Origin: Pseudolactococcus reticulitermitis
GTDB taxonomy: Bacteria; Bacillota; Bacilli; Lactobacillales; Streptococcaceae
Direction of reading: 5' to 3'
Assembly (NCBI RefSeq): GCF_002260845.1
Contig: NZ_BEDT01000001.1
Location: 62,001 to 126,000 of the forward strand
DNA length: 64,000 bases
Shown here: one piece after another, positions 1 to 64,000 of the stretch
Layout: each line of letters opens with the position of its first letter
How positions within the stretch are numbered: position 1 is the stretch's first letter
Position numbers and translations under genes: made by a program
Notes under the pieces: generated by a model
Databases searched by the model: none
What the model saw: only the letters and a program-made list of their open reading frames with translations
Told to the model about the DNA's origin: nothing

Positions 1-2
1 TG

Positions 3-599
3 CAGTTAGATGCCAAGAATGCTTTTACTTATCAATTACCAATCAATCCAATGATTGATTTAGTTGACCAATATCTTTTTGAGGCCAAGCTATTAAATGA
101 CTACGATTGCCTATTGATAACTGAATTTGTTGATCAAGAATTACTTTATCGGCATCGACAAGCTATTTTACACTTTTTAAACAGTCAAAAAATTGTCATC
201 TTCTGCGGTCAACTCTTCCGTGATTTTATACCGGGGGCGACACTTTTCATGCCTAAGGCTATCAAGGCTCATCAAGATTACAACCTGTACATCACGCCAG
301 AATCAGAGATTTTTAAATCTGTTAAAGTCGATGAGCTCAACTATCGGCGTGGGGTTGCTGGCTTTAATGCTAGAGGCTACCATCGCCCCGCTGAAACTGC
401 TGAGATACAGTTGACTTTTAAATCTGGAGAAGTCGTGACATATATAGATAGAACAACGACCCCAGGCACGATTTTAATGCACGCTGGTCGCAATTTATTT
501 GGCTATCAAGGAGAAAATAAGTCGACAGACCAAATCAGCCAAAATACGTTGGCTTGGGTCAATCAAGAAATTTTAAAACTGAAAGGGGGGCTAAAATGA
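3..599 (+). CDS. Uncharacterised protein, 5' end outside window; paralogue of the next gene
   Basis: The reading frame is open to the window edge, so the true start is probably upstream; the first in-window ATG is at 51. I do not recognise a named family. The layout (a D-Y-D-C-L-L strand, a helix with R-H-R-Q, then I-V-I-F-C-G) looks like a Rossmann or class-I amidotransferase-like alpha/beta fold. It aligns by eye with the next protein: H-x-Q/R-H-Q helix, hydrophobic strand, F/L-I-P-G/N, a Y-I-D/Y-L-D strand and a similar end, so the two look like tandem duplicates. Its stop overlaps the next coding region's upstream frame and a G-rich ribosome site precedes that gene. Function is unknown; the operon context suggests a role with the downstream ABC importer. 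Confidence 0.6.
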   Translation, partial: QLDAKNAFTYQLPINPMIDLVDQYLFEAKLLNDYDCLLITEFVDQELLYRHRQAILHFLNSQKIVIFCGQLFRDFIPGATLFMPKAIKAHQDYNLYITPESEIFKSVKVDELNYRRGVAGFNARGYHRPAETAEIQLTFKSGEVVTYIDRTTTPGTILMHAGRNLFGYQGENKSTDQISQNTLAWVNQEILKLKGGLK

Positions 600-1201
600 G
601 AAAGATTGGTGTTTTGTATGCAGGTGCTTTTTTCCATTTTAGAGCATTCTCAGAAGGCAAATTTGCGCAATTTATTCATCAAATAATTTATCTGCCAGAA
701 CTGACACCCCAAGATTTAAAAGACTTAGATATTCTTTGGGTGCCGTCACAGTTGCCCCTGAACTTACTTGACCGTCATCAAGCCACGATCAGAGCCTTTG
801 CGGCAAGCGGTGGCATCGTCGTTGCCATGGGACCTCAACCAAATGATTTGATTCCAAATACGGCATGGATTGACAGAGAAACTAATTTTTGGTGGTGGTT
901 GGATTCTTCACAGTCCAGTGGTTTAAAGCTTGATACGCCTGATTATCCACTCTTTGACTACATCACTTTAGCTGATGCGACTTGGCATCAACATGGTTTC
1001 TTTAAACCACTCAATCAGGTGACCAGTCTGATTTCCAAAGAAAATGAAGGCACCATTTTTTATCTTGATAAAACGCCTGAGTTCGGTACATGGCTTGTCA
1101 CTTGTCTTGATCCTGAGTACCATTTTGGCAGTTATTTCATGCCCGCCACAGAGAAATTTTTAGAAGGTTTCTTGCCTTGGCTGGCTTATGGAGAGATATA
1201 A
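596..1201 (+). CDS. Uncharacterised Rossmann/GATase-like protein, tandem paralogue
   Basis: The preferred start is the ATG at 596, just after AAAGGGGGG, giving about 201 aa starting M-R-K-I-G-V-L-Y; a longer reading from 554 lacks a ribosome site. It overlaps the previous stop by 4 bases (ATGA). The opening K-I-G-V-L-Y strand, the G-G-I-V-V-A-M-G segment after a helix and the ThuA-like pattern suggest an alpha/beta fold related to class-I amidotransferase-like domains, but no catalytic Cys-His-Glu triad is evident. It resembles the preceding gene along its length. Being translationally coupled to the hydrogenase-like gene and ABC importer, it probably belongs to one pathway. Function not assignable. 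Confidence 0.65.
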   Translation: MRKIGVLYAGAFFHFRAFSEGKFAQFIHQIIYLPELTPQDLKDLDILWVPSQLPLNLLDRHQATIRAFAASGGIVVAMGPQPNDLIPNTAWIDRETNFWWWLDSSQSSGLKLDTPDYPLFDYITLADATWHQHGFFKPLNQVTSLISKENEGTIFYLDKTPEFGTWLVTCLDPEYHFGSYFMPATEKFLEGFLPWLAYGEI

Positions 1202-1819
1202 ATGACCTATGTTTGGATTAATCCTGTCGTAGAAAAGCTCTATGACCCGAAAGCATTGACACAAGTCCTTGACACGCTAGGCATGACGCGTTTTATCAAC
1301 CAAGAAAATCATGTCCAAGATGTCAAAAATCACTATCAAGAAGCGGTTAATCAGGCAACAAGTTGTGTCATCGATCAGCGATGTCCCTTAGCAGTTCAGC
1401 ATGTTCAAAGTCATTATCCCAATCGTTCGCTTACCTACCCTCAAATTCAGCCGATTTTGATTCATGCTGCCTTAGAAGCTAGGAAAAATTGCCCGTCAAC
1501 CGCCCTCCTTTACATTACAACACCTTGCCAATCCTTAGCCGAATTAGGCGATAGCCTAGCCCTAGACAATACAATCTTCCTAACTTGGCGTGCCTTTGTC
1601 CAGAAATTTAAAGTTCAGCTCGCCGCCAAAAAATTAACCGCAAGTCCTATTCCACCCGGTTTCTTTGAGCTTAAAACGGGGCAAAAAATAGCCAATCTTT
1701 GCAATAAAAATCAGATTGACTTTTTCTTTCAGCAGCATCAAGAAGAGACAACAACACTCGCTGAAATGCTCTATTGTCAAGACGGCTGTCATAACGGAGA
1801 TGGGGTCACGGATGTCTAA
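1202..1819 (+). CDS. Small [FeFe]-hydrogenase C-terminal-domain-like protein
   Basis: This 205-aa protein has no N-terminal ferredoxin domain, but four cysteines sit in the same order and contexts as the H-cluster ligands of [FeFe]-hydrogenases: Cys61 in R-C-P-L-A-V followed by H-Y-P, Cys109 in T-T-P-C-Q, and a terminal pair Cys192/Cys196 in Y-C-Q-D-G-C-H-N-G-D-G, matching the hydrogenase A-C-P-G-G-C-x-N-G-G-G box. The extra cysteine before the first ligand (proton relay) is Arg60, and the lysine after the P-C motif is missing, so hydrogenase activity is doubtful. An iron-sulfur or electron-transfer/sensing role is an inference. The start ATG lies one base after the previous stop; the end overlaps the permease start by 8 bases. 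Confidence 0.65.
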   Translation: MTYVWINPVVEKLYDPKALTQVLDTLGMTRFINQENHVQDVKNHYQEAVNQATSCVIDQRCPLAVQHVQSHYPNRSLTYPQIQPILIHAALEARKNCPSTALLYITTPCQSLAELGDSLALDNTIFLTWRAFVQKFKVQLAAKKLTASPIPPGFFELKTGQKIANLCNKNQIDFFFQQHQEETTTLAEMLYCQDGCHNGDGVTDV

Positions 1820-2579
1820 AAAAATCATACCCTCGCTACTGCTACCAGCTATCCTCTTGCTATTCTGGCAACTTGCCACCATGAACCATTGGGTAAGCGC
1901 CTATATCCTGCCTTCCCCTGCGAAAGTACTTGACACGTTTACCCTGATGCTGAAAAATGGTAGCTTACTTGTTGATACCGCCATTAGTATGAAACGGGTC
2001 TTGATTGGCTTTAGCCTCTCCTTTGGGCTTGCTTTCATTTTAGGTCTGTTTGCCAGTATCGCCCCTAAAACTCAAGTTTTCTATCACTATCTGATTGAGC
2101 TAATGCGGAATATACCGCCGATTAGTCTGATTCCACTTTTGATTTTATGGCTGGGAATTGGTGAGGCGTCAAAAATTATTATTATCATTCTTGCTTCCTT
2201 TTTTGCCATGTTTTCCAATATCAAAAAGGGCTTAGGGCAAGGCAATCAGCAGCTTTTAGAAGTTGGCAAAAGTCTAGGCTTGACGACAAGAGAAAATTTC
2301 TTTAAGATTCAACTCCCTAATGCTGTCCCTGATATTTTAATCGGGATGCAGATTGGGCTTGGTTATAGTTTTAGAGCCATTATCGGTGCTGAAATGATTG
2401 CGTCAAGCAGCGGACTTGGCTATCTGATTTTGGATGCCCAGCAAATGTCGCGCTCAGACAAGGTCATTGTGGGGATTTTAATCCTTGCCTGTATCGGCAG
2501 TTTGACCAATCTTTTCCTTACCAAGTTAATCAGGAAATTTACGAAAGGAGCCAACTTTGACGACAGCCATACAGCTTAA
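1812..2579 (+). CDS. ABC transporter permease, SsuC/TauC-like
   Basis: This integral membrane permease belongs to the BPD_transp_1 superfamily of nitrate/sulfonate/taurine/thiamine-precursor importers. About six hydrophobic segments are visible, and the E-x-x-x-x-x-x-x-x-x-G loop that contacts the ATPase is near residues 155-175 (N-x-x-x-G-L-G-Q-G...V-G-K-S-L-G). I chose the ATG at 1812 (M-S-K-K-I) because it starts at a normal signal-like hydrophobic segment and overlaps the upstream stop by 8 bases. An extension to 1716 would overlap the previous gene by about 100 bases. It is encoded between the Fe-S-like protein and its ATPase. The substrate cannot be told from sequence. Confidence 0.85.
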
Positions 2580-3276
2580 ACATCTGGCAAAATCTTATCA
2601 GCTTGATGACCAGACGAAACATGTCTTAAAAGGTATTGACCTCACATTTCCGACAAATACGATTACTGTGATTTTAGGCATAAGTGGTTGCGGGAAAACA
2701 ACACTCCTCAGAATTTTAGGCGGACTTGAAAAACAGACCGCTGGTGATATTGTCAAGGACGAGCAGATGAAAATTACGACCATTTTCCAAGAAGCCAGAC
2801 TGATGCCTTGGCTACCTGTCTGGAAAAATATTGCGTTGGGGCTGAAAAAAGCCGTTTTGTCTGATGTCCAGTACCTCATTGACCTTGTGGGGCTTCAAGG
2901 CTATGAGCATGCCTATCCTCATCAGCTTTCTGGCGGCATGAAACAACGCGTCGCCATTGCGAGAGCTTATGCCTACAATCCTGACATGATTTTAATGGAT
3001 GAACCCTTTGCCGCCTTGGACTACTTTACCAGAGAAAAGATGCAAAAACAGCTGATTCGCATTTATCGACTCAAGAAAAAAAGCATTGTTTTTGTCACAC
3101 ATAGCATTGATGAAGCCATGTTACTGGGGCAACATATTGTCATTCTCAGTCAAGGCAAAGTCAAAAAACAATATGACTTATCACACTTGCCCTATGAACG
3201 CGATATTTTACAAGATCATTGGATTCAATTGAAAAAAGATATTTTAACAACAATAGATAACGGAGAAAACGCATGA
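2557..3276 (+). CDS. ABC transporter ATP-binding protein, SsuB/TauB-like
   Basis: This cytoplasmic ATPase energises the permease encoded just upstream. Walker A is G-I-S-G-C-G-K-T-T (about residues 41-49), the Q-loop is T-I-F-Q-E-A, the signature is L-S-G-G-M-K-Q-R and Walker B is M-I-L-M-D-E-P-F; the switch histidine is in F-V-T-H-S. Translation most likely begins at a TTG codon (2557), because a strong AAAGGAG lies 6 bases upstream and no ATG fits. It overlaps the permease gene by 23 bases and shares ATGA with the lipoprotein gene. The family is short (239 aa), as is typical for SsuB/TauB/ThiZ-type ATPases. Confidence 0.88.
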
Positions 3277-4265
3277 AATTTAAAACACTACTGACTTTAA
3301 CCGCAACTTTTATCATCGGTTTAGGCGCTTTATCAGCCTGCACGACTAATAGCAGCAAGACAACAACAAAAGAAGACAAAAAAAGCTATGCCTTCAAGGC
3401 AATCAACGTCACTTATGTCAAATCACCATTAAATGTGCCTTCCATGGTTGAAAAAGATCAAAAAATGTTTGCTAAAGCCTACAAACCTTATGGTTTAGAC
3501 GTTACTTACTCTGATTTAACAACAGGACCCGAGCAAACACAAGCACTGGTTTCAGGAGATGTGCAATTTTTAAACTGTGTCGGCTCAACTTCTGTTATTT
3601 TAGCTGCCGCAAATGGTGCGGATATTAAAATCATTTCGGCTTACAACCGCTCCCAAGAAGCCTATCAACTATTCGGCGCTAAGGGTACAAGCATCAAAAG
3701 TGCCGCCGATTTGAAAGGTAAAAAAGTTGCAGGGCCTAAAGGCACTGTGCTCCATGAATTACTGCTGACCTATCTTGCGTCAGCCAACCTCACTGAAAAA
3801 GATATCGACTTTGTTTCAATGGACATCCCCTCTACACAAGCCGCACTCCTAGCTGGTAAAATTGATGCCGCATTGCTAGCAGGTCCTACCGCCTATACAA
3901 CTGAAAAAGAAGGCTATCCGATTATCACGACAGGTAAAGACTTGATTGACCCAGTCGCTCTGACAGCAACAAGTACTAAATTCTATAACGAAAATCCTGA
4001 ATTGGTTAAAGCATTTGTCAAAACACAGCAAGAAATCTTAGAGTATATGGCAAACAATTATGATGAAACCATGGCAATTTCTGCCAAAGAAACTGGTTTA
4101 GAGCTTTCAGCCGTTGAATCGATGTATCCAATGTATGATTTCGACAGCACACTCAAAAAATCTGATGTCGCTTCTCTCAAGAAAACACAAGACTTCATGC
4201 TTGAAAATAAAATGATTGATCAAAAAATTGACATTGACAAACTTTTCATTTATCCTGTCAACTAA
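3273..4265 (+). CDS. ABC transporter substrate-binding lipoprotein, NMT1/SsuA-like
   Basis: The precursor has a lipoprotein signal peptide ending in the lipobox L-S-A-C (Cys at about residue 23), so the mature protein should be anchored to the outer face of the membrane. The body matches the NMT1/THI5-like, SsuA/TauA-type periplasmic-binding fold: V-S-G-D-V-Q-F, a G-S-T-S segment, A-D-L-K-G-K-K-V-A and a late L-L-A-G-K-I-D-A. Known ligands of this group are sulfonates, taurine, nitrate and thiamine precursors; none can be singled out here. It ends the operon and is followed directly by a strong bidirectional terminator. Confidence 0.87.
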
Positions 4266-4272
4266 AAAAATA

Positions 4273-4310
4273 AGCTCTCAAAACTGAAAATGTTTTGAGA
4301 GCTATTTTTA
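4273..4310. terminator. Bidirectional terminator between ABC operon and ndk
   Basis: A perfect 12-bp stem (AGCTCTCAAAAC with GTTTTGAGAGCT) and 7-nt loop are flanked by T-rich tracts on both strands. It fits termination of the plus-strand ABC operon and of the minus-strand ndk transcript. Confidence 0.9.
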
Positions 4311-4724
4311 GTTTTCGCCAAACCAAAGGGTGATTTCACGGGCTGCAGACTCCGGGCTGTCAGAGCCATGAACGATATTTTCGACAGAATCATCATCAGA
4401 ACCATGGGCAAAGTCACCCCGAATCGTGCCAGGCAAGGCATCTGTCGGATTTGTCGCACCCATCATTTTGCGCCAAGAGCTAATGATATTTGACCCTCTC
4501 AAAACGCCAATGACCACAGGGCCTGATGTCATGTAAGACACAATATCAGGATAAAAAGGTCGGTCAACCAAATCAGCATAGTGCTGATCCAGGACTTCTT
4601 TTGTGACCTGACGCATTTCCAATTTTTCAATCGTAAACCCACGATGTTCGATGCGATTAATCACTGACCCGACTAATAACCTGCGAACCCCATCAGGCTT
4701 GATGATAAAAAAAGTATTTTCCAT
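4308..4724 (-). CDS. ndk: Nucleoside diphosphate kinase
   Basis: Ndk transfers the gamma-phosphate from ATP to nucleoside diphosphates through a phosphohistidine. The 138-aa length is normal for bacteria. The N-terminal F-F-I-I-K-P-D-G-V strand, the R-P-F-Y-P substrate loop, the G[16 protein letters not shown] block and the active-site histidine in [12 protein letters not shown] are all present. GGGGAG lies at good distance before the ATG at 4724. Only 21 bases separate it from the upstream DUF3592-like gene and no promoter is evident, so it is probably the last gene of the 8.3-4.3 kb operon. Confidence 0.95.
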
Positions 4725-4745
4725 TTGAACTCTCCCCTTTTTAAA

Positions 4746-5180
4746 TTAATTATTTTTATTCTCTTCTCTAGCCATATCTTTCAACTTATGAAGAAACCAA
4801 TACTCAAAAAACAAGACTAGCACAATCAACATCGCCCAACCAATCAAGGCTAAAGCTACAATCAAGAGACTGGTCGCCCCTTTTCTGATATAGATTTTTG
4901 TCGGGTGATTATGATTAACATAAACAGGAATTTCCGTTCCGACTTTCCCAAAGTTTTTTAAAAAATTCGCTACTGGCGCAGCCTGATAGGCTTTACCTTC
5001 AAAGGTATAGGCGACCATCTTGCCACGCTTAGGCGTTTTAACAACCTGACCAATGACCATGGTTTTGACTTCCTTATGCTCCGTCAAGTAACGTTGAAAA
5101 GTCATCCCCCCGACAAATAGCAGCATCAGAGCGAAAAATGCCAAGACCACGCGTGAAATTTTTTGTATTATCTTATTCAT
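4746..5180 (-). CDS. DUF3592-like membrane protein
   Basis: This 144-aa protein has two predicted membrane segments (about residues 8-28 and 104-126) around an extracytoplasmic or cytoplasmic beta-rich domain. The pattern (Y-T-F-E-G-K-A-Y...G-T-E-I-P-V-Y-V-N...P-T-K-I-Y) is like DUF3592 proteins, whose function is not established. It follows the ATPase gene with no intergenic base, so it is translationally coupled to the ABC importer and may be an accessory protein. That role is inferred only from position. Confidence 0.6.
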   Translation of the reverse strand: MNKIIQKISRVVLAFFALMLLFVGGMTFQRYLTEHKEVKTMVIGQVVKTPKRGKMVAYTFEGKAYQAAPVANFLKNFGKVGTEIPVYVNHNHPTKIYIRKGATSLLIVALALIGWAMLIVLVLFFEYWFLHKLKDMAREENKNN

Positions 5181-5948
5181 CTAATCAAATATCCTATAGA
5201 AATCTTCTAATTTCATCTGTTCTTTTTCAGTCGCTGCCAAGTCTTGCACGATTTGACCGTCCTTCATGACAATCAAGCGATTGCCATATTTGAGCGCATC
5301 TTCCATATGATGCGTAATCATCAGCGCCGTCAAATCTTTGCTCGTGACTAAATCATCTGTCAACTGCATCAAAGCCACAGACGTCTTCGGATCTAACGCC
5401 GCCGTATGCTCATCCAACAAGAGTAAGTCTGGTGGCACAATCGTCGCCATCAAGAGACTCAGCGCCTGTCTTTGCCCACCAGAGAGATTGCCCGTCGGTG
5501 TGTCCAGATGCTTCTCCAGACCATTACCGATTTGCTCAGCCAGACTGGCAAAATCAGCCTTATAGGTCGTGATATTGCGCAAACCAAGGCTTCTTCGCTT
5601 CCCACGAAGGGCAGCAATCGCGATATTTTCCGCCACGGTCATCCGAGGTGCTGTGCCCATTTTCGGATCTTGAAAGACACGGGAAATCGCAGCAGCACGC
5701 TTTTCAGGACTGTGATTGGTCACATCGTTGCCCTTGATAAACACTGAACCTGAAGTCAGCATTAGCGTCCCTGAAATGGCATTAAATAAAGTAGATTTAC
5801 CAGCCCCATTCCCACCTAAAATGGTAATGAAATCTTTGGCATAAATTTTCAAGGACACATCATCTAAAATGACCTTGCGTTCGTCACCAGTTTCAATGAT
5901 TTTCGTTGCATGTTTGAGTTCAATAATTGGAATCTTGTCAGTTGGCAT
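5181..5948 (-). CDS. ABC transporter ATP-binding protein of TrpX-type importer
   Basis: This cytoplasmic ATPase (255 aa) has Walker A G-G-N-G-A-G-K-S-T, Q-loop R-V-F-Q-D-P, signature L-S-G-G-Q-R-Q-A-L-S-L-L and Walker B L-L-L-L-D-E-H-T-A, where the usual Pro after the catalytic Glu is His. That D-E-H-T variant is typical of the COG1101 ATPases that partner TrpX-like binding proteins. Its start overlaps the permease gene's end by 11 bases. In streptococci the cognate systems are called trpXYZ and are thought to carry tryptophan; here no T-box supports that ligand. Confidence 0.85.
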   Translation of the reverse strand: MPTDKIPIIELKHATKIIETGDERKVILDDVSLKIYAKDFITILGGNGAGKSTLFNAISGTLMLTSGSVFIKGNDVTNHSPEKRAAAISRVFQDPKMGTAPRMTVAENIAIAALRGKRRSLGLRNITTYKADFASLAEQIGNGLEKHLDTPTGNLSGGQRQALSLLMATIVPPDLLLLDEHTAALDPKTSVALMQLTDDLVTSKDLTALMITHHMEDALKYGNRLIVMKDGQIVQDLAATEKEQMKLEDFYRIFD

Positions 5949-6777
5949 TGAGCTTTACCCCCTTGAAAAACTTGGCTTTAAAGGTCGGAATCATCAAGCA
6001 AATCGCTAAGACAATGGCACTGAAAAGTTTGAGATAATTGGTATTGAAACCAAGCTTAATCACCGCTAAAATCAAAAATTGGTAGAAAATAGAGCCAATC
6101 ACAATGGCGAATAAACGTTCAAACAGTGAGACATTGCCAAAGAAAACTTCCCCAATAATGATACTGGCAAGCCCGATGACAATCACTCCAATCCCTTTTG
6201 ACACGTCTGCATAGCCATCGTTTTGTGAAATCAAAGCACCCGATAGGGCAATGACACCATTGGACACGACTAAGCCTAGGACTTCCATCCGCCCAGTATG
6301 AATCCCAAAAGACTGCGCCATCTCGACATTATCACCTGTGGCGATGAAGGCCTGTCCGAGGTTGGTATTGAGAAAATAAAAGATGAGCGCTAGGACAAGA
6401 AGAACGGCAGACACGCTAATCCAAGTGCTTTTGAGTTTAGCGGCACCGAGCAAGCCGAGATTGGCTCGCCCCATAACCATGAGCATGATGGAGTTACAAG
6501 AGGTCATGACCAAGATGCCTGCTAAAAGCGTCGGAATCTTGCCTTTGGTGTAGAGCAAGCCAGTAATCAGCCCTGCCGCACAGCCTGCCAAAAAGGCGAC
6601 AAAAGTTGCGACAAAGGGGTTGACGCCCTGGGTAATCAGCGTGACTGCCACGGCCCCGCCCAAGGGAAAGGAGCCTTCTGTCGTCATATCTGGAAAATTA
6701 AGAATGCGAAAGGTCATGAAAATCCCCAGACCTAAAATCGCCCATAATAAGCCTTGATTAATCGTTGATACTATCAT
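5938..6777 (-). CDS. ABC transporter permease of TrpX-type importer
   Basis: This polytopic membrane protein (279 aa, roughly eight hydrophobic segments) is of the branched-chain amino acid permease-like COG4120 group. The N-terminal F-P-D-M-T-T-E-G-S-F-P-L-G-G-A loop and the central S-N-G-V-I-A-L-S-G-A-L are characteristic. It overlaps the downstream ATPase gene and lies 37 bases after the binding-protein gene, which makes a classical SBP-permease-ATPase order. Confidence 0.85.
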   Translation of the reverse strand: MIVSTINQGLLWAILGLGIFMTFRILNFPDMTTEGSFPLGGAVAVTLITQGVNPFVATFVAFLAGCAAGLITGLLYTKGKIPTLLAGILVMTSCNSIMLMVMGRANLGLLGAAKLKSTWISVSAVLLVLALIFYFLNTNLGQAFIATGDNVEMAQSFGIHTGRMEVLGLVVSNGVIALSGALISQNDGYADVSKGIGVIVIGLASIIIGEVFFGNVSLFERLFAIVIGSIFYQFLILAVIKLGFNTNYLKLFSAIVLAICLMIPTFKAKFFKGVKLNAN

Positions 6778-6814
6778 AGTAAATCTAAAGCGTCATCTTA
6801 ATTGCGATGGTGCT

Positions 6815-7816
6815 TTATTTTGTTCCCTTCTCTTCGGCTGCTTTGGCAGCTTTGACGACACTTTCAGGAATGGTAATGCCCAAAGTTTTAGCTGCTTTTT
6901 CATTGATAACTGGTTGGGTTGTATCGTAAAATTCGACTGGCAGTTCTGACACTTTTTTGCCTTTTAAGACCTGTCCTGCCATTTTCCCTGTTGCGACACC
7001 CAAATCATGTTGGTTAATCGTCACTGCTGCTAAACCGCCTTGTGCCACCATGGTATCAACTGATGGAAAGACGGGAATCTTCGCTGCGTTTGATAATTCG
7101 ATAACGGTCGGGAAGGCTGAGGCAATCGTATTGTCTACTGGCACGTAAAGCGCATCAACATTTGACAGGGCAACGTTGACAGTTGTTGTGATGTCATTGG
7201 TTGATGACACGGCGTATTCTGAAACCTCATAGCCTTGTTTGGTCGCCACTTTTTTGAAATCAGCGACTTGAGATTTTGAGTTATCCTCAGATGAGCTATA
7301 CAAGATACCGATTTTCTTAACGTTAGGCGTGACTTGTTTAATCAGTTCAATTTCTTTAGCGACTGGAAACTTATCTGACACACCTGTCACATTGCCCTCT
7401 GGTTTTTTCACGTTTTTGACCAGTTTGGCACCAACTGGATCAGAGACTGCCCCCATGATAACAGGTACATCTGTCGTCGCATTGGCAAGCCCTTGGGCAG
7501 ATGGTGTCGCAATCCCAATCAGCACATCATTTTTTTGATCCACCAGTTGCCCCGCCATTGTTGTCACTTTTGACTGATCTGCTTGGGCATTGTAGAAATT
7601 AATCTTGGCATCTGCATAGCCTTCATCGGCTAAACCCTCCTTGATGCCACTATAAATTTGATCCAAAGCTGGATGGGTTACGAACTGTAAAACACCGACT
7701 GTAACATCTGATGATTTAACTTTATTTTGTTGCTTGAAAAATTTAGGAATCAAGATAGACCCTAAGCCTATTATGACGATAACAACGATTGCAACTAGCA
7801 TTTTTTTATTTTTCAT
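6815..7816 (-). CDS. trpX: ABC transporter substrate-binding protein, TrpX family (COG2984)
   Basis: This is the binding protein of the importer. After one N-terminal hydrophobic segment (residues 6-25) comes V-G-V-L-Q-F-V-T-H-P-A-L-D, the family hallmark, then two alpha/beta lobes. There is no lipobox cysteine, so the protein is probably tethered by the uncleaved N-terminal helix instead of a lipid. Tryptophan is the ligand proposed for streptococcal TrpX, but other COG2984 proteins bind tyrosine or unknown ligands. The symbol is therefore provisional. It is the second gene of its operon, with a ribosome site GGAGTG before the ATG. Confidence 0.75.
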   Translation of the reverse strand: MKNKKMLVAIVVIVIIGLGSILIPKFFKQQNKVKSSDVTVGVLQFVTHPALDQIYSGIKEGLADEGYADAKINFYNAQADQSKVTTMAGQLVDQKNDVLIGIATPSAQGLANATTDVPVIMGAVSDPVGAKLVKNVKKPEGNVTGVSDKFPVAKEIELIKQVTPNVKKIGILYSSSEDNSKSQVADFKKVATKQGYEVSEYAVSSTNDITTTVNVALSNVDALYVPVDNTIASAFPTVIELSNAAKIPVFPSVDTMVAQGGLAAVTINQHDLGVATGKMAGQVLKGKKVSELPVEFYDTTQPVINEKAAKTLGITIPESVVKAAKAAEEKGTK

Positions 7817-7852
7817 CTGGTAATCACTCCTTTATAAAAGATGGGGGCATGC

Positions 7853-8317
7853 TCAATTAGCCGAAAGTTTTTTAAGCTGGTCAATCAAACTTTGATCAAA
7901 AGCTGTTTTTGATGTAATCGGATAAATGGCTTGGGGCGTTTCACCCTCGAACTGCACAATATTAATGGCTGATTTATCAATATTGAGCTTATCAAGCGTT
8001 TTGTTATGATAGAGTTCTTGAACAATATAGATTGTTTTGGGGAGCCCTAAATTTTGATTTTGATTGATAAACTTGTCAAATTTTTGATTGAGCTTGGTAT
8101 TTTTCGCATTTAAAATAATCAAGGTCGTTTTGGGTTGCGTTTTAAGCAACTGCTTGATATCGTCGTTTGGCACGGCATGAATTTGGTCCGTTACCGTGAC
8201 TTTAGGAATAATCTGACCTTCCTCTCGTCTAACGTGGCGATGAATGCTAGGTGTCAGGATAATCAAGAACAGAACAACGACTGTGCACACAATCCAAATT
8301 CTATATTTTTTCTTCAT
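7853..8317 (-). CDS. Small membrane-anchored protein, possibly thioredoxin-like fold
   Basis: This 154-aa protein has one N-terminal membrane helix (residues 7-23) and a charged extracytoplasmic domain. The strand T-T-L-I-I-L-N-A followed by a helix and P-K-T-I-Y-I-V hints at a thioredoxin-like topology, but there is no Cys-x-x-Cys and no cysteine after the membrane segment. It is the first gene of the TrpX operon. No ribosome site precedes the ATG; the -10 box ends 7 bases upstream, so the transcript may be leaderless. Function unknown. Confidence 0.6.
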   Translation of the reverse strand: MKKKYRIWIVCTVVVLFLIILTPSIHRHVRREEGQIIPKVTVTDQIHAVPNDDIKQLLKTQPKTTLIILNAKNTKLNQKFDKFINQNQNLGLPKTIYIVQELYHNKTLDKLNIDKSAINIVQFEGETPQAIYPITSKTAFDQSLIDQLKKLSAN

Positions 8318-8352
8318 GTTTTCATTATAACTGAAAAATGGGCATTTTACAA
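8318..8352 (-). promoter_or_regulatory. Promoter of TrpX operon, possibly leaderless
   Basis: On the minus strand, TTGTAA (8347-8352) and TATAAT (8324-8329) are spaced by exactly 17 bp. Only GAAAAC and the first base of the ATG separate the -10 box from the start codon, so a start site 6-7 nt downstream would fall at the ATG itself. Confidence 0.7.
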
Positions 8353-8360
8353 AAAATTCT

Positions 8361-8614
8361 GATAAAATAGGAGAAGAAACTATCTGACCTACACGCTTTG
8401 CTATTATATCGCCTATTTACTCTGACGTTTAACCTGTTCTGAGGGACGAAAAATATTTCCTTCTTTCAGAACAAGTCCCGCAATATTTTAACTGAGTTTC
8501 GGCTCCTTGAGACTAGGAAAAAAGATAAAAGTCCGCACGAACGCCATCCGTTTACGGCTTTTCCTATTTTTCATAGTCTCAATACAGTCGCCTCAACATC
8601 TAAAAGGAGTTACC
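8361..8614 (+). other. Structured ~240-nt leader of rqcH
   Basis: An extended -10 (TGATAAAAT, 8360-8368) may drive a long untranslated leader. It holds interleaved complementary segments: GTTCTGA (8436-8442) with TCAGAAC (8466-8472), and GGGAC (8443-8447) with GTCCC (8475-8479). These could form a pseudoknot or alternative helices. Downstream, TTGAGACTA/TAGTCTCAA (8507-8515/8574-8582) with GGAAAA/TTTTCC makes a long hairpin just before the ribosome site. I do not recognise a known riboswitch class. Confidence 0.4.
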
Positions 8615-10243
8615 ATGTCTTTTGACGGTATTTTTTTACATCACATGACTCAGGAATTATCTGAGCAACTAACAGGTGGTCGCATTCAGAAAATTAATCA
8701 GGTTTTCGACCACGAATTGGTGCTGCAAGTGCGCAGCAATCAAAAATCTCATAAATTATTATTATCCGCCCACCCTACTTTTGGCCGTGTCCAGCTCACC
8801 GAAACTGTTTTTGAAAGCCCTAAAACGCCTTCGACCTTTACCATGATTTTACGGAAATATCTCAGTGGTGCTTTTATCGAAAAGATTTATCAGATTGACA
8901 ATGACCGCCAAATTATCTTTGAGATTTCTTCTAAAAATGAAATTGGCGATAGCATGAAAATTGCTCTGATTGCTGAAATTATGGGGAAACACAGTAATCT
9001 CATTCTGATGGATCGAGAGTCGAATAAAATTTTGGAATCCATCAAACACGTTGGTTTTTCACAAAATCAATATCGGACGATTCTGCCTGGCTCGACTTAT
9101 CTCGCACCGCCTAGCGATGGGAAAAGCAATCCTTTTACGGCATCTGATGAAAAATTATTTGACGCTTTACAGACTGGTGAAAATTTACAGCAAATTTTCC
9201 AAGGACTGGGCCGGGATAGCGCCACAGCTTTGACAGGTTTGAGTTTGAACAATTTCAAATCGTTTTTAACAACGGTCTCTCCTTCTATCTATCCCAACGA
9301 TACCTTTTCTGCGATTCGCTTGTCTGACGATGCGCAAGTTTTTGAGACCTTGTCTGTCATGCTCGACCATTATTACCAAAATAAGGCTGAGCGAGATCGG
9401 GTGCGCCAAGTCGCAAGTGAGGTAATTCGCAAGGTGGCTGGGGAGCTGGATAAAAATCGTAAGAAACTGAAAAAACAAGAACGGGAGCTGAAAGCGACGG
9501 ATAGTGCCGAAATTTTCCGCCAAAAAGGCGAGTTGTTGACGACTTTTCTGCATGAAGTGCCTAATAATAAACCGTCGGTTACTTTGGATAACTACTATAC
9601 CAATGAGTCACTTGAGATTGCGCTCAATCCGGCTTTAACGCCCAATCAAAATGCTCAAAAATATTTCCATAAATATGCTAAGCTCAAGCAAGCTGTCAAA
9701 TTTTTGGGCGAGCAGATTGCCAATACCAAACAGACGATTACCTATTTAGAGTCCGTTGAAAATGCGCTAGAACAAGCGACTGTGACTGAAATTTCCGATA
9801 TTAAAGAAGAATTAATTCAGACTGGTTTTATCAAGCAAAAACATCGCAATAATAAGAAACAAAAATTACTACCGCCTGAAAAATATCAAGCATCTGATGG
9901 CACGATGATCCTAGTCGGGAAAAATAATTTGCAAAATGAACAAGTCAGCTTTAAATTGTCTCGAAAAGGCGATTTGTGGTTTCATGCCAAAGATATCCCT
10001 GGTTCTCATGTGATTATCACAGGCAATCCTGCGCCGTCTGATGAAACGATTACAGAGGCGGCTGAACTGGCAGCCTACTACTCCAAGGCTCGCCTATCCA
10101 ATCTGGTGCAAGTGGATATGATTGATGTCAAAAAACTCCATAAGCCAACTGGTACACCGCCTGGTTTTGTGACTTATGTGGGGCAAAAAACCTTACGTGT
10201 GACAGCTGATGAAGCTAAAATTCGTGAGATGAAATGTGATTAG
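8615..10243 (+). CDS. rqcH: Rqc2/RqcH family protein (fibronectin-binding FbpA/PavA homologue)
   Basis: This 542-aa NFACT-family protein acts in ribosome quality control, binding stalled 50S subunits and directing alanine tailing in bacteria; in streptococci, homologues (FbpA, PavA) also bind fibronectin. The N-terminal NFACT-N domain starts M-S-F-D-G-I-F-L-H, a central coiled coil occupies about residues 265-325 and 375-410, and the C-terminal NFACT-R (DUF814) domain carries D-L-W-F-H-A-K-D-I-P-G-S-H-V. The ATG at 8615 follows AAAAGGAG; a longer frame from a TTG at 8507 runs through the leader hairpin and is unlikely. A terminator follows. Confidence 0.92.
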   Translation: MSFDGIFLHHMTQELSEQLTGGRIQKINQVFDHELVLQVRSNQKSHKLLLSAHPTFGRVQLTETVFESPKTPSTFTMILRKYLSGAFIEKIYQIDNDRQIIFEISSKNEIGDSMKIALIAEIMGKHSNLILMDRESNKILESIKHVGFSQNQYRTILPGSTYLAPPSDGKSNPFTASDEKLFDALQTGENLQQIFQGLGRDSATALTGLSLNNFKSFLTTVSPSIYPNDTFSAIRLSDDAQVFETLSVMLDHYYQNKAERDRVRQVASEVIRKVAGELDKNRKKLKKQERELKATDSAEIFRQKGELLTTFLHEVPNNKPSVTLDNYYTNESLEIALNPALTPNQNAQKYFHKYAKLKQAVKFLGEQIANTKQTITYLESVENALEQATVTEISDIKEELIQTGFIKQKHRNNKKQKLLPPEKYQASDGTMILVGKNNLQNEQVSFKLSRKGDLWFHAKDIPGSHVIITGNPAPSDETITEAAELAAYYSKARLSNLVQVDMIDVKKLHKPTGTPPGFVTYVGQKTLRVTADEAKIREMKCD

Positions 10244-10245
10244 AA

Positions 10246-10290
10246 TAGAAGCCTATCGTTGATTTAAATCAGCGGTAGGCTTCTATTTTT
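10246..10290 (+). terminator. Terminator of rqcH
   Basis: ATAGAAGCCTATCG pairs with CGGTAGGCTTCTAT (one G-U), with a further self-complementary TGATTTAAATCA inside, and ends in five T residues. Confidence 0.88.
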
Positions 10291-10369
10291 ATGCTGTTCC
10301 TGTCTGCTGAGCCTCAGTTTTCTAATTTTTATCAAAATAACACTTTTGATTTAATTGGCACGCATTTTT

Positions 10370-10383
10370 AGAAAACGATTACA
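10370..10383 (+). promoter_or_regulatory. cre-like CcpA site upstream of ldh
   Basis: AGAAAACGATTACA matches the catabolite-response consensus TGWNANCGNTNWCA at 13 of 14 positions. It lies about 33 bp upstream of the -35 box, centred near -74 from the likely transcription start, a location fitting activation rather than repression. Confidence 0.6.
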
Positions 10384-10415
10384 GAAAATTTCTTGAAAAA
10401 AATTGAACTTATTAC

Positions 10416-10444
10416 CTGACAAAGTAAGTCTAAAGTGATATAAT
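10416..10444 (+). promoter_or_regulatory. ldh promoter
   Basis: CTGACA (10416-10421), 17-bp spacer, TATAAT (10439-10444) preceded by TG at 10436-10437 (extended -10). This is a near-consensus, strong promoter. Confidence 0.88.
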
Positions 10445-10448
10445 TTAA

Positions 10449-11477
<1,029 letters not shown>

Positions 11478-11492
11478 TTAAATGATGACATC

Positions 11493-11534
11493 AACTCTTA
11501 TCTTTCGCTTGTCGAGGGATAAGAGTTTTTTTTC
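11493..11534 (+). terminator. Terminator of ldh
   Basis: AACTCTTATC and GATAAGAGTT form a 10-bp stem followed by nine T residues. Confidence 0.92.
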
Positions 11535-11747
11535 TATATATTCCTTTATATCTCTTTAATCTATAGTGTTTAAATGAGCATTTGTCATCATATCTCTATT
11601 CTTTGCAATCTCTTTAAATTTAAACATGACAACCGTTTCCTATATCCCTAATATTTTCATTAATTCCATAATATTTTAACCTATATAGTTTAAAATCAAA
11701 TAAACATGATATAATATAGCTATATAAAATACAATCACGGAGCTAAC
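11535..11747 (+). promoter_or_regulatory. GntR gene promoter region with palindrome
   Basis: This AT-rich stretch contains an extended -10 (TGATATAAT, -10 at 11710-11715) and, overlapping it and the likely start site, the 12-bp palindrome ATATAGCTATAT (11714-11725). Two similar words, CTATAGTGTTTAAA near 11563 and CTATATAGTTTAAA at 11681-11694, could be further operator half sites. Autoregulation by the downstream GntR protein is an inference. Confidence 0.5.
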
Positions 11748-12467
11748 ATGAGAACAAATACCAAATATATTGACATTTATACCCAGATTAAATACGATAT
11801 TGAGTCCGGTAAATACCCAATCAATGAGAAATTACCGCAAGGTCGTATCCTTGCTGAGCAATTTAATGTCAGTGAATTAACGATTACCAAAGCCATTAAT
11901 TTATTGGTGCAAGAGGGTTATATCGTGCGACGTCGAGGTTCTGGCAGTTTCGTCAAGAACTTTAAAAACTCAAGCATTACTAAGTTTTCGCCATTAACTG
12001 GGAGTACAGCGCTACATGGGGACAAGGTCACTTCGACAATTATCGGCTTTTCAACTGAAGCCCCTACCCAGTACATTGCAGACAAATTAGGTGTCGATAA
12101 AGAAAGTCTGGTTTACAAAATCATCCGCCTGCGGACAATTAAAAAAGTCCCTGCGATCATCGAATATACTTGGATGCCACTTGCGATTATTCCTGGGCTG
12201 ACAACTAAAGAGCTGGAAACATCCATCTATGGTTATATTTCTAAAAAGCTCAATTTAACCATTAAAAGTGCCCATATTAAAGTCGCTGGTGTTCGACCGA
12301 GTGTGCTTGAAAAAGCCTATCTTAAGTTAAAAGATACGGATTTTTTGATGCAAACAGAACAAATTGGCTATTTAGATGATGGTCGAATTTTTGAATTTTC
12401 GATTGCTAGTCATATTCCAAGTGAATTTGACTTTGAAACTGTTTTAATCGCTAACGATCATGACTAA
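11748..12467 (+). CDS. GntR family transcriptional regulator (HutC/UTRA type)
   Basis: This 239-aa DNA-binding regulator has an N-terminal winged helix (residues about 8-70: I-Y-T-Q-I-K-Y-D-I...L-P-Q-G-R-I-L-A-E-Q-F-N-V-S...G-Y-I-V-R-R-R-G-S-G-S-F-V) and a C-terminal UTRA ligand-binding domain (about 95-235, ending S-I-A-S-H-I-P-S-E-F). UTRA regulators commonly bind phosphosugars or amino-sugar phosphates. No sugar genes adjoin it, so its ligand and targets are unknown. GGAG precedes the ATG. Confidence 0.88.
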   Translation: MRTNTKYIDIYTQIKYDIESGKYPINEKLPQGRILAEQFNVSELTITKAINLLVQEGYIVRRRGSGSFVKNFKNSSITKFSPLTGSTALHGDKVTSTIIGFSTEAPTQYIADKLGVDKESLVYKIIRLRTIKKVPAIIEYTWMPLAIIPGLTTKELETSIYGYISKKLNLTIKSAHIKVAGVRPSVLEKAYLKLKDTDFLMQTEQIGYLDDGRIFEFSIASHIPSEFDFETVLIANDHD

Positions 12468-12473
12468 AATGAC

Positions 12474-12515
12474 AAATCCCCCGTACAAGCCTTGGCTCAT
12501 TACGAGGGATTTTTA
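12474..12515 (+). terminator. Terminator after GntR gene
   Basis: AAATCCC-C-CGTA pairs with TACG-A-GGGATTT (one mismatch), followed by TTTTTA on the plus strand. It sits against the 3' end of convergent nadA and may serve both. Confidence 0.75.
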
Positions 12516-12516
12516 T

Positions 12517-13629
12517 TTATTTCGCCAACATTCGCTCAAGTGCCTTGAGGCTAGAGATTTGTGTGGCTTTGTCGACTGTGATTTGCTGAAGTGTTGAGCC
12601 TTGCTCAATTTCTTCTAGCGTCCATAAGAGATGGGCGAGGCGAATGCGGTTCATGGTGATACATGAAAAGGCTGAGGTGTTAATGGAAATAATCTCATGG
12701 TCAGGAAAATCTTGTATCATGCGATTAACCAAATTATTATCTGTCCCAATCGCCCACTTCGTCCCTTCTGGACTTGCTGCGACTTCATCAATGATTTTTT
12801 TAGTTGAGCCATAACTGTCTGCTGCCTGCACCACTTCAATCGGACATTCCGGATGGACAATGACTTTCAAATCTGGGATTTGACTGCGTAAGGTTGCAAT
12901 TTGAGCCACCGTATATTGCTGATGCACACAGCAACGCCCTTGCCAGAGAATGACTTTCAAATCTTGAAGGTCGCCCGTTGCTTCAAGTCTATTTTGCTTA
13001 GGGTGCCAAACCGCCATTTGTGCCAATGGTATCCCGAGTTGAAAGGCAGTATTGCGCCCCAAATGTTGGTCGGGCAAGAAAAGGACGCGCTGGTGCTGGT
13101 CAAAAACACGTTTTAAAATGCTTTCTGCATTGCTTGAGGTCACGATGACACCACCGTGATTGCCAACAAAAGCTTTGACTGCGGCGGTTGAGTTGATATA
13201 AGTCACTGGTATCACAGGTTCAGCATAGGTCGTTTCCAGTACCTGCCAAGCTTCTTCCAACTGCTGCAAGTTCGCCATATCCGCCATGGAACAGCCAGCC
13301 ATAGCGTCCGGTAAATAAACTTTCTGCTCATCAGTCGTCAGCATATCTGCCGTCTCAGCCATGAAATGCACGCCACAGAAAATAATGTGCTTGGCTGAAC
13401 GATTAGCTGCCGCTTCTTTTGCCAACTGTAAGGAATCCCCCACATAGTCAGCAAAAGGAATAATTTCATTTTTTTGATAATGATGTGCCAAAATCAATAA
13501 CTCTTGACCAAATTGGCGTTTTTTCTCATAAATTTTGCGAATCATTTCACCATCAGATAGGTGTAGATAGCGTTCAGGAATAATAGTTGTCTTATCAAAT
13601 GTCGGTTTAGCGGTCTCAATACGTGGCAT
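12517..13629 (-). CDS. nadA: Quinolinate synthase A
   Basis: NadA condenses iminoaspartate with dihydroxyacetone phosphate to quinolinate, using a [4Fe-4S] cluster. This 370-aa protein has the conserved cluster cysteines in F-C-G-V-H-F-M-A-E-T-A, H-P-E-C-P-I-E-V and A-F-S-C-I-T-M-N, plus L-A-H-H-Y-Q near the start. It is the long Bacillus-type form. It lies 48 bases downstream of nadC in a nadB-nadC-nadA operon, giving a complete aspartate-to-NaMN route. Confidence 0.95.
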   Translation of the reverse strand: MPRIETAKPTFDKTTIIPERYLHLSDGEMIRKIYEKKRQFGQELLILAHHYQKNEIIPFADYVGDSLQLAKEAAANRSAKHIIFCGVHFMAETADMLTTDEQKVYLPDAMAGCSMADMANLQQLEEAWQVLETTYAEPVIPVTYINSTAAVKAFVGNHGGVIVTSSNAESILKRVFDQHQRVLFLPDQHLGRNTAFQLGIPLAQMAVWHPKQNRLEATGDLQDLKVILWQGRCCVHQQYTVAQIATLRSQIPDLKVIVHPECPIEVVQAADSYGSTKKIIDEVAASPEGTKWAIGTDNNLVNRMIQDFPDHEIISINTSAFSCITMNRIRLAHLLWTLEEIEQGSTLQQITVDKATQISSLKALERMLAK

Positions 13630-13677
13630 GATTTCTCCTCATCTTATTTTGTCTCAACTTGTTTCATTTTTTATCAG

Positions 13678-14529
13678 TTATGACTGATCAGCTTCTTTCC
13701 CATCATGACTATTAAAACTAATATCAAAAGCCACGACTGAGTGTGTGAGTGCACCCAAGGAAAGATAATCAGCCCCTGTGTGCGCATAGTCTGCTAGATT
13801 ATCCAAGGTGATGCCACCAGAAATCTCAGTCAGGATTGTATCTGGTACCAGTTTCGTCCAAGCAGCCACTTGCTCTGGTGTCCGATTATCCAACATGATA
13901 ATGTCAGCCTCGGCATCAATCGCCTCATATAACTGGTCTTCAGTTTCGATTTCAACTTCGATTTTGACCATTTGACCGATTTGCTGGCGGATTTTTTCAA
14001 CTGCTTTTGAGATGCTACCCGCATAAGCGATATGGTTATCCTTGAGCATGACACCATCATAAAGTCCCACTCGATGATTAAAACCACCGCCAATTTTAAC
14101 CGCTAATTTATCAAAGTAACGCAAGCCCGGCGCAGTTTTACGTGTATCACAAATTTTAATCGTTGGATCGTTTAGGATTTCAATCGCTTTGTGGGTAAGA
14201 GTCGCAATACCGCTCATCCGCTGGAGGAGATTTAAAATCACCCGTTCTCCAGTTAGCAGCGTTCGGATGTTGCCCGTTGCTCGCCCAATGATTTCATCTT
14301 TTTTAACGCTATCACCATCTGCAACCTCTGCTATAAATGTCGCATCCTGACCGAGTAAATCATAGACTTCTTGCACGACTTCAAGCCCGGCGATAATGCC
14401 ATCAGATTTGGCAACAAAAACACCGCTGGATTGTTCATTTTGATCAAAAATTAAATCTGCTGATAAATCACCCGTGCCAATATCTTCTATCAAAAAAGCT
14501 TTAATTTTTTCCTGTGCTTGTAGATTCAT
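13678..14529 (-). CDS. nadC: Nicotinate-nucleotide pyrophosphorylase (quinolinate phosphoribosyltransferase)
   Basis: NadC converts quinolinate and PRPP to nicotinate mononucleotide and CO2. Family landmarks include E-D-I-G-T-G-D-L, E-R-V-I-L-N-L-L-Q-R-M-S-G-I-A-T, D-T-R-K-T-A-P-G-L-R, K-D-N-H-I and E-I-S-G-G-I. The start at 14529 (M-N-L-Q-A-Q-E-K) follows GGAGG and gives 283 aa, the usual length. It overlaps the end of nadB by 29 bases; a longer start at 14565 would add unlikely basic residues. Confidence 0.95.
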   Translation of the reverse strand: MNLQAQEKIKAFLIEDIGTGDLSADLIFDQNEQSSGVFVAKSDGIIAGLEVVQEVYDLLGQDATFIAEVADGDSVKKDEIIGRATGNIRTLLTGERVILNLLQRMSGIATLTHKAIEILNDPTIKICDTRKTAPGLRYFDKLAVKIGGGFNHRVGLYDGVMLKDNHIAYAGSISKAVEKIRQQIGQMVKIEVEIETEDQLYEAIDAEADIIMLDNRTPEQVAAWTKLVPDTILTEISGGITLDNLADYAHTGADYLSLGALTHSVVAFDISFNSHDGKEADQS

Positions 14530-16027
14530 GCGGTTCTTCTTCCTCCGGTAATAGATAGTGGGCACCTAGACTTTCAGGTCTAGCCAGTGCTGCTTTGGCA
14601 ATCGTTTCCGCTACCAAACATAGGTTAGCTGTCTCGATTTGCTCGCGATCTGTGCAGGTTGGGTCTAAGTGCTGATAATTAAACGTCGATAACCAAGCTA
14701 AAAACTGGCGTATGCTCGCGGGTCTCCGAATGATACCTAACGTCTCAGATGTCCGCTTAACCAGGTCAGCTCGGCTTGGCAGAATCATACTAACTGAGTT
14801 TTGTCTGACTTTTAATTTTTGATGATTTTGAGAAGCTGACGCTCTATAAGCTAGGATGTCTTCAGCCACACTTTTGGCAAAACTCAAGCCCTCTAGTAGT
14901 GAATTACTTGCTAGGCGATTGGCACCATGGACACCTGTAAAGGCGACTTCTCCTACTGCATATAGCCGATTAAGTCCTGTCCGCCCTGAAAAATCTGTTT
15001 TGACGCCACCCATCAGAAAGTGCATGCCTGGTTTAATGGGAATGCGTTGACTTGTTGCAAAATCAAGGTTGTTTTGTTGTAAATAACTCGCAATGGCTGG
15101 AAATTGTTGTGAAAAATGCACAACGTCAGAAATATCCAGATAAATCTTGTGCCCAGCTTGTATCTGTTCGTTGACAATGCGACTGACCACGTCACGTGGG
15201 GCGAGGTCGAGTTGGTTTGAGCGACCCACCATAATCGGGCAATCATGCTCATCAACCAATCTAGCACCAGCCCCTCTGACCGCTTCGGAAATCAAAATCG
15301 GCTGCACTTTTTTACCGCCGTCTAAAAGACTGGGGTGAAATTGTAAAAATGCCATATCAGACAACTCGCATCCTGCACGCAGTGCCATGGCTAGACCGTC
15401 GCCAGTAATCGTCGCATGATTACTGGTATCTTGAAACAAATGGCCAATCCCGCCACTTGCTAAGACAAAATAGTCTGCAAAAATGGTCTGTTTTTGATGA
15501 TTTTCGTCTAAATAATCTAACCCAACAACTCGCCCATCCTCTATCACAAAATCTAAAGCAAAAGTATGCGTCAGCCATTTGACTGAGGTCAGCTGATCAT
15601 GGATAAAACTGGTCAACTGCCGACCTGTCTGATCCCCACCCGCGTGCAAAATTCGCTTATGCGAGTGTGCCCCCTCAAGACCCAAATCGAGCTGTCCTTC
15701 AGCAGTTCTGTCAAAACTCATCCCTTGGTCAATCAAATCTTGAATGACTTGTGGCCCTTCATGCACCATCTTCTCAACCGCTTTTGGCTGATTATGAAAG
15801 ACACCAGCAGACAAGGTATCTGCCACATGCTCTGCTTCACTGTCCGGTTCTTGACCTTTTTCAGCCTGCTGCCCTTTCATGACAGCTGCGATACCACCTT
15901 GTGCTAGCATCGAATTACTGTCTTCCCGATTTCCCTTACAGATAATCGTGACAGCCGCTTGCCCTTTCAGATAATACGCAACTGTTGCCCCTGCAATCCC
16001 TGAGCCAATAATCACAACTTTTTTCAT
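14501..16027 (-). CDS. nadB: L-aspartate oxidase
   Basis: NadB is a flavoenzyme that oxidises L-aspartate to iminoaspartate for NAD synthesis. The N-terminal FAD site is V-I-I-G-S-G-I-A-G-A-T, followed by S-M-L-A-Q-G-G-I-A-A; the substrate segment H-F-L-M-G-G-V and the V-H-G-A-N-R-L-A-S-N-S-L-L-E-G box are intact. The ATG at 16027 gives 508 aa; an upstream TTG at 16042 has no ribosome site. The C-terminal region is somewhat short compared with E. coli NadB. It is first gene of nadBCA, directly downstream of a perfect palindrome. Confidence 0.95.
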   Translation of the reverse strand: MKKVVIIGSGIAGATVAYYLKGQAAVTIICKGNREDSNSMLAQGGIAAVMKGQQAEKGQEPDSEAEHVADTLSAGVFHNQPKAVEKMVHEGPQVIQDLIDQGMSFDRTAEGQLDLGLEGAHSHKRILHAGGDQTGRQLTSFIHDQLTSVKWLTHTFALDFVIEDGRVVGLDYLDENHQKQTIFADYFVLASGGIGHLFQDTSNHATITGDGLAMALRAGCELSDMAFLQFHPSLLDGGKKVQPILISEAVRGAGARLVDEHDCPIMVGRSNQLDLAPRDVVSRIVNEQIQAGHKIYLDISDVVHFSQQFPAIASYLQQNNLDFATSQRIPIKPGMHFLMGGVKTDFSGRTGLNRLYAVGEVAFTGVHGANRLASNSLLEGLSFAKSVAEDILAYRASASQNHQKLKVRQNSVSMILPSRADLVKRTSETLGIIRRPASIRQFLAWLSTFNYQHLDPTCTDREQIETANLCLVAETIAKAALARPESLGAHYLLPEEEEPHESTSTGKN

Positions 16028-16071
16028 GCTCTCTTCTTTCAACTACTATCCATTCATTTCCAACATCCTCT

Positions 16072-16097
16072 TTAAGTTTGTAAATTTACAAACTTAA
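16072..16097. promoter_or_regulatory. Perfect 26-bp palindrome upstream of nadB (putative operator)
   Basis: The half site TTAAGTTTGTAAA is followed by its exact reverse complement. It lies 45 bases before the nadB start, where a repressor would block the nadBCA promoter. A niacin- or NAD-sensing regulator is the natural candidate, but none is encoded in the window and I do not claim a match to a known NiaR site. Confidence 0.7.
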
Positions 16098-16154
16098 TAT
16101 ATTGTTACTATTCTACCATAAAATGCGTCTGGTGAAATAGAAAACCTTGAAAAA

Positions 16155-16186
16155 GAGCAAAAAAAGAGCAACTATTCGCTCTTTTA
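16155..16186 (-). terminator. Terminator of ftsEX
   Basis: On the minus strand AAAAGAGC, an 8-nt loop and GCTCTTTT run into seven T residues, 12 bases after the ftsX stop. Confidence 0.82.
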
Positions 16187-16197
16187 ATCTTGAATAT

Positions 16198-17133
16198 TTA
16201 AATTTTGAGGAAACGACGCATTGAGATAATCGAACCAAGTGAGCCAATCGCCACACCGACAACGACCATTAAAATAATCAATTGTGGCACAAATGTCGTC
16301 GGATTCAGTAAGTAAAGACCTTGTTGCGACAATGTACCTTGTAACCCAACGTAAGCAATCCGGTAAACAATACCGATAAGCACACTCGGTAAAATCGCAC
16401 CAAGCAAACCAACCCAGGCGCCTTCAAGGAAGAAAGGCCAACGGATATAACCGTTCTTAGCACCAACCAGACGCATGATTTGAATTTCTCTCTGACGAGA
16501 CAAAATCGTAATCCGAATCGTATTAGAAATCAGGAAGACCGCAACAAACAACAATAGGCCTGCAGCCCCAAGTCCCCAAGTTCTCACGACTTTTGAGAGA
16601 CCAAAAATTTTCTTAGTATTGGTCCCACCATAATCGGCACGCTCAACACCCTCAATTTTACTGATATTTTTAGAGACTGTTTCTACATTTTCAGGCTTAT
16701 CCGCCTCAACGATGTAAACGTCATAAAGTGGATTACTATCCCCTTGAAACATTTTCCATGTATTCCCCAGCGATTTCGTAAGTTTATCCAACTCATTTGC
16801 CTTGCTCGAATACGTCACTTTCACGACATGTGGCACAGCTTTAATCGCAGTTTCAACTTTATGATAGTCTGGATTTGTCATCATTTTTGATTTATCATTC
16901 GGGTCAACAATTTCTTTATCCCCATCGTGCACATTGAGTTTCAAGAAAGTTGAAATCCGGACATTATTTTCCAAATCAGTGGCTAATTTTGTCGTATTGA
17001 GGATAACGGCTAGGAAAACGCCGACCAATACGAGGGTAATGGTAACAGATGAGACAGCCGCAACTGTCATCCAACCATTTCTGCGGAGATTTTTAATCGA
17101 CTGCCACAGGTGTTTAAAAAATGTTCTAATCAT
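16198..17133 (-). CDS. ftsX: Cell division protein FtsX
   Basis: FtsX is the membrane partner of FtsE and activates peptidoglycan hydrolases (PcsB-type in streptococci) at the septum. About 311 aa with one N-terminal membrane helix (residues 20-45), an extracytoplasmic loop, and three C-terminal helices in the FtsX fold; S-N-T-I-R-I-T-I-L-S-R-Q-R-E-I-Q-I-M-R-L-V-G-A is diagnostic. Start M-I-R-T-F-F at 17133 is chosen because GGAG is too near the alternative ATG at 17142. It overlaps ftsE by 8 bases. Confidence 0.93.
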   Translation of the reverse strand: MIRTFFKHLWQSIKNLRRNGWMTVAAVSSVTITLVLVGVFLAVILNTTKLATDLENNVRISTFLKLNVHDGDKEIVDPNDKSKMMTNPDYHKVETAIKAVPHVVKVTYSSKANELDKLTKSLGNTWKMFQGDSNPLYDVYIVEADKPENVETVSKNISKIEGVERADYGGTNTKKIFGLSKVVRTWGLGAAGLLLFVAVFLISNTIRITILSRQREIQIMRLVGAKNGYIRWPFFLEGAWVGLLGAILPSVLIGIVYRIAYVGLQGTLSQQGLYLLNPTTFVPQLIILMVVVGVAIGSLGSIISMRRFLKI

Positions 17134-17821
17134 CGTAGCCATATTCTCCTTCTAGTTGATCTCGGACAATTCGACCGTTTTCAATGGCAATCACGCGGTG
17201 ACGTAAGGTATTAACGATTTGTGAATTATGCGTTGCCATCAAGATTGTTGTCCCTTGAATATTGATTTTTTCAAGGAGATTCATAATTTCCCATGAATTT
17301 TCAGGATCTAAGTTCCCAGTCGGTTCATCAGCAATCAAGACTTTGGGTGCATTGGCAATTGAGCGGGCAATCGCCACCCGTTGCTGCTCACCACCTGATA
17401 ATTCATTTGGAAATGACCGGACTTTGTGTTTGAGACCAACGAGGTCTAACACTTCCATGACCCTTTTTTTGATTTCACGTGGACGTTTGCCAATAACTTC
17501 CATGGCATAGGCGATATTTTCATAGACTGTTTTATTTTGCAATAATTTATAGTCCTGGAAAACCACACCGATAGAGCGACGGAGCATGGGCACATCGCGT
17601 TTTTTAATTTTTTCCAGATTATAGCCAGCGACCCTGCCCTGACCTTTATCCAATTTCACTTCACGGTATAATAATCTGATGAAGGTTGATTTACCAGCGC
17701 CTGAAGGGCCTACGACGTAAGCAAATTCTCCGGCTTCAATATCCACTGAGATATTGCGCAGCGCAGTTGTCCCGTTATTATATTTTTTAGTTGCATTACT
17801 TAACTTGATAATACTACTCAT
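17126..17821 (-). CDS. ftsE: Cell division ATP-binding protein FtsE
   Basis: This 231-aa ABC ATPase couples ATP hydrolysis to FtsX-controlled cell-wall hydrolysis at division. Walker [10 protein letters not shown], signature [13 protein letters not shown] and Walker [13 protein letters not shown] are all present, and F-I-R-L-L-Y-R is typical FtsE. It follows prfB by 75 bases, as in many Firmicutes (prfB-ftsE-ftsX). A TATAAT near 17858 could provide a separate promoter. Confidence 0.95.
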
Positions 17822-17896
17822 ATTTTTAGTTTCTTTCTGTTTTTTGTCAACATATCTCTATTATAACAAATGACGCAGCTCTAAAACATTACAGGC

Positions 17897-18997
17897 TTAC
17901 AACATTTTCCATTTGAGGTAGGCGTCGATAAAGCCGTCCAAATCGCCATCCATGACGTTATCAATCTGGCTTGTCTCATAACCTGAGCGGGTATCTTTGA
18001 CGAGTTGATATGGCATGAAGACGTAAGAACGAATTTGTGAGCCCCATGAAATATCGGCTTGGTCACCTTTTAATTCATCGACTTCTGCTTGTTTTTTATC
18101 GACTTCGAGTTGGTAGAGTTTCGATTTGAGCATCTTCATCGCCAAATCTCGGTTGCCGTATTGGGTTCTATCCATGGTAGATGAGACGACAATGCCTGTC
18201 GGTGTATGGGTTAAACGAACACCGGTCGAAACCTTGTTGACATTTTGCCCACCAGCACCACCAGAACGGAAGGTATCCATTTTAATGTCAGCATCGCGGA
18301 CATCAACTTCAATCGAATCGTCCAACTCGGGCATGACATCTACTGAGGTAAAGGAGGTATGACGGCGGTTTTGCGAGTCAAACGGCGACACGCGCACCAA
18401 ACGGTGAACCCCTTTTTCAGAACGTAAGAAACCATAAGCATTGTTACCCGTAAATTTCAAGGTTGCTGACTTGAGACCTGCGACATCACCATCCTGATAA
18501 TCAACGACTTCCACTTTAAAGTTGTGCGCATTCCCCCAGCGTTCGTACATCCGCATGAGCATGCTGCCCCAGTCCTGAGACTCGGTGCCACCCGAACCTG
18601 GGTGGATTTCAAGGAGCGCATTCATGTGGTCGTAAGGTTGATTGAGCAGCATTTCAAGCTCATAAGCTTGCATCTTAGCGCCTAGTTTGTCAAGCTCAGT
18701 CTCGAGTTCTGCCTGCATGTCTTCGTCAGCATCTTCTTCTAGCATTTCTAGCATGACTTCCTGATCCTCAAGCATGGCTTGCATGTCCATGAAGGTGTCA
18801 TATTTAGCTTTCAGCTGGTTAGATTGCTCGACAACTTTTTGTGCGGCAATGTTATCATCCCAAAAAGAAGGATCAGACATATCATTGTCAAGAAGCGCAA
18901 TTTCTTCTTCTAGGCGATCCAAATCGAGGTTATCTCGAAACGATGCCATCTTCTCTTTATTTTGGGCAATTTGATTGCGAATTTCACTCATTTCCAT
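17897..18997 (-). CDS. prfB: Peptide chain release factor 2
   Basis: RF2 recognises UGA and UAA and triggers peptide release. The 366-aa frame is continuous: at the position where many prfB genes carry an in-frame TGA (after about codon 24, ...F-R-D-N-L-D-L), the DNA reads CTC GAT, so no programmed +1 frameshift is needed. The catalytic G-G-Q motif is in [11 protein letters not shown] and the stop-codon region S-P-F-D precedes it. An extended -10 TGGTAAAAT ends 8 bases before the ATG with no ribosome site, so the mRNA may be nearly leaderless. Confidence 0.95.
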
Positions 18998-19037
18998 ATT
19001 TTACTATTTTACCACGTTTTCATCTATTTTTCAAAAA

Positions 19038-20075
19038 TTACTTGTCTTTCGCCTTTGATCTTAGCTTATCTAGCGCCCACTGTGCCGCTTCTTGATGAAC
19101 AGCATTGCTCGGATTGGCTGCGATTTCTTCTAATAGAGGAATAGCCGTTTTGTCATTAACATTGGCTAGCACGTAAATCGCATTGCGCTGTAGGACGTTT
19201 TTGCCTCGCCATGAGCCTGCTATCTCACTGAATTTCGCCTTGAACTCCTGATTCGTCAGCTGGATAAACGGTTGTAGCTCTGGATAAGCCAACTCCGGAT
19301 TAATCGTCGTCTGAGCCTCATTCGTAATCCCTTTATTATAAGGACAGGCGATTTGACAAATATCACAGCCATAGAGCATGGTCTTCATTTTAACGCGAAA
19401 TTCTTCATCAAGCGGTCCTTTTGTCTGGGTTTGAAAACTCAGACAACGCTTGGCGTTCATGGTCGAATCACCATTGAGTGCATCCGTCGGGCAAGACGTG
19501 ATGCAATGGTTGCAGTCGCCACAGCCATAATCAACTGGACTGTCTGGTTCAAGCTCAAGGTTGGTGATGAGTTCGCCTAAGAACATATAGGAGCCAAATT
19601 CTTTAGAAATGACGAGCCCATTTTTACCGATGAAACCAATCCCCGCCCGTCTGGCAACGGCAGTATCAACTAAAGCGCCTGTATCGACCATGGCCTTGTG
19701 GTCAAAATCATCAGTCAGCTCAGCAATGCGCTCAGATAACCGTGCCATTTTTTCAGTTAAGATGGTATGATAATCGACACCCCAACTTGACGAGGAAAAT
19801 TTGCCACGTTTATAGGTCGATTTTTCAGGTAATTGCGGGAGTTTATTGGGATAAGCCACAGCGATTGAAATAATCGTTTTAGCATTTTTAAGTAAAAGTT
19901 TAGGTTTAATCCGCTCATCTATATTTGGGTGTTCAAACCCAGAGTTTGTCCCGTTTTCCTGAGCCAGTCGTAAAGATTTTTCTAGATAATCAAAATCATC
20001 AGCAGTCGTGAAACCAATTTTTGAAATGCCAATTTCCTGAGAAATGGCAATAATCTGTTCTTTCAAATTCGTCAT
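19038..20075 (-). CDS. queG: Epoxyqueuosine reductase QueG
   Basis: QueG is the cobalamin-dependent reductase that converts epoxyqueuosine to queuosine in tRNA. Two [4Fe-4S] motifs are seen: C-G-D-C-N-H-C-I-T-S-C-P and C-D-I-C-Q-I-A-C-P-Y-N. The D-T-G-A-L-V-D-T-A-V-A-R-R-A-G-I-G-F-I-G-K-N-G stretch is diagnostic, and a HEAT-like repeat tail follows. 345 aa. A TATAAT ends 6 bases before the ATG and there is no ribosome site, so a leaderless mRNA is likely. Confidence 0.93.
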   Translation of the reverse strand: MTNLKEQIIAISQEIGISKIGFTTADDFDYLEKSLRLAQENGTNSGFEHPNIDERIKPKLLLKNAKTIISIAVAYPNKLPQLPEKSTYKRGKFSSSSWGVDYHTILTEKMARLSERIAELTDDFDHKAMVDTGALVDTAVARRAGIGFIGKNGLVISKEFGSYMFLGELITNLELEPDSPVDYGCGDCNHCITSCPTDALNGDSTMNAKRCLSFQTQTKGPLDEEFRVKMKTMLYGCDICQIACPYNKGITNEAQTTINPELAYPELQPFIQLTNQEFKAKFSEIAGSWRGKNVLQRNAIYVLANVNDKTAIPLLEEIAANPSNAVHQEAAQWALDKLRSKAKDK

Positions 20076-20119
20076 ATTTTCATTATACCTTAAACGCTAT
20101 CTTTATACAGTTATACAGC

Positions 20120-20151
20120 AAAAATTCATCAGCATGCACTGATGAATTTTT
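20120..20151. terminator. Terminator between queG region and the 1286-aa surface gene
   Basis: A perfect 13-bp stem, AAAAATTCATCAG with CTGATGAATTTTT around a 6-nt loop, ends the minus-strand surface-protein transcript, 22 bases after its stop. Confidence 0.9.
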
Positions 20152-20173
20152 ATATCAGCTAACAGTCAAACAT

Positions 20174-23100
20174 TTATTGACGTTTTTTTCTCAAGATCAT
20201 CATGCCAAATGTTGAAATAAACACAATTGCCCCAAGGATTGCCTCCGCAACACCACTTTTAGCACCCGTATCTGGCAACTCTTTTTTAACAGTTGATACT
20301 GCAGGTGTTTGAGCTGGTTGGCTAGGTTGTGACGTGATGGGCTTAGCTTTTGGCTTTTCAACCGCTGTGTAAACAACTGTTTTGACGATATCTTTTGTCT
20401 CACCAGTTATCTTGTCAATGGCTGCGATTTCTGCTTGGTCAGCTGTATAGCCTTTAAGTTCAGGCGATGTGACTTTTTTAAAGCTTGTGGCGTTGACTGC
20501 TGTCCAGTCGCCATACGTTTTAACGCCCGTCACTTGGTCAGTCGTGACTGTCCGCATGAACCGAAGTGGCATCGCTGTGGCATCTTTCGCAGCTTTACCC
20601 CCATTTTTGAATTGGTAATGAATGGTCTCATTCACATTTTTGTACTCAGTTTTAGCTTTATTTTTATGCGCTAAATGGACTTCATAATGTTTCACAATAC
20701 CATCTTCATCATAAACGACACCAGTTTCAGGATAGGCATCAGAGACTAAGTCATAGCCTTGCGCCTTGAACTGTTTGATTGTATCGGCTGTTTGATAACT
20801 ATCCGTCGTACCAAAAGCACCTGATAATTCTTGACCAGCTAATGTTTTATCCGCAGTATCATCAATATAAGCCACCTTGGCACTTTCTTGTTTAGCCTGA
20901 TAGACGACTGTTTTGACGATGTCTTCAGTCTCTCCAGTGATTTGGTCAATGGCTGAAATTTCTGGTTGATCAGCTGTATAGCCTTTGAGTTCAGGAGAGG
21001 CAACGCTTGCAAAGCTTGTGTCAGTCACTGATGTCCAGTCGCCATACGTTTTATCGCCTGTGACTTGGTCAACTGTCTCTGTTCTCGTGAATGGGAGCGG
21101 TGTTGCAGTATAATCTTCTGCTACTTTATCCCCATTTTTATATTGGTAATGCACGGTTTCATTGACAACTTTAGCGCCTTTTTTAGCGACCATTTGGTGG
21201 GTCAAATGGACGTCATAGTGTTTAACCACGCCGTCTTGATCGTAGACAACGCCTGTTGCTGGGTACTGGTCAGAAACCAAATCATAGCCTTTAGCTTGAT
21301 AGGCTTTAATCGTGTCAGCTGTCCTGTAAGCATCTGTTGCGCTGAATTTACCGACCAAGTGCTTCGTTTCGAGTGATTGATGCCTTGTATCATCAATATA
21401 GGTCACACTTGCGGCTTCTTGATTAGGCTTATAAACGACTGTTTTAACGATATCTTTAGTCTCTCCCGTCACTTGGTCAATGGCATCAATTTGACTGTAA
21501 TCGGGTGTATAGCCAGTTAGAGTTGGTGAGATAACTTTCTCAAATGACGTACCACTGACGGCTGTCCATTCTCCATATGTTCGGTAACTTCTAACTTGAT
21601 CCGTTACAACAGTGCGTTTAAATGGAATAGGGGTCGCAGTAAAATCTGCCGCAGCTTTTTTCCCATTTTCAAATTGATAATGCACCGTTTCATTGACCGC
21701 TTTAGTATCACTAGACGCGACTGAACGATGTGTTAAATGCACCTCATAGTGTTTGGTGATACCATCTTGATCGTAGACGACGCCAGTTGTTGGGTATTGG
21801 TCAGAGACTAAGTCATAACCTTCAGCTTTATACTGTTTGATTGTCTCCGCTGTCCGATAGTCATCCGTTGTCCCAAAATCACCTGATAAATCTTTAGTCG
21901 CAAGAAGTTGATGATTGGTGTCATCAATATAGCTAACCCTTGCTTTTTCTTGATTAGGGCTATAAACAACCGTTTTGACAATATCTGCAGTATCGCCACT
22001 GACGTTCGAGATAACATCAATCTGTGGCCTATCTGGTGTCACACCTTTAAGGCTAGGCGATACCACTGCCGCAAAGTTGTCGTCTCCGACTGCTGTCCAG
22101 CTACCATTAATATGGGCGCCTGTTACTTGGTCTGTAATGACGGGACGCGTAAAGTGGATGGGTGTTGCCGTATAGTCCGCTGCTGCTTTCTGACCATTCT
22201 TGAACTGATAATGCACCGTTTCATTCACAATTTTAGAGTCGTGATTGACAAGTGTTTTATGAAATAAATGGACGGTATAGTGTTTCACTACGCCATCTTG
22301 GTCATAAATCACACCCGCTTTTGGATAATCATCCGTCACCAAACCATAGCCCTTGGCGAGATAATTTTTAATCGTTTCAGCAGTTCGGTAAGGGTCTCTC
22401 GTCCCAAAGTCACCTGATAAGTCTTGTGTGGCTAACGTTTTTTGTCTTGTATTATCTATGTACGTGACAGTTGCTGCTTCTTGATTGGGGCTATAAACCA
22501 CCGTTTTTTCGATGTCAGGCGTCTCTCCCGTTACTTTGTCAATGGCATCAATTTGACTGTGATCGGGTGTAAAACCTTTAATGCTAGGAGATGTGACCTT
22601 AGCAAATGTCGCACCATTGTCCGCTGTCCAGTTGCCATAAGTTTTATCGCCTGTCGTTTGATCCGTTGTGACGGTTCGAGTGAATGCAAGCGGTGTTGCG
22701 CTGTAGTCGTTTGCAGCTTGTTGACCATTTTTATATTGATAGTGAATGGTTTGATGCACGTCGTTATTTTCTTTAGTCGTTACTTTTTGATGGGTCAAAT
22801 GCACGTCGTAACTTTGAGCTTGATCAGTAAAAGTCACGCCAGTTGCTGGATACTGATTTGACACGAGTTTGTACCCACTGTTTTGGTAGGTGGTAATCTC
22901 ATCTGCTGTTGCATAAGCCGCTTTTTCTCCGGTAGCACCAGAGAATTTATTTTGTTTTAAAACTTGACCCGTTGTATCGTCTATATACCTAACTGTCAGA
23001 AGACCTTGATTGCGTGTATAAATATAATTGACCGTTTGCGTATTGGCTTGATATGTCCCTGCAGGTGTCACACCAGTGACTGCTTTAAAGGTATAACCTG

Positions 23101-24034
23101 GAATGTTAGCTTGATTGGTTGCATAAATCGTGTCAATATCGCCATGTGTGGTGACTGGCGTTTTGAGTTGAGTGCCATCTTCGTCTATGTAATTGGCAGT
23201 CACTGTGCCTTGAGCAATGGTGTATTGGAAATTCGAAATTTGCAATTGTTGGAGATTATAATTATCACCAGTGGAAGCAGAGATAGAAAATGACATCGAT
23301 TGGTTATCGCCAATCAAATTGCTGACATTTTGTTGCCAAGTTTGACCATCATAAGTGATCGTCATGACTTTGACTGTCCCGTTATAGGACATTTTAAACG
23401 GTTTAAACTGATTATAACTTGGTTGGGCAATGGCCTGCGCGCTCTCCTCAATCGTTTGGGCCACACCACTTGTACCATCTACAAAAGCACCATAAGATTG
23501 ACCACGTGAAAATTCATCAGGATCTGGATTGAAGGAAGTTTCGCTGTTAGAATTATAGTAAGTATCTAGTTTAAAGCCGAAAGCTCCTTGTACACCACCG
23601 ATACCCGCTGCACCGCCATCTCGTCCCACGACATCTGTATCGCCTGGGTGAAATAGAAAACCGACACCATCTGCACCACCTCTTCGACTACTTTTATCGC
23701 CTAAATTAATCAAACCAGTAAAGGTAAAATCTTGCGACATATCGACTTTTGTCTTTAACGTCACATTACCAGATTGATGTCTTTGATTAGGTGTCAAGAT
23801 TTGGACTTGATTCGATAGGTCATAATCATATCTCGCTGCTGACCCATTACGCTGGAAATAATTGAGAAAATCAGCACCGGAAACACTGACTGTTCTGCTT
23901 GTCGCAGAAGAGGGGGAAAACGTTGGTGATTTTTCCTCTTGAGTATCTGCAACAACATCTGTTGTCATCTCATGTGCCTCAACACCTAAGGTTGCGGCAC
24001 TTAATACGATCGCAACGCCTGTTTTAATCTTCAT
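20174..24034 (-). CDS. Large LPXTG surface adhesin: L-type lectin domain plus MucBP-type repeats
   Basis: This 1286-aa secreted protein has a short signal peptide, an N-terminal L-type lectin-like domain (residues about 50-275; G-A-D-G-V-G-F-L-F-H and a G-A-F-G-F-K-L-D-T-Y-Y core), two MucBP-like modules (Y-I-D-E-D-G and Y-I-D-D-T-T-G), four complete repeats and one half repeat of about 177 aa (from about residue 420), a Pro-rich linker and the sortase signal L-P-D-T-G, hydrophobic segment and R-K-K-R-Q tail. It probably binds glycans or mucin and is covalently attached to peptidoglycan by a sortase. GGAGG lies 6 bases before the ATG. It has its own terminator. Neighbouring genes are core metabolism on one side and the surface cassettes on the other. 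Confidence 0.9.
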   Translation of the reverse strand: MKIKTGVAIVLSAATLGVEAHEMTTDVVADTQEEKSPTFSPSSATSRTVSVSGADFLNYFQRNGSAARYDYDLSNQVQILTPNQRHQSGNVTLKTKVDMSQDFTFTGLINLGDKSSRRGGADGVGFLFHPGDTDVVGRDGGAAGIGGVQGAFGFKLDTYYNSNSETSFNPDPDEFSRGQSYGAFVDGTSGVAQTIEESAQAIAQPSYNQFKPFKMSYNGTVKVMTITYDGQTWQQNVSNLIGDNQSMSFSISASTGDNYNLQQLQISNFQYTIAQGTVTANYIDEDGTQLKTPVTTHGDIDTIYATNQANIPGYTFKAVTGVTPAGTYQANTQTVNYIYTRNQGLLTVRYIDDTTGQVLKQNKFSGATGEKAAYATADEITTYQNSGYKLVSNQYPATGVTFTDQAQSYDVHLTHQKVTTKENNDVHQTIHYQYKNGQQAANDYSATPLAFTRTVTTDQTTGDKTYGNWTADNGATFAKVTSPSIKGFTPDHSQIDAIDKVTGETPDIEKTVVYSPNQEAATVTYIDNTRQKTLATQDLSGDFGTRDPYRTAETIKNYLAKGYGLVTDDYPKAGVIYDQDGVVKHYTVHLFHKTLVNHDSKIVNETVHYQFKNGQKAAADYTATPIHFTRPVITDQVTGAHINGSWTAVGDDNFAAVVSPSLKGVTPDRPQIDVISNVSGDTADIVKTVVYSPNQEKARVSYIDDTNHQLLATKDLSGDFGTTDDYRTAETIKQYKAEGYDLVSDQYPTTGVVYDQDGITKHYEVHLTHRSVASSDTKAVNETVHYQFENGKKAAADFTATPIPFKRTVVTDQVRSYRTYGEWTAVSGTSFEKVISPTLTGYTPDYSQIDAIDQVTGETKDIVKTVVYKPNQEAASVTYIDDTRHQSLETKHLVGKFSATDAYRTADTIKAYQAKGYDLVSDQYPATGVVYDQDGVVKHYDVHLTHQMVAKKGAKVVNETVHYQYKNGDKVAEDYTATPLPFTRTETVDQVTGDKTYGDWTSVTDTSFASVASPELKGYTADQPEISAIDQITGETEDIVKTVVYQAKQESAKVAYIDDTADKTLAGQELSGAFGTTDSYQTADTIKQFKAQGYDLVSDAYPETGVVYDEDGIVKHYEVHLAHKNKAKTEYKNVNETIHYQFKNGGKAAKDATAMPLRFMRTVTTDQVTGVKTYGDWTAVNATSFKKVTSPELKGYTADQAEIAAIDKITGETKDIVKTVVYTAVEKPKAKPITSQPSQPAQTPAVSTVKKELPDTGAKSGVAEAILGAIVFISTFGMMILRKKRQ
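20390..22790 (-). repeat. In-frame tandem repeats (~535 bp) in the MucBP-type adhesin gene
   Basis: Landmark segments reading N-E-T-V-H-Y-Q (or a close variant) recur at about 22760, 22230, 21705, 21170 and 20635. Each unit carries a V-H-Y-Q-x-K-N-G module, T-V-V-Y linker, Y-I-D-D/N-T module and V-H-L-x-H-K end. Units 2-4 look most alike. Copy number could vary by recombination. Confidence 0.85.
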
Positions 24035-24358
24035 TTTTTCCTCCTGTATCGTCTTTTCATAGTACTTTTTAACAGCATCATTTATTTAACAAATGTCATT
24101 ATACTGCTATAATATTAAAATAGCTAACTTTTTTACCTAATCTCACGTGACATCTGTTGCACAACAAATATTAGAAAATCAAACAGATTTAATTAGAGTT
24201 TGGAGTTTTATAACACGATTATTTTAATTTAAAACTATATAAGCCGATTACTACTAGAAATGTGATTTTATAGATAACATTTTATCAAATAAAATGCTAA
24301 ATCTATCATCAAATCTTAATGCTCCTTCTTACTTTTTAAAATATGTTACACTATAAGC
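24035..24358. other. Divergent intergenic region upstream of adhesin and phosphoesterase genes
   Basis: This AT-rich region has a minus-strand TATAAT about 70 bases before the adhesin start, and the word GAGTTTGGAGT at 24196-24206 that recurs in the surface cassettes. No RNA gene or small ORF with a ribosome site was seen. Confidence 0.5.
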
Positions 24359-25231
24359 ATGACGACGAAAAAGTTAGCACTGCTCTCTGATTTACATTTA
24401 GATGTCAATCAATTTGATGCAACATACGAACACATTCTGATTCAAACCTTACGAGAGCAAAACATCACAGATGTCCATCTAGCGGGCGATATGTCTAATG
24501 ACTTTGAGACCCTATCAAAGCCTTTTTTAGCACGCCTTTCGCAGGATTTTGCTGTTTCTTATAACCTCGGTAACCATGATATGTTGGGCATGGCAGAGTC
24601 CGACATCACGGCAGATGACTTTCAACTTCGGGCCATTGGTCAGAGAAAATTACTGAGTTTTGCCGGCTGGTATGACTATTCTTTTTGTCCTGAGATTAAT
24701 CTCGAGCAACATCTCCGGACTAAAAATACCTTTTGGTTTGACCGAAAAATCATGCGGGATGCTGATGATATCACGATAACCAACCGTATCTTAGCTAAAC
24801 TTGACACGGTTTTGACTGACATGACACCTGCTGATAAAGCTAGTCTAATCATTGCCATGCATTTTGTGCCTGAACACTCTTTTGTGATGACCCATCCGAA
24901 ATTTGTTAAATTCAATGCTTTTTTAGGCTCTAATAAATTCCATTCCCTTTTCGTCAAACATGGTATCAGAGATGTTGTCTTTGGTCACAACCATCGGTCC
25001 TATGACCAAGTGATTGATGGCGTCCACTATCAAGCTAAGCCACTGGGCTATAAGAGAGAATGGCAGTTGGTCAGCGATTACTTCAAAGCCTATCCAGCCT
25101 ATCAATCGCTCAACTCCTACAATCTCCATAAGCGTTATAACCTAGTCAAAAAAACAAAAGAATTCGACGCTTATCTCCTCACGCATTTTCCCGAGGAGGT
25201 CAAAAAGTCTTTGGTTGTTTTCGAGGTTTAA
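24359..25231 (+). CDS. Calcineurin-like metallophosphoesterase
   Basis: This 290-aa protein of the metallophosphatase superfamily shows the metal-ligand motifs in order: S-D-L-H-L-D (residues 10-15), A-G-D-M-S-N-D, N-L-G-N-H-D and, near the C-terminus, F-G-H-N-H. The substrate is unknown. No Shine-Dalgarno sequence precedes the ATG; TATAAG ends one base before it, so either the promoter lies slightly further upstream or translation is unusual. No later Met would keep the first metal motif. Confidence 0.85.
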   Translation: MTTKKLALLSDLHLDVNQFDATYEHILIQTLREQNITDVHLAGDMSNDFETLSKPFLARLSQDFAVSYNLGNHDMLGMAESDITADDFQLRAIGQRKLLSFAGWYDYSFCPEINLEQHLRTKNTFWFDRKIMRDADDITITNRILAKLDTVLTDMTPADKASLIIAMHFVPEHSFVMTHPKFVKFNAFLGSNKFHSLFVKHGIRDVVFGHNHRSYDQVIDGVHYQAKPLGYKREWQLVSDYFKAYPAYQSLNSYNLHKRYNLVKKTKEFDAYLLTHFPEEVKKSLVVFEV

Positions 25232-25233
25232 AT

Positions 25234-25262
25234 CTGACAAATAACGAAAAAAATGGTATAAT
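25234..25262 (+). promoter_or_regulatory. Promoter of ntdP
   Basis: CTGACA (25234-25239), 17-bp spacer, TATAAT (25257-25262) with TGG just before the -10 box. Confidence 0.85.
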
Positions 25263-25299
25263 TTTTGTTGAGAACTTTGAATGTTAGAAAGTTGGTAGG

Positions 25300-25830
25300 A
25301 TGATGAAAATCCCCAAAGAAGGCGACTTTATTACGATTCAAAGCTATAAACATGACGGAAGCTTGCATCGTACGTGGCGTGATACGATGGTGCTGAAGAC
25401 TAACGAGAACTCGATTATTGGTGTGAATGACCATACGCTTGTGACGGAGAGCGACGGCAGACGCTGGGTGACCCGCGAGCCTGCTATCGTTTACTTCCAC
25501 AAGAAGTTTTGGTTCAACATTATTGCCATGATTCGCGAAAATGGTGTGAGCTACTACTGTAACTTGGCCAGTCCTTACACGCTTGACAATGAAGCCCTGA
25601 AATATATCGACTATGACCTTGATGTCAAGGTCTTCGCTGACGGTGAGAAGAAATTGTTGGATGTCGAAGAATATGAGCGTCACAAACGTCAAATGCAGTA
25701 CCCAGAAGATATTGATTACATCTTAAAAGAAAATGTCAAGATTTTAGTCGACTGGATTAATGCAGGTAAGGGACCATTTTCTAAGGAATACGTTGCCATT
25801 TGGTACGACCGTTATCACCAATTAAAATAA
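25300..25830 (+). CDS. ntdP: DUF402 nucleoside tri-/diphosphate phosphatase
   Basis: This 176-aa DUF402 protein corresponds to the NtdP family of Firmicutes, which hydrolyses nucleoside tri- and diphosphates. The opening [15 protein letters not shown] and [14 protein letters not shown] segments, then N-I-I-A-M-I and Y-I-D-Y-D-L-D-V-K with acidic metal-binding residues, are highly conserved in streptococci. Two adjacent ATGs (25300, 25303) are possible starts. It has its own promoter and terminator. Confidence 0.88.
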
Positions 25831-25860
25831 GACCTCAGGTAACTGATGTCTTATTTTTTT
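25826..25860 (+). terminator. Terminator of ntdP
   Basis: AATAAGAC and GTCTTATT form the stem with inner TCAG/CTGA pairing, followed by a T tract; the stem overlaps the stop codon. Confidence 0.85.
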
Positions 25861-25887
25861 ATATCAAAATATCTCCCGTTTGAACGC

Positions 25888-25928
25888 AAAAAAAGAACTT
25901 TCTTCCATTATCTTGGAAAAAAGTTCTT
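25888..25928 (-). terminator. Terminator of surface cassette A
   Basis: On the minus strand AAGAACTTTTTTCC pairs with GGAAGAAAGTTCTT (one mismatch) and runs into a T tract, about 20 bases after the last cassette gene. Confidence 0.85.
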
Positions 25929-25947
25929 GATTTACTCCCAGTCAATG

Positions 25948-26193
25948 CTAGGCAGACAGTTTAGATTTCGGCTGAGTTCTTCTAATCATCAGGACTAGAA
26001 TCAGACAGACCAAACCAATCAACATCAGACCTCCCGCCGCTTGTAACTCGCCCGTACTGGGCAGCAGTCCCGTCGGCGCTGCCACGCTTTTCTGTTGGAC
26101 AGTATAGCGTGGTGCACTTGTTTTGGGTAAGTCTGGCGGCGTTACTGGATCTACCATTCCTAATTGACCTGAGACGGTTAATTCACTCTCCAT
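25948..26193 (-). CDS. Cassette A small LPXTG protein without signal peptide (putative donor-strand anchor)
   Basis: This 81-aa protein begins M-E-S-E-L-T-V-S-G-Q-L-G, then a Pro-rich linker containing L-P-K-T-S, a Y-T-V-Q-Q strand, L-P-S-T-G at residues 44-48, one hydrophobic segment and a basic tail. GGGAGGTGAT precedes the ATG and an in-frame TAG lies four codons upstream, so the lack of an N-terminal signal peptide is real. The tail-end helix must place the short N-terminus outside. The V-S-G-Q-L-G segment resembles V-S-G-T-L-G in the subunit encoded upstream. I infer a wall anchor that offers a beta strand to the subunit. Paralogues exist in cassettes B and C. Confidence 0.75.
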   Translation of the reverse strand: MESELTVSGQLGMVDPVTPPDLPKTSAPRYTVQQKSVAAPTGLLPSTGELQAAGGLMLIGLVCLILVLMIRRTQPKSKLSA

Positions 26194-26227
26194 GACATCA
26201 CCTCCCTAATGATTGAGGTGTCATTGC

Positions 26228-26824
26228 TTAAAAGTTAACAACATCAAATTTCAAGCTTAAAGTGTAGTTTAATTTCAAAGCTGTTGCTGCTGTTGCTGTA
26301 CCACTAAAGCCAAATGTCGCTTTGTTAGCATCTGCTACTGCTGTATCAGTCGCAGTGTAATGACCAAGATTATTTGCCAAAGTGATGAGTGCGTTTGTTG
26401 GTGTGTTAAGCGCCCCGTTTTCAACTAATTTTGTGCTGGCTGTTGTCACGTTGTTACCTGTCACATCCAAGTTCAAAGCAAAGTCAGCTGGCAATGTTGG
26501 GTTTGATGTTCCCGCTTTAAAGCTAGCAACGCTAACTGTGACCGGACGACCTGAGTTGTTTGTCAAGTCGTAAGTTGGTGATTTGATTGCGGCATCAGTT
26601 GCTTTGTTATAGAAAATCACGTCAGTTGGCAATGTCACGTTAATCCAGTCTTTGTCGCCTTCAGGAATTGTTGACCCTGGGTCTGTATTATCAGCACCGA
26701 GTGTCCCGCTAACCGCGATGTCTGCATCTGTTTTGGCAACAACATCTTGATCAGCTAGAACGGCTTGAGCGCCACCAGCAAGTACAGCAGTTGAAATAAG
26801 TAAAGTAGATAGTAATTTTTTCAT
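26228..26824 (-). CDS. Cassette A secreted beta-sandwich subunit
   Basis: This 198-aa exported protein has a signal peptide (M-K-K-L-L-S-T-L-L...cleavage near V-L-A|D-Q), an N-terminal extension with D-I-A-V-S-G-T-L-G-A-D-N-T-D-P, and a beta-rich domain starting W-I-N-V-T-L-P-T and containing F-Y-N-K, N-N-S-G-R-P-V and a final L-N-Y-T-L-S-L-K-F-D. It has no LPXTG, no W-x-L motif and no cysteine. The domain is clearly homologous to the C-terminus of the cassette A adhesin. I infer a fibre or adaptor subunit whose N-terminal strand complements the next domain. AGGAAAACC lies before the ATG. Confidence 0.75.
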   Translation of the reverse strand: MKKLLSTLLISTAVLAGGAQAVLADQDVVAKTDADIAVSGTLGADNTDPGSTIPEGDKDWINVTLPTDVIFYNKATDAAIKSPTYDLTNNSGRPVTVSVASFKAGTSNPTLPADFALNLDVTGNNVTTASTKLVENGALNTPTNALITLANNLGHYTATDTAVADANKATFGFSGTATAATALKLNYTLSLKFDVVNF

Positions 26825-26883
26825 GGTTTTCCTCCAATTATGAAATATAAAATAGTTATAAGCAACACGCTAACATCTAAACG

Positions 26884-27414
26884 TTAGCTAACAATAAAAT
26901 TGACCCCAGCAGCAACCTCGCCCTTTTTAGACTTCGTTTTCGGATCATATAAACTGAAACGAGCGGTTGCTTTATAGGTTCCCTTAGCTAATGATTTCTC
27001 TAGCTCGACATCCCTCACCTCCTCTCCTGGCTCAATGGCACCAGACGTATAAATGACATCACCTGTTGCATCGTCCGTGATGACGACATTCACAGGATAG
27101 GCATTCGTCTTAGGATTTTTAATATTCAGTTTGCCTTTTTTAGTCTGCTCATCAATCTCTGCTTTCGAGCCGATGACCATGTTAAATTGACTGGCATCGA
27201 CTTTTTGCTGTGCAGCTTTGGCAATCTCCTTATCAGACATTTTCTTGGCGTCCTTGCCCTCAGGCAAGAAATCACCACTGATAACAGAGACGTTTTCTTT
27301 GGGTTTATTCCAAAAGAAATGATAAACGCCATAGCTACACCCGATTAATAAAAGACAAAGCAATGGAATCAGAACTTTTTTTAACTTGTTCTTGTCATGA
27401 TTCTCGTGGGTCAT
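26884..27414 (-). CDS. Cassette A membrane-anchored assembly-type protein
   Basis: This 176-aa type II membrane protein has a basic cytoplasmic start, one membrane helix (residues about 13-30) and an extracytoplasmic domain: E-N-V-S-V-I-S-G-D-F-L-P, a helical A-K-K-M-S-D-K-E, then a beta-sandwich-like part (N-I-K-N-P, P-V-N-V-V-I, V-I-Y-T-S-G-A-I-E-P-G-E-E-V, K-G-T-Y-K-A-T-A-R-F). I recognise this kind of domain only as conserved-hypothetical in Firmicutes. It is present once per cassette between adhesin and subunit, so a chaperone or assembly platform role is plausible but inferred. Confidence 0.7.
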   Translation of the reverse strand: MTHENHDKNKLKKVLIPLLCLLLIGCSYGVYHFFWNKPKENVSVISGDFLPEGKDAKKMSDKEIAKAAQQKVDASQFNMVIGSKAEIDEQTKKGKLNIKNPKTNAYPVNVVITDDATGDVIYTSGAIEPGEEVRDVELEKSLAKGTYKATARFSLYDPKTKSKKGEVAAGVNFIVS

Positions 27415-27647
27415 CTGTAACTCCTTAGGTTAAATATTTGATAGGACACGCCTACACTCCTGACACTATTTCAAGTTGCAAGAGTTTGGAGTGAAGAAAC
27501 AGCACCTCCAGCGGAAGTAAAAACAAACTGCAATGAGGGGGGAGCATTCTTGTTTTTTGACCTAACATCTTACTGTGATGCTGTCTCGTCACTCCAAACT
27601 CCTATCACAAATTAAATAATCGTGAGTTGAGATAGGAATCGGCTAGC
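27415..27647 (-). other. Intercistronic region with 25-bp inverted repeat
   Basis: Between adhesin A and the membrane protein gene lie near-perfect inverted repeats at 27482-27506 and 27577-27601 (22 of 25 positions pair), each containing GAGTTTGGAGTGA and ACAGCA, around a 70-bp loop. No T tract follows on the minus strand. It may be an RNA processing or attenuation hairpin, or a small mobile-element remnant. Confidence 0.6.
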
Positions 27648-30485
27648 TTAAAATGGCGTACTATCAAATTTCAAGTTTAGAATATAGCCTAATTTCCGCA
27701 TGTCTGTAGTTGTCGCTGAGCCACCAAAAGTGAACGTCGCAATGTTATCACTTGCTACTCCTTTGTCAACTGCCGGATCGACCTCATCATATTGATTGAA
27801 ACAGTTTGCCAAGGTCATCAACTGATTCGATGATGTCTGCGGTAGACCATTCTCGACTAATTTGGCGCTGGCTGTCGTGACTTTTTTCCCTGTCGGATTG
27901 AGACTTAAAGCAAAGTCTGCTGGCATGGCTGGATTCGCCGCATTTGGTGTAAAGCCAGCAAGGCTTACTTTCATCGGCACACCCGAGTTATTTTTAATCG
28001 TATAAATCGGAGATTTAATCGTCACATCATCTGTTTTATTGTAAAAGATGGTACTTGTCGGTATCGTCACATTAATCGTCGCATCTAGTTCATAGACAAC
28101 CGTACTTGTCAAGGTATGACCTGCTGTAGGATGAACATTATTGTAGTGGACACTCGTATTTTCTGTTACGGTAGGCAGATAGCCTGATAGACTAGGCACC
28201 TCAGGTGAGTCAAAGGTAATGGTACCATCTGACTCTACACGAGAGTAGCCCGTTTGACCTCCTGGCGCACCTGATAAATACCGAGGTTTGCTAGGATCGA
28301 GGGTGATATCACCATTAACCGCATAATTGGCAAAGTTAGTGGTAATCTTATCCCCTGTCATTTGATCCTCAAAATACTCATATTGCGCTGTCTCAGTCAA
28401 TCTGTAATCCGGAGGTGCTTGACCTTGCCCACCTCTTACAGTATATTTGACGTCATGATGGACGGTTTTACTTTCTGATTTTTTTTGTGAATCATGAACA
28501 AATTCAATCAGATATTCCTGGTCAACGCTTGAGTCAAAATCAAATTTTTCAGCATTATCTGTAAAGTTAGTGCTTTTAAGGATATAGCCTTGCTGTCTAT
28601 AATACTCAACCGTATAGGCTGTATCATAGGGCAGCAATGTCCCCCCTACCCCTTGGATGCCCTCCTCTCTAAGAATTGTTCCCGTCGTCGCATCTTTATA
28701 GACGATGTTCGCTGTTTGGATTTCTGCCTGATACGTGATGGTATGACGCTGTGGCACACTATCCGTTGTTGCTTTTAAGTTCGGCGTTTTATCGGTCGCT
28801 TCACTCGGAATACCTAGATTTACCTCAGCATCTGTTACGGGCACGTCATCAATGACTGCTCGATAACCTGGAATGGCATACTGTCCACCTAGCTCAGGGA
28901 AATCTGTATCAGTCGTTGTACGCTGTGTTTCTGTTTTTTGCGAGCCATCTGGCATATGAATCGTTAGGATCCGTTCTTGAACAGATGGCAAGGCGTAGAG
29001 ATTGGCCTCTTGTGGCGTGCTATCCGTTGTTGATGTCCCATTTGATGTGTCATCCACTTGGGCAGTCCAGGTCACTTTCGATCCATCTGAACTCGTTGCA
29101 GGATTTGAAACATCAGAACCGACAACCGCATCTTTATCAACGATGTAATAACCGGATAAGGCATTGGTCGTCTGATTGATTGTTTCATTTGTTTTAGCCG
29201 TCCACTCATCTGTCCCGATATTTTTACCGGTCAACTGATTGATATGTTTAACTGTCCATTGTTGGGTGTCACGTTGGTAGACAACCGCACCAAGTGAAAA
29301 CGTTGACTCCCCAACATAGGCTGTCGGATTTAAACTTGACAAGTAGGTGTAACCTGAAGGCATGCCTGGCTTATCAAAGTAATAAGGGGCTTCGTCATCT
29401 TCATTACCAATCCCTAATCTCCCTCCTCGGGGCATGAGGATTTTTGAATCTAAGGCTAGTTTATTGCCCGCCTCATCTATGAAACGCACCGTTCTATTGG
29501 TTGTCAGATAGGTTCCCGTTATACCGGTCACAACAGAACGACTCGTGTATTTAGAATCATTTTTGTTACCATTCCCAACGATACCTAGATAAACTGGTTT
29601 GTCTTTCGGAATACGGTACTGAATGGTTGCTGATTTCGTTTTGCTATCGTAGGCACCCACACCCCAATCCGTTGTCGATGAATTATGTTTGTAGGTGACC
29701 GATACAATACCAGTAGAGGCTGCATAGTTGATACTCACATCGACGACAACATTTTCCCAACCCGCATAAAGTCCAACATAATCATCATCCATATATTCAG
29801 AGGCGCCAAACGCTGACCCACCAGCAGTTATCCGACTGTAAGCCGTACCACTTGATAGGGTTGCAATCCAGCCACCGTCATTATGGAAACCAGAAAACAA
29901 CATATAATGCCCTTTATAAGCTTGGCTCTCGTCCTTTAATGAACCAGATGACCCCGGCCAGTTCCCAACACCAGTTCCTAATTTGTCAATAATCTCAGAA
30001 GATGGAATATCTGAGATATAAAAGCCAGCTGCCGGAATCCGACCATCTGGGACTGTCACACTTCCTGAAATAGAAAAGTCTTTCGACGGGTCTAGTGGTT
30101 GGTTGAAGTTGGCGATGGCATTGGCAGCAGGTGCTGCGGGAATGACAAAAGTAGAGCCACTCCAATACGGGTTAATCCCCCCTGTACTCGATATTGTCGC
30201 ATTATTAGGAAAATCTTTTACGACTGTTGCCGGTACGGTAAAGTCTGAAACAGAGGCATAAAAGTCTGTCGGTAGCACGACACCACGCAACAAAACTGAC
30301 GCAGTATTTGACATCGCATGTGCAACGGTATCGCCTAGGCCTTCGTGAACATAATTTAAAATTTTTGGTGTGATGCCTGTGCCGACTACTAAGGTCGCTA
30401 AAACACCACTCGCATACAGCCATTTTTTGCCCGATTTCCATGACCGATAATTTGTTTGTTTAGTGTCATGTTTAGAATTTTTCAC
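27648..30485 (-). CDS. Cassette A large adhesin with KxYKxGKxW-type signal and C-terminal subunit domain
   Basis: This 945-aa secreted protein opens with a long basic leader containing Y-R-S-W-K-S-G-K-K-W-L-Y, the KxYKxGKxW-type signal associated with accessory Sec export of glycosylated adhesins. The N-terminal half (about 80-330) is a lectin-like beta domain. MucBP-like modules follow (W-T-V-K-H-I-N near 405, N-I-V-Y-K-D-A-T-T-G near 590). Residues about 804-945 are homologous to the whole beta-sandwich of the cassette A subunit (I-N-V-T-I-P...F-Y-N-K...N-N-S-G-V-P...L-N-L-K-F-D), but without the V-S-G-T-L-G strand. No LPXTG is present, so wall attachment must go through partners. I infer a tip adhesin. 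Confidence 0.8.
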   Translation of the reverse strand: MKNSKHDTKQTNYRSWKSGKKWLYASGVLATLVVGTGITPKILNYVHEGLGDTVAHAMSNTASVLLRGVVLPTDFYASVSDFTVPATVVKDFPNNATISSTGGINPYWSGSTFVIPAAPAANAIANFNQPLDPSKDFSISGSVTVPDGRIPAAGFYISDIPSSEIIDKLGTGVGNWPGSSGSLKDESQAYKGHYMLFSGFHNDGGWIATLSSGTAYSRITAGGSAFGASEYMDDDYVGLYAGWENVVVDVSINYAASTGIVSVTYKHNSSTTDWGVGAYDSKTKSATIQYRIPKDKPVYLGIVGNGNKNDSKYTSRSVVTGITGTYLTTNRTVRFIDEAGNKLALDSKILMPRGGRLGIGNEDDEAPYYFDKPGMPSGYTYLSSLNPTAYVGESTFSLGAVVYQRDTQQWTVKHINQLTGKNIGTDEWTAKTNETINQTTNALSGYYIVDKDAVVGSDVSNPATSSDGSKVTWTAQVDDTSNGTSTTDSTPQEANLYALPSVQERILTIHMPDGSQKTETQRTTTDTDFPELGGQYAIPGYRAVIDDVPVTDAEVNLGIPSEATDKTPNLKATTDSVPQRHTITYQAEIQTANIVYKDATTGTILREEGIQGVGGTLLPYDTAYTVEYYRQQGYILKSTNFTDNAEKFDFDSSVDQEYLIEFVHDSQKKSESKTVHHDVKYTVRGGQGQAPPDYRLTETAQYEYFEDQMTGDKITTNFANYAVNGDITLDPSKPRYLSGAPGGQTGYSRVESDGTITFDSPEVPSLSGYLPTVTENTSVHYNNVHPTAGHTLTSTVVYELDATINVTIPTSTIFYNKTDDVTIKSPIYTIKNNSGVPMKVSLAGFTPNAANPAMPADFALSLNPTGKKVTTASAKLVENGLPQTSSNQLMTLANCFNQYDEVDPAVDKGVASDNIATFTFGGSATTTDMRKLGYILNLKFDSTPF

Positions 30486-30785
30486 GACTCATATCTCCTT
30501 TCTAGTACTTACTCTTTAGTTTTCTGACGATAAGCGTTATGCTAAAATTTTCAGCATATCGTTCATGTCAGATTGACTGCACTTTAAGTTTATAACATTT
30601 ATCATAAAATGGTGTCTTGTTTTTGTTCGAATAATGAAAAAAAAAAAAAAGTAAGATTTTTTCCGCTTTTCTCTTATATCCTATAAGGTTTTTATAAATA
30701 TTCTATCTTTTATTTTTCTTGAATGTTTGTTGATTTTGGAGTAAGATATGTAATTACAGATATATTTTAAGGATGAGGGGATATT
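30486..30785. promoter_or_regulatory. Divergent regulatory region between adhesin A and the Mga-like gene
   Basis: The minus strand has a plausible promoter (AAGACA at 30613-30618, 18-bp spacer, TATAAA at 30589-30594) and a near-palindromic hairpin at 30538-30558 in the adhesin leader. A run of 14 A residues (30637-30650) sits about 20 bp upstream of that -35 box. The plus side has GATTTTGGAGTAAG (30733-30746), containing TTTGGAGT as in the cassette A repeats, close to the regulator's own promoter. Confidence 0.55.
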
Positions 30786-32252
30786 ATGGAAACTTTTTTA
30801 TTGGATAAAGAATCTAAGTATATTTTAAAAATCATCGGAGAATTGAGCATGTCACCGACAAAATCAATCTCTTTTAAAAAACTCGAAAATCGCATTGGTC
30901 TCACGAAAAAGACCATCATCACCTATATCGGCACTTTAGAAGGCTATTGTAAAGAAAATAACATTAACCCCTTTATAATTGATAATCAAAAAATTAGATT
31001 ATCAGCAAAATCTAATTTTAATGTTTTGGATCTATATTCTTATATGACGCAACATGCGATCAAATATCAAATTATGACACGGGTTCTGTTAGAGCCACAG
31101 GTCTCTTCTGTCAAGTTATACCTTGATTTGGCACTGAGTAAGAGTAATTTTTCTGTTCATCTGAAACAGTTAAATAACTTTTTAAAATCCTATCGCTGCC
31201 AGATTAATTTTCTTCATAAAACGCCACTTCAAGGAAAAGAAAGACAGATTAGATTTTTGTACTACAATTTGTTTTGGGGCTTACATCCTGATACGATGAT
31301 CCCTGATTTTCCGGGCCTTGAGACCATCACAGATTTAACACTGGAACTTATCCCACACATTTCCTACCCGACCTTATCAAAAATCAAATTACTTTTCTAT
31401 GTGACCTACATCAGGAGAAAACATGGTTATTTTATAGACTCAGAAGAAAATTATAGCCTACCAGACTCGCCCTATATCAGTTTTGATGATTTTTTCACAA
31501 AGCTAGATTGCCTTAACCTGCTCATGGATTGCCCTGATTTAGAAACCAAACGGCGAGAATGTCGCTACTTATATTTTTTATTTTCTCGTTTCAATTTAGT
31601 CACGCTTGAAGAGTGTCAGAACGACGCCTTTGAAATCAATGGGACAGATGCGCCTGAAATTGCCTGTTTTATTGCCAAATTTCAGACAAAATCAAACTTA
31701 ACCTTTCAAACACATGAGCTCAAATATCTGCATTATAACTTAACGATTTTAAACCGTGAGGCGACTGTTTTCAAAGGTAAAAGTAAAGTGTTTGATTTAA
31801 AAAATATGGTGCTGACATTTAATGAAACGAAAGGCAACACAGCTACTTTTATCAAAGAATTTCTGATGGACATCCGTGAGAAGTGCCCACAGATTAACAC
31901 CTTAATGGAGCGGTTTCCCACGCTATACTACTATTATGCGATGATTATGACAGCGATTGTCGAAAAGCATCATCAACCGATTAAACTGCTCGTGCAAAGT
32001 AGTATTTCAACGCTCCACCGAGAATTTCTCATCCAGAAAATCATAAAAGGGGCACCCTTTCCTGTTCAAATTTATACTGCTTCACAACTAAAAGGTGAGA
32101 AGCCTGATGGCATCATCTCTAACTGGCTACCTGATAAAAAATATCAGGATATTCCCTTCTTCTCTACTTCTTTATTCTACTCAGATTGGAGTCGAGATGA
32201 TTTAACTCAGTTTATTTATGATTTATCAGATCAGAAGAATCAACTCAGATAA
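30786..32252 (+). CDS. Mga/AtxA-like transcriptional regulator
   Basis: This 488-aa protein has an N-terminal helix-turn-helix (S-F-K-K-L-E-N-R-I-G-L-T-K-K-T-I-I-T-Y-I, residues about 25-50) like the HTH_Mga domain, a long helical PRD-like middle, and a C-terminal part (P-I-K-L-L-V-Q-S-S... Q-I-Y-T-A-S-Q) resembling an EIIB-like strand-helix pattern. Mga-type regulators activate surface adhesins in streptococci. It is divergent from cassette A and lies directly beside cassette B, so it probably controls them. GGATGAGGGG precedes the ATG. Confidence 0.82.
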   Translation: METFLLDKESKYILKIIGELSMSPTKSISFKKLENRIGLTKKTIITYIGTLEGYCKENNINPFIIDNQKIRLSAKSNFNVLDLYSYMTQHAIKYQIMTRVLLEPQVSSVKLYLDLALSKSNFSVHLKQLNNFLKSYRCQINFLHKTPLQGKERQIRFLYYNLFWGLHPDTMIPDFPGLETITDLTLELIPHISYPTLSKIKLLFYVTYIRRKHGYFIDSEENYSLPDSPYISFDDFFTKLDCLNLLMDCPDLETKRRECRYLYFLFSRFNLVTLEECQNDAFEINGTDAPEIACFIAKFQTKSNLTFQTHELKYLHYNLTILNREATVFKGKSKVFDLKNMVLTFNETKGNTATFIKEFLMDIREKCPQINTLMERFPTLYYYYAMIMTAIVEKHHQPIKLLVQSSISTLHREFLIQKIIKGAPFPVQIYTASQLKGEKPDGIISNWLPDKKYQDIPFFSTSLFYSDWSRDDLTQFIYDLSDQKNQLR

Positions 32253-32278
32253 ACGTTAAAAATTATTATGATTAACCA

Positions 32279-32313
32279 AAAAGACCTCTTTTCCAAATAA
32301 AACAGAAGAGAGA
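32279..32313 (-). terminator. Terminator of surface cassette B
   Basis: On the minus strand GATCTCTCTT pairs with AAAAGAGGTC (one mismatch, one G-U) and is followed by TTTTT. Confidence 0.65.
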
Positions 32314-32325
32314 TCCTATTATGTT

Positions 32326-32372
32326 GGGCTTTTCACCTTAAACGCAATGTTTAAGATGAGAAGCCCTTAATT
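32326..32372 (+). terminator. Terminator of the Mga-like gene, inside the end of the cassette B anchor gene
   Basis: GGGCTTTTCACCTTAAAC and GTTTAAGATGAGAAGCCC form an 18-bp stem (one mismatch, one G-U) with a 5-nt loop and TTAATTTTT after it on the plus strand. It overlaps the last ~12 codons of the convergent small gene. Confidence 0.7.
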
Positions 32373-32577
32373 TTTGAAGATATTTGAGAAGAAGTATTAA
32401 AGCCAGACAGATCAAGCCTAGAATGACAAATCCTGCTAGTTGTGATTCACCCATATTAGGCAAATCCTCTTGCTGCCGAACTGTATAGTTTGGTGTTTCT
32501 TGAGGTGGCTTTTGATCACTTGAATGATTTTCGTCTTTTATGCCTAATTGACCTGAGACGATTATTTCATTTTCCAT
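32338..32577 (-). CDS. Cassette B small anchor-like protein with LPNMG in place of LPXTG
   Basis: This 79-aa paralogue of the cassette A and C anchors starts M-E-N-E-I-I-V-S-G-Q-L-G after AAGGTGAT; the ATG at 32577 is preferred over an upstream one at 32592. It has the Y-T-V-R-Q-Q strand, then L-P-N-M-G at residues 39-43, a hydrophobic helix and a basic tail, and no signal peptide. The Thr of the sortase motif is Met, so standard sortase A processing is doubtful: the protein may stay membrane-bound or need a special sortase. The final codons overlap a convergent terminator hairpin. Confidence 0.7.
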   Translation of the reverse strand: MENEIIVSGQLGIKDENHSSDQKPPQETPNYTVRQQEDLPNMGESQLAGFVILGLICLALILLLKYLQKLRASHLKHCV

Positions 32578-32595
32578 GAAAATCACCTTCATTCA

Positions 32596-33201
32596 TTAAA
32601 ATGCAACAGAATCAAACTTCAAGCCCAAAGTATAGCTTAATTTCAAAGGCGTTGTAGATGTTGCTGTACCGCCATATGTGAAGGTTGCTTGATTATCAAC
32701 TGCTGTTGCTACTGTGTCAGATGCCTTGAATTGATTAGCACTATTTGCCAAAGTAATTAACTCAGAAGGAGCCGCTGTAACTGAACCATCTTTAATCAAT
32801 TCTGTGCTCGGCGTTGTTGCAGGATTGGCAGTGGTTCCTGTCACTTTAAGATTCAAATCAAAATCTGTTGGCAATGCACCATTGTTAGCATCAGCAGTAA
32901 AGCTAGCAGCTGTTACTTTTACAGGTCGTCCTGAATGGTTGACAATTGTATAAGTTGGTGCCTTAATCGTCGCATCATTCGTTTTATTATAGAAGATGGT
33001 ATTAGTTGGTATCGTCACATTAATCCAAGCTGGATCTGTTTCCGGAATCGATGATCCCGGATCAGTATTATCAGCACCTAATGTGCCGTTGACCGTAATA
33101 TCTCCAGCTGATTGTCCATCGATAGTTTGATCTGCTGAAACAGCTTGAGCGCCTGCAAATACAGCAGTTGAGATTAGTAGTGTTGCAAGTATTTTTTTCA
33201 T
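32596..33201 (-). CDS. Cassette B secreted beta-sandwich subunit
   Basis: This 201-aa exported protein is a paralogue of the cassette A subunit: signal peptide M-K-K-I-L-A-T-L-L..., N-terminal extension D-I-T-V-N-G-T-L-G-A-D-N-T-D-P, then W-I-N-V-T-I-P-T-N-T-I-F-Y-N-K and the same beta-sandwich ending L-S-Y-T-L-G-L-K-F-D. Start 33201 is chosen because the signal peptide matches its paralogues; 17 upstream codons in the open frame are not signal-like. It lies 18 bases before the anchor gene. Inferred to link adhesin B and anchor. Confidence 0.75.
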   Translation of the reverse strand: MKKILATLLISTAVFAGAQAVSADQTIDGQSAGDITVNGTLGADNTDPGSSIPETDPAWINVTIPTNTIFYNKTNDATIKAPTYTIVNHSGRPVKVTAASFTADANNGALPTDFDLNLKVTGTTANPATTPSTELIKDGSVTAAPSELITLANSANQFKASDTVATAVDNQATFTYGGTATSTTPLKLSYTLGLKFDSVAF

Positions 33202-33279
33202 TTTCCCTTTTTCCTTTTTTCTTGTTTGTTTTCCCGTTTCCACCATTATCACGATTGATAGTGAGGTAGCGATAAATTG

Positions 33280-33813
33280 TTAGTCGACAATAACATTAAC
33301 CCCAGCAGCAACTTCACCCTTTTTAGCTTTAGTGACTGGATCATATAAGCTAAAATGTGCCGTTGTCTGATAGGTCCCCTTAGATAATTTTTTCTCTAAT
33401 CTTACATGGCTCACCTCCTCTCCCGGCTCGATTGCACCCGATGTATAGATGATGTCGCCTGTTTGATCTTCAATGATGACAACATTGACTGGATAAGTAT
33501 TGTTCTTAGGATTTCGGATATGCAGTGTCCCCTCTTGTGTCTGACTAGCAATATCCACTTTTGAGCTAATCATCATGTTGAAATGACTTGCATCAGCCTT
33601 TTTTTGTGCAAATTCAGCCAGCTCTTTATCAGACATTTTCTTAGCATCTTTTCCTTTGGGCATGAAATCTCCACTGATGATAGAAATATTTTCTTTTGGT
33701 CTATTCCAAAAGAAATGATAGATGCCATAACCACCACATACTAATAAAAGACAGAGCAATAGAATGACTAGTCCTTTTTTCCGCTTCTTTTGATTATCGT
33801 CTCCATAGTTCAT
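33280..33813 (-). CDS. Cassette B membrane-anchored assembly-type protein
   Basis: This 177-aa type II membrane protein is closely similar to its cassette A and C counterparts (E-N-I-S-I-I-S-G-D-F-M-P-K-G-K-D-A-K-K-M-S-D-K-E, P-V-N-V-V-I, I-Y-T-S-G-A-I-E-P-G-E-E-V, F-S-L-Y-D-P). One membrane helix follows a basic start. It lies between adhesin and subunit genes, with GGGGGA before the ATG. A chaperone or assembly role is inferred from position and conservation. Confidence 0.7.
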   Translation of the reverse strand: MNYGDDNQKKRKKGLVILLLCLLLVCGGYGIYHFFWNRPKENISIISGDFMPKGKDAKKMSDKELAEFAQKKADASHFNMMISSKVDIASQTQEGTLHIRNPKNNTYPVNVVIIEDQTGDIIYTSGAIEPGEEVSHVRLEKKLSKGTYQTTAHFSLYDPVTKAKKGEVAAGVNVIVD

Positions 33814-33834
33814 ATCCTATTCCCCCAGTTTTTA

Positions 33835-35916
33835 TCATCTTGTAACTTGTTTGACTTCCACCGCAAGTTTATAACTTACAGCCTTGAGTCCAGCCCCCAA
33901 TGGTACTGATTGCTTACCATTAACATAAAGTGATGCTTGGTGACTTGTTTCCCAAAACGGATCTAGTTTAATTGGATTGCTAGGTATTGGTTTACCTTCT
34001 AGTAAAGGACTCCAAGTCACATCTTCACCACTTGCCGTATTTTCAGCAGTCAATTTTAAGACCAACTTCTCTGTTTCATTATCAAATTGATCGACAAGCG
34101 ACACATCAGGAGAACATCCCGTATTACTTGCAATCGTTTTCAAATCAACATTAACAGGGACATTACCATGATTAACGGCGACATAATTTTGCAGGTTATT
34201 GGATTTACCAAATTCTCCTGCTAAGCTACTCGTAAAATCGATACTATCTGGCAAGGTTACAGCAATCAATGGTTGGACAGCAACGACTTCTTCGACCCAA
34301 GGACTATCAAAAATATACCCCGAAGCTGACGCCCGTTGCTCACCTATTTTACTATAAAGATAGTAGGTCTGTGCTAGTAAATTTTGAAAAACATATGTTG
34401 ATTCTTTTGAAACATCACTTGTGATATTAATGACGGGCGACTCAAGGACACCTTCTGCTGATGTTGCCTTGTCAATACTGTTTTGAGCCTCCCCAAGCGT
34501 GACATCATTTCCTGAATACAGCTTATTTTTAGCCAATTTATAAGAGACCCGACCACTGCTAAAACTGCTTGATGCCCCTTTCTTAACCTGTGCGTCAATT
34601 TCACTGAGATCTACTCCTACTTTTGGTGTTGCAGCCAGTCCTGTCATTTGTGACGCACGCGCATACACAAGAGAGTAACCATTTTGAATATTTGAAGCAG
34701 AAACGTTTTGTGTTCCCGACACATTTGTAACAAAATGCTTTTGACCACTTGTTGTCAGATAGTCAATCGGGTAATTATACCCATCCGTGTCTTTTCTGAC
34801 AAACTTCGGCGTTATCCCACTGATGACCGACTTATTAGTTGGTGTTGCTTCAAACAAAATATAGTTTGGTGATGTCGCATTAATCGTTGGATAGTTACGA
34901 CTAGTGCCAGTAAAAGCGTCCTTCTCTGTCCTAAAGCAGCCGATACTATCCTTAGCAAAATTCATCGTGATCGTCCCATTCCCCCATGATCCATCACTCC
35001 TCAACTCTGCTTTTGAAGCTGTATAATTTTTCCCCTTAATAAACTTGCAAGTAAACTGACCTTTTTCTTGAACATTAATCGTAACATCGTCATCATTATA
35101 GAAAAGATATTCCTTACTTGTCGTAATCTCTAACGTTGCATTTTTACCTATGTTAACCTTCTGCTTGGCACACCAAAACACAGCATCAGAATTTGTTGAA
35201 TCATTATAAACTGTTGTTTTGCTGTCATCTGCAAAGTTAAGCGTTGTAAAGCCCTCAACAAATTCTCCGCCGTCTACATCACCATCTGTTCTAAAGCTGT
35301 TTGTCCCTTTAAATGTCAATGTATTTGACGGATTACTATTCCCCCAAAACGGTTGGCTTCCCTTTACCGTATTATAGTCAATATTTTCTAAAACAAAATT
35401 AATATTACTATTTAAGACACGGAGAATGCCGTAATAACTACTGTTTGGATAGGTTGCATTGCCGTATTTCAAATTTTTAAAGGTAATATTGAGATTGTTA
35501 GCAGCAGTCACAAAATGTGAAGCATCATAGGACGGCCAGCTACTTGGGGCTTTGTATAGAATATAGTGGTTCGCACCATCTAATACCGTATTTTTGCTAA
35601 CGGCTATCGTAAGATCCGAATCTGTATAAGCGATATCAGCCGTTAATTGAATATAGAGTGTATTACCAGAAGCGGCGTTCGCCTTCAATGCTGATTTTAA
35701 ATCGGAAATATTTGATACCTGATACGGATTATTTTCTGTACCATCTCCAGCATATGACGCACGCGCCGTAATGTTTTCTTTCAAATCTTTTTGTATGCCA
35801 TCAGTCGGTTCTACACTACTTTGGATTGGTGATGCGCGTTCATCTGCTCCTACAATCATGCTAAAAAAACCGATTAGTATGACAGATGTTAACAACATCT
35901 GAATCATCTTCTTCAT
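33835..35916 (-). CDS. Cassette B large beta-helix adhesin
   Basis: This 693-aa protein has a cleavable signal peptide (residues 1-25) and a right-handed beta-helix-like region (about 50-390: D-G-T-E-N-N-P-Y-Q-V, L-T-A-D-I-A-Y, N-T-V-L-D-G-A-N-H-Y, L-T-F-K-G-T-N-S-F) of the pectate-lyase-like adhesive type. Linker domains follow, then a C-terminal beta-sandwich (about 550-693) starting I-A-V-T-L-P-D-S-I-D-F and containing N-H-G-N-V-P-V-N-V. No LPXTG or membrane anchor. Its C-terminal domain resembles the subunit fold but lacks the V-x-G-T-L-G strand. It is collinear with the 675-aa protein of cassette C. Confidence 0.78.
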   Translation of the reverse strand: MKKMIQMLLTSVILIGFFSMIVGADERASPIQSSVEPTDGIQKDLKENITARASYAGDGTENNPYQVSNISDLKSALKANAASGNTLYIQLTADIAYTDSDLTIAVSKNTVLDGANHYILYKAPSSWPSYDASHFVTAANNLNITFKNLKYGNATYPNSSYYGILRVLNSNINFVLENIDYNTVKGSQPFWGNSNPSNTLTFKGTNSFRTDGDVDGGEFVEGFTTLNFADDSKTTVYNDSTNSDAVFWCAKQKVNIGKNATLEITTSKEYLFYNDDDVTINVQEKGQFTCKFIKGKNYTASKAELRSDGSWGNGTITMNFAKDSIGCFRTEKDAFTGTSRNYPTINATSPNYILFEATPTNKSVISGITPKFVRKDTDGYNYPIDYLTTSGQKHFVTNVSGTQNVSASNIQNGYSLVYARASQMTGLAATPKVGVDLSEIDAQVKKGASSSFSSGRVSYKLAKNKLYSGNDVTLGEAQNSIDKATSAEGVLESPVINITSDVSKESTYVFQNLLAQTYYLYSKIGEQRASASGYIFDSPWVEEVVAVQPLIAVTLPDSIDFTSSLAGEFGKSNNLQNYVAVNHGNVPVNVDLKTIASNTGCSPDVSLVDQFDNETEKLVLKLTAENTASGEDVTWSPLLEGKPIPSNPIKLDPFWETSHQASLYVNGKQSVPLGAGLKAVSYKLAVEVKQVTR

Positions 35917-35949
35917 TATTTAAATTCCCCCTTATTATCCCCCTATTTT

Positions 35950-36669
35950 TCACTCTGCAAATACGATGCGATTATAACCATTCTCTAAACAAGTTTGTAA
36001 AACAACTTGTTCCTTATTACCAGCTCCTGTTATGGCTGACCAATGATTTTGACCGTCTTTTGAAATCGCATTAATATCAACATCTAAAAGACGCATGACA
36101 GTATAGACCTTGCCTTGCCCCGTCGCATCATAAACCTCAAACTGATGACCAACTAACAGTTGCGTGACGAAGTAAAACACTGTTGGATTGTGTCCGATAA
36201 AATGCGTTGATAGATTATCAGACACACTGTTAACGGCTTGACCTCCCCATGTTCCGACATTAGCTGTCGGATCTTGATCAATCCAATCCTGTCCTGTTGC
36301 TTGACCTGTATCCTTATAATAATAGTGTACCCCGCCAACAACAATCACTTGCTTCAAAGGTTCAGTCGTAACCTCTACTTGCTCGGCAGATTCTAAAGCG
36401 TTTTCAAAAGGTGCTAGATTATCAAGTGGCACATCATCACTTGACCTATTATCGCTTGAAAGCAATGGTTCAGTAGGTTCCTCAGAAGTCGATGGCACAA
36501 CTTCTTTTGATTCACATGACTGTGATAATTCTGGTGGCCTGGTCTGAAGTTTTTTTATTTTTGAATTTTTGACCTCCTTTACTTTGATACTTGTGATGTT
36601 CTCAACCAAAAGTACTGTAAAAATTGATACAACGACTGTATAAAGCATGAGTAAAGTTATTTTTTTCAA
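35950..36669 (-). CDS. Sortase-like transpeptidase between cassettes B and C
   Basis: This 239-aa protein has one N-terminal membrane helix, a Ser/Glu/Pro-rich spacer (about 35-110) and a C-terminal sortase-like domain. Likely catalytic residues are His160 (T-H-F-I-G-H-N), Cys227 (V-V-L-Q-T-C) and Arg234 (Y-N-R-I-V-F), matching the His-Cys-Arg triad order, though only 6 residues separate Cys and Arg. Translation starts at TTG (36669) behind GGAGGGG. Lying 33 bases upstream of adhesin B it is probably cotranscribed with cassette B, and may attach the small anchors to the wall. Confidence 0.75.
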   Translation of the reverse strand: MKKITLLMLYTVVVSIFTVLLVENITSIKVKEVKNSKIKKLQTRPPELSQSCESKEVVPSTSEEPTEPLLSSDNRSSDDVPLDNLAPFENALESAEQVEVTTEPLKQVIVVGGVHYYYKDTGQATGQDWIDQDPTANVGTWGGQAVNSVSDNLSTHFIGHNPTVFYFVTQLLVGHQFEVYDATGQGKVYTVMRLLDVDINAISKDGQNHWSAITGAGNKEQVVLQTCLENGYNRIVFAE

Positions 36670-37212
36670 AATAATCCCCTCCTTTACCCTTTAAATGTCC
36701 ATTAACAAACATAGCATGTTTTTTGTTAATGGATACTGATAAGTCATTTAATTTTCATTTGTTCACCTCCCTTAAAATTATTAAGATTTTTTATTGTTAC
36801 CTTGGTAAATGTTTGAAGGATTCATCGTCCTTCATAATAGTGTTGACAACCTGCTCAAATTTCTTTCTTGATACACTGTAAATTTTAAAACTGCATCTCA
36901 ATTTATTGGTTATAACATTATAATCTTAAATAACCTATATTCATATTTTATACCAAATCTCCTAAAATATCAAATTTTTTCACTTCTCTATCGTCAGATT
37001 ATCGATACTCATCTCAGTACTTTTAGAAAAAGTTCATTAATCTTGCTGGCCAAGAAAAAGATGACGCATCTATACCATTTCAATAGCCAGATGAGTATCA
37101 TAACACCCCTAAACAAGTGTCTTGTTTTTTACATCCAAAAAAACCTTTACCATCTCAATCATAGTAAAGGTTTTTGTATGATACAATCTCAGTTCACCAA
37201 TTTTAAGAAGTA
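36670..37212 (-). other. Intergenic region between cassette C and the sortase-like gene
   Basis: This 543-bp AT-rich stretch has no convincing gene. It contains an extended hairpin (TCCATTAACAAA at 36698-36709 with TTTGTTAATGGA at 36722-36733, plus inner ACAT/ATGT) about 30 bases upstream of the sortase-like start, an 11-bp inverted repeat (GATACTCATCT at 37004-37014 with its complement at 37089-37099), and the cassette C terminator. Confidence 0.55.
37137..37176 (-). terminator. Terminator of surface cassette C
   Basis: AAACCTTTAC and GTAAAGGTTT form a 10-bp stem; on the minus strand it ends in seven T residues. It lies about 37 bases after the last gene of cassette C. Confidence 0.88.
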
Positions 37213-37452
37213 TTAAGCCAGTGACTTAGATGTTGATCTTATTCTGAAAATAAGAACAACAATTAGGCAAAGCAAACCGATAAATAGGACACTGCCTGAT
37301 GTTTGTAATTCTCCCGTATCAGGTAAAATACCTTGCTGATGGACAGTATAAATCGTTTGATCGCCACTTGTTCTAGGCAACTCTGGTTCTTCAATTGGAT
37401 CTTGGGTGTCTGTTATCCCTAATTGACCTGAGACGGTTATTTCACTCTCCAT
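37213..37452 (-). CDS. Cassette C small LPXTG protein without signal peptide (putative donor-strand anchor)
   Basis: This 79-aa protein starts M-E-S-E-I-T-V-S-G-Q-L-G behind GGGAGGTGAT, has L-P-R-T-S at 25-29, a Y-T-V-H-Q-Q strand, L-P-D-T-G at 43-47, a hydrophobic helix and a basic tail. As with its paralogues there is no signal peptide. The N-terminal strand mimics the V-K-G-T-L-G strand of the cassette C subunit. I infer it to be the sortase-linked base of the complex. Confidence 0.75.
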   Translation of the reverse strand: MESEITVSGQLGITDTQDPIEEPELPRTSGDQTIYTVHQQGILPDTGELQTSGSVLFIGLLCLIVVLIFRIRSTSKSLA

Positions 37453-37486
37453 GAAATCACCTCCCTGATATTCTAGATTTTATCGC

Positions 37487-38107
37487 TTAAAAGCCAATAG
37501 AATCAAATTTCAGGCTCAACGTATAGTTCAATTTCAGAGCAGTTGTTGCTGTTGCAGAACCGTCATATTTAAAGATTGCTTTGTTTTTCACTGCATAGCC
37601 TGCTGGTGCTAAAGGATCATTTTTAGCGTATTGATCAGCGCTATTGGCCAAGGTAATTAATTCATTCGTTGGGGCATTGAGTATACCACCACTAATGAGT
37701 GATGTACTTGCTGTCGTCGCAGGATTACCAGTTGCTGGGCCTGTTACCAAAAGATTTAAGTTGTAGTCCCCAGGTAATCCCGTTGGATTAGTTGAATTGG
37801 CAGAAAAAGAATTAATACTAACTTTGACTGGACGTCCTGAGTTGTTCACGATTGAATACTCTGGTGAGACAATTGTTGCAACGTCTTTTTTATTGTAAAA
37901 AATAGTCTCCGTCGGTACTGTCACATTGATCCATTCTTTGTCAGTTTCAGGAATCGTTGTATCTGGATCTGTATTATCTGCACCCAATGTCCCCTTGACA
38001 GCGATATCAGCAGTTGTTTCCCCAGTAATGGTTTGATCAGCGGAAACAGCTGACACACCACCGAATACAACTGTTGAAATCAATAAAGTTGATAGTAATT
38101 TTTTCAT
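37487..38107 (-). CDS. Cassette C secreted beta-sandwich subunit
   Basis: This 206-aa exported protein has the signal peptide M-K-K-L-L-S-T-L-L..., the N-terminal extension D-I-A-V-K-G-T-L-G-A-D-N-T-D-P and the domain starting W-I-N-V-T-V-P-T-E-T-I-F-Y-N-K, with N-N-S-G-R-P-V and a terminal L-N-Y-T-L-S-L-K-F-D. Start 38107 follows GAGGGAG; an open frame to 38128 lacks a better site. Paralogue of the subunits in cassettes A and B. Confidence 0.75.
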   Translation of the reverse strand: MKKLLSTLLISTVVFGGVSAVSADQTITGETTADIAVKGTLGADNTDPDTTIPETDKEWINVTVPTETIFYNKKDVATIVSPEYSIVNNSGRPVKVSINSFSANSTNPTGLPGDYNLNLLVTGPATGNPATTASTSLISGGILNAPTNELITLANSADQYAKNDPLAPAGYAVKNKAIFKYDGSATATTALKLNYTLSLKFDSIGF

Positions 38108-38149
38108 AATTTTTCTCCCTCGTATCAATAATTTTTAAATAGTTCATCG

Positions 38150-38704
38150 TTAGTCGACAATGACACTAACGCCAGCAGCAACCTCACCTTTTTTAGCTTT
38201 TGTTTTTGGATCGTACAAACTAAAACGAGCAGTTGCCTGATGCGTTCCCTTAGCTAATGTTTTTTCAAGCTGGACATGATTCACCTCCTCTCCCGGTTCA
38301 ATAGCGCCAGACGTATAAATCACATCTCCGTTTTGATCATCAGTGATGACGACATTGATCGGATAGCGATTGGTCTGGGGATTTTTAATATTTAGCGTCC
38401 CTTGTTGGGTTTGAGTATCAATCTTAGCAGTTGAGGCAATCATCATGTTAAACCGACTATCATCTACCTTTTTTTGAGCAGTATCAGCCAATTCTTTGTC
38501 AGACATCTTCTTAGCGTCCTTACCATCGGGCAAAAAATCACCACTGATGATGGACACATTTTCTCTAGGCTTAGGCCTAAAGACATGGTAGAGACTATAA
38601 CCAGTGCCTGATAATAAAAGTAACAACAAGAGGATTAATAGCCCTTTTTTACGTTTCTTTTTCTGTTCTTCTTGTTTTTCCTGTTCAATATTTTGTGTTG
38701 CCAT
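38150..38704 (-). CDS. Cassette C membrane-anchored assembly-type protein
   Basis: This 184-aa type II membrane protein has a longer, very charged cytoplasmic start (Q-E-E-Q-K-K-K-R-K-K), one membrane helix, then the same extracytoplasmic domain as in cassettes A and B (S-I-I-S-G-D-F-L-P-D-G-K-D-A-K-K-M-S-D-K-E... I-Y-T-S-G-A-I-E-P-G-E-E-V... F-S-L-Y-D-P). It is the most conserved cassette component besides the subunit. Role inferred as assembly or chaperone function. Confidence 0.7.
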   Translation of the reverse strand: MATQNIEQEKQEEQKKKRKKGLLILLLLLLLSGTGYSLYHVFRPKPRENVSIISGDFLPDGKDAKKMSDKELADTAQKKVDDSRFNMMIASTAKIDTQTQQGTLNIKNPQTNRYPINVVITDDQNGDVIYTSGAIEPGEEVNHVQLEKTLAKGTHQATARFSLYDPKTKAKKGEVAAGVSVIVD

Positions 38705-38720
38705 CCCTCACTCCTAACCT

Positions 38721-40748
38721 TTATAATGCTTGGCTAACCGCAATAGTCAAATTATAATTGACCTGATACGGTCCACCATCTAATACTGAAATAGAATGTT
38801 CCCCTCTAAGATAGAGGTCAGCCTCGTGATCGCCACTGCTCCAATAAGGCTGCAAAGTATTTGTTTGCCCCGTGATAGGACCTGGTAGCAATCGTTCCCA
38901 GATACTATTGTCAGATCCCGACGGGTGCTCAGCAACCAGTTTTAAATGAACTTGTTTTTTCCCTTGACAATCGTCGACAAGCGACACCGCTGATGAACTG
39001 CCAGGATTAACGCTTAAAGCCTTCAAATCTAGATTAACTGGTACATTACCATGATTAATCGCAGTATAATTTGCCAAATGGTGGTCTTTCACAATCTCAC
39101 CTGCTTTTGGTGTCAGAAATTCCAAAGTATCCGGTAAAGTGACCTCGATATATGACGGTACCTCTACTATCTGCTCAATCCAAAGGCTCGACAGAGGGTT
39201 GTAACCTGGTATACATGCCACTTCTAGCTTAGTATACAGATAATAGGTTTTGGGGGATAAATCTTGGAACTCATAAATTGAATCTGTTGCGATATTATTT
39301 GTTGCCCAGACCTCTCGTATAGAAAAGACACCCTGAGATGGTGTGGCATTAGTAATACTCGTTTGCGCTACCGCTACCGTGATATCATTTCCAGAATAAA
39401 GTCGTTTTGTCGCTAACTTATAGCTAACCTTACTAATATTTACTAAACTCTCTGGTGTCCATTGCGTAATTTGCACCCTGATTTGACTGAGATCAGTTCC
39501 CACCATCGGATCTGCACTGAGTCCTGTAATTTTTGGTGCCCGCGCATAAACGACTGACTCACCGTTGCCAATATCTGATGCCGTCACACTTTTATTGCCC
39601 GTGACATTTGGGGTTATCTCCTTTAAACCACCTTTGAAATACTTGATAGGATAAGCATAGCCGTCTGCATCTTTTCTACTGAATTTAAGGGTTGCCCCGT
39701 TGAGCGCTGCCTTGCCTGATGGCGAATCAAACAAGATGTAATTAGGTGAGGTGGCATTAATCGTCGGGCTCTCACCTGAAAAGCCAGCTTTTTCTGTCGT
39801 AAAGCGACCGATAGCATCTTTGGCAAACTCCATGGTAATCGTGCCAAGTGCTTTAAAGGCTATATCCAGGGTAGGTTTATTAATACCAGATATGGCTTTG
39901 AACTTGAATTGACCTTTTTCTAGCACTTTAAGCGTCAGGTTGCCATCCCAAGAAAGATACTGTTTATTTGTCGTAATATCCACTAAAGCATTTTTGCCAA
40001 CCGTGATGGTTTGACTAGTCCCTGCGTATAAGAATGCTGACTCGTTATAAGCATCATGGTAAATCGTGGTTTGACTATCTTCAGCAAAATTAATACTCGT
40101 GAAGCCTTGCGCAAACTCACCATCGTAGCCACCACTAGAAGTGCCAGCTTTGAAGTTATTTTTTCCTTTGAAAGTTAGCGTATTAACATTCGTATTCGCA
40201 TAAAACGGCTGACCACCTTTTTGGATGTCATAGTCAATATTTTCAACAACGAAATTAGTGTTGGTATGAGTCACATGTAAAATACCATACCAGTTACTGT
40301 TGGGATAGGTCGCATTGCCATACTTAATATTTTTAAATGTAATCGCTAAATTATCAGCACCTGTTATAAAATGATCATAATCATAATTTGTACCACTGTA
40401 TAAAATGTAATGCCCATCGCCATCTAATACGGTATTTTTGTTGATGGATATTGTCCGATCAGAATAGGCATAAATAATATCTGCCGTTAGTTTAATATAA
40501 AGTGCTGATTCTCCAGGCGGTATACTCTGACTTAAAGCACTTTTTAAATCAGCAATCGTTGCAACCAAAAAAGGATCACTTTCTCTGCCTGTCCCACCTG
40601 AGATAGCAAGCGGTGTGATAGCCAAAACTTGTTCTGATGTTTGCATATCACCGCTTGTTGTTGCCGATGTGTCATCTGCACAAACAAAATTAGACCGACA
40701 AAGAAAAATGATTAAAAATACCATTAATCCTTTTAAAATCTTATTCAT
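38721..40748 (-). CDS. Cassette C large beta-helix adhesin
   Basis: This 675-aa paralogue of adhesin B has a signal peptide ending near V-C-A-D-D, a pectate-lyase-like beta-helix region (about 45-370: D-P-F-L-V-A-T-I-A-D-L, L-T-A-D-I-I-Y, N-T-V-L-D-G-D-G-H-Y, L-T-F-K-G-K-N-N-F), linkers, and a C-terminal beta-sandwich beginning I-E-V-T-L-P-D-T-L-E-F with N-H-G-N-V-P-V-N-L. No wall-anchor motif and no V-x-G-T-L-G strand. The first gene of cassette C; its upstream 280 bp are very AT-rich and probably hold the promoter. Confidence 0.78.
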   Translation of the reverse strand: MNKILKGLMVFLIIFLCRSNFVCADDTSATTSGDMQTSEQVLAITPLAISGGTGRESDPFLVATIADLKSALSQSIPPGESALYIKLTADIIYAYSDRTISINKNTVLDGDGHYILYSGTNYDYDHFITGADNLAITFKNIKYGNATYPNSNWYGILHVTHTNTNFVVENIDYDIQKGGQPFYANTNVNTLTFKGKNNFKAGTSSGGYDGEFAQGFTSINFAEDSQTTIYHDAYNESAFLYAGTSQTITVGKNALVDITTNKQYLSWDGNLTLKVLEKGQFKFKAISGINKPTLDIAFKALGTITMEFAKDAIGRFTTEKAGFSGESPTINATSPNYILFDSPSGKAALNGATLKFSRKDADGYAYPIKYFKGGLKEITPNVTGNKSVTASDIGNGESVVYARAPKITGLSADPMVGTDLSQIRVQITQWTPESLVNISKVSYKLATKRLYSGNDITVAVAQTSITNATPSQGVFSIREVWATNNIATDSIYEFQDLSPKTYYLYTKLEVACIPGYNPLSSLWIEQIVEVPSYIEVTLPDTLEFLTPKAGEIVKDHHLANYTAINHGNVPVNLDLKALSVNPGSSSAVSLVDDCQGKKQVHLKLVAEHPSGSDNSIWERLLPGPITGQTNTLQPYWSSGDHEADLYLRGEHSISVLDGGPYQVNYNLTIAVSQAL

Positions 40749-40957
40749 TTTTCCCCTCCACTTAATGCTAACTTGACAGTTTTAACCCTTTGCTAGTACA
40801 TACAAACTTTCACATTTCAACTAAGAAATTGACAGATTTTATATTCATTTATTATTATTATCTATTTTTATATAAATTATAACTTTATACAACCAACATT
40901 ATATACTTATTTTAAAACATTTTCAAGCTATATTTCCAAAAAAATTATTTTAGAGAT

Positions 40958-40990
40958 ATAAAAAAGAGAAACCGTAAAAGATTTCTCTTG
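40958..40990 (-). terminator. Terminator of kup-GNAT transcript
   Basis: On the minus strand AAGAGAAA and TTTCTCTT form an 8-bp stem, followed by a T tract. Confidence 0.75.
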
Positions 40991-41028
40991 ACTTAGATGT
41001 TTAACGATTTAGACATGAAAGATTAATC

Positions 41029-41568
41029 TCACCAATCCAATACCTGCCATTCTTCTCTCAAGATACCAAACTTCACAGAATCCCAGTATTGATTTTGCCA
41101 AAAACGAACCTTGCGTATTCTGCCTTCTTCCGTCATGCCAATTTTTTGACCCAGTCGAATCATGCCTAAATTTCCAGACCACGTTGTAAACCCGATATGG
41201 GGGAGGTCGGTCATTTCAAATAAATGAGTCAGCCAAAGTTTCATGACACGTGTCCCGATGTCTTTACCCCAAACACGTTCCTCGTATAAAACGATGCCAA
41301 CTTCCAACCACTTTTGTAAGTCACCATCTTCGTAGTAAGCCGAAACCACACCAATCAATTGCGCGTGTTCAAAAATACCATAACGCAACTCATTGTTGAG
41401 ATAATCACTGGATAATGCCTGAAATTCATCCCATGTATAAACGGAATCTTTGAAATATGGCCCATTCCACTTCATCCATTCTAGATTTTCCTTACCATAA
41501 GCTACTTGCCATAAGGGCAAAAGGTCATCGCTATTTAATTTTCTTAAACTAATTTCTTGGTCAATCAT
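41029..41568 (-). CDS. GNAT family N-acetyltransferase
   Basis: This 179-aa RimJ/RimL-like acetyltransferase has the acetyl-CoA-binding region V-W-G-K-D-I-G-T-R-V-M-K-L-W-L and a later G-M-I-R-L-G-Q-K-I-G-M-T-E-E-G-R-I-R-K block. Substrate unknown; relatives acetylate ribosomal protein N-termini, small amines or other metabolites. It follows kup by 19 bases and is probably cotranscribed with it. Confidence 0.85.
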   Translation of the reverse strand: MIDQEISLRKLNSDDLLPLWQVAYGKENLEWMKWNGPYFKDSVYTWDEFQALSSDYLNNELRYGIFEHAQLIGVVSAYYEDGDLQKWLEVGIVLYEERVWGKDIGTRVMKLWLTHLFEMTDLPHIGFTTWSGNLGMIRLGQKIGMTEEGRIRKVRFWQNQYWDSVKFGILREEWQVLDW

Positions 41569-41587
41569 CTAGTCTTTCTCATGCTTT

Positions 41588-43552
41588 TCAGTCAATTCTC
41601 TCTAAATTAGGTTTGCGATGTTTCCCAATAATCAACGGTGTCCGCTCAATCAGGACTTCACTGAATTCCAAACCAAACCATCTCGCAGGCGTTACCGTAA
41701 TCTGACGAATGGCAAATTTAGTTTGCATAATCAGACGTGACCAGTTTGAGAGTTCGCCGGCATGAGAAAGTTCTTCATTGAGCAAGACAAATCTGAAATC
41801 ACCGACTTCACGGTGCTCAGAGACGGAGTAAGTCTGTACTTGCTTTTTAATTTCACCCGTTGTCATCAGTTCTGCGACAATTTGGCGCAGATAAACATTG
41901 ACTTCCTGACTGACTCTAAAGCCTAGGTGCAACTTCACAAGCACGACATAATCAGTGCCGAGGGTGTCGATTTCATACTGTTTGGTAAAGGGTTCGTCTG
42001 TGACCGAAACATTGACAAACCAATAAACATCTGCACGCTTCGGATTTCTATCCAAGATAGAATATAAAATCGGTGCATCAATTTCATCATCTTCCATGTA
42101 CTTGGTCAAATAAACGACATTGGTCTGTAAAATCGGCAAAGAATGGTCATGTCGCAGATGTTCCAGCTGAGACAAGTAATTCTTCACAGGTAAATGCTCA
42201 ACCAAACCATCTGTAATCTGACTGCCCTTGTACCAAATATACATGATGACAATGATAATGAGGGCAATCAGGACAGCGACATAGCCTCCATGCACGAACT
42301 TATCCAAACTTGACAGCAAGAAAATGGTCTCGATGCCAGCAAAGAATAGCGGCACAGCAATCGAAAAGAAAGCTTTGGCACGCGTTTTCAGATAAAAATG
42401 CAGGAGGAATGTCGTCATGAGCATGGTCACCGTGATTGACAGGCCATAGGCTGCTTCCATTTTAGTCGATGATTGGAAAGTAAGGACAACGATAGACGTC
42501 GTGACCCATAGTAAGAAATTGACAACTGGAATATATTGTTGATTACGGCTCTTACCAGGATAAAGGACGTGCAAGCGTGGCAAAATTTTCAAACGCATGG
42601 CTTCGCTGACAAGTGTGAAAGAACCTGTAATTAAAGCTTGAGAGGCGATAATCGCAGCCAAAGTCGCAAAAAGAACAGCCATTGGCATCAAAGGATCCGC
42701 AATCATTTGGAAAAATGGATTCATTTCTTTAAACTGATGAATGTCAGTCGATAAGAGGTAGGCCACTTGACCAAAATAATTGATAATCAGACTGATTTTG
42801 ACATAGGGCCAACTCAGATGGATATTGCCTTTACCGACATGACCTAAATCACTGTAAAGAGCTTCCGCCCCTGTTGTCGCCAGAAAGACATTGCCTAGAA
42901 TAAAGAGCCCCAAATGATTATCAGGACTAAATAATAGCCTGATACCATAGATTGGATTTAAGGCTTTCAAAACGCTTAAATCTTGGAGCAAGTTGGCAAA
43001 TCCTGAGACCAAAAGGAAGGTAAACCAGAGGAACATGATGGGGCCAAATAATTTACCGACTGTATCCGTTCCAAAACGCTGAAAACTAAAGAGAACGAGC
43101 AAAATCACGAGGGTAATCACGACAATGACGTCCTGTGAATAGCCAAAAATCTCTGTAAAAATCGGCAGGGTTCGCAAGCCCTCTATCGCACTGGTAACCG
43201 TCACCGCAGGCGTTAAGACCCCATCCGCAAGGAGCGCCGCACCGCCAATAATCGCAGGAATAATCAGAAATTTCCCCATAGGTCGAACGAGCGTGTAAAG
43301 TGAAAAGATACCGCCCTCGCCTTTATTATCGGCATTGAGCGCAATCAGGACATATTTGACGGTTGTCAAAAGGGTAATCGTCCAAACAATCAGGGAGACG
43401 CTGCCGATTAAAAACTCTTCAGTGATTTTGCCTTGATTGCCCGCAATCAAGCCCTTCATGACATAGAGCGGACTGGTTCCGATATCACCATAGACAATCC
43501 CCATGGCAATCAAGAGGCCAGCAGTTGACCACTTCTTATTTAACTTCTTCAT
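41588..43552 (-). CDS. kup: Potassium transporter Kup
   Basis: This 654-aa KUP/HAK/KT-type transporter has about 12 membrane helices and a cytoplasmic C-terminal domain (from about residue 470). Family hallmarks: G-I-V-Y-G-D-I-G-T-S-P-L-Y near the start, N-A-D-N-K-G-E-G-G-I-F-S-L-Y, and D-G-V-L-T-P-A-V-T-V-T-S-A-I-E-G. Lactococcal Kup proteins import K+ and respond to c-di-AMP. Here the leader carries a Mn2+-type riboswitch. AGAAAGG precedes the ATG. Confidence 0.95.
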   Translation of the reverse strand: MKKLNKKWSTAGLLIAMGIVYGDIGTSPLYVMKGLIAGNQGKITEEFLIGSVSLIVWTITLLTTVKYVLIALNADNKGEGGIFSLYTLVRPMGKFLIIPAIIGGAALLADGVLTPAVTVTSAIEGLRTLPIFTEIFGYSQDVIVVITLVILLVLFSFQRFGTDTVGKLFGPIMFLWFTFLLVSGFANLLQDLSVLKALNPIYGIRLLFSPDNHLGLFILGNVFLATTGAEALYSDLGHVGKGNIHLSWPYVKISLIINYFGQVAYLLSTDIHQFKEMNPFFQMIADPLMPMAVLFATLAAIIASQALITGSFTLVSEAMRLKILPRLHVLYPGKSRNQQYIPVVNFLLWVTTSIVVLTFQSSTKMEAAYGLSITVTMLMTTFLLHFYLKTRAKAFFSIAVPLFFAGIETIFLLSSLDKFVHGGYVAVLIALIIIVIMYIWYKGSQITDGLVEHLPVKNYLSQLEHLRHDHSLPILQTNVVYLTKYMEDDEIDAPILYSILDRNPKRADVYWFVNVSVTDEPFTKQYEIDTLGTDYVVLVKLHLGFRVSQEVNVYLRQIVAELMTTGEIKKQVQTYSVSEHREVGDFRFVLLNEELSHAGELSNWSRLIMQTKFAIRQITVTPARWFGLEFSEVLIERTPLIIGKHRKPNLERID

Positions 43553-43584
43553 TTTAAAATACCTTTCTCAGAAATTTTAGGTAC

Positions 43585-43638
43585 AAAAAAGACCTAAATG
43601 TCCTGATCATTTCTGTTGAAATATAGAACACCTAAGTC
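43585..43638 (-). terminator. Riboswitch-controlled terminator upstream of kup
   Basis: On the minus strand GACTTAGGTGTTCT (43638-43625) pairs over 14 bp, with several G-U pairs, with AGGACATTTAGGTC (43604-43591), followed by six T residues. Its 5' arm includes the 3' strand of aptamer helix P1, so the two structures are mutually exclusive. Confidence 0.8.
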
Positions 43639-43725
43639 TTGCTATTTAAGAATAAACCAGTGATGATCATCCACCACAGTGTTGTTGATTTATCCAGTCG
43701 AATTCGACCTGCTACTCCCTTAAGT
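43630..43725 (-). ncRNA. yybP-ykoY family (Mn2+) riboswitch aptamer upstream of kup
   Basis: Read on the minus strand: P1 is ACTTAAG pairing with CTTAGGT; the first conserved loop GGGAGTAGC follows; a GTCGA/TCGAC hairpin comes next; then GATAAATCAACAAC...CACTGGTTTATTC forms P3 with the conserved TCAACA side; and TAGCAAGACTT closes the aptamer. These match the family's G-G-G-G-A-G-U-A-G-C, U-C-A-A-C-A and G-C-A-A-G-A-C-C elements, as in the lactococcal yoaB riboswitch. An overlapping terminator makes a transcriptional ON switch likely with Mn2+. Confidence 0.8.
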
Positions 43726-43802
43726 CAATAGAGTTATTCTAACAGGATAGTCCGTTAGTGTCAAGAAATAACACTAGATATATCAAATTATTTTTACTGA
43801 GA

Positions 43803-45095
43803 TTACAAGCCAATCCGATCAAAAATGTCATCCACCCGACTGGCATAATAAGTTGGATCAAATAAGTCATCAATTTCAGCTTCTGTCAAGACTGACATGA
43901 CTTGTTCGTCAGACAAAAGTTGTGGTTTAAAATCGACTTGATTATCCCAGGAGTAAGCGGTTTTTGGCTGAACCAAATCATAAGCCGCCTCACGTGTCAT
44001 CCCTTTTTCGATGAGTTTGAGCATGACTCGTTGGCTATAAATCAACCCAAAGGTGCTGTTCATGTTACGAATCATATTTTCTGGGAAGACGGTCAGATTT
44101 TTAACGATATTACCAAAACGATTGAGCATGTAGTCCATGAGAATCGTCGTATCTGGTGTGATAATCCGTTCAGCTGAGCTATGTGAGATGTCACGTTCAT
44201 GCCATAAGGCAATATTTTCATAGGCTGTCACGGCATGCCCACGAATCACGCGCGCAAGACCTGTCATGTTTTCAGAACCGATTGGATTACGTTTGTGGGG
44301 CATAGCTGAGCTGCCTTTTTGACCTTTGGCAAAGAATTCTTCTACTTCCCGTTGCTCAGATTTCTGCAGACCACGGATTTCAGTCGCCATGCGTTCAATC
44401 GATGATGCGATAATCGCTAAAGTACTGAAATACTCTGCGTGCAAATCACGTGGCAACACTTGTGTCGAAATTTCTTGAGCTGTGATCCCAAGTTTATCAC
44501 AGACATAGCGTTCCACAAATGGCGGAATATTGGCAAAGTTACCGACAGCACCTGAAATCTTACCCGCTTCAACGCCACGCGCAGCGTGCTCAAAACGCTC
44601 AATATTGCGTTTCATCTCAGAATACCAAGTCGCCAATTTCAAACCAAAAGTCGTTGGCTCCGCATGGACACCATGTGTCCGCCCCATCATAATCGTAAAT
44701 TTATGCTCACGCGCCTTATCCGCAATAATCGCCGTAAAGCGGTCAAGGTCTGCACGCAACACATCATTCGCTTGTTTGAAAAGATAGCCATAAGCCGTGT
44801 CCACGACATCTGTTGACGTCAAGCCATAATGCACCCACTTGCGTTCCTCGCCCAAACTTTCAGAGACAGCACGTGTGAAAGCGACCACATCATGACGCGT
44901 TTCTTGTTCAATCTCAAGAATGCGAGCCACATCAAAGGTTGCCTTGTCACGAATTTTCGCCACATCTTCTTTGGGGATTTCACCGAGTTCTGCCCATGCT
45001 TCATCGGCTAAAATCTCAACTTCAAGCCAAGCTTGATATTTGTTCTCTTCAGTCCAAATGGCTGACATTTCAGGGCGGGAATAACGTTCTAACAT
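43803..45095 (-). CDS. purB: Adenylosuccinate lyase
   Basis: PurB cleaves SAICAR to AICAR and adenylosuccinate to AMP, both with release of fumarate. This 430-aa protein contains the fumarase/aspartase signature [11 protein letters not shown] and the [10 protein letters not shown] block. AAAGGAACC lies upstream of the ATG. It is the last gene of the purD-purE-purK-purB run, 29 bases after purK. Confidence 0.96.
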
Positions 45096-45124
45096 GATTT
45101 AGGTTCCTTTTCTATTACAATCTC

Positions 45125-46192
45125 TTATAAACTTATCGCACAGTCATCCGTCAAAATCGTCACATGACCCATTTTGCGATTTTCCTTTGCTTCAATTTTA
45201 CCATACAAATGCAAATGTGCGCTTGGATTTTCTGTCGCAAAATGTTGGGCAGCTGACATATCTTGTCCCAAAACTTGTAGCATGACAGCAGGTGACAATT
45301 GCGCTACCTTTGGTAAGGGTTCAGCTAAAATACCACGGATATGCAAATCAAACTGTGAAAAATCACACGCTTCAATCGTCGCGTGGCCAGAATTATGCGG
45401 CCGCGGTGCAATTTCATTAACCAAAATATCATGGTGAGTCACAAACATTTCAACGCATAAAGTGCCTGATAATTTCAAAGCCTGAGCAATTTTCAGCGCC
45501 ATACTTCTCGCTTCTTCTGCTAGATATTTTGAAATTCTCGCAGGCATAATTGTTTTATCTAAAATATTATTGCGATGGAGATTTTCACAAACTGGAAAGA
45601 CTGAAAACTCAGTCCCATTGCCAGAAATGATGACAGAAATTTCTTTCAAATAATCGACAAATGCTTCACTGACACAGGGTTGCACATCCGCCAAATCACG
45701 CGCTGCTTCCCAGTCCACGACATTTTCAACCACAACTTGCCCATGACCGTCATAACCCCCCGTCGCCGTTTTGACGACATGTTTTTTAGATAAATCCAAA
45801 TCATTTAAGTCAGCCAAGGTATTGATGACTTGATAAGGCGCAACTTTAACACCAGCTTTGGTCAAAAAATCTTTTTCAAAAATTCGGTTTTGGGAAATGC
45901 GGAGCAAGTCCAGACCTTGCGGGATTTTATCTTCATAGGGTGCCAAGGCATCAGCTGAAACATTTTCAAACTCATAGGTCAGGACATCTGCTCGCGCGGC
46001 TAATTGCGCAATCGCAGCTGTATCATCATATTTGGCGACAATTTGTTCCGCCACAAGTGAGGCAGGACAATGCGGGTCTGGGTCAAGTGTGACGACTTTG
46101 TGCCCCATATAAGTCGCAGCAATCGCCATCATTTGACCGAGTTGACCACCACCGATAATGCCAATCGTTTTCATATCAGTCAAGGTCATCAC
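45125..46192 (-). CDS. purK: N5-carboxyaminoimidazole ribonucleotide synthase
   Basis: PurK uses ATP and bicarbonate to make N5-CAIR from AIR; it is an ATP-grasp enzyme. The start region [30 protein letters not shown] and [12 protein letters not shown] are typical. The true start could be the first ATG (46192), which overlaps purE, or M-K-T-I-G at 46174; neither has a strong ribosome site. Confidence 0.95.
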
Positions 46193-46670
46193 TACTTTCT
46201 ATCACAGCTTGTTTTTGATCTTCACGGAACTTAGCCAAGCGAGCAGCCAAATCTTCGTCAGAGATTGACAAGGTTTGCAAGGCATATAATCCCGCATTTT
46301 GTGCGCCAGACTCACCGATTGACATCGTCGCAACAGGTACACCACCCGGCATTTGCGCAATGGACAAAAGGGAATCTAAGCCGTTCAAGGCACGTGATTT
46401 GACTGGCACACCAATGACTGGCAATGTTGTTTTAGCTGCGACCATCCCCGGTAAATGGGCTGCGCCACCAGCCCCTGCGATGATGATTTGGATGCCACGG
46501 TCACGTGCTTTTTCCGCAAAGTCAAACATCAAATCTGGTGTTCTGTGGGCAGACACGACCTTTTTTTCATAGGCGACGCCAAATAAATCAAGTACATCTG
46601 CTGCTTGTTTCATGGTCGCCCAATCAGACTTACTCCCCATGATGATGGCGATTCTAGGTTGATTAAACAT
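46176..46670 (-). CDS. purE: N5-carboxyaminoimidazole ribonucleotide mutase
   Basis: PurE isomerises N5-CAIR to CAIR. The 164-aa class I protein contains [28 protein letters not shown] and G-V-P-V-K-S. GGAG before the ATG at 46670 fixes the start, and it overlaps the end of purD by 8 bases. With PurK downstream it makes the bacterial two-step carboxylation. Confidence 0.96.
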
Positions 46671-47916
46671 TTGCTTTATCTCCAATATCATTTCTATAAA
46701 AAAGTCCTGTTGTATCTTGTGCTTTTAAGTGTTTGTAGAGGATAGCTTGTGCATCAGACACCGTATCCGCTGATGTTTCTAAGAGGTAAACACGACCACC
46801 ATTTGTCACAAGTTGTCCCGTCGCATCAGCCATCACACCTGCGTAGTAAGTGGTAATGTTCCCCGTCGTTTTCTCAGGAATTTTAACGCCTTTGATATAA
46901 TCACCTGGGTAGCCTTCAGAAGCGACAACAACACCTAGTGTGACACCGCCATTGACCCAAGTGAAGTCAGGCGTTTTATCGGCTAGTAAATCCCGCATAT
47001 TGACCGCGAAGTCTGAAGTCAAACGCGGTAAAATGACTTGTGTCTCAGGGTCGCCAAAGCGGGCATTGAACTCAATGACTTTAGGACCGTCAGCTGTCAA
47101 AATCAGACCCGCATACAGAATACCGGTGTAAGGACGCCCCTCAGCAATCATGCCGTTGACAACGGGTTTAATAATCGTCTCAACCGCCGTGTCAACAACT
47201 GACTGGGGCAAGTGGGGTACCGGCGAATAAGCACCCATGCCACCTGTATTTGGGCCTTTATCGTGGTCGTAGGCACGTTTATGGTCTTGTGCTGTCGGCA
47301 TCATATAGTATTTGTCGTTTTTAACAAAAGCAAAGAGTGAAAATTCTTCGCCGTCAAGAAATTCTTCGACGATGACCCGTGACTTACCAAATTTATTATT
47401 TTCAAGGACATCACGTGTGAAATCCAGAGCTTGAGCGACTGTTTCAGCGACAACTACACCTTTACCGAGCGCTAAACCGTCAGCTTTTATGACAATCGGC
47501 GCACCCTTTGATGCAATATAGGTAGCGGCTTGGCTGAACTCACTAAAAGTCTTGTGGCCAGCGGTTGGCACATCGTATTGATTCATGATTTGCTTGGCGA
47601 AATCTTTTGACCACTCGAGTTCTGCGGCACGTTTAGTCGGCCCAAATACAGATAAACCCGCCGCCTCAAAGTCGTCCACAATGCCAGCCGCCAAAGCATC
47701 ATCTGGTCCTACAAAAGTAAAGGTAATGTCGTTTGACTGAGCAAACTCAATCAATTCAGCATGTTGGTTGATATGAATGGCGACTGTTTCAATCCCATCC
47801 AAGACCATACCGGCATTACCTGGTGCAGCATAAACCGCTGTCACTTCAGGACTAGCCAGTAATTTTTTAGCAATCGCGTGTTCCCGCCCACCTGAGCCAA
47901 TAACAAGTAATTTCAA
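46663..47916 (-). CDS. purD: Phosphoribosylamine-glycine ligase
   Basis: PurD makes GAR from phosphoribosylamine, glycine and ATP. The protein starts [14 protein letters not shown] at a TTG codon (47916) preceded by AGAGGAAAA, giving 418 aa, the normal size; the open frame continues upstream but without family similarity. ATP-grasp motifs and F-N-A-R-F-G-D-P-E are present. A PurBox-like site and an extended -10 lie upstream. Confidence 0.95.
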
Positions 47917-47971
47917 GATTATTTTCCTCTTTATACGTTCTCTAAATACGCTCTCTACACTATTTTGCTTC

Positions 47972-48047
47972 ATTTTACCATGTTTATGAGCCAAAAATAG
48001 TTAAAACAGGACAAAAAACCGAAAATCACGTTAAAACGTTCGGTTTT
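47972..48047 (-). promoter_or_regulatory. purD promoter with PurBox
   Basis: On the minus strand TAAAAT (47977-47972) is preceded by TGG; the -35 region is poor. AAAACCGAACGTT (48047-48035) matches the lactococcal PurBox AWWWCCGAACWWT at 12 of 13 positions. Its central G is 76 bases from a start site placed 7 nt after the -10 box, the spacing reported for PurR-activated lactococcal pur promoters. Confidence 0.7.
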
Positions 48048-48048
48048 T
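48017..48048 (-). terminator. Terminator of dprA, overlapping the PurBox
   Basis: On the minus strand AAAAACCGAA and TTCGGTTTTTT form a stem with a T-rich end, 13 bases after the dprA stop. Its 5' arm is the PurBox. Confidence 0.75.
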
Positions 48049-48060
48049 ATTATCTGCTAA

Positions 48061-48912
48061 TTATAAGTCATATTCGCTTAAAATATCACGACCATGCCAA
48101 ATTAACTTGGCGCCTTCTTGGATGAGATGATGACAGCCATCTGATAACCCATCAACGATATTACCTGGAATAGCAAAAACATCTCTGCCTTCTTCCATAG
48201 CTCTTTCACAGGTAATCAAACTGCCCGAACGGCGTTTAGCTTCCGTGACCAAGACACCTCGTGACAAGCCTGCTATAATCCGATTACGCTCTGGGAAATG
48301 ATATTTCAAGGGCTTTTCGCCAGGGCCATATTCTGTCAAAAGAAGCTGATTTTTCGCAATGTAAGTCTGTAATTGATAATTTTCTCGGGGATAACTGACA
48401 TCAAGACCTGTGCCAATCACAGCGATTGTCTTACCACCATTCTTCAGGGCGGCAATATGGCTAGCAGTGTCAATCCCACGTGCTAAACCGCTGACAATGA
48501 CAAACTGATTTTGCAGTTCCTTGATGATTTTTTGGACACTGGCAATGCCTTGTTGACTACAATTACGACTGCCAACAAATCCTAGTTTGGCTTGATGCAA
48601 CAAACTTAAATCGCCTTGATAAAAGAGCAAAACTGGCGGATTATACATTTCTCGTAAGCGTTCAGGATAGGCACTATCCTGTATTGAAAATGACGGAAAT
48701 TTCTGAAATTCCTGTCGTAAGACTTTTAAATCAAACGATCGAAATTTTTCCCAGAAAAGGGCTGGCTGTTTCATTCTGGTTTGTCGGACAAAAGCCGGCA
48801 AATAAACCAGAGGATTTTTTTCTTGACTGTCTCTGGTTAAGGTTAAAAACTGGTTAATCATCAAATTTGACATCCCAGCTTTTTTTAAACGATAGATATC
48901 GAAATTAATCAT
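48061..48912 (-). CDS. dprA: DNA processing protein DprA (Smf)
   Basis: DprA loads RecA on incoming single-stranded DNA during natural transformation. The 283-aa protein has an N-terminal helical region and the Rossmann-like DprA core: V-G-S-R-N-C-S-Q-Q-G, S-G-L-A-R-G-I-D-T-A-S-H, V-I-G-T-G-L-D-V-S-Y-P-R-E-N and P-G-N-I-V-D-G. GAAAGGAC precedes the ATG. Intact in this strain, which would suit a competent or once-competent lineage. Confidence 0.95.
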   Translation of the reverse strand: MINFDIYRLKKAGMSNLMINQFLTLTRDSQEKNPLVYLPAFVRQTRMKQPALFWEKFRSFDLKVLRQEFQKFPSFSIQDSAYPERLREMYNPPVLLFYQGDLSLLHQAKLGFVGSRNCSQQGIASVQKIIKELQNQFVIVSGLARGIDTASHIAALKNGGKTIAVIGTGLDVSYPRENYQLQTYIAKNQLLLTEYGPGEKPLKYHFPERNRIIAGLSRGVLVTEAKRRSGSLITCERAMEEGRDVFAIPGNIVDGLSDGCHHLIQEGAKLIWHGRDILSEYDL

Positions 48913-48939
48913 AAAATAGTCCTTTCAATACCTTATACG

Positions 48940-48970
48940 AAAAAAAGCTGCGATTGTTCGCAACTTTTTT
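48940..48970 (-). terminator. Terminator of nupABC
   Basis: On the minus strand AAAGTTGCGA pairs with TCGCAGCTTT (one G-U) around a 4-nt loop, followed by a T tract; it lies just past the nupC stop. Confidence 0.88.
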
Positions 48971-48981
48971 CTTTTATCAAC

Positions 48982-49938
48982 TTATTTCGATTTAATATAG
49001 TTGACACCATTAGCCTTAGGCCCTGTTGATTTGCCTAGGAAGATGGCAAGAACAGCAATTGTCAAGACGTAAGGCGCAATTTGCAAGTAAACACTTGGAA
49101 TGTTTTGAATGACTGGAATTTGCGTGCCGACAACTGAAAGACTTTGTGACAAGCCAAAGAAAAGACTCGCAAGCATGGCGCCAATCGGGTTCCATTTACC
49201 AAAAATCATGGCTGCCATGGCGATAAACCCTTGACCAGCAATGGTCGAGCCGCTAAAATTAACGGAGATTTGTTGGGCAAAAACTGCCCCACCGAAACCA
49301 CCCAGCACACCTGAAATCATGACACCTGAGTAACGCATCAAATAGACGTTAATCCCAAGCGTATCAGCTGCTTGCGGATGTTCGCCGACTGACCGAAGAC
49401 GGAGACCAAAACGTGTCTTGAACAAGATAAACCAAGCAATCAAGGACACGACAATGGCAACATAACCAATCAAAGATGTTTGTTTAAAGAAGATCTTGCC
49501 AATGACGGGAATCTTGTTTAAAAGGGGGAAATCCCAGTAGCCAAAACTCTGTTGGATGTTATCTGTTTGCCCTTTGCCATAGAACACCTTGACTAGAAAG
49601 ACAGCAAGTGCTGGCGCCATGAGGTTAATCACTGTCCCCGAAATAATATGGTCAGCCCGAAAATTAATCGTTGCCACAGCATGGAGTAAAGAGAAAATCA
49701 GCCCAATGACACCCGCAAAAAGGAGCGCAATCCAAGGTGTTGCTTTGCCAAAGGTATCTGCGAAAGTCAAGTTAAAGACGACAGATGAGAAGGCACCCAT
49801 AATCATAATGCCTTCAAGACCGACATTGACAATCCCACTACGCTCTGAAAATGTGCCACCTAAACTTGTAAAAATCAGAGGTGTGGCATAAATCAGCATA
49901 GAAGAGATTAAAATTTGAAAAATCGTTGTGACTGTCAT
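48982..49938 (-). CDS. nupC: Nucleoside ABC transporter permease NupC
   Basis: This 318-aa permease of the branched-chain/ribose family (COG1079) has about eight to ten membrane helices. The N-terminal G-G-T-F-S-E-R-S-G-I-V-N-V-G-L-E-G-I-M is diagnostic of this half of BmpA-type nucleoside importers. Its start overlaps the end of nupB by one base. With NupB, NupA and BmpA it should form the nucleoside uptake system known from Lactococcus. Confidence 0.9.
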   Translation of the reverse strand: MTVTTIFQILISSMLIYATPLIFTSLGGTFSERSGIVNVGLEGIMIMGAFSSVVFNLTFADTFGKATPWIALLFAGVIGLIFSLLHAVATINFRADHIISGTVINLMAPALAVFLVKVFYGKGQTDNIQQSFGYWDFPLLNKIPVIGKIFFKQTSLIGYVAIVVSLIAWFILFKTRFGLRLRSVGEHPQAADTLGINVYLMRYSGVMISGVLGGFGGAVFAQQISVNFSGSTIAGQGFIAMAAMIFGKWNPIGAMLASLFFGLSQSLSVVGTQIPVIQNIPSVYLQIAPYVLTIAVLAIFLGKSTGPKANGVNYIKSK

Positions 49939-51014
49939 CAGCGCTCACCTTCCTTCTTCGTCTCTTTTTTAGGTAACTTCGGTAAAATTTTCTCAATGAC
50001 AAACTTAATCCCAACGAAGAAAATAATACTTGCAATCACGACATTGACAATTTCTGGTGGAATACCTGTCGTATTCATACCTGGTGCGCCAACTTTCAAG
50101 ATTGAAAAGAGAAAGGCTGCCAATAGAATACCGATAGGAGAATTTTCACCCAACAGGGCAACGGCCATGCCATCGAACCCGATAGATAGACTTGAATATT
50201 GAACGAAGAAATTCTGGAATGTGCCTAAACCTTCCACAACACCCCCTAAACCAGCAAGACCACCTGCCATTAACATGGAAATGATAATCGTCCGTTTAGA
50301 TGAAATACCGGCAGATTCAGACGCATTGGGATTGAGACCAACTGCACGAATTTCAAAACCAAGCGTTGTGCGTTTAAAAATAATCGCAATAATGATAATC
50401 GCAATGATTGCAATAAAAATACCGATATTAAGGCGAGAGTTATCCGTAATTGATGATAAAAATGAATTTCTAAACGTTGCGTTGGCACCGACTTGAATCG
50501 TCGAATCTTTGGAGGCCATCAATTTTTGATTAAAGCCGTAATGCACCAGATAAGTTGAAACTAACAAAATAATATAGTTCATCATAATCGTGACGATCAC
50601 TTCACTTGTCCCCAAAAATGCTTTGAGAATACCTGGAATTGCTGCCATCATTGCACCCCAAGCAGCACCAATGATAATCACAAGGGGAATCATAATCACA
50701 CGTGGCAAATCTGGAAAGCTGAGGGCAAACCAGACAGAAGAAAGCCAACCAGCCAAGGCTTGACCAGACATCCCGATATTAATCATACCAGCTTTCATGG
50801 CGACCGCAAAAGAGAGCGCCGTCAAAATCAGTGGCCCCATGCTCCGGAAAATTTCGCCGATGGACTTACTATTACCGAAAGCTTGACTGAGCAAGTCTTC
50901 ATAACCCCAGAGTGGATTGTAGCCAAAAATCAGCATAATAATCGCACCCAGTAAAAAACCGGCAACAACAGCGATAACTGGTATTAGACCTTTTCGAATT
51001 GATAAATTTTTCAT
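49938..51014 (-). CDS. nupB: Nucleoside ABC transporter permease NupB
   Basis: This 358-aa permease (COG4603) is the partner of NupC. It shows the hydrophobic N-terminus, F-A-V-A-M-K-A-G-M-I-N-I-G-M-S-G-Q, the G-T-S-E-V-I-V-T-I-M-M-N-Y coupling region and F-D-G-M-A-V-A-L-L-G. It begins 2 bases after nupA. Confidence 0.9.
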   Translation of the reverse strand: MKNLSIRKGLIPVIAVVAGFLLGAIIMLIFGYNPLWGYEDLLSQAFGNSKSIGEIFRSMGPLILTALSFAVAMKAGMINIGMSGQALAGWLSSVWFALSFPDLPRVIMIPLVIIIGAAWGAMMAAIPGILKAFLGTSEVIVTIMMNYIILLVSTYLVHYGFNQKLMASKDSTIQVGANATFRNSFLSSITDNSRLNIGIFIAIIAIIIIAIIFKRTTLGFEIRAVGLNPNASESAGISSKRTIIISMLMAGGLAGLGGVVEGLGTFQNFFVQYSSLSIGFDGMAVALLGENSPIGILLAAFLFSILKVGAPGMNTTGIPPEIVNVVIASIIFFVGIKFVIEKILPKLPKKETKKEGER

Positions 51015-51016
51015 GT

Positions 51017-52531
51017 TTACCCTTTGCCTCCTACCATCATCACACCAAGTGCTTGTTTTGATGTTTCTCGAGGATCAACAATGCCCTGAATTTGACCATC
51101 ATGAATCACTGCAATCCGGTCTGAGACATTCAATATTTCATCCAGTTCATAGGACACGACTAAGACAGCCTTGCCCTCATCTCTGGCACGAATCAAACGT
51201 TTGTGGATATATTCAATCGCCCCAACATCCAAGCCACGCGTCGGTTGACTGACAATCATTAAATCTGGATTGCGATCAATTTCCCGCGCGATAACTGCCT
51301 TTTGCTGATTGCCGCCTGAAAGAGATGCAGCTGGGACGAGCTCACTGGCCCCACGAACGTCAAATTCAGTCATTAACTCGCGTGCATGACGGTTGATTGC
51401 TTTATAATTCAGCACCCCATGATGGCTCAATGGTGGCTGATAATAGGTTTGTAGACTGATATTTTCAGCCACTGTCATGGCTAGAATCAAACCATCACGA
51501 TGACGGTCTTCTGGAATATGCGCGACTGACATTTCTGTGATTTGACGAGGTCTGTCATTAGCAACATTTTGACCTTTAATGTCAATTTGCCCGCTTTCGA
51601 CGTGCTGCAGTCCTGTAATGGCACGGACTAGCTCACTCTGTCCATTCCCATCAATCCCAGCAATCCCGACAATTTCACCCGCATGGACCTGCAAAGACAA
51701 TGACTTAACAGCTTGGGCGCCACGACTTTCATTGACGACCAAATCTTTAATGTCTAAGACAACTTTGCCAGGATTGGCGGCTTTTTTCTCTGTCACAAAG
51801 GATACGCTGTGCCCAACCATCATCTCAGCAAGTTCTTTACTTGAACGTCCGGCAACGTTGACGGTTTGGATTGACTTACCGCGACGAATCACCGTTACGC
51901 GGTCTGCGACCGCACGAATTTCATCAAGTTTATGGGTAATCAAAATGATTGATTTTCCTTCTTTGACAAGATTTCGCATAATCTCAAGTAACTCTAAAAT
52001 TTCAGCGGGTGTCAACACCGCTGTTGGCTCATCAAAAATGAGGATATCCGCACCCCGATAGAGGGTTTTCAAGATTTCAACCCGTTGTTGTTGACCGACA
52101 TTGATGTCTCTGACTAAGGCATCCGGCTTCACTTCAAGCCCATATCTTTGAGAGAGCTCGAGAATTTCTTTCTCGGCTTTCTTAATGTCTAATTTCCCGC
52201 CGTGGACTGTCTCATTGCCCAAAATGATATTTTCAGTGACCGTGAAAGCGTCCACTAACATAAAATGTTGGTGAACCATCCCAATCCCAAGTTTACTCGC
52301 TTTCGACGGCGAATCTATTTTTTGTAGCTCACCATTGACCAAAATCTCGCCAGAAGTTGGTTCAAGCAAGCCAGAGAGCATATTCATCAGGGTTGATTTG
52401 CCAGCACCATTCTCGCCTAGCAGGGCATGAATTTCACCTTTTTTAACTTGCAAATCAATCTGATCATTCGCAACAAATTCTCCAAAAATTTTAGTGACTT
52501 TGCGCATTTCTATAACATGTTGTCCTGTCAT
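51017..52531 (-). CDS. nupA: Nucleoside ABC transporter ATP-binding protein NupA
   Basis: This 504-aa ATPase has two nucleotide-binding domains in tandem, as in RbsA/MglA-type proteins. The first has Walker A G-E-N-G-A-G-K-S-T and an atypical signature N-V-G-Q-Q-Q-R-V; the second has I-A-G-I-D-G-N-G-Q-S-E and L-S-G-G-N-Q-Q-K. This asymmetry is usual for the family. ACGGAG precedes the ATG. Confidence 0.92.
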   Translation of the reverse strand: MTGQHVIEMRKVTKIFGEFVANDQIDLQVKKGEIHALLGENGAGKSTLMNMLSGLLEPTSGEILVNGELQKIDSPSKASKLGIGMVHQHFMLVDAFTVTENIILGNETVHGGKLDIKKAEKEILELSQRYGLEVKPDALVRDINVGQQQRVEILKTLYRGADILIFDEPTAVLTPAEILELLEIMRNLVKEGKSIILITHKLDEIRAVADRVTVIRRGKSIQTVNVAGRSSKELAEMMVGHSVSFVTEKKAANPGKVVLDIKDLVVNESRGAQAVKSLSLQVHAGEIVGIAGIDGNGQSELVRAITGLQHVESGQIDIKGQNVANDRPRQITEMSVAHIPEDRHRDGLILAMTVAENISLQTYYQPPLSHHGVLNYKAINRHARELMTEFDVRGASELVPAASLSGGNQQKAVIAREIDRNPDLMIVSQPTRGLDVGAIEYIHKRLIRARDEGKAVLVVSYELDEILNVSDRIAVIHDGQIQGIVDPRETSKQALGVMMVGGKG

Positions 52532-52565
52532 AAAAACTCCGTTCTAATATTTTGTCCATTCTATT

Positions 52566-52591
52566 TTATTATATCATATTTATCGTTGATG
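52566..52591 (-). promoter_or_regulatory. Promoter of nupABC
   Basis: Minus-strand TGATATAAT (extended -10) lies about 35-40 bases before the nupA start; no good -35 is seen. Confidence 0.6.
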
Positions 52592-52612
52592 TATCCGATT
52601 TCATTAAAACTC

Positions 52613-52642
52613 AAAAAATTCTAGGCATTCCCTAGAATTTTC
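52613..52642 (-). terminator. Terminator of deoB-punA-deoD
   Basis: AAATTCTAGG and CCTAGAATTT form a perfect 10-bp stem with a 5-nt loop and T-rich ends. Confidence 0.85.
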
Positions 52643-52687
52643 AAGTTAAAATTCAAGTTAATCAGTTTTAAAGTTATTTAAGACTTG

Positions 52688-53392
52688 TTAAGCGATAAGT
52701 GTTTCAAGACCGACTTTCATCATATCGGTAAAGGTTGTTTCACGCTCCTCAGCGGTTGTATCTTCTTCCAACACCAGACTATCCGAAATCGTCATCAAAC
52801 TCAGCGCTTGGACTTGGTGTTTAGCAGCCAAATAATAGAGCGCAGCGGCTTCCATTTCAACAGCTTTCACCCCCATGGTACCGAGCTTAATATTTTTGTC
52901 AAATAGGTCTGAATAAAATAAATCAGCAGATAAAACATTCCCAACGTGCGTGATGACACCCATGTCTTTGGCGATGTGGTAAGCCGTATCTAGCAAGGCA
53001 AAATCAGCGATTTGGGGCAGATCATACTCAGGCCAATCATTTCTGACCATGCGAGAAGTTGTCGCAGCCGCTTGAGCCAGGACTAATTCACGAACGTGGA
53101 CGTCTTTTGACAGCGAGCCAGCCGTGCCGACACGAATCAATTTCTTAACATCATATGCTGTTATCAATTCATGGGCATAAATGGAGATAGAGGGCATCCC
53201 CATCCCAGTCCCCATGACTGACACACGTTCGCCTTTATAGGTACCAGTATAGCCAAACATGTTCCGAATCTCATTGAACAAAACAGGATTTTCTAGGAAG
53301 TTCTCAGCGATAAATTTCGCACGCAAAGGATCCCCTGGCAATAAAATTTTATCAGCAATGTCGCCCTTTTGAGCAGCAATATGGATTGACAT
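52688..53392 (-). CDS. deoD: Purine-nucleoside phosphorylase DeoD (hexameric)
   Basis: DeoD splits purine (deoxy)nucleosides into base and (deoxy)ribose-1-phosphate. The 234-aa length and the [11 protein letters not shown] start, [21 protein letters not shown] and the active-site V-E-M-E-A-A-A-L segment fit the E. coli DeoD type. It overlaps the end of punA by one base, providing a second, different purine phosphorylase. Confidence 0.95.
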
Positions 53393-54201
53393 TAGAGTTC
53401 CTCCAAGATTTCCTTGATCAATGTTTTAAAAGTTTCTTTAATCCGTGTTGTCACTTCGACGACTTCTTCATGGTTGAGCTCAGCTTGTTTACCAGCTGCA
53501 TGGTTCGTAATCGCAGAAATACCAAGGACGCGCAAACCTGAATGGACTGCGATGATTACTTCTGGTACAGTTGACATCCCAACAGCATCCGCACCGATTG
53601 TTTCAGCAAAACGAATTTCAGCCGGTGTTTCATAAGTTGGCCCAGTGAAGCCCATATAAACGCCTTCTTGAAGGTCAATGCCTGCACGGGCAGCCACGAG
53701 TTTTGCTGTCGCTTGATAAGCCTTATCATAAGCACTCGACATATCTGGGAAGCGAGGGCCGTAAGCGGCCAAGTTTTCACCGATGAGTGGGTTTTGACCT
53801 GTAAAGTTAATGTGATCATTAATCAACATCAAGGTACCAGGGCCATGAGTGACCCCACCTGCAGCATTGGTCACGACGATACCTGTCGCATCCAGCTCAG
53901 CCATGACGCGCACAGGGAAAGTCACCACATCCAAAGGGTTGCCCTCATAAAAGTGGAAACGCCCTTGAAGTGCGAGTACTTTTTTACCTGAAAGGGTGCC
54001 GTAGACCAACTTGCCAGCGTGACCAGCAACGGTCGATTTGCCCCAGTTGGGAATATCCGCATAGTCAATGACCACTGGATTTGAAATCTCATCTGCCAGC
54101 TCTCCTAAGCCTGATCCTAAAATCAAGCCAAAGTCAACATTTTCAACACCTTGTTTTTGTAGGAAAACAACAGTTTCCTTTATTTTTGCCATCATAGTCA
54201 T
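53392..54201 (-). CDS. punA: Purine-nucleoside phosphorylase (trimeric, PunA/PupG type)
   Basis: This 269-aa enzyme phosphorolyses guanosine/inosine-type nucleosides. Family landmarks are [37 protein letters not shown] and V-G-M-S-T-V-P-E-V. Three ATGs within the first four codons leave the exact start uncertain. It is encoded two bases after deoB and overlaps deoD. Confidence 0.94.
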
Positions 54202-54203
54202 GA

Positions 54204-55421
54204 TTATTTTAAGTCTCCTAAGAATGATTGTCCGTTTTCAGTCGCAGCGACGCCAAAGTTTTCAGCAACCGTTGCTGAAATATCCGCATAATGCCCAACC
54301 TTTAAAACACCTTGACCTGTAAAGGCTTTGCTGTAAGCCAGCAATGGGACATACTCACGCGTGTGGTCTGTGCCAACATAAGTTGGGTCATTGCCATGGT
54401 CAGCTGTAATCAGCAACAAATCCTTATCACCCATTGCATCATAGATTTCAGGCAATCTGGCATCAAATTCATTGATGGCATTGCCGTAGCCTGCGACATC
54501 ACGGCGGTGACCGAAAAGCGCATCAAAGTCAACTAAGTTCGTGAATGAGAAACCAGTTTCAAAATCTGGCAGTTTCAGCGTTTCAATCAAACGATCAACA
54601 CCCGCCATATTGCTTGCCGTGTGCCCCATATCATGGTTAATGCCAACACCATTGAAGATGTCATTAATTTTCCCAACAGAGTAGACCCCAACGCCTGCTT
54701 CATTAAGGCTGTCTAAAACAGTATGACCGAAAGGTGACAGGGCATAGTCGTGACGATTAGGCGTCCGCGTGAAGTTACCCGGTGTGCCAACATAAGGACG
54801 GGCAATAATCCGGCCAATCATGTAAGGGTCGTCCAAAGTAATCGAACGGACGTATTCACAGATTTTATAGAGTTCTTCTAAGGGAATAATATCTTCATGC
54901 GCTGCGATTTGCAAAACTGGATCGGCTGACGTATAAATAATCAACTCTCCCGTTGCCATTTGGCGCGCACCGAAGTCATCGATGACTGCAGTACCAGAAT
55001 AAGGGATATTGGCTTCACGGATGATTTTACGACCTGAAAAAGCTTCGATTTTTTCAAGTAAATCTTCAGGGTAGCCTTCAGGGAAGACACGGAAGGGAAC
55101 TTGAATGTTCAAGCCCATGATTTCCCAGTGACCTGTCATCGTATCTTTACCGCGTGACACTTCTTCAAGTTTTGTCGCATAACCCGTCAACTGGTCTGTG
55201 GCAACTTGCTCAACACCAACAAGGGCTTTGTCGCGTGGAATACGACCTAAGCCAAGTTTTGCCATGTTTGGCACGTTGAGCGCAAAGTGCTCTGAAATGT
55301 GACCGAGTGTATCTGACTGCGTATCATTGGCATCATGGTTGAAGAATTCAGCTGCATCTGGTGCAGCACCGATTCCAACTGAATCCATCACGACTAAATG
55401 AATCCGATTAAATTTTGACAT
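54204..55421 (-). CDS. deoB: Phosphopentomutase
   Basis: DeoB converts (deoxy)ribose-1-phosphate into the 5-phosphate, linking nucleoside phosphorolysis to central metabolism. The alkaline-phosphatase-fold protein (405 aa from the ATG at 55421, behind AGAGGC) has the metal site [12 protein letters not shown] and the late T-A-D-H-G-N-D-P-T...H-T-R-E-Y-V-P. A longer frame to 55469 would cross a terminator hairpin. Followed closely by punA and deoD. Confidence 0.95.
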
Positions 55422-55443
55422 ATGAGCCTCTTTTCTAATATCT

Positions 55444-55472
55444 AAAAAACAGTGCTTGAAAACTAGCACTGT
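55444..55472 (-). terminator. Terminator between bmpA and deoB
   Basis: ACAGTGCT and AGCACTGT form an 8-bp stem, with a T run on the minus strand. Partial read-through could feed deoB-punA-deoD. Confidence 0.78.
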
Positions 55473-55490
55473 CTCTTATATTGCTAAATC

Positions 55491-56543
55491 TTATTTTTCA
55501 GGGACAGTAATTTTACCTGATTTAATGTCATCGTAAGCTGCATCAACTGCTTTTTTAGCATCAGAAGTCAAGTTATCATCAGCTAGACCAACAGCACCTT
55601 CTTTGATCCCATAAACAACGTGTTTCCCGCCTGGGAATTTACCGGCTGCTGTTTCTTTACTGATGTTTTGAACGGCTTCGCCAACACCTTTAGTTGATGA
55701 AGCAAGGACGAAGTTGGCTTTTTTACCATCTTTAGAGGTATAATTCCCCTCATCTTTTTGGTCACGGTCAACACCGAGAACCCAAACCTTGTCCGCTTCT
55801 TTTTTCTCTTCGTTCAATGATTTGGCTTCAGAGAAGACACCTGCACCAGTTCCGCCAGCTGCTTGATAGATGATATCCGCACCACCAGCATATTGTGTCG
55901 CAGCGATTGTTTTACCTTTGGCAGGATCAGCGAATGAACCTGCGTAGTCAACTTGTACTTTGATTGATTTATCAACAGATTTCACACCTGCCTCAAAACC
56001 TTTTTCGAAACGTGAAATCACTTCACCTTCCATACCACCGACAAAACCAACGATTTTCGTTTTAGTTGTTTTGGCAGCCGCAACACCTGCAAGGTAAGCT
56101 GCTTCTTGGTCTCTAAATGTTGCTGAAGCGACATTTTTTTGACCTTCAATGACATCATCAATCAAAACGTAATTGACTTCAGGATTGTTTTTAGCAGCTT
56201 CATCAATCGCATTGTGAAGGGCAAAACCGATACCATAGATCAATTTGTAGCCACCAGATACGGCACTGTCAAGATTTGTCGTATAATCAGATTCACTAGC
56301 CGATTGGAAATACGTGTAGCCTTTATCTTTAGATAAATTGTTGGCTTTTCCCCAAGCTTGTAACCCTTCCCAAGATGATTGGTTAAAAGACTTATCGTCG
56401 ACACCACCCGTGTCTGTAATAATCGCAACTTTTAAGTCAGTTTTAGCTTTAGCTGAACCTGTACTTTTGTCACGACTACCACAAGCGGCAAGAGACAAGG
56501 CTGCAACAGCAGCTAAACTAACACCAATTACTTTTTTATTCAT
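55491..56543 (-). CDS. bmpA: Nucleoside-binding lipoprotein BmpA
   Basis: This 350-aa extracellular lipoprotein belongs to the BMP/Med family, which delivers nucleosides to NupABC. The signal ends in L-A-A-C-G. The body has A-I-I-T-D-T-G-G-V-D-D-K-S-F-N-Q-S-S-W-E-G, typical of nucleoside-binding members, and V-G-G-M-E-G-E-V-I. The ATG at 56543 follows GAAGGAG. It is monocistronic between its own promoter and terminator, away from nupABC. Confidence 0.94.
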   Translation of the reverse strand: MNKKVIGVSLAAVAALSLAACGSRDKSTGSAKAKTDLKVAIITDTGGVDDKSFNQSSWEGLQAWGKANNLSKDKGYTYFQSASESDYTTNLDSAVSGGYKLIYGIGFALHNAIDEAAKNNPEVNYVLIDDVIEGQKNVASATFRDQEAAYLAGVAAAKTTKTKIVGFVGGMEGEVISRFEKGFEAGVKSVDKSIKVQVDYAGSFADPAKGKTIAATQYAGGADIIYQAAGGTGAGVFSEAKSLNEEKKEADKVWVLGVDRDQKDEGNYTSKDGKKANFVLASSTKGVGEAVQNISKETAAGKFPGGKHVVYGIKEGAVGLADDNLTSDAKKAVDAAYDDIKSGKITVPEK

Positions 56544-56567
56544 TAAAATGAACTCCTTCAAATTTTG

Positions 56568-56648
56568 GCTGACACATGCGTCAGCTAGGCAACAGTGTGT
56601 TTTTTGAAACTCTACTTTAATTTTAACGTAACTCGCGAAAATTGACAA
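56568..56648 (-). promoter_or_regulatory. Promoter and leader hairpin of bmpA
   Basis: Minus-strand TTGTCA (56648-56643), 17-bp spacer, TAAAAT (56625-56620). In the ~70-nt leader GCTGAC/GTCAGC (56568-56573/56580-56585) forms a small hairpin without a T tract. Confidence 0.75.
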
Positions 56649-56694
56649 CTATTTGTCGCTTTTTTTTGCTAATAAAACTCTAATTATCAGATTT

Positions 56695-57087
56695 TTAATC
56701 CAAATTTTTAAAATGATAAGGTAACAAGTCGCCAACCGTCGTTTTTTTGACCTCACCTGCTTTTGAAAAGAGCCAAACTGGCATCTCATCCGAGCAAAAT
56801 TCGGTCAAAACTTGCCGGCATGCACCACACGGCGAAATCGGTTCATCAGTCTCGCCATAAATGCCAATCATCTCAAATTCACGGACACCACTTGAAACAG
56901 CTTTAAAAATTGCCGTTCGCTCTGCACAATTGGTCAAGCCAAAACTGGCATTTTCGATATTGCAGCCTTGAAAGACCAGACCATTTTTCGCCACTAAGGC
57001 AGCACCCACTGGAAAGTGGGAGTAAGGCACATAAGCCACACTTGCTGCTTCTCTTGCCTGTCTAAAAAGCTCAGTATCCATTACCAT
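56695..57087 (-). CDS. cdd: Cytidine deaminase
   Basis: Cdd deaminates cytidine and deoxycytidine to uridine forms. About 131 aa, with the zinc site C-N-I-E-N-A-S-F...N-C-A-E-R-T-A and S-P-C-G-A-C-R-Q-V. The ATG at 57087 fits AAAGGAA best; other ATGs lie at 57096 and 57081. It overlaps the end of deoC by 17 bases and completes the pdp-deoC-cdd operon. Confidence 0.95.
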
Positions 57088-57736
57088 CAGCAACATTTCC
57101 TTTCATAATCTCAACACCATTTGACGTCCCGAGGCGCGTCGCACCTGCTGCAATCATGGCTTCGGCATCCGCAATCGAGCGCACACCACCTGATGCTTTA
57201 ACGCCCATATCAGGACCAACTGTTTGACGCATGAGCGCAATATCTGCCACCGTTGCGCCAGCTGTTGAGAAGCCAGTAGAGGTTTTAACAAAGTCTGCCC
57301 CCGCACGAACAGCGGCTTGACAAGCTTTGACTTTTTCTGAATCTGTCAATAAAGCTGTTTCGATAATGACTTTTGTTGTCACAGTTTTCGATGCGTCGAC
57401 AACGGCTTGGATGTCTGATTCAACTAAGTCCCAGTCGCCGTCTTTTGCAGCGCCGATATTGATGACCATGTCGACTTCATCTGCCCCATTTTTTATAGCC
57501 TCAGCCGCTTCAAAAGCTTTCACCGCAGACGTATTGGCACCCAAAGGAAAACCGATAACCGTGCAGACTTTCACATCTGTCGCCGCTAGTTTTTCAGCCG
57601 CAAAACTGACCCAGGTCGGGTTGATACAGACACTCATGAAGTCATATTGAATGGCTTCATCGATGATTTTTTGAACCGTCGCTTTCGGTGTCTCAGCTTT
57701 TAAAACGGTATGATCGATGTATTTATTTAAATTCAT
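57071..57736 (-). CDS. deoC: Deoxyribose-phosphate aldolase
   Basis: DeoC cleaves deoxyribose-5-phosphate to acetaldehyde and glyceraldehyde-3-phosphate. This 221-aa TIM-barrel enzyme has I-D-H-T-V-L-K at the start, V-I-G-F-P-L-G, K-V-I-I-E-T-A and the Schiff-base lysine in F-V-K-T-S-T-G-F. It overlaps the end of pdp by 4 bases (ATGA). Confidence 0.96.
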
Positions 57737-59022
57737 TTGATAATCTCCACAATTTCTTTAATCTCTATTTTGTCATCTGAAATGCTGATGGCATCTCGTA
57801 ACACTTGACTTTCCTTGTCGGCATCAAAATCGGCTTTATTATACAAAATCTCGAAAAGCGGCTCGCCGATTTCGACGGGTTCTCCAATTTTCTTGAAAAT
57901 TCTAAGTCCGGCGTCGAGGTCCAAGGCGTCTGACTTAACGGCACGACCTGCACCTGCTCGCATGGCAAGGAGACCAGCGCTCAGGGCATCAAAACTGGTG
58001 ATATACCCCGCCTGCGTGCTGACCACCGTTTTGGAAAAGCGCGTGTCATGCTCTGGCGATGTTAGTAATTCATTGACATCACCACCTTGCGCGGTAATCA
58101 TTTGCTTGAATTTAGCCAAGGCTGCACCATTAGACAGATTTTCTAAAATAGCAGCTAGCGATTTTTCAACGCCAGCTAAACTGAGCATGATTTGTGCCAG
58201 TTCAGCGATAAACTGTCTGAGTTCTGGGCTACCACCCCCTTGCAAGACGGACAGGCTTTCTGCAATTTCTAGGCGATTGCCAATGGTCGTGCCTAGCGGT
58301 TGCCGCATGTCTGTAATCACAGCGACGGTCTTGCGTCCTACGGCATTGCCCAAATCTACCATGGTTTGCGCAAGTAGGCGGGCATCTGTCATATTTTTCA
58401 TGAAAGCACCACTGCCAACCGTCACATCAAGCAGAATCGCATCGCTCCCTGCGGCGATTTTTTTCGACATAATCGAGCTGGCAATCAAGGGAATGATGTC
58501 GACGGTCGCAGTCACGTCACGTAGAGCGTAAAGCAGTTTGTCGGCTTTGACCAAGTCATCCGACTGACCAATCACCGAAATGCCGATGGCCTTGACTTGC
58601 TGGACAAAATCGGCTTGCGTGCGCTCGACTTGGAAACCGTGGATACTTTCGAGCTTGTCAATCGTCCCACCCGTATGCCCCAAGCCACGCCCACTCATCT
58701 TGGCAACGGCAACGCCAAAACTGGCAACGAGTGGCGCTAAAATCAGCGTGACTTTATCGCCAACACCACCCGTTGAATGTTTATCGACTTTGATGCCAGG
58801 AATTTCAGATAAGTCGATTTGCTCGCCTGTCGCCACCATCGCCATGGTTAAATCTGCGATTTCAGCTTTGGTCATGCCTTGGAAGTAAACCGCCATCGCC
58901 CAAGCTGACATTTGATAATCTGGAATCTCCCCTGTTGCATACTGGTCAATCAACCAAGTCGTTTCAGCCTTGGTCAGTGCCAAACCATCTCGTTTTTTCT
59001 GAATGATGTCAATCATTCTCAT
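57733..59022 (-). CDS. pdp: Pyrimidine-nucleoside phosphorylase
   Basis: Pdp phosphorolyses uridine and thymidine. This 430-aa-class protein carries the signature [22 protein letters not shown] and G-G-S-P-E-L-R. The start is one of several close codons (GTG 59025, ATG 59022, ATG 59016) behind GAGGTGG. First gene of pdp-deoC-cdd. Confidence 0.95.
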
Positions 59023-59164
59023 CACGCCACCTCACTTCATTTATCTCTAGCAGTTTCTCGTGAAATCAATCCATTTTGTCTGCTTTTTTTATGACTCGTC
59101 AGGCTTTATTTTATCATATTTTTCTGGAAAATGGAGGTGATAACTAGTAATTGATTGTTATAAA

Positions 59165-59197
59165 ATAAAAAAACAAGTCCATGATAAGATAGACTTG
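59165..59197 (-). terminator. Terminator after the signal-peptidase-like gene
   Basis: On the minus strand CAAGTCTAT and ATGGACTTG form a 9-bp stem with one mismatch, followed by a T tract. Confidence 0.8.
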
Positions 59198-59219
59198 CTT
59201 GAGTTTTGGTCATCAGACC

Positions 59220-59780
59220 TTATTGATTGTCAAAACCATTTTCGATTTTAGCTTCGTCATTTTCAACAAAACCAAAATCACTGATTGGGGCATATTTGAA
59301 CTTCAGTTCGCCTAGGATGTCTTTTTTAGGAATGGCACCGAATTTTCGGCTGTCATCTTGAACATCTCTGGCGTCATTTAAAATCCAGTAGCTGTTTTTG
59401 CCCAGTTCATCCACACGAAAATCTGTTGTAAAATCTTCATCATGCGTTTTTATATAAGCGGTTTGATTCTGTTTAATGTAGGGTTCTTTCAGGATTTTCT
59501 GATTGACATAGACGATATTATCCATGGCAACGACACTTTGACCGGGCGTGCCAATAATCCGCCCGACATATTTTTTGCCATTATGACGGTAGGCAACTAA
59601 ATCAAGATTGTCAAGTTGCGTGCGTTTGATGGCAAACACTTGCGTTTTCTTGGGCAGGATAGGCGCCATATTGTTATTATGAATGCGAATTGGCTCCAGA
59701 ACAAAAAGTCGCAAAACGGTCAACACTGCGACAATGATGACGCCAATCAAAATATTTCGATATAAGTCTCTCTTAACCAT
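59220..59780 (-). CDS. Signal peptidase I-like protein lacking catalytic residues
   Basis: This 186-aa membrane protein has one N-terminal helix (residues 9-28) and an S26-type signal peptidase body. The catalytic serine box (normally x-S-M-x-P-T-L) reads N-N-M-A-P-I-L, with Asn37 in place of Ser. The catalytic lysine box (normally K-R-V-x-G-x-P-G-D) reads G-R-I-I-G-T-P-G-Q, with Gly73 in place of Lys. The C-terminal N-D-A-R...D-S-R-K-F-G box is otherwise conserved. Both dyad residues are lost, as in the pilus-associated SipA of Streptococcus pyogenes. A non-proteolytic helper role is inferred. Confidence 0.82.
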   Translation of the reverse strand: MVKRDLYRNILIGVIIVAVLTVLRLFVLEPIRIHNNNMAPILPKKTQVFAIKRTQLDNLDLVAYRHNGKKYVGRIIGTPGQSVVAMDNIVYVNQKILKEPYIKQNQTAYIKTHDEDFTTDFRVDELGKNSYWILNDARDVQDDSRKFGAIPKKDILGELKFKYAPISDFGFVENDEAKIENGFDNQ

Positions 59781-59851
59781 TTAACTCAAACTTTCTAAAA
59801 TAAAAGCGACTGCGTCACACTTATTTCCTTGTGATTTTTTGGGAAATCGGC

Positions 59852-60058
59852 TTATAAAGCCAGATTATAGCTTTTGATAGCTTCTTCCAAAGCTTCTGGA
59901 TAGGCTTTGAAAGTCTTGATATGTTTGCCATTGACAAGCACATCAAAGCTATCATCAGCAGTATTTTTAATCTCAGCGACCGTTTTTTTACCAACCGTTA
60001 AAAGGACGCCATCTTTACTATCAGAAATTTGAATTTCTGTTTCTTTTTTCTTACTCAT
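59852..60058 (-). CDS. DUF2969 family small protein
   Basis: This 68-aa protein (M-S-K-K-K-E-T-E-I-Q-I-S-D...A-L-E-E-A-I-K-S-Y-N) resembles DUF2969 proteins of Lactobacillales, of unknown function. The ATG at 60058 is preferred; the frame continues to a TTG at 60094, but that TTG is the -35 box of a near-consensus promoter. The -10 ends 7 bases before the ATG, so the mRNA may be leaderless even though GGGGAA lies there. Confidence 0.75.
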   Translation of the reverse strand: MSKKKETEIQISDSKDGVLLTVGKKTVAEIKNTADDSFDVLVNGKHIKTFKAYPEALEEAIKSYNLAL

Positions 60059-60094
60059 GTTCCCCATTATATCTGAAAATGTCGTTTTTTTCAA
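60059..60094 (-). promoter_or_regulatory. Promoter of DUF2969 gene
   Basis: Minus-strand TTGAAA (60094-60089), 17-bp spacer, TATAAT (60071-60066), then GGGGAAC and the start codon. Confidence 0.8.
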
Positions 60095-60190
60095 GTCAGG
60101 TGGGTTTTGACTGTTAGGCTTCTCTGTTTTTTACTTCTATTTCTCTCAGCCATGCGTCTGGAGAGGTGGCATCCGGCTAAAATTGCCATC

Positions 60191-60221
60191 AAAAAAGCCT
60201 AAGCGATACGCACTTAGACTT
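60191..60221 (-). terminator. Terminator of trxA
   Basis: Minus-strand AGTCTAAGTGCG pairs imperfectly with CGCTTAGGCT, followed by six T residues. Confidence 0.75.
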
Positions 60222-60228
60222 TAATGGA

Positions 60229-60546
60229 TTAGGCATTAAGTTCTGCCAAAATCCCTTTGATTTGTTCTTTAGTATGCACACCTGCAACTTGTTTGACCAC
60301 TTCGCCATCTTTTTTGAAAAGAAGGGTTGGAATACTCATCACACCAAAAGATTGTGGTGTTGCTGGGTTTTCGTCCACATCCATTTTCACGATTTTGAGT
60401 TCGCTTTCGTCCAGTTCTTCTGAAAGTTGGTCAAGAATCGGTGCTTGCATGCGACAAGGTCCACACCATGTCGCCCAGAAATCTACAAGTACGATGCCAT
60501 CTTTTGTTTCTTCTTGAAAAGTTGCATCTGTTACTTCTACTGCCAT
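60229..60546 (-). CDS. trxA: Thioredoxin
   Basis: TrxA is the small cytosolic disulfide reductant. The 105-aa protein shows the active site W-C-G-P-C, the D-F-W-A-T lead-in and the cis-proline S-I-P-T-L-L-F. GAGGTGATC sets the ATG at 60546. Single gene with its own promoter. Confidence 0.96.
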   Translation of the reverse strand: MAVEVTDATFQEETKDGIVLVDFWATWCGPCRMQAPILDQLSEELDESELKIVKMDVDENPATPQSFGVMSIPTLLFKKDGEVVKQVAGVHTKEQIKGILAELNA

Positions 60547-60577
60547 TATGATCACCTCTATTTGTTTGATTAGCTCT

Positions 60578-60606
60578 ATTTTACCTTAATTTTTAAGCTT
60601 TGTCTT
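60578..60606 (-). promoter_or_regulatory. Promoter of trxA
   Basis: Minus-strand AAGACA (60606-60601), 17-bp spacer, TAAAAT (60583-60578). Confidence 0.65.
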
Positions 60607-60643
60607 GAAATTTGCATATAAATTGTGTGGCAGCGCAAAACTA

Positions 60644-63157
60644 TTATTCTATATTCTTCAAAGCGTCAATCATATCAATCTTCTTCAGGCTAAAATGCGT
60701 GATGATATTGACAATCAGCGTGAACGAAACCGTCAAGGATGTCGCAAAAACAAAACTAATGGTATTGACATGTGAAACAAACATCAAGGTGTCTGTTTCA
60801 CAGGTGCTGATGATGAAATGACACAGATAAACACCGCTAATCAAGCCGAGAATAATCCCGACGAGGGTGAAAATCGTATTTTCTTTGGTAATATAAGCAT
60901 CTGTCTCCTGATGATAAAAGCCGAGGACTTTCAGCGTGGCAATCTCACGTTTGCGCTCGCTGATATTAATCGTTGCCAGATTATACATGACGACAAAAGC
61001 CAGAATCGCTGAGGAGACAATTAAAATCAAGACGACAAGATTGAGTGAGGTCATGGTGTCATTAATCATGGTTACTGTTGTTTTAGAATTAATGACATTT
61101 GCGACTGACGGATGGGTCATAAGCGCAGCATCAAACTTTTGGTCAGCTTGCGCCGATAATTTGTCTTTCAGTTTAATCGCGATGATATTGGTCTCATAAG
61201 TACCAAAAATATCTTGAGAAACGCTTTTAGGCAAGTAAACATAATTTTGGATATAATTTTCCACAATCTTGCCGACTTTTATCTGATGTGTCTGGTCTCG
61301 ATTATCTTTGAAGGTAATCGTATCCTTTTCTTTAACCTTTAATAGCTTGGCGAGTTTTTGGCTGACAATGGCTTGGTTCCCTGTCAAGGGAACGACTTGT
61401 TTATCTTGGTTAATGTCGTTTAGGCTGATGACTTGTTTGAAAGTTGTCCTATCATCTGGGACGACGACTGTGACATCATAGGCTTTACCGTGGCTTGACA
61501 CTTCTTTTGTTGCCATCGATATATTGGCTATGTGGGCGATTTGTTCATCTTGCGATAAAGCATTTAGCAGTGTCTTGTCATCTGTACTTGCTTTTAGGGC
61601 CACGAGTTTATCGTATCTGAACACATGGTCATACTGATAATTTACAATATCTGTGATGGCGTCTTTGAGTCCAAATCCTGCGAGTATCAGGGCGGTACAA
61701 CCTGCAATGCCTAAAATCGTCACGGTCGCTCGTGTTTTATAGCGAAAGAGGTTACGCATGACGATTTTATTTGAAAAACTGAACCTGTTCCACATGATAG
61801 GCACGTACTCAAGCAAAATGCGCTTGCCAGCCTTGGGCGCTTTGGGGCGCATCAGAATGCTAGGCGTGTAAATGAGTTCACGGTAAACAGCGATTAGGGC
61901 GCCACCACAAATGCAAATCAGCGCAATCGCAAGTCCTGTGAGACAATAGCCAGGCTGGAAAAGCACGATGAATTTCGGTATGGCAAAAAGCGTCGTGTAG
62001 ATATTCCAGATGAGGCGGGGAATGAGGTTCAGCCCGATGACCATGCCAATCACGCCACCAACCAAGGTTGCGACAAGTGAAAAGAGGACATATTTCAAGG
62101 CAATCGCAGCATTTGAAAAGCCTAGAGCTTTTAGCGTGCCAATCTCACTTCGATCTTCTTCCACCATTCGCGCCATGGAGACAAGGCTAATCAAGACTGC
62201 AATCACATAAAAGACGACTGGGAAAACACGCCCGACTTTGGCGATACTTTTGGTTGCATCAATGAAATCCTTATAGCCCGCATCATCTTGGCGGTCAGTG
62301 ATGTACCATTTGGCAGGTGGCAAGCTATCGCGCTTGACCTGTCCCGACGCTAAGGCAGCTGGCGTCAGGTCGTCTGCATAGACAGTTTCAAACCGCTGCT
62401 TTTCTTGCGCCCTTTTAATGCGCTCAACTTCTTTTTTAGCTGCTGAAATTTTGTCCAAATAAACCGTCTGGCTTGTCATCTCTTGCTTGGCACCTTTGAC
62501 CGTCAGCGCAATCGCACTATAGACCTCCTGCTTAAACACGCTGGATTTGACATACATAAAGTAGTCGATTTTACCATCTCCAAGCGTCGTCGTACCCCGA
62601 TGAACCTTAGAAAAATAAAGCGGACTTTTAACCGTGCCCACGATTTTGAAAGTTGATTGGGTCAACTCTGGATCAGTCATTTTGATTGACTCGCCAATCT
62701 TGACCTTATTTTTCGTTAAATAGCCTGCCTCGACGACAATTTCACTGTCTTTTTGGGGCAAACGACCTTTGACTAGCGTGAGTTGATTGCGCTTCTGGGG
62801 CAGACCCATGACTTTGGCAATGGCGGTCTCATCATTTTTAGTCGCTGTTTTTTGGGGAACGGCTGGCTCAATGAGCGCATCTTTTGCGTATATCCCTTGA
62901 ACACTGTCGATGTCCGCTAATTTTTCAAGACTTGCAACATCTGACTTGCTCAACCCCAGCGTAGACTGAATTTGCAAGTCATAAGCCTGGGTTTGATCTA
63001 AATAAGTGTCTAAAGTCGACAGCATATCCTGAGAAGTCGAGCTAATGCCCGCATAAAAACCGACACCCAACAGCGCCATACAAAGCAAAGAAATAAAACG
63101 TTTAGACGACTGGGTCATCTTACGGCAACTACTGATGATGAGAGATTTATTTTTCAT
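60644..63157 (-). CDS. FtsX-family ABC transporter permease (two FtsX domains)
   Basis: This 837-aa membrane protein has an N-terminal helix, a large extracytoplasmic MacB-type region, three helices (about residues 290-420), a second FtsX-like unit starting near 455 with another extracytoplasmic region, and three final helices. Each FtsX core carries the hallmark E-x-R-S/K-E-I-G/A-T-L-K-A/V-L-G-F. A helical stretch around residues 235-255 (A-A-K-K-E-V-E-R-I-K-R-A-Q-E-K) may be coiled coil. Such permeases export lipoproteins, peptides or resist antimicrobial peptides; no substrate is evident. It follows the ATPase gene by 4 bases. Confidence 0.88.
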   Translation of the reverse strand: MKNKSLIISSCRKMTQSSKRFISLLCMALLGVGFYAGISSTSQDMLSTLDTYLDQTQAYDLQIQSTLGLSKSDVASLEKLADIDSVQGIYAKDALIEPAVPQKTATKNDETAIAKVMGLPQKRNQLTLVKGRLPQKDSEIVVEAGYLTKNKVKIGESIKMTDPELTQSTFKIVGTVKSPLYFSKVHRGTTTLGDGKIDYFMYVKSSVFKQEVYSAIALTVKGAKQEMTSQTVYLDKISAAKKEVERIKRAQEKQRFETVYADDLTPAALASGQVKRDSLPPAKWYITDRQDDAGYKDFIDATKSIAKVGRVFPVVFYVIAVLISLVSMARMVEEDRSEIGTLKALGFSNAAIALKYVLFSLVATLVGGVIGMVIGLNLIPRLIWNIYTTLFAIPKFIVLFQPGYCLTGLAIALICICGGALIAVYRELIYTPSILMRPKAPKAGKRILLEYVPIMWNRFSFSNKIVMRNLFRYKTRATVTILGIAGCTALILAGFGLKDAITDIVNYQYDHVFRYDKLVALKASTDDKTLLNALSQDEQIAHIANISMATKEVSSHGKAYDVTVVVPDDRTTFKQVISLNDINQDKQVVPLTGNQAIVSQKLAKLLKVKEKDTITFKDNRDQTHQIKVGKIVENYIQNYVYLPKSVSQDIFGTYETNIIAIKLKDKLSAQADQKFDAALMTHPSVANVINSKTTVTMINDTMTSLNLVVLILIVSSAILAFVVMYNLATINISERKREIATLKVLGFYHQETDAYITKENTIFTLVGIILGLISGVYLCHFIISTCETDTLMFVSHVNTISFVFATSLTVSFTLIVNIITHFSLKKIDMIDALKNIE

Positions 63158-63161
63158 CGGC

Positions 63162-63863
63162 TTACCACTCTATTGCTTCAACTGCTAGAGGCTGATCATT
63201 TTTTTGGATGGCCTCAACGCGACCATTTTTAAATTTGATAACCTTATCAGCGATTTGACCGATGGCACTATTATGCGTGATGATGATGACGGTGATTTTT
63301 TCCTGTCGACAGGTGTCCACAAGTAAAGACAGAATTTGTTTGCCCGTATGATAATCTAGCGCACCAGTCGGTTCGTCACATAAGAGCAATTTGGGATTTT
63401 TTGCCAGCGCTCGCGCAATGGCGACCCGTTGTTGCTCACCACCTGAGAGTTGGGCTGGAAAATTATTTTGACGCGCAGCTAAGCCGACTTTTTCAAGTGT
63501 TTCTGCTGGTGAAAAGGAATCTTTGGTTAATTGAACTGCCATTTCTACATTTTCAAGTGCAGTTAGATTTTGAATTAGGTTATAAAATTGGAAAACAAAA
63601 CCGATATCATTTCGGCGGTAGTTAATCAGCGCTTTATTTTTCAGCTGTGTGATGTCAACACCATCGACCAAAACTTGACCACTGGTGGCGGTATCCATAC
63701 CACCCAAGATATTCAGTGCTGTGGTTTTACCAGCACCCGAAGGCCCTAAAATACAGACCAACTCGCCTTGCGCAATCTCAAACTGGGCATGGTCTAGGGC
63801 TTGAATACTGATCTCTCCCATTTGGTAAGTTTTTACAATATCGTTAAATGCTATATATGCCAT
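63162..63863 (-). CDS. ABC transporter ATP-binding protein, LolD/MacB type
   Basis: This 233-aa ATPase drives the adjacent FtsX-type permease. Walker A is G-P-S-G-A-G-K-T-T, signature [13 protein letters not shown], Walker [13 protein letters not shown], and the switch His lies in I-I-T-H-N. No two-component genes are seen beside it in the window, so a Bce-type resistance module is not supported. Confidence 0.92.
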
Positions 63864-63972
63864 TTTTAACCTCTATCTTCATCTAAACCGTTTTCATTCA
63901 TATGACTTACTTTAAATTATAGGGCATTATGGCTATTTGTCAACCATTTCAGGCAGGAGGCGTTTTTGAGAC

Positions 63973-63996
63973 AAAAAATAAGACTTGCGTCTTACT
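63973..63996 (-). terminator. Terminator of a gene beyond the right edge
   Basis: Minus-strand TAAGAC and GTCTTA form a 6-bp stem with a 4-nt loop, followed by TTTTTT. It suggests that a minus-strand gene ends just outside the window. The 110 bp before it (63864-63972) hold no gene. Confidence 0.6.
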
Positions 63997-64000
63997 TCAT

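Follow-up and report, generated by a model that had tools for sequence, protein, structure and literature searches.

Three gene cassettes of Pseudolactococcus reticulitermitis that probably encode donor-strand-complemented surface adhesin complexes

Three paralogous gene cassettes in a 64,000-nt window of the Pseudolactococcus reticulitermitis genome (the whole stretch of DNA analysed, to which all positions refer) probably each encode a cell-surface adhesin complex built by donor-strand complementation, a mode of assembly best known from pili of other bacteria. The secreted subunit would be an incomplete beta-sandwich, one strand short. Its N-terminal IxVxGxLG strand would enter the groove of the next acceptor, which may be the C-terminal domain of the adhesin or a further subunit. 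The subunit's own groove would receive an IxVxGQLG strand from the extreme N-terminus of a tiny single-pass anchor, or from another subunit. The anchor would terminate the chain, at the membrane or, where sortase accepts its motif, at the wall; a one-domain membrane protein would likely serve as assembly chaperone or platform. This reading gives every cassette gene a part and explains why an anchor can consist of scarcely anything besides a strand, a linker and a membrane segment.

Organization of the cassettes

The three cassettes lie on the minus strand, and their open reading frames agree with the gene order of the initial annotation: adhesin, membrane protein, secreted subunit and tiny anchor. 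Cassette 3 begins with a 675-aa adhesin (38721..40748) that has an acceptor-type domain at its C-terminus and no donor strand, followed by a 184-aa membrane protein with an N-terminal transmembrane (TM) segment and an Ig-like domain (38150..38704), a subunit with an acceptor domain and the putative donor strand DIAVKGTLG (37487..38128), and a 79-aa anchor with LPDTG and a TM segment, the putative donor strand being its extreme N-terminus (37213..37452). Cassette 2 comprises a 693-aa adhesin (33835..35916), a 177-aa membrane protein (33280..33813), a subunit with DITVNGTLG (32596..33252) and an anchor with a degenerate LPNMG motif and a TM segment (32338..32592). This anchor is 84 aa as called, its frame beginning five codons (MKVIF) before the start of the motif, with an alternative start at the M at 32577. 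In cassette 1, the adhesin (945 aa, 27648..30485) carries a KxYKxGKxW signal, MucBP_2 and a subunit-homologous domain at its C-terminus; the membrane protein (176 aa, 26884..27414), a subunit with DIAVSGTLG (26228..26824) and an anchor with LPSTG and a TM segment (81 aa, 25948..26193) complete the set.

Two further genes in the span were omitted from the initial annotation. A sortase-domain protein (35950..36669, minus strand; PF04203, 27.7 bits) lies between cassettes 3 and 2 and is a possible cassette accessory; phmmer matched it in no other locus searched, most of which have short flanks. Between cassettes 2 and 1, a divergent Mga-type gene (30786..32252, plus strand; PF05043, 49 bits) possibly regulates the cassettes.

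A strand motif in subunits and anchors but not in adhesins

The motifs on which the idea was originally based are borne out. All three subunits carry D-I-[AT]-V-[SNK]-G-T-L-G-A-D-N, with W-I-N-V-T-[LIV]-P further on, and all three anchors carry M-E-[SN]-E-[IL]-x-V-S-G-Q-L-G. As a DNA pattern, the subunit motif has three matches in the 2.17-Mb genome, every one in these subunits, and the same pattern read backward has none.

Across related loci, the strict form [IVL]x[VILF]xGx[LI]G occurs in 46 of 46 subunits, which were collected with a profile that itself contains the motif, and in 35 of 39 downstream anchors, which were chosen by position only; the other four anchors have a near form. The strict pattern arises by chance in 0.3% of shuffled anchors and 0.5% of shuffled subunit N-termini, and occurs in 3 of 857 background 60-residue segments free of the subunit family (an earlier count of 53 of 1,234 still included subunits). 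The claim that adhesins lack the strand also stands: it is absent from all 38 adhesin ORF pieces, nine of them at least 550 aa long, as well as from the three full adhesins and the three membrane proteins of the window. A conserved IISGDFLP-like stretch of the membrane proteins was considered as a strand mimic and dropped; it fails the strict motif, and neither structure model decides the matter.

The adhesins do share the subunit's other element. All 41 adhesin C-termini tested contain a domain related to that of the subunit. Adhesin 1 matches the subunit profile directly at positions 58–203 (E = 1.9e-38); adhesins 2 and 3 have no direct match, their connection to it running solely via a profile built from the C-termini of other adhesins. 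The assignment of the adhesin as acceptor only, the subunit as donor and acceptor, and the anchor as donor only is supported by conservation across cassettes, by two structure predictions and, more weakly, by fold matches. Pairing of subunit with adhesin and of subunit with subunit is inferred.

Structure predictions

In an AlphaFold model of a subunit–anchor read-through chain, the anchor strand is predicted to be ordered (block pLDDT 87 and 74) and the subunit's own strand disordered (pLDDT 30–40). Some ten residues tether the donor to the subunit in this chain, an arrangement that biases the model towards a hairpin. In a second model, without the anchor, the subunit's own strand is again disordered (pLDDT 25). 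The two models come from different cassettes and different alignments with low pTM (0.38 and 0.43), and strand pairing was judged from DSSP and pLDDT. The adhesin domain is poorly modelled (block pLDDT 24–68). Alignment rows with only an adhesin or only an anchor were left out, because MAFFT placed them on the subunit.

Among the outcomes that the initial annotation had named as refuting, packing of VxGxLG in its own domain was not seen; disorder of the subunit's own strand appears in both models, as expected of a donor without a free acceptor. Very improbable is a subunit that folds alone by inserting its N-strand into its own domain, the common motif being a duplicated N-terminal segment with no mechanical role. 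In favour of this reading, an N-terminal extension with low pLDDT is weak evidence against self-insertion; against it, the modelled strand is ordered only when supplied by the anchor, and anchors retain the strand although they are otherwise unlike the subunit, 27 of 39 of them, like the window anchors, having no leader or signal peptide.

Donor-strand pilins and an archaeal thread are among the structure-based fold matches. Foldseek rows combine a low TM score (~0.15 by query) with an rmsd above 20 Å; in each of the two VIA lists, where Z is mostly below 8, Ig-like folds of no relation reach similar values. The single domain of the membrane protein matches pilus-chaperone domains by fold, which points to it as a candidate assembly chaperone.

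Comparison with known filaments

Chaperone-usher pili follow a donor-strand logic with an acceptor-only adhesin. Those built from FimA, CfaB and Csu resemble the cassettes in this logic, as predicted for the latter, and in fold matches, but the cassettes are Gram-positive and have a putative donor-only membrane or wall anchor. The operon of such a pilus encodes an outer-membrane usher and a PapD-like two-domain chaperone. No usher-like gene is present among the cassette ORFs, a scan of 10 of the 12 cassette proteins gave no usher or chaperone Pfam match, and no pilin match was found in the cassette proteins scanned. A sortase-assembled covalent pilus has a pilin with its own sorting signal and TM segment, whereas the cassette subunits stop at the beta-domain and have neither. 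Such a pilus also has a dedicated pilin-polymerizing (class C) sortase; the span here contains the sortase-domain gene described above.

The TasA/TapA fibres of Bacillus resemble the cassettes, as these are predicted to work, in a Gram-positive host, an N-terminal donor strand and a donor-only partner, TapA; we know of no adhesin tip or LPXTG-type anchor in these fibres. The two of three subunits scanned have no TasA/camelysin Pfam match. In the accessible text of the sources, the fibre is a donor-strand filament with an N-terminal strand (PMC10151520, PMC9674648), and TapA donates its N-terminus without accepting one (PMC10151520). The archaeal threads (Saci_0406/0405) are the top VIA-align row for the anchor-free model. 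Their donor-only partner, Saci_0405, is not predicted to be Sec-secreted, like the leaderless anchors, and the accessible part of the report judges the threads independent of chaperone-usher pili (PMC9715654). The threads differ in being archaeal and in lacking an adhesin or wall anchor of the cassette kind.

These filaments raise the question of chain length. A long homopolymeric pilus, with subunits head to tail, the adhesin as tip and the anchor as base, would account for a donor strand and an acceptor domain in the same subunit and for filament subunits among the nearest folds. Each window cassette, in contrast, has one subunit gene and one anchor gene, and overexpression of the Enterococcus faecalis elr (WxL) operon gave no surface structures by electron microscopy in the accessible text of PMC4522977, which makes a short chain likelier. 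We consider the long pilus doubtful, and donor-strand-complemented chains in these cassettes are probably short. The earlier proposal of a wall-anchored fibre is accordingly retained only in part: besides the single subunit gene per cassette, the sorting motifs are degenerate, with LPxT[GN] in 11 of 39 anchors and strict LPxTG in 5 of 39.

Relation to WxL/csc clusters

WxL/csc clusters (cscABCD; for example, E. faecalis elrABCDE) also combine an adhesin with a C-terminal domain and small secreted, membrane and tiny LPXTG proteins. Their description dates from 2006; the accessible text of the sources treats the assembled product as a surface complex without defining it further (PMC1534035, PMC4522977). 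The initial annotation called them the nearest analogue, without a W-x-L motif. The absence of W-x-L holds, PF13731 having no match at E ≤ 1 in the two subunits and three adhesins scanned; the link is closer than an analogy. The three anchors match the small LPXTG family NF053819 (EF0750/EF2685) at E = 1.2e-6 to 7.2e-9 with 28.9, 31.5 and 36.1 bits, below the family cut-off of 47 bits, a weak match that suggests distant kinship with the tiny LPXTG proteins encoded in WxL clusters. For the tiny LPXTG protein of csc clusters, the available portion of PMC1534035 reports that sequence homology is very low and that the alignment is uninformative. It also reports csc proteins with signal peptides, unlike the leaderless majority of anchors here.

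Other homologies were rejected: subunit to small WxL proteins (hhalign probability 61.7 over 25 columns only) and membrane protein to WxLIP (probability 8.9, TM segment only). The three window membrane proteins have no DUF916 or DUF3324 Pfam match; they have one domain and an N-terminal TM segment, whereas WxLIP is DUF916–DUF3324 with a C-terminal TM segment. Foldseek rows for WxLIP 9i1y (E = 6.8e-4, rank 40; E = 1.6e-3, rank 18) are suggestive of likeness of fold only. PDB entries 9i1y (WxLIP alone) and 9i25 (WxLIP bound to a long WxL) may bear directly on the donor-strand reading.

In WxL clusters, the small WxL proteins have an N-terminal stretch in common with the small LPXTG proteins, so the donor logic may be general. 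Of 39 loci examined, 31 had an anchor and a small WxL protein and 28 were retained, leaving out L045, on which our crude signal-peptide finder failed, and two repeats; the WxLIP control comprised six sequences. Taken singly, same-locus pairs had no advantage over cross-locus ones (p = 0.18), whereas the best pair of each locus did, with 7 of 2,000 permutations reaching its value. A tandem-WxL reading of two long open frames was rejected, the frames being separate genes.

We entertain, somewhat short of even confidence in the whole, the idea of a single Gram-positive donor-strand system with two branches, the cassettes and the WxL/csc clusters. In it the large protein would be an acceptor-only tip, the small WxL protein or subunit a donor–acceptor link and the small LPXTG protein a donor-only base; the membrane-held chaperone would be WxLIP in one branch and the small membrane protein in the other. 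Unlikely, in our judgement, is a WxL-like 1:1:1 surface complex in which the common stretch is a docking tag, to the complex or the wall, with no strand insertion. Such a complex fits a gene content like that of csc/WxL clusters, proposed in the accessible text of PMC1534035 to form surface complexes, as well as the elr microscopy; it leaves unexplained the predicted order of the anchor strand beside the subunit domain and the open domain modelled without that strand. Donor-strand complementation also agrees with the loss of ElrA, undetected once the remainder of its operon was deleted (accessible text of PMC4522977). No donor-strand reading of WxL/LPXTG systems was found by title or abstract in literature excluding preprints and most subscription papers, and none is proposed in the available portions of PMC3796261 and PMC7616799.

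Distribution

PDB sequence searches with one subunit, one small WxL protein, a 24-residue N-terminal stretch, and the membrane-protein and small-WxL profiles returned nothing useful; weak matches of the subunit profile to three insecticidal proteins (E = 0.0065 to 0.033) were taken as chance. In a phylum sample, the subunit profile at 1e-8 found 1 of 398 genomes, the source genome itself. Within the order, at 1e-3, it found 60 of 395 genomes, in 16 of 81 genera.

A conserved, putative donor strand in subunits and anchors

The four-gene order proposed in the initial annotation, together with a strand shared by subunit and anchor, was confirmed in the window, and the strand recurs in related genomes. 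Across 46 distinct cassettes, including the window's three, the strict pattern [IVL]x[VILF]xGx[LI]G occurs in 46/46 subunits, which were retrieved with a profile that itself includes it, in 35/39 anchors and in 0/38 adhesin pieces. Because anchors were chosen solely as the next downstream ORF, their count is independent of the motif. Shuffled sequences match at 0.3–0.5%, as do 3 of 857 60-residue segments once the subunit family is excluded. Three anchors have their first match in the leader, as does at least one subunit; in all of these the true strand fits as well. The cassettes come from a genus search, from 16 loci in named genomes and from the 30 top-ranking loci of an order-wide search (395 genomes, 60 matching).

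Within the window (64 kb; the draft genome totals 2.17 Mb), all three cassettes run adhesin, membrane protein, subunit, anchor on the minus strand. With just 3 to 34 bases between their genes, cassettes 2 and 3 are probably each transcribed as a single unit; in cassette 1, 233 bases separate adhesin and membrane-protein genes. Shortly after the signal peptide, each subunit carries D-I-[AT]-V-[SNK]-G-T-L-G-A-D-N, then a linker and W-I-N-V-T-[LIV]-P. The anchors, which have no signal peptide, start with E-[IL]-x-V-S-G-Q-L-G, and the strict pattern is absent from the three full-length adhesins and three membrane proteins. The subunit's nearest named relatives are in Lactococcus laudensis, L. chungangensis and L. 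raffinolactis, which points to Lactococcus as the probable genus.

Seven cassettes had no script-called anchor; on reading, two contain one, one has a candidate 459 bases off, one is cut by a contig end and three have none visible. A membrane-protein gene adjoins the subunit in 43/46 cassettes; among the remaining three, it overlaps a lengthened subunit ORF in the first, is split into two pieces in the second and falls beyond the contig in the third. The gene recovered just as two pieces belongs to an L. raffinolactis cassette (L022:4509-4957).

Putative acceptor domains and predicted structures

The C-terminal domain of the cassette 1 adhesin matches positions 58-203 of the subunit profile (E 1.9e-38), downstream of the donor motif at positions 35-42. 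Direct matches were found for 16/41 adhesin ORFs (best-domain E 1.9e-38 to 5e-5), adhesins 2 and 3 not among them; 14 begin at positions 57-60, and two start at position 35 yet lack the motif. A profile built from the C-termini of 15 of these 16 recovers 41/41 adhesin ORFs, its seeds counted, with first-pass E values of 1.1e-11 for adhesin 2 and 2.3e-7 for adhesin 3. It matches 120/572 ORFs, subunits frequent among them, and 0/572 reversed ORFs.

All four cassette 2 genes share one frame, so that stop read-through yields one chain. We co-folded the last 151 adhesin residues with the membrane protein, subunit and anchor (model 1; 651 aa, 28 rows). The model is confident for the subunit domain, with block means of 80 at 421-430 and of 93-96 from there to 560, and the anchor stretch FMENEIIVSGQLGI, tethered to that domain by about ten residues, is a single strand at 571-584 (87 and 74). 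Disorder is predicted for DITVNGTLG (397-405), the strand that belongs to the subunit itself (30 and 40), and the adhesin part is poor (24-68). In a control omitting the anchor (cassette 3 membrane protein and subunit, 405 aa), the subunit domain is confident too (78-95 across 261-400), its own strand (233-241) is disordered (25), and INVTVPTETIFYN bears strand marks of just one and two residues. The final strand spans 9 residues in this control versus 13 in model 1, the models differing in cassette and alignment, with pTM values of 0.38 and 0.43 and strand contacts judged from DSSP and pLDDT.

A probably short chain rather than a long fibre

Structure prediction supports the proposed donor-strand mechanism. 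The membrane protein would keep secreted subunits folded, a subunit's strand would fill the adhesin groove, and the anchor's strand is predicted to fill the subunit groove and terminate the chain, which may contain further subunits. On this reading, the cassettes may represent a new form of donor-strand assembly.

By a crude hydrophobicity rule, 27/39 anchors have no leader ahead of the strand and 12/39 have one; either way, the exposed tail starts with the donor strand. Given their charged C-terminal tail, leaderless anchors should be N-outside single-pass proteins. Sorting motifs are loose (LPxTG in 5/39, LPxT[GN] in 11/39, [LYFH]PxT[GN] in 30/39), so some anchors may stay in the membrane; the wall-anchored fibre initially proposed is only partly supported. 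Against a long fibre, sections of PMC4522977 report that overexpression of elr, an Enterococcus faecalis WxL operon, gave no surface structure by electron microscopy. The same sections report ElrA as undetected in the absence of ElrB-E; a short chain whose acceptor is unstable without its donor would fit both observations.

A possible extension to WxL clusters

A wider, bolder reading would apply donor-strand assembly to WxL clusters, whose small LPXTG family the window anchors match below its cut-off; the genome that contains the window has 19 WxL matches. We compared mature N-termini of anchors and 46 small WxL proteins at 28 non-identical loci bearing that family. They resemble each other, with mean local scores of 27.0 within loci, 25.1 across loci and 21.4 for shuffles; six WxLIP (DUF916/DUF3324) N-termini gave 19.6. 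Same-locus pairs exceed shuffles (p 2.7e-5) and are no better than cross-locus pairs (p 0.18, 28 loci); the best pair per locus exceeds permutation (7/2000 reach its level). In AlphaFold work described in parts of PMC10599100, WxLIP supplies the strand that completes the WxL sandwich, as would be expected of a donor-strand chaperone; neither those parts nor the corresponding parts of a 2022 survey (PMC9772566) mention donor-strand assembly.

In one genome, a locus (L107, G000:C4:114500-131500) has two small LPXTG anchor genes, with four different small WxL genes downstream of each. A distant cassette (L017 and L018, G010:C43) has a subunit (VKVSGQVGFDN) directly after the adhesin and, nearby, a match to the NF053819-type anchor (44 bits, 133-aa frame); it looks intermediate between window-type cassettes and WxL-type anchors.

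Neighbouring genes

A small sortase-domain protein (35950-36669, minus strand; PF04203, 27.7 bits) with an N-terminal hydrophobic segment is encoded between cassettes 3 and 2. The genome gives five sortase matches, this protein included, and phmmer found no match to it in the other loci searched. A Mga-type HTH regulator gene (30786-32252, plus strand) also lies between cassettes, divergent to cassette 1. Adjoining the cassettes, a 1286-aa protein (20174-24034, minus strand) has a legume-lectin-like domain, repeated mucin-binding domains and an LPXTG-type anchor.
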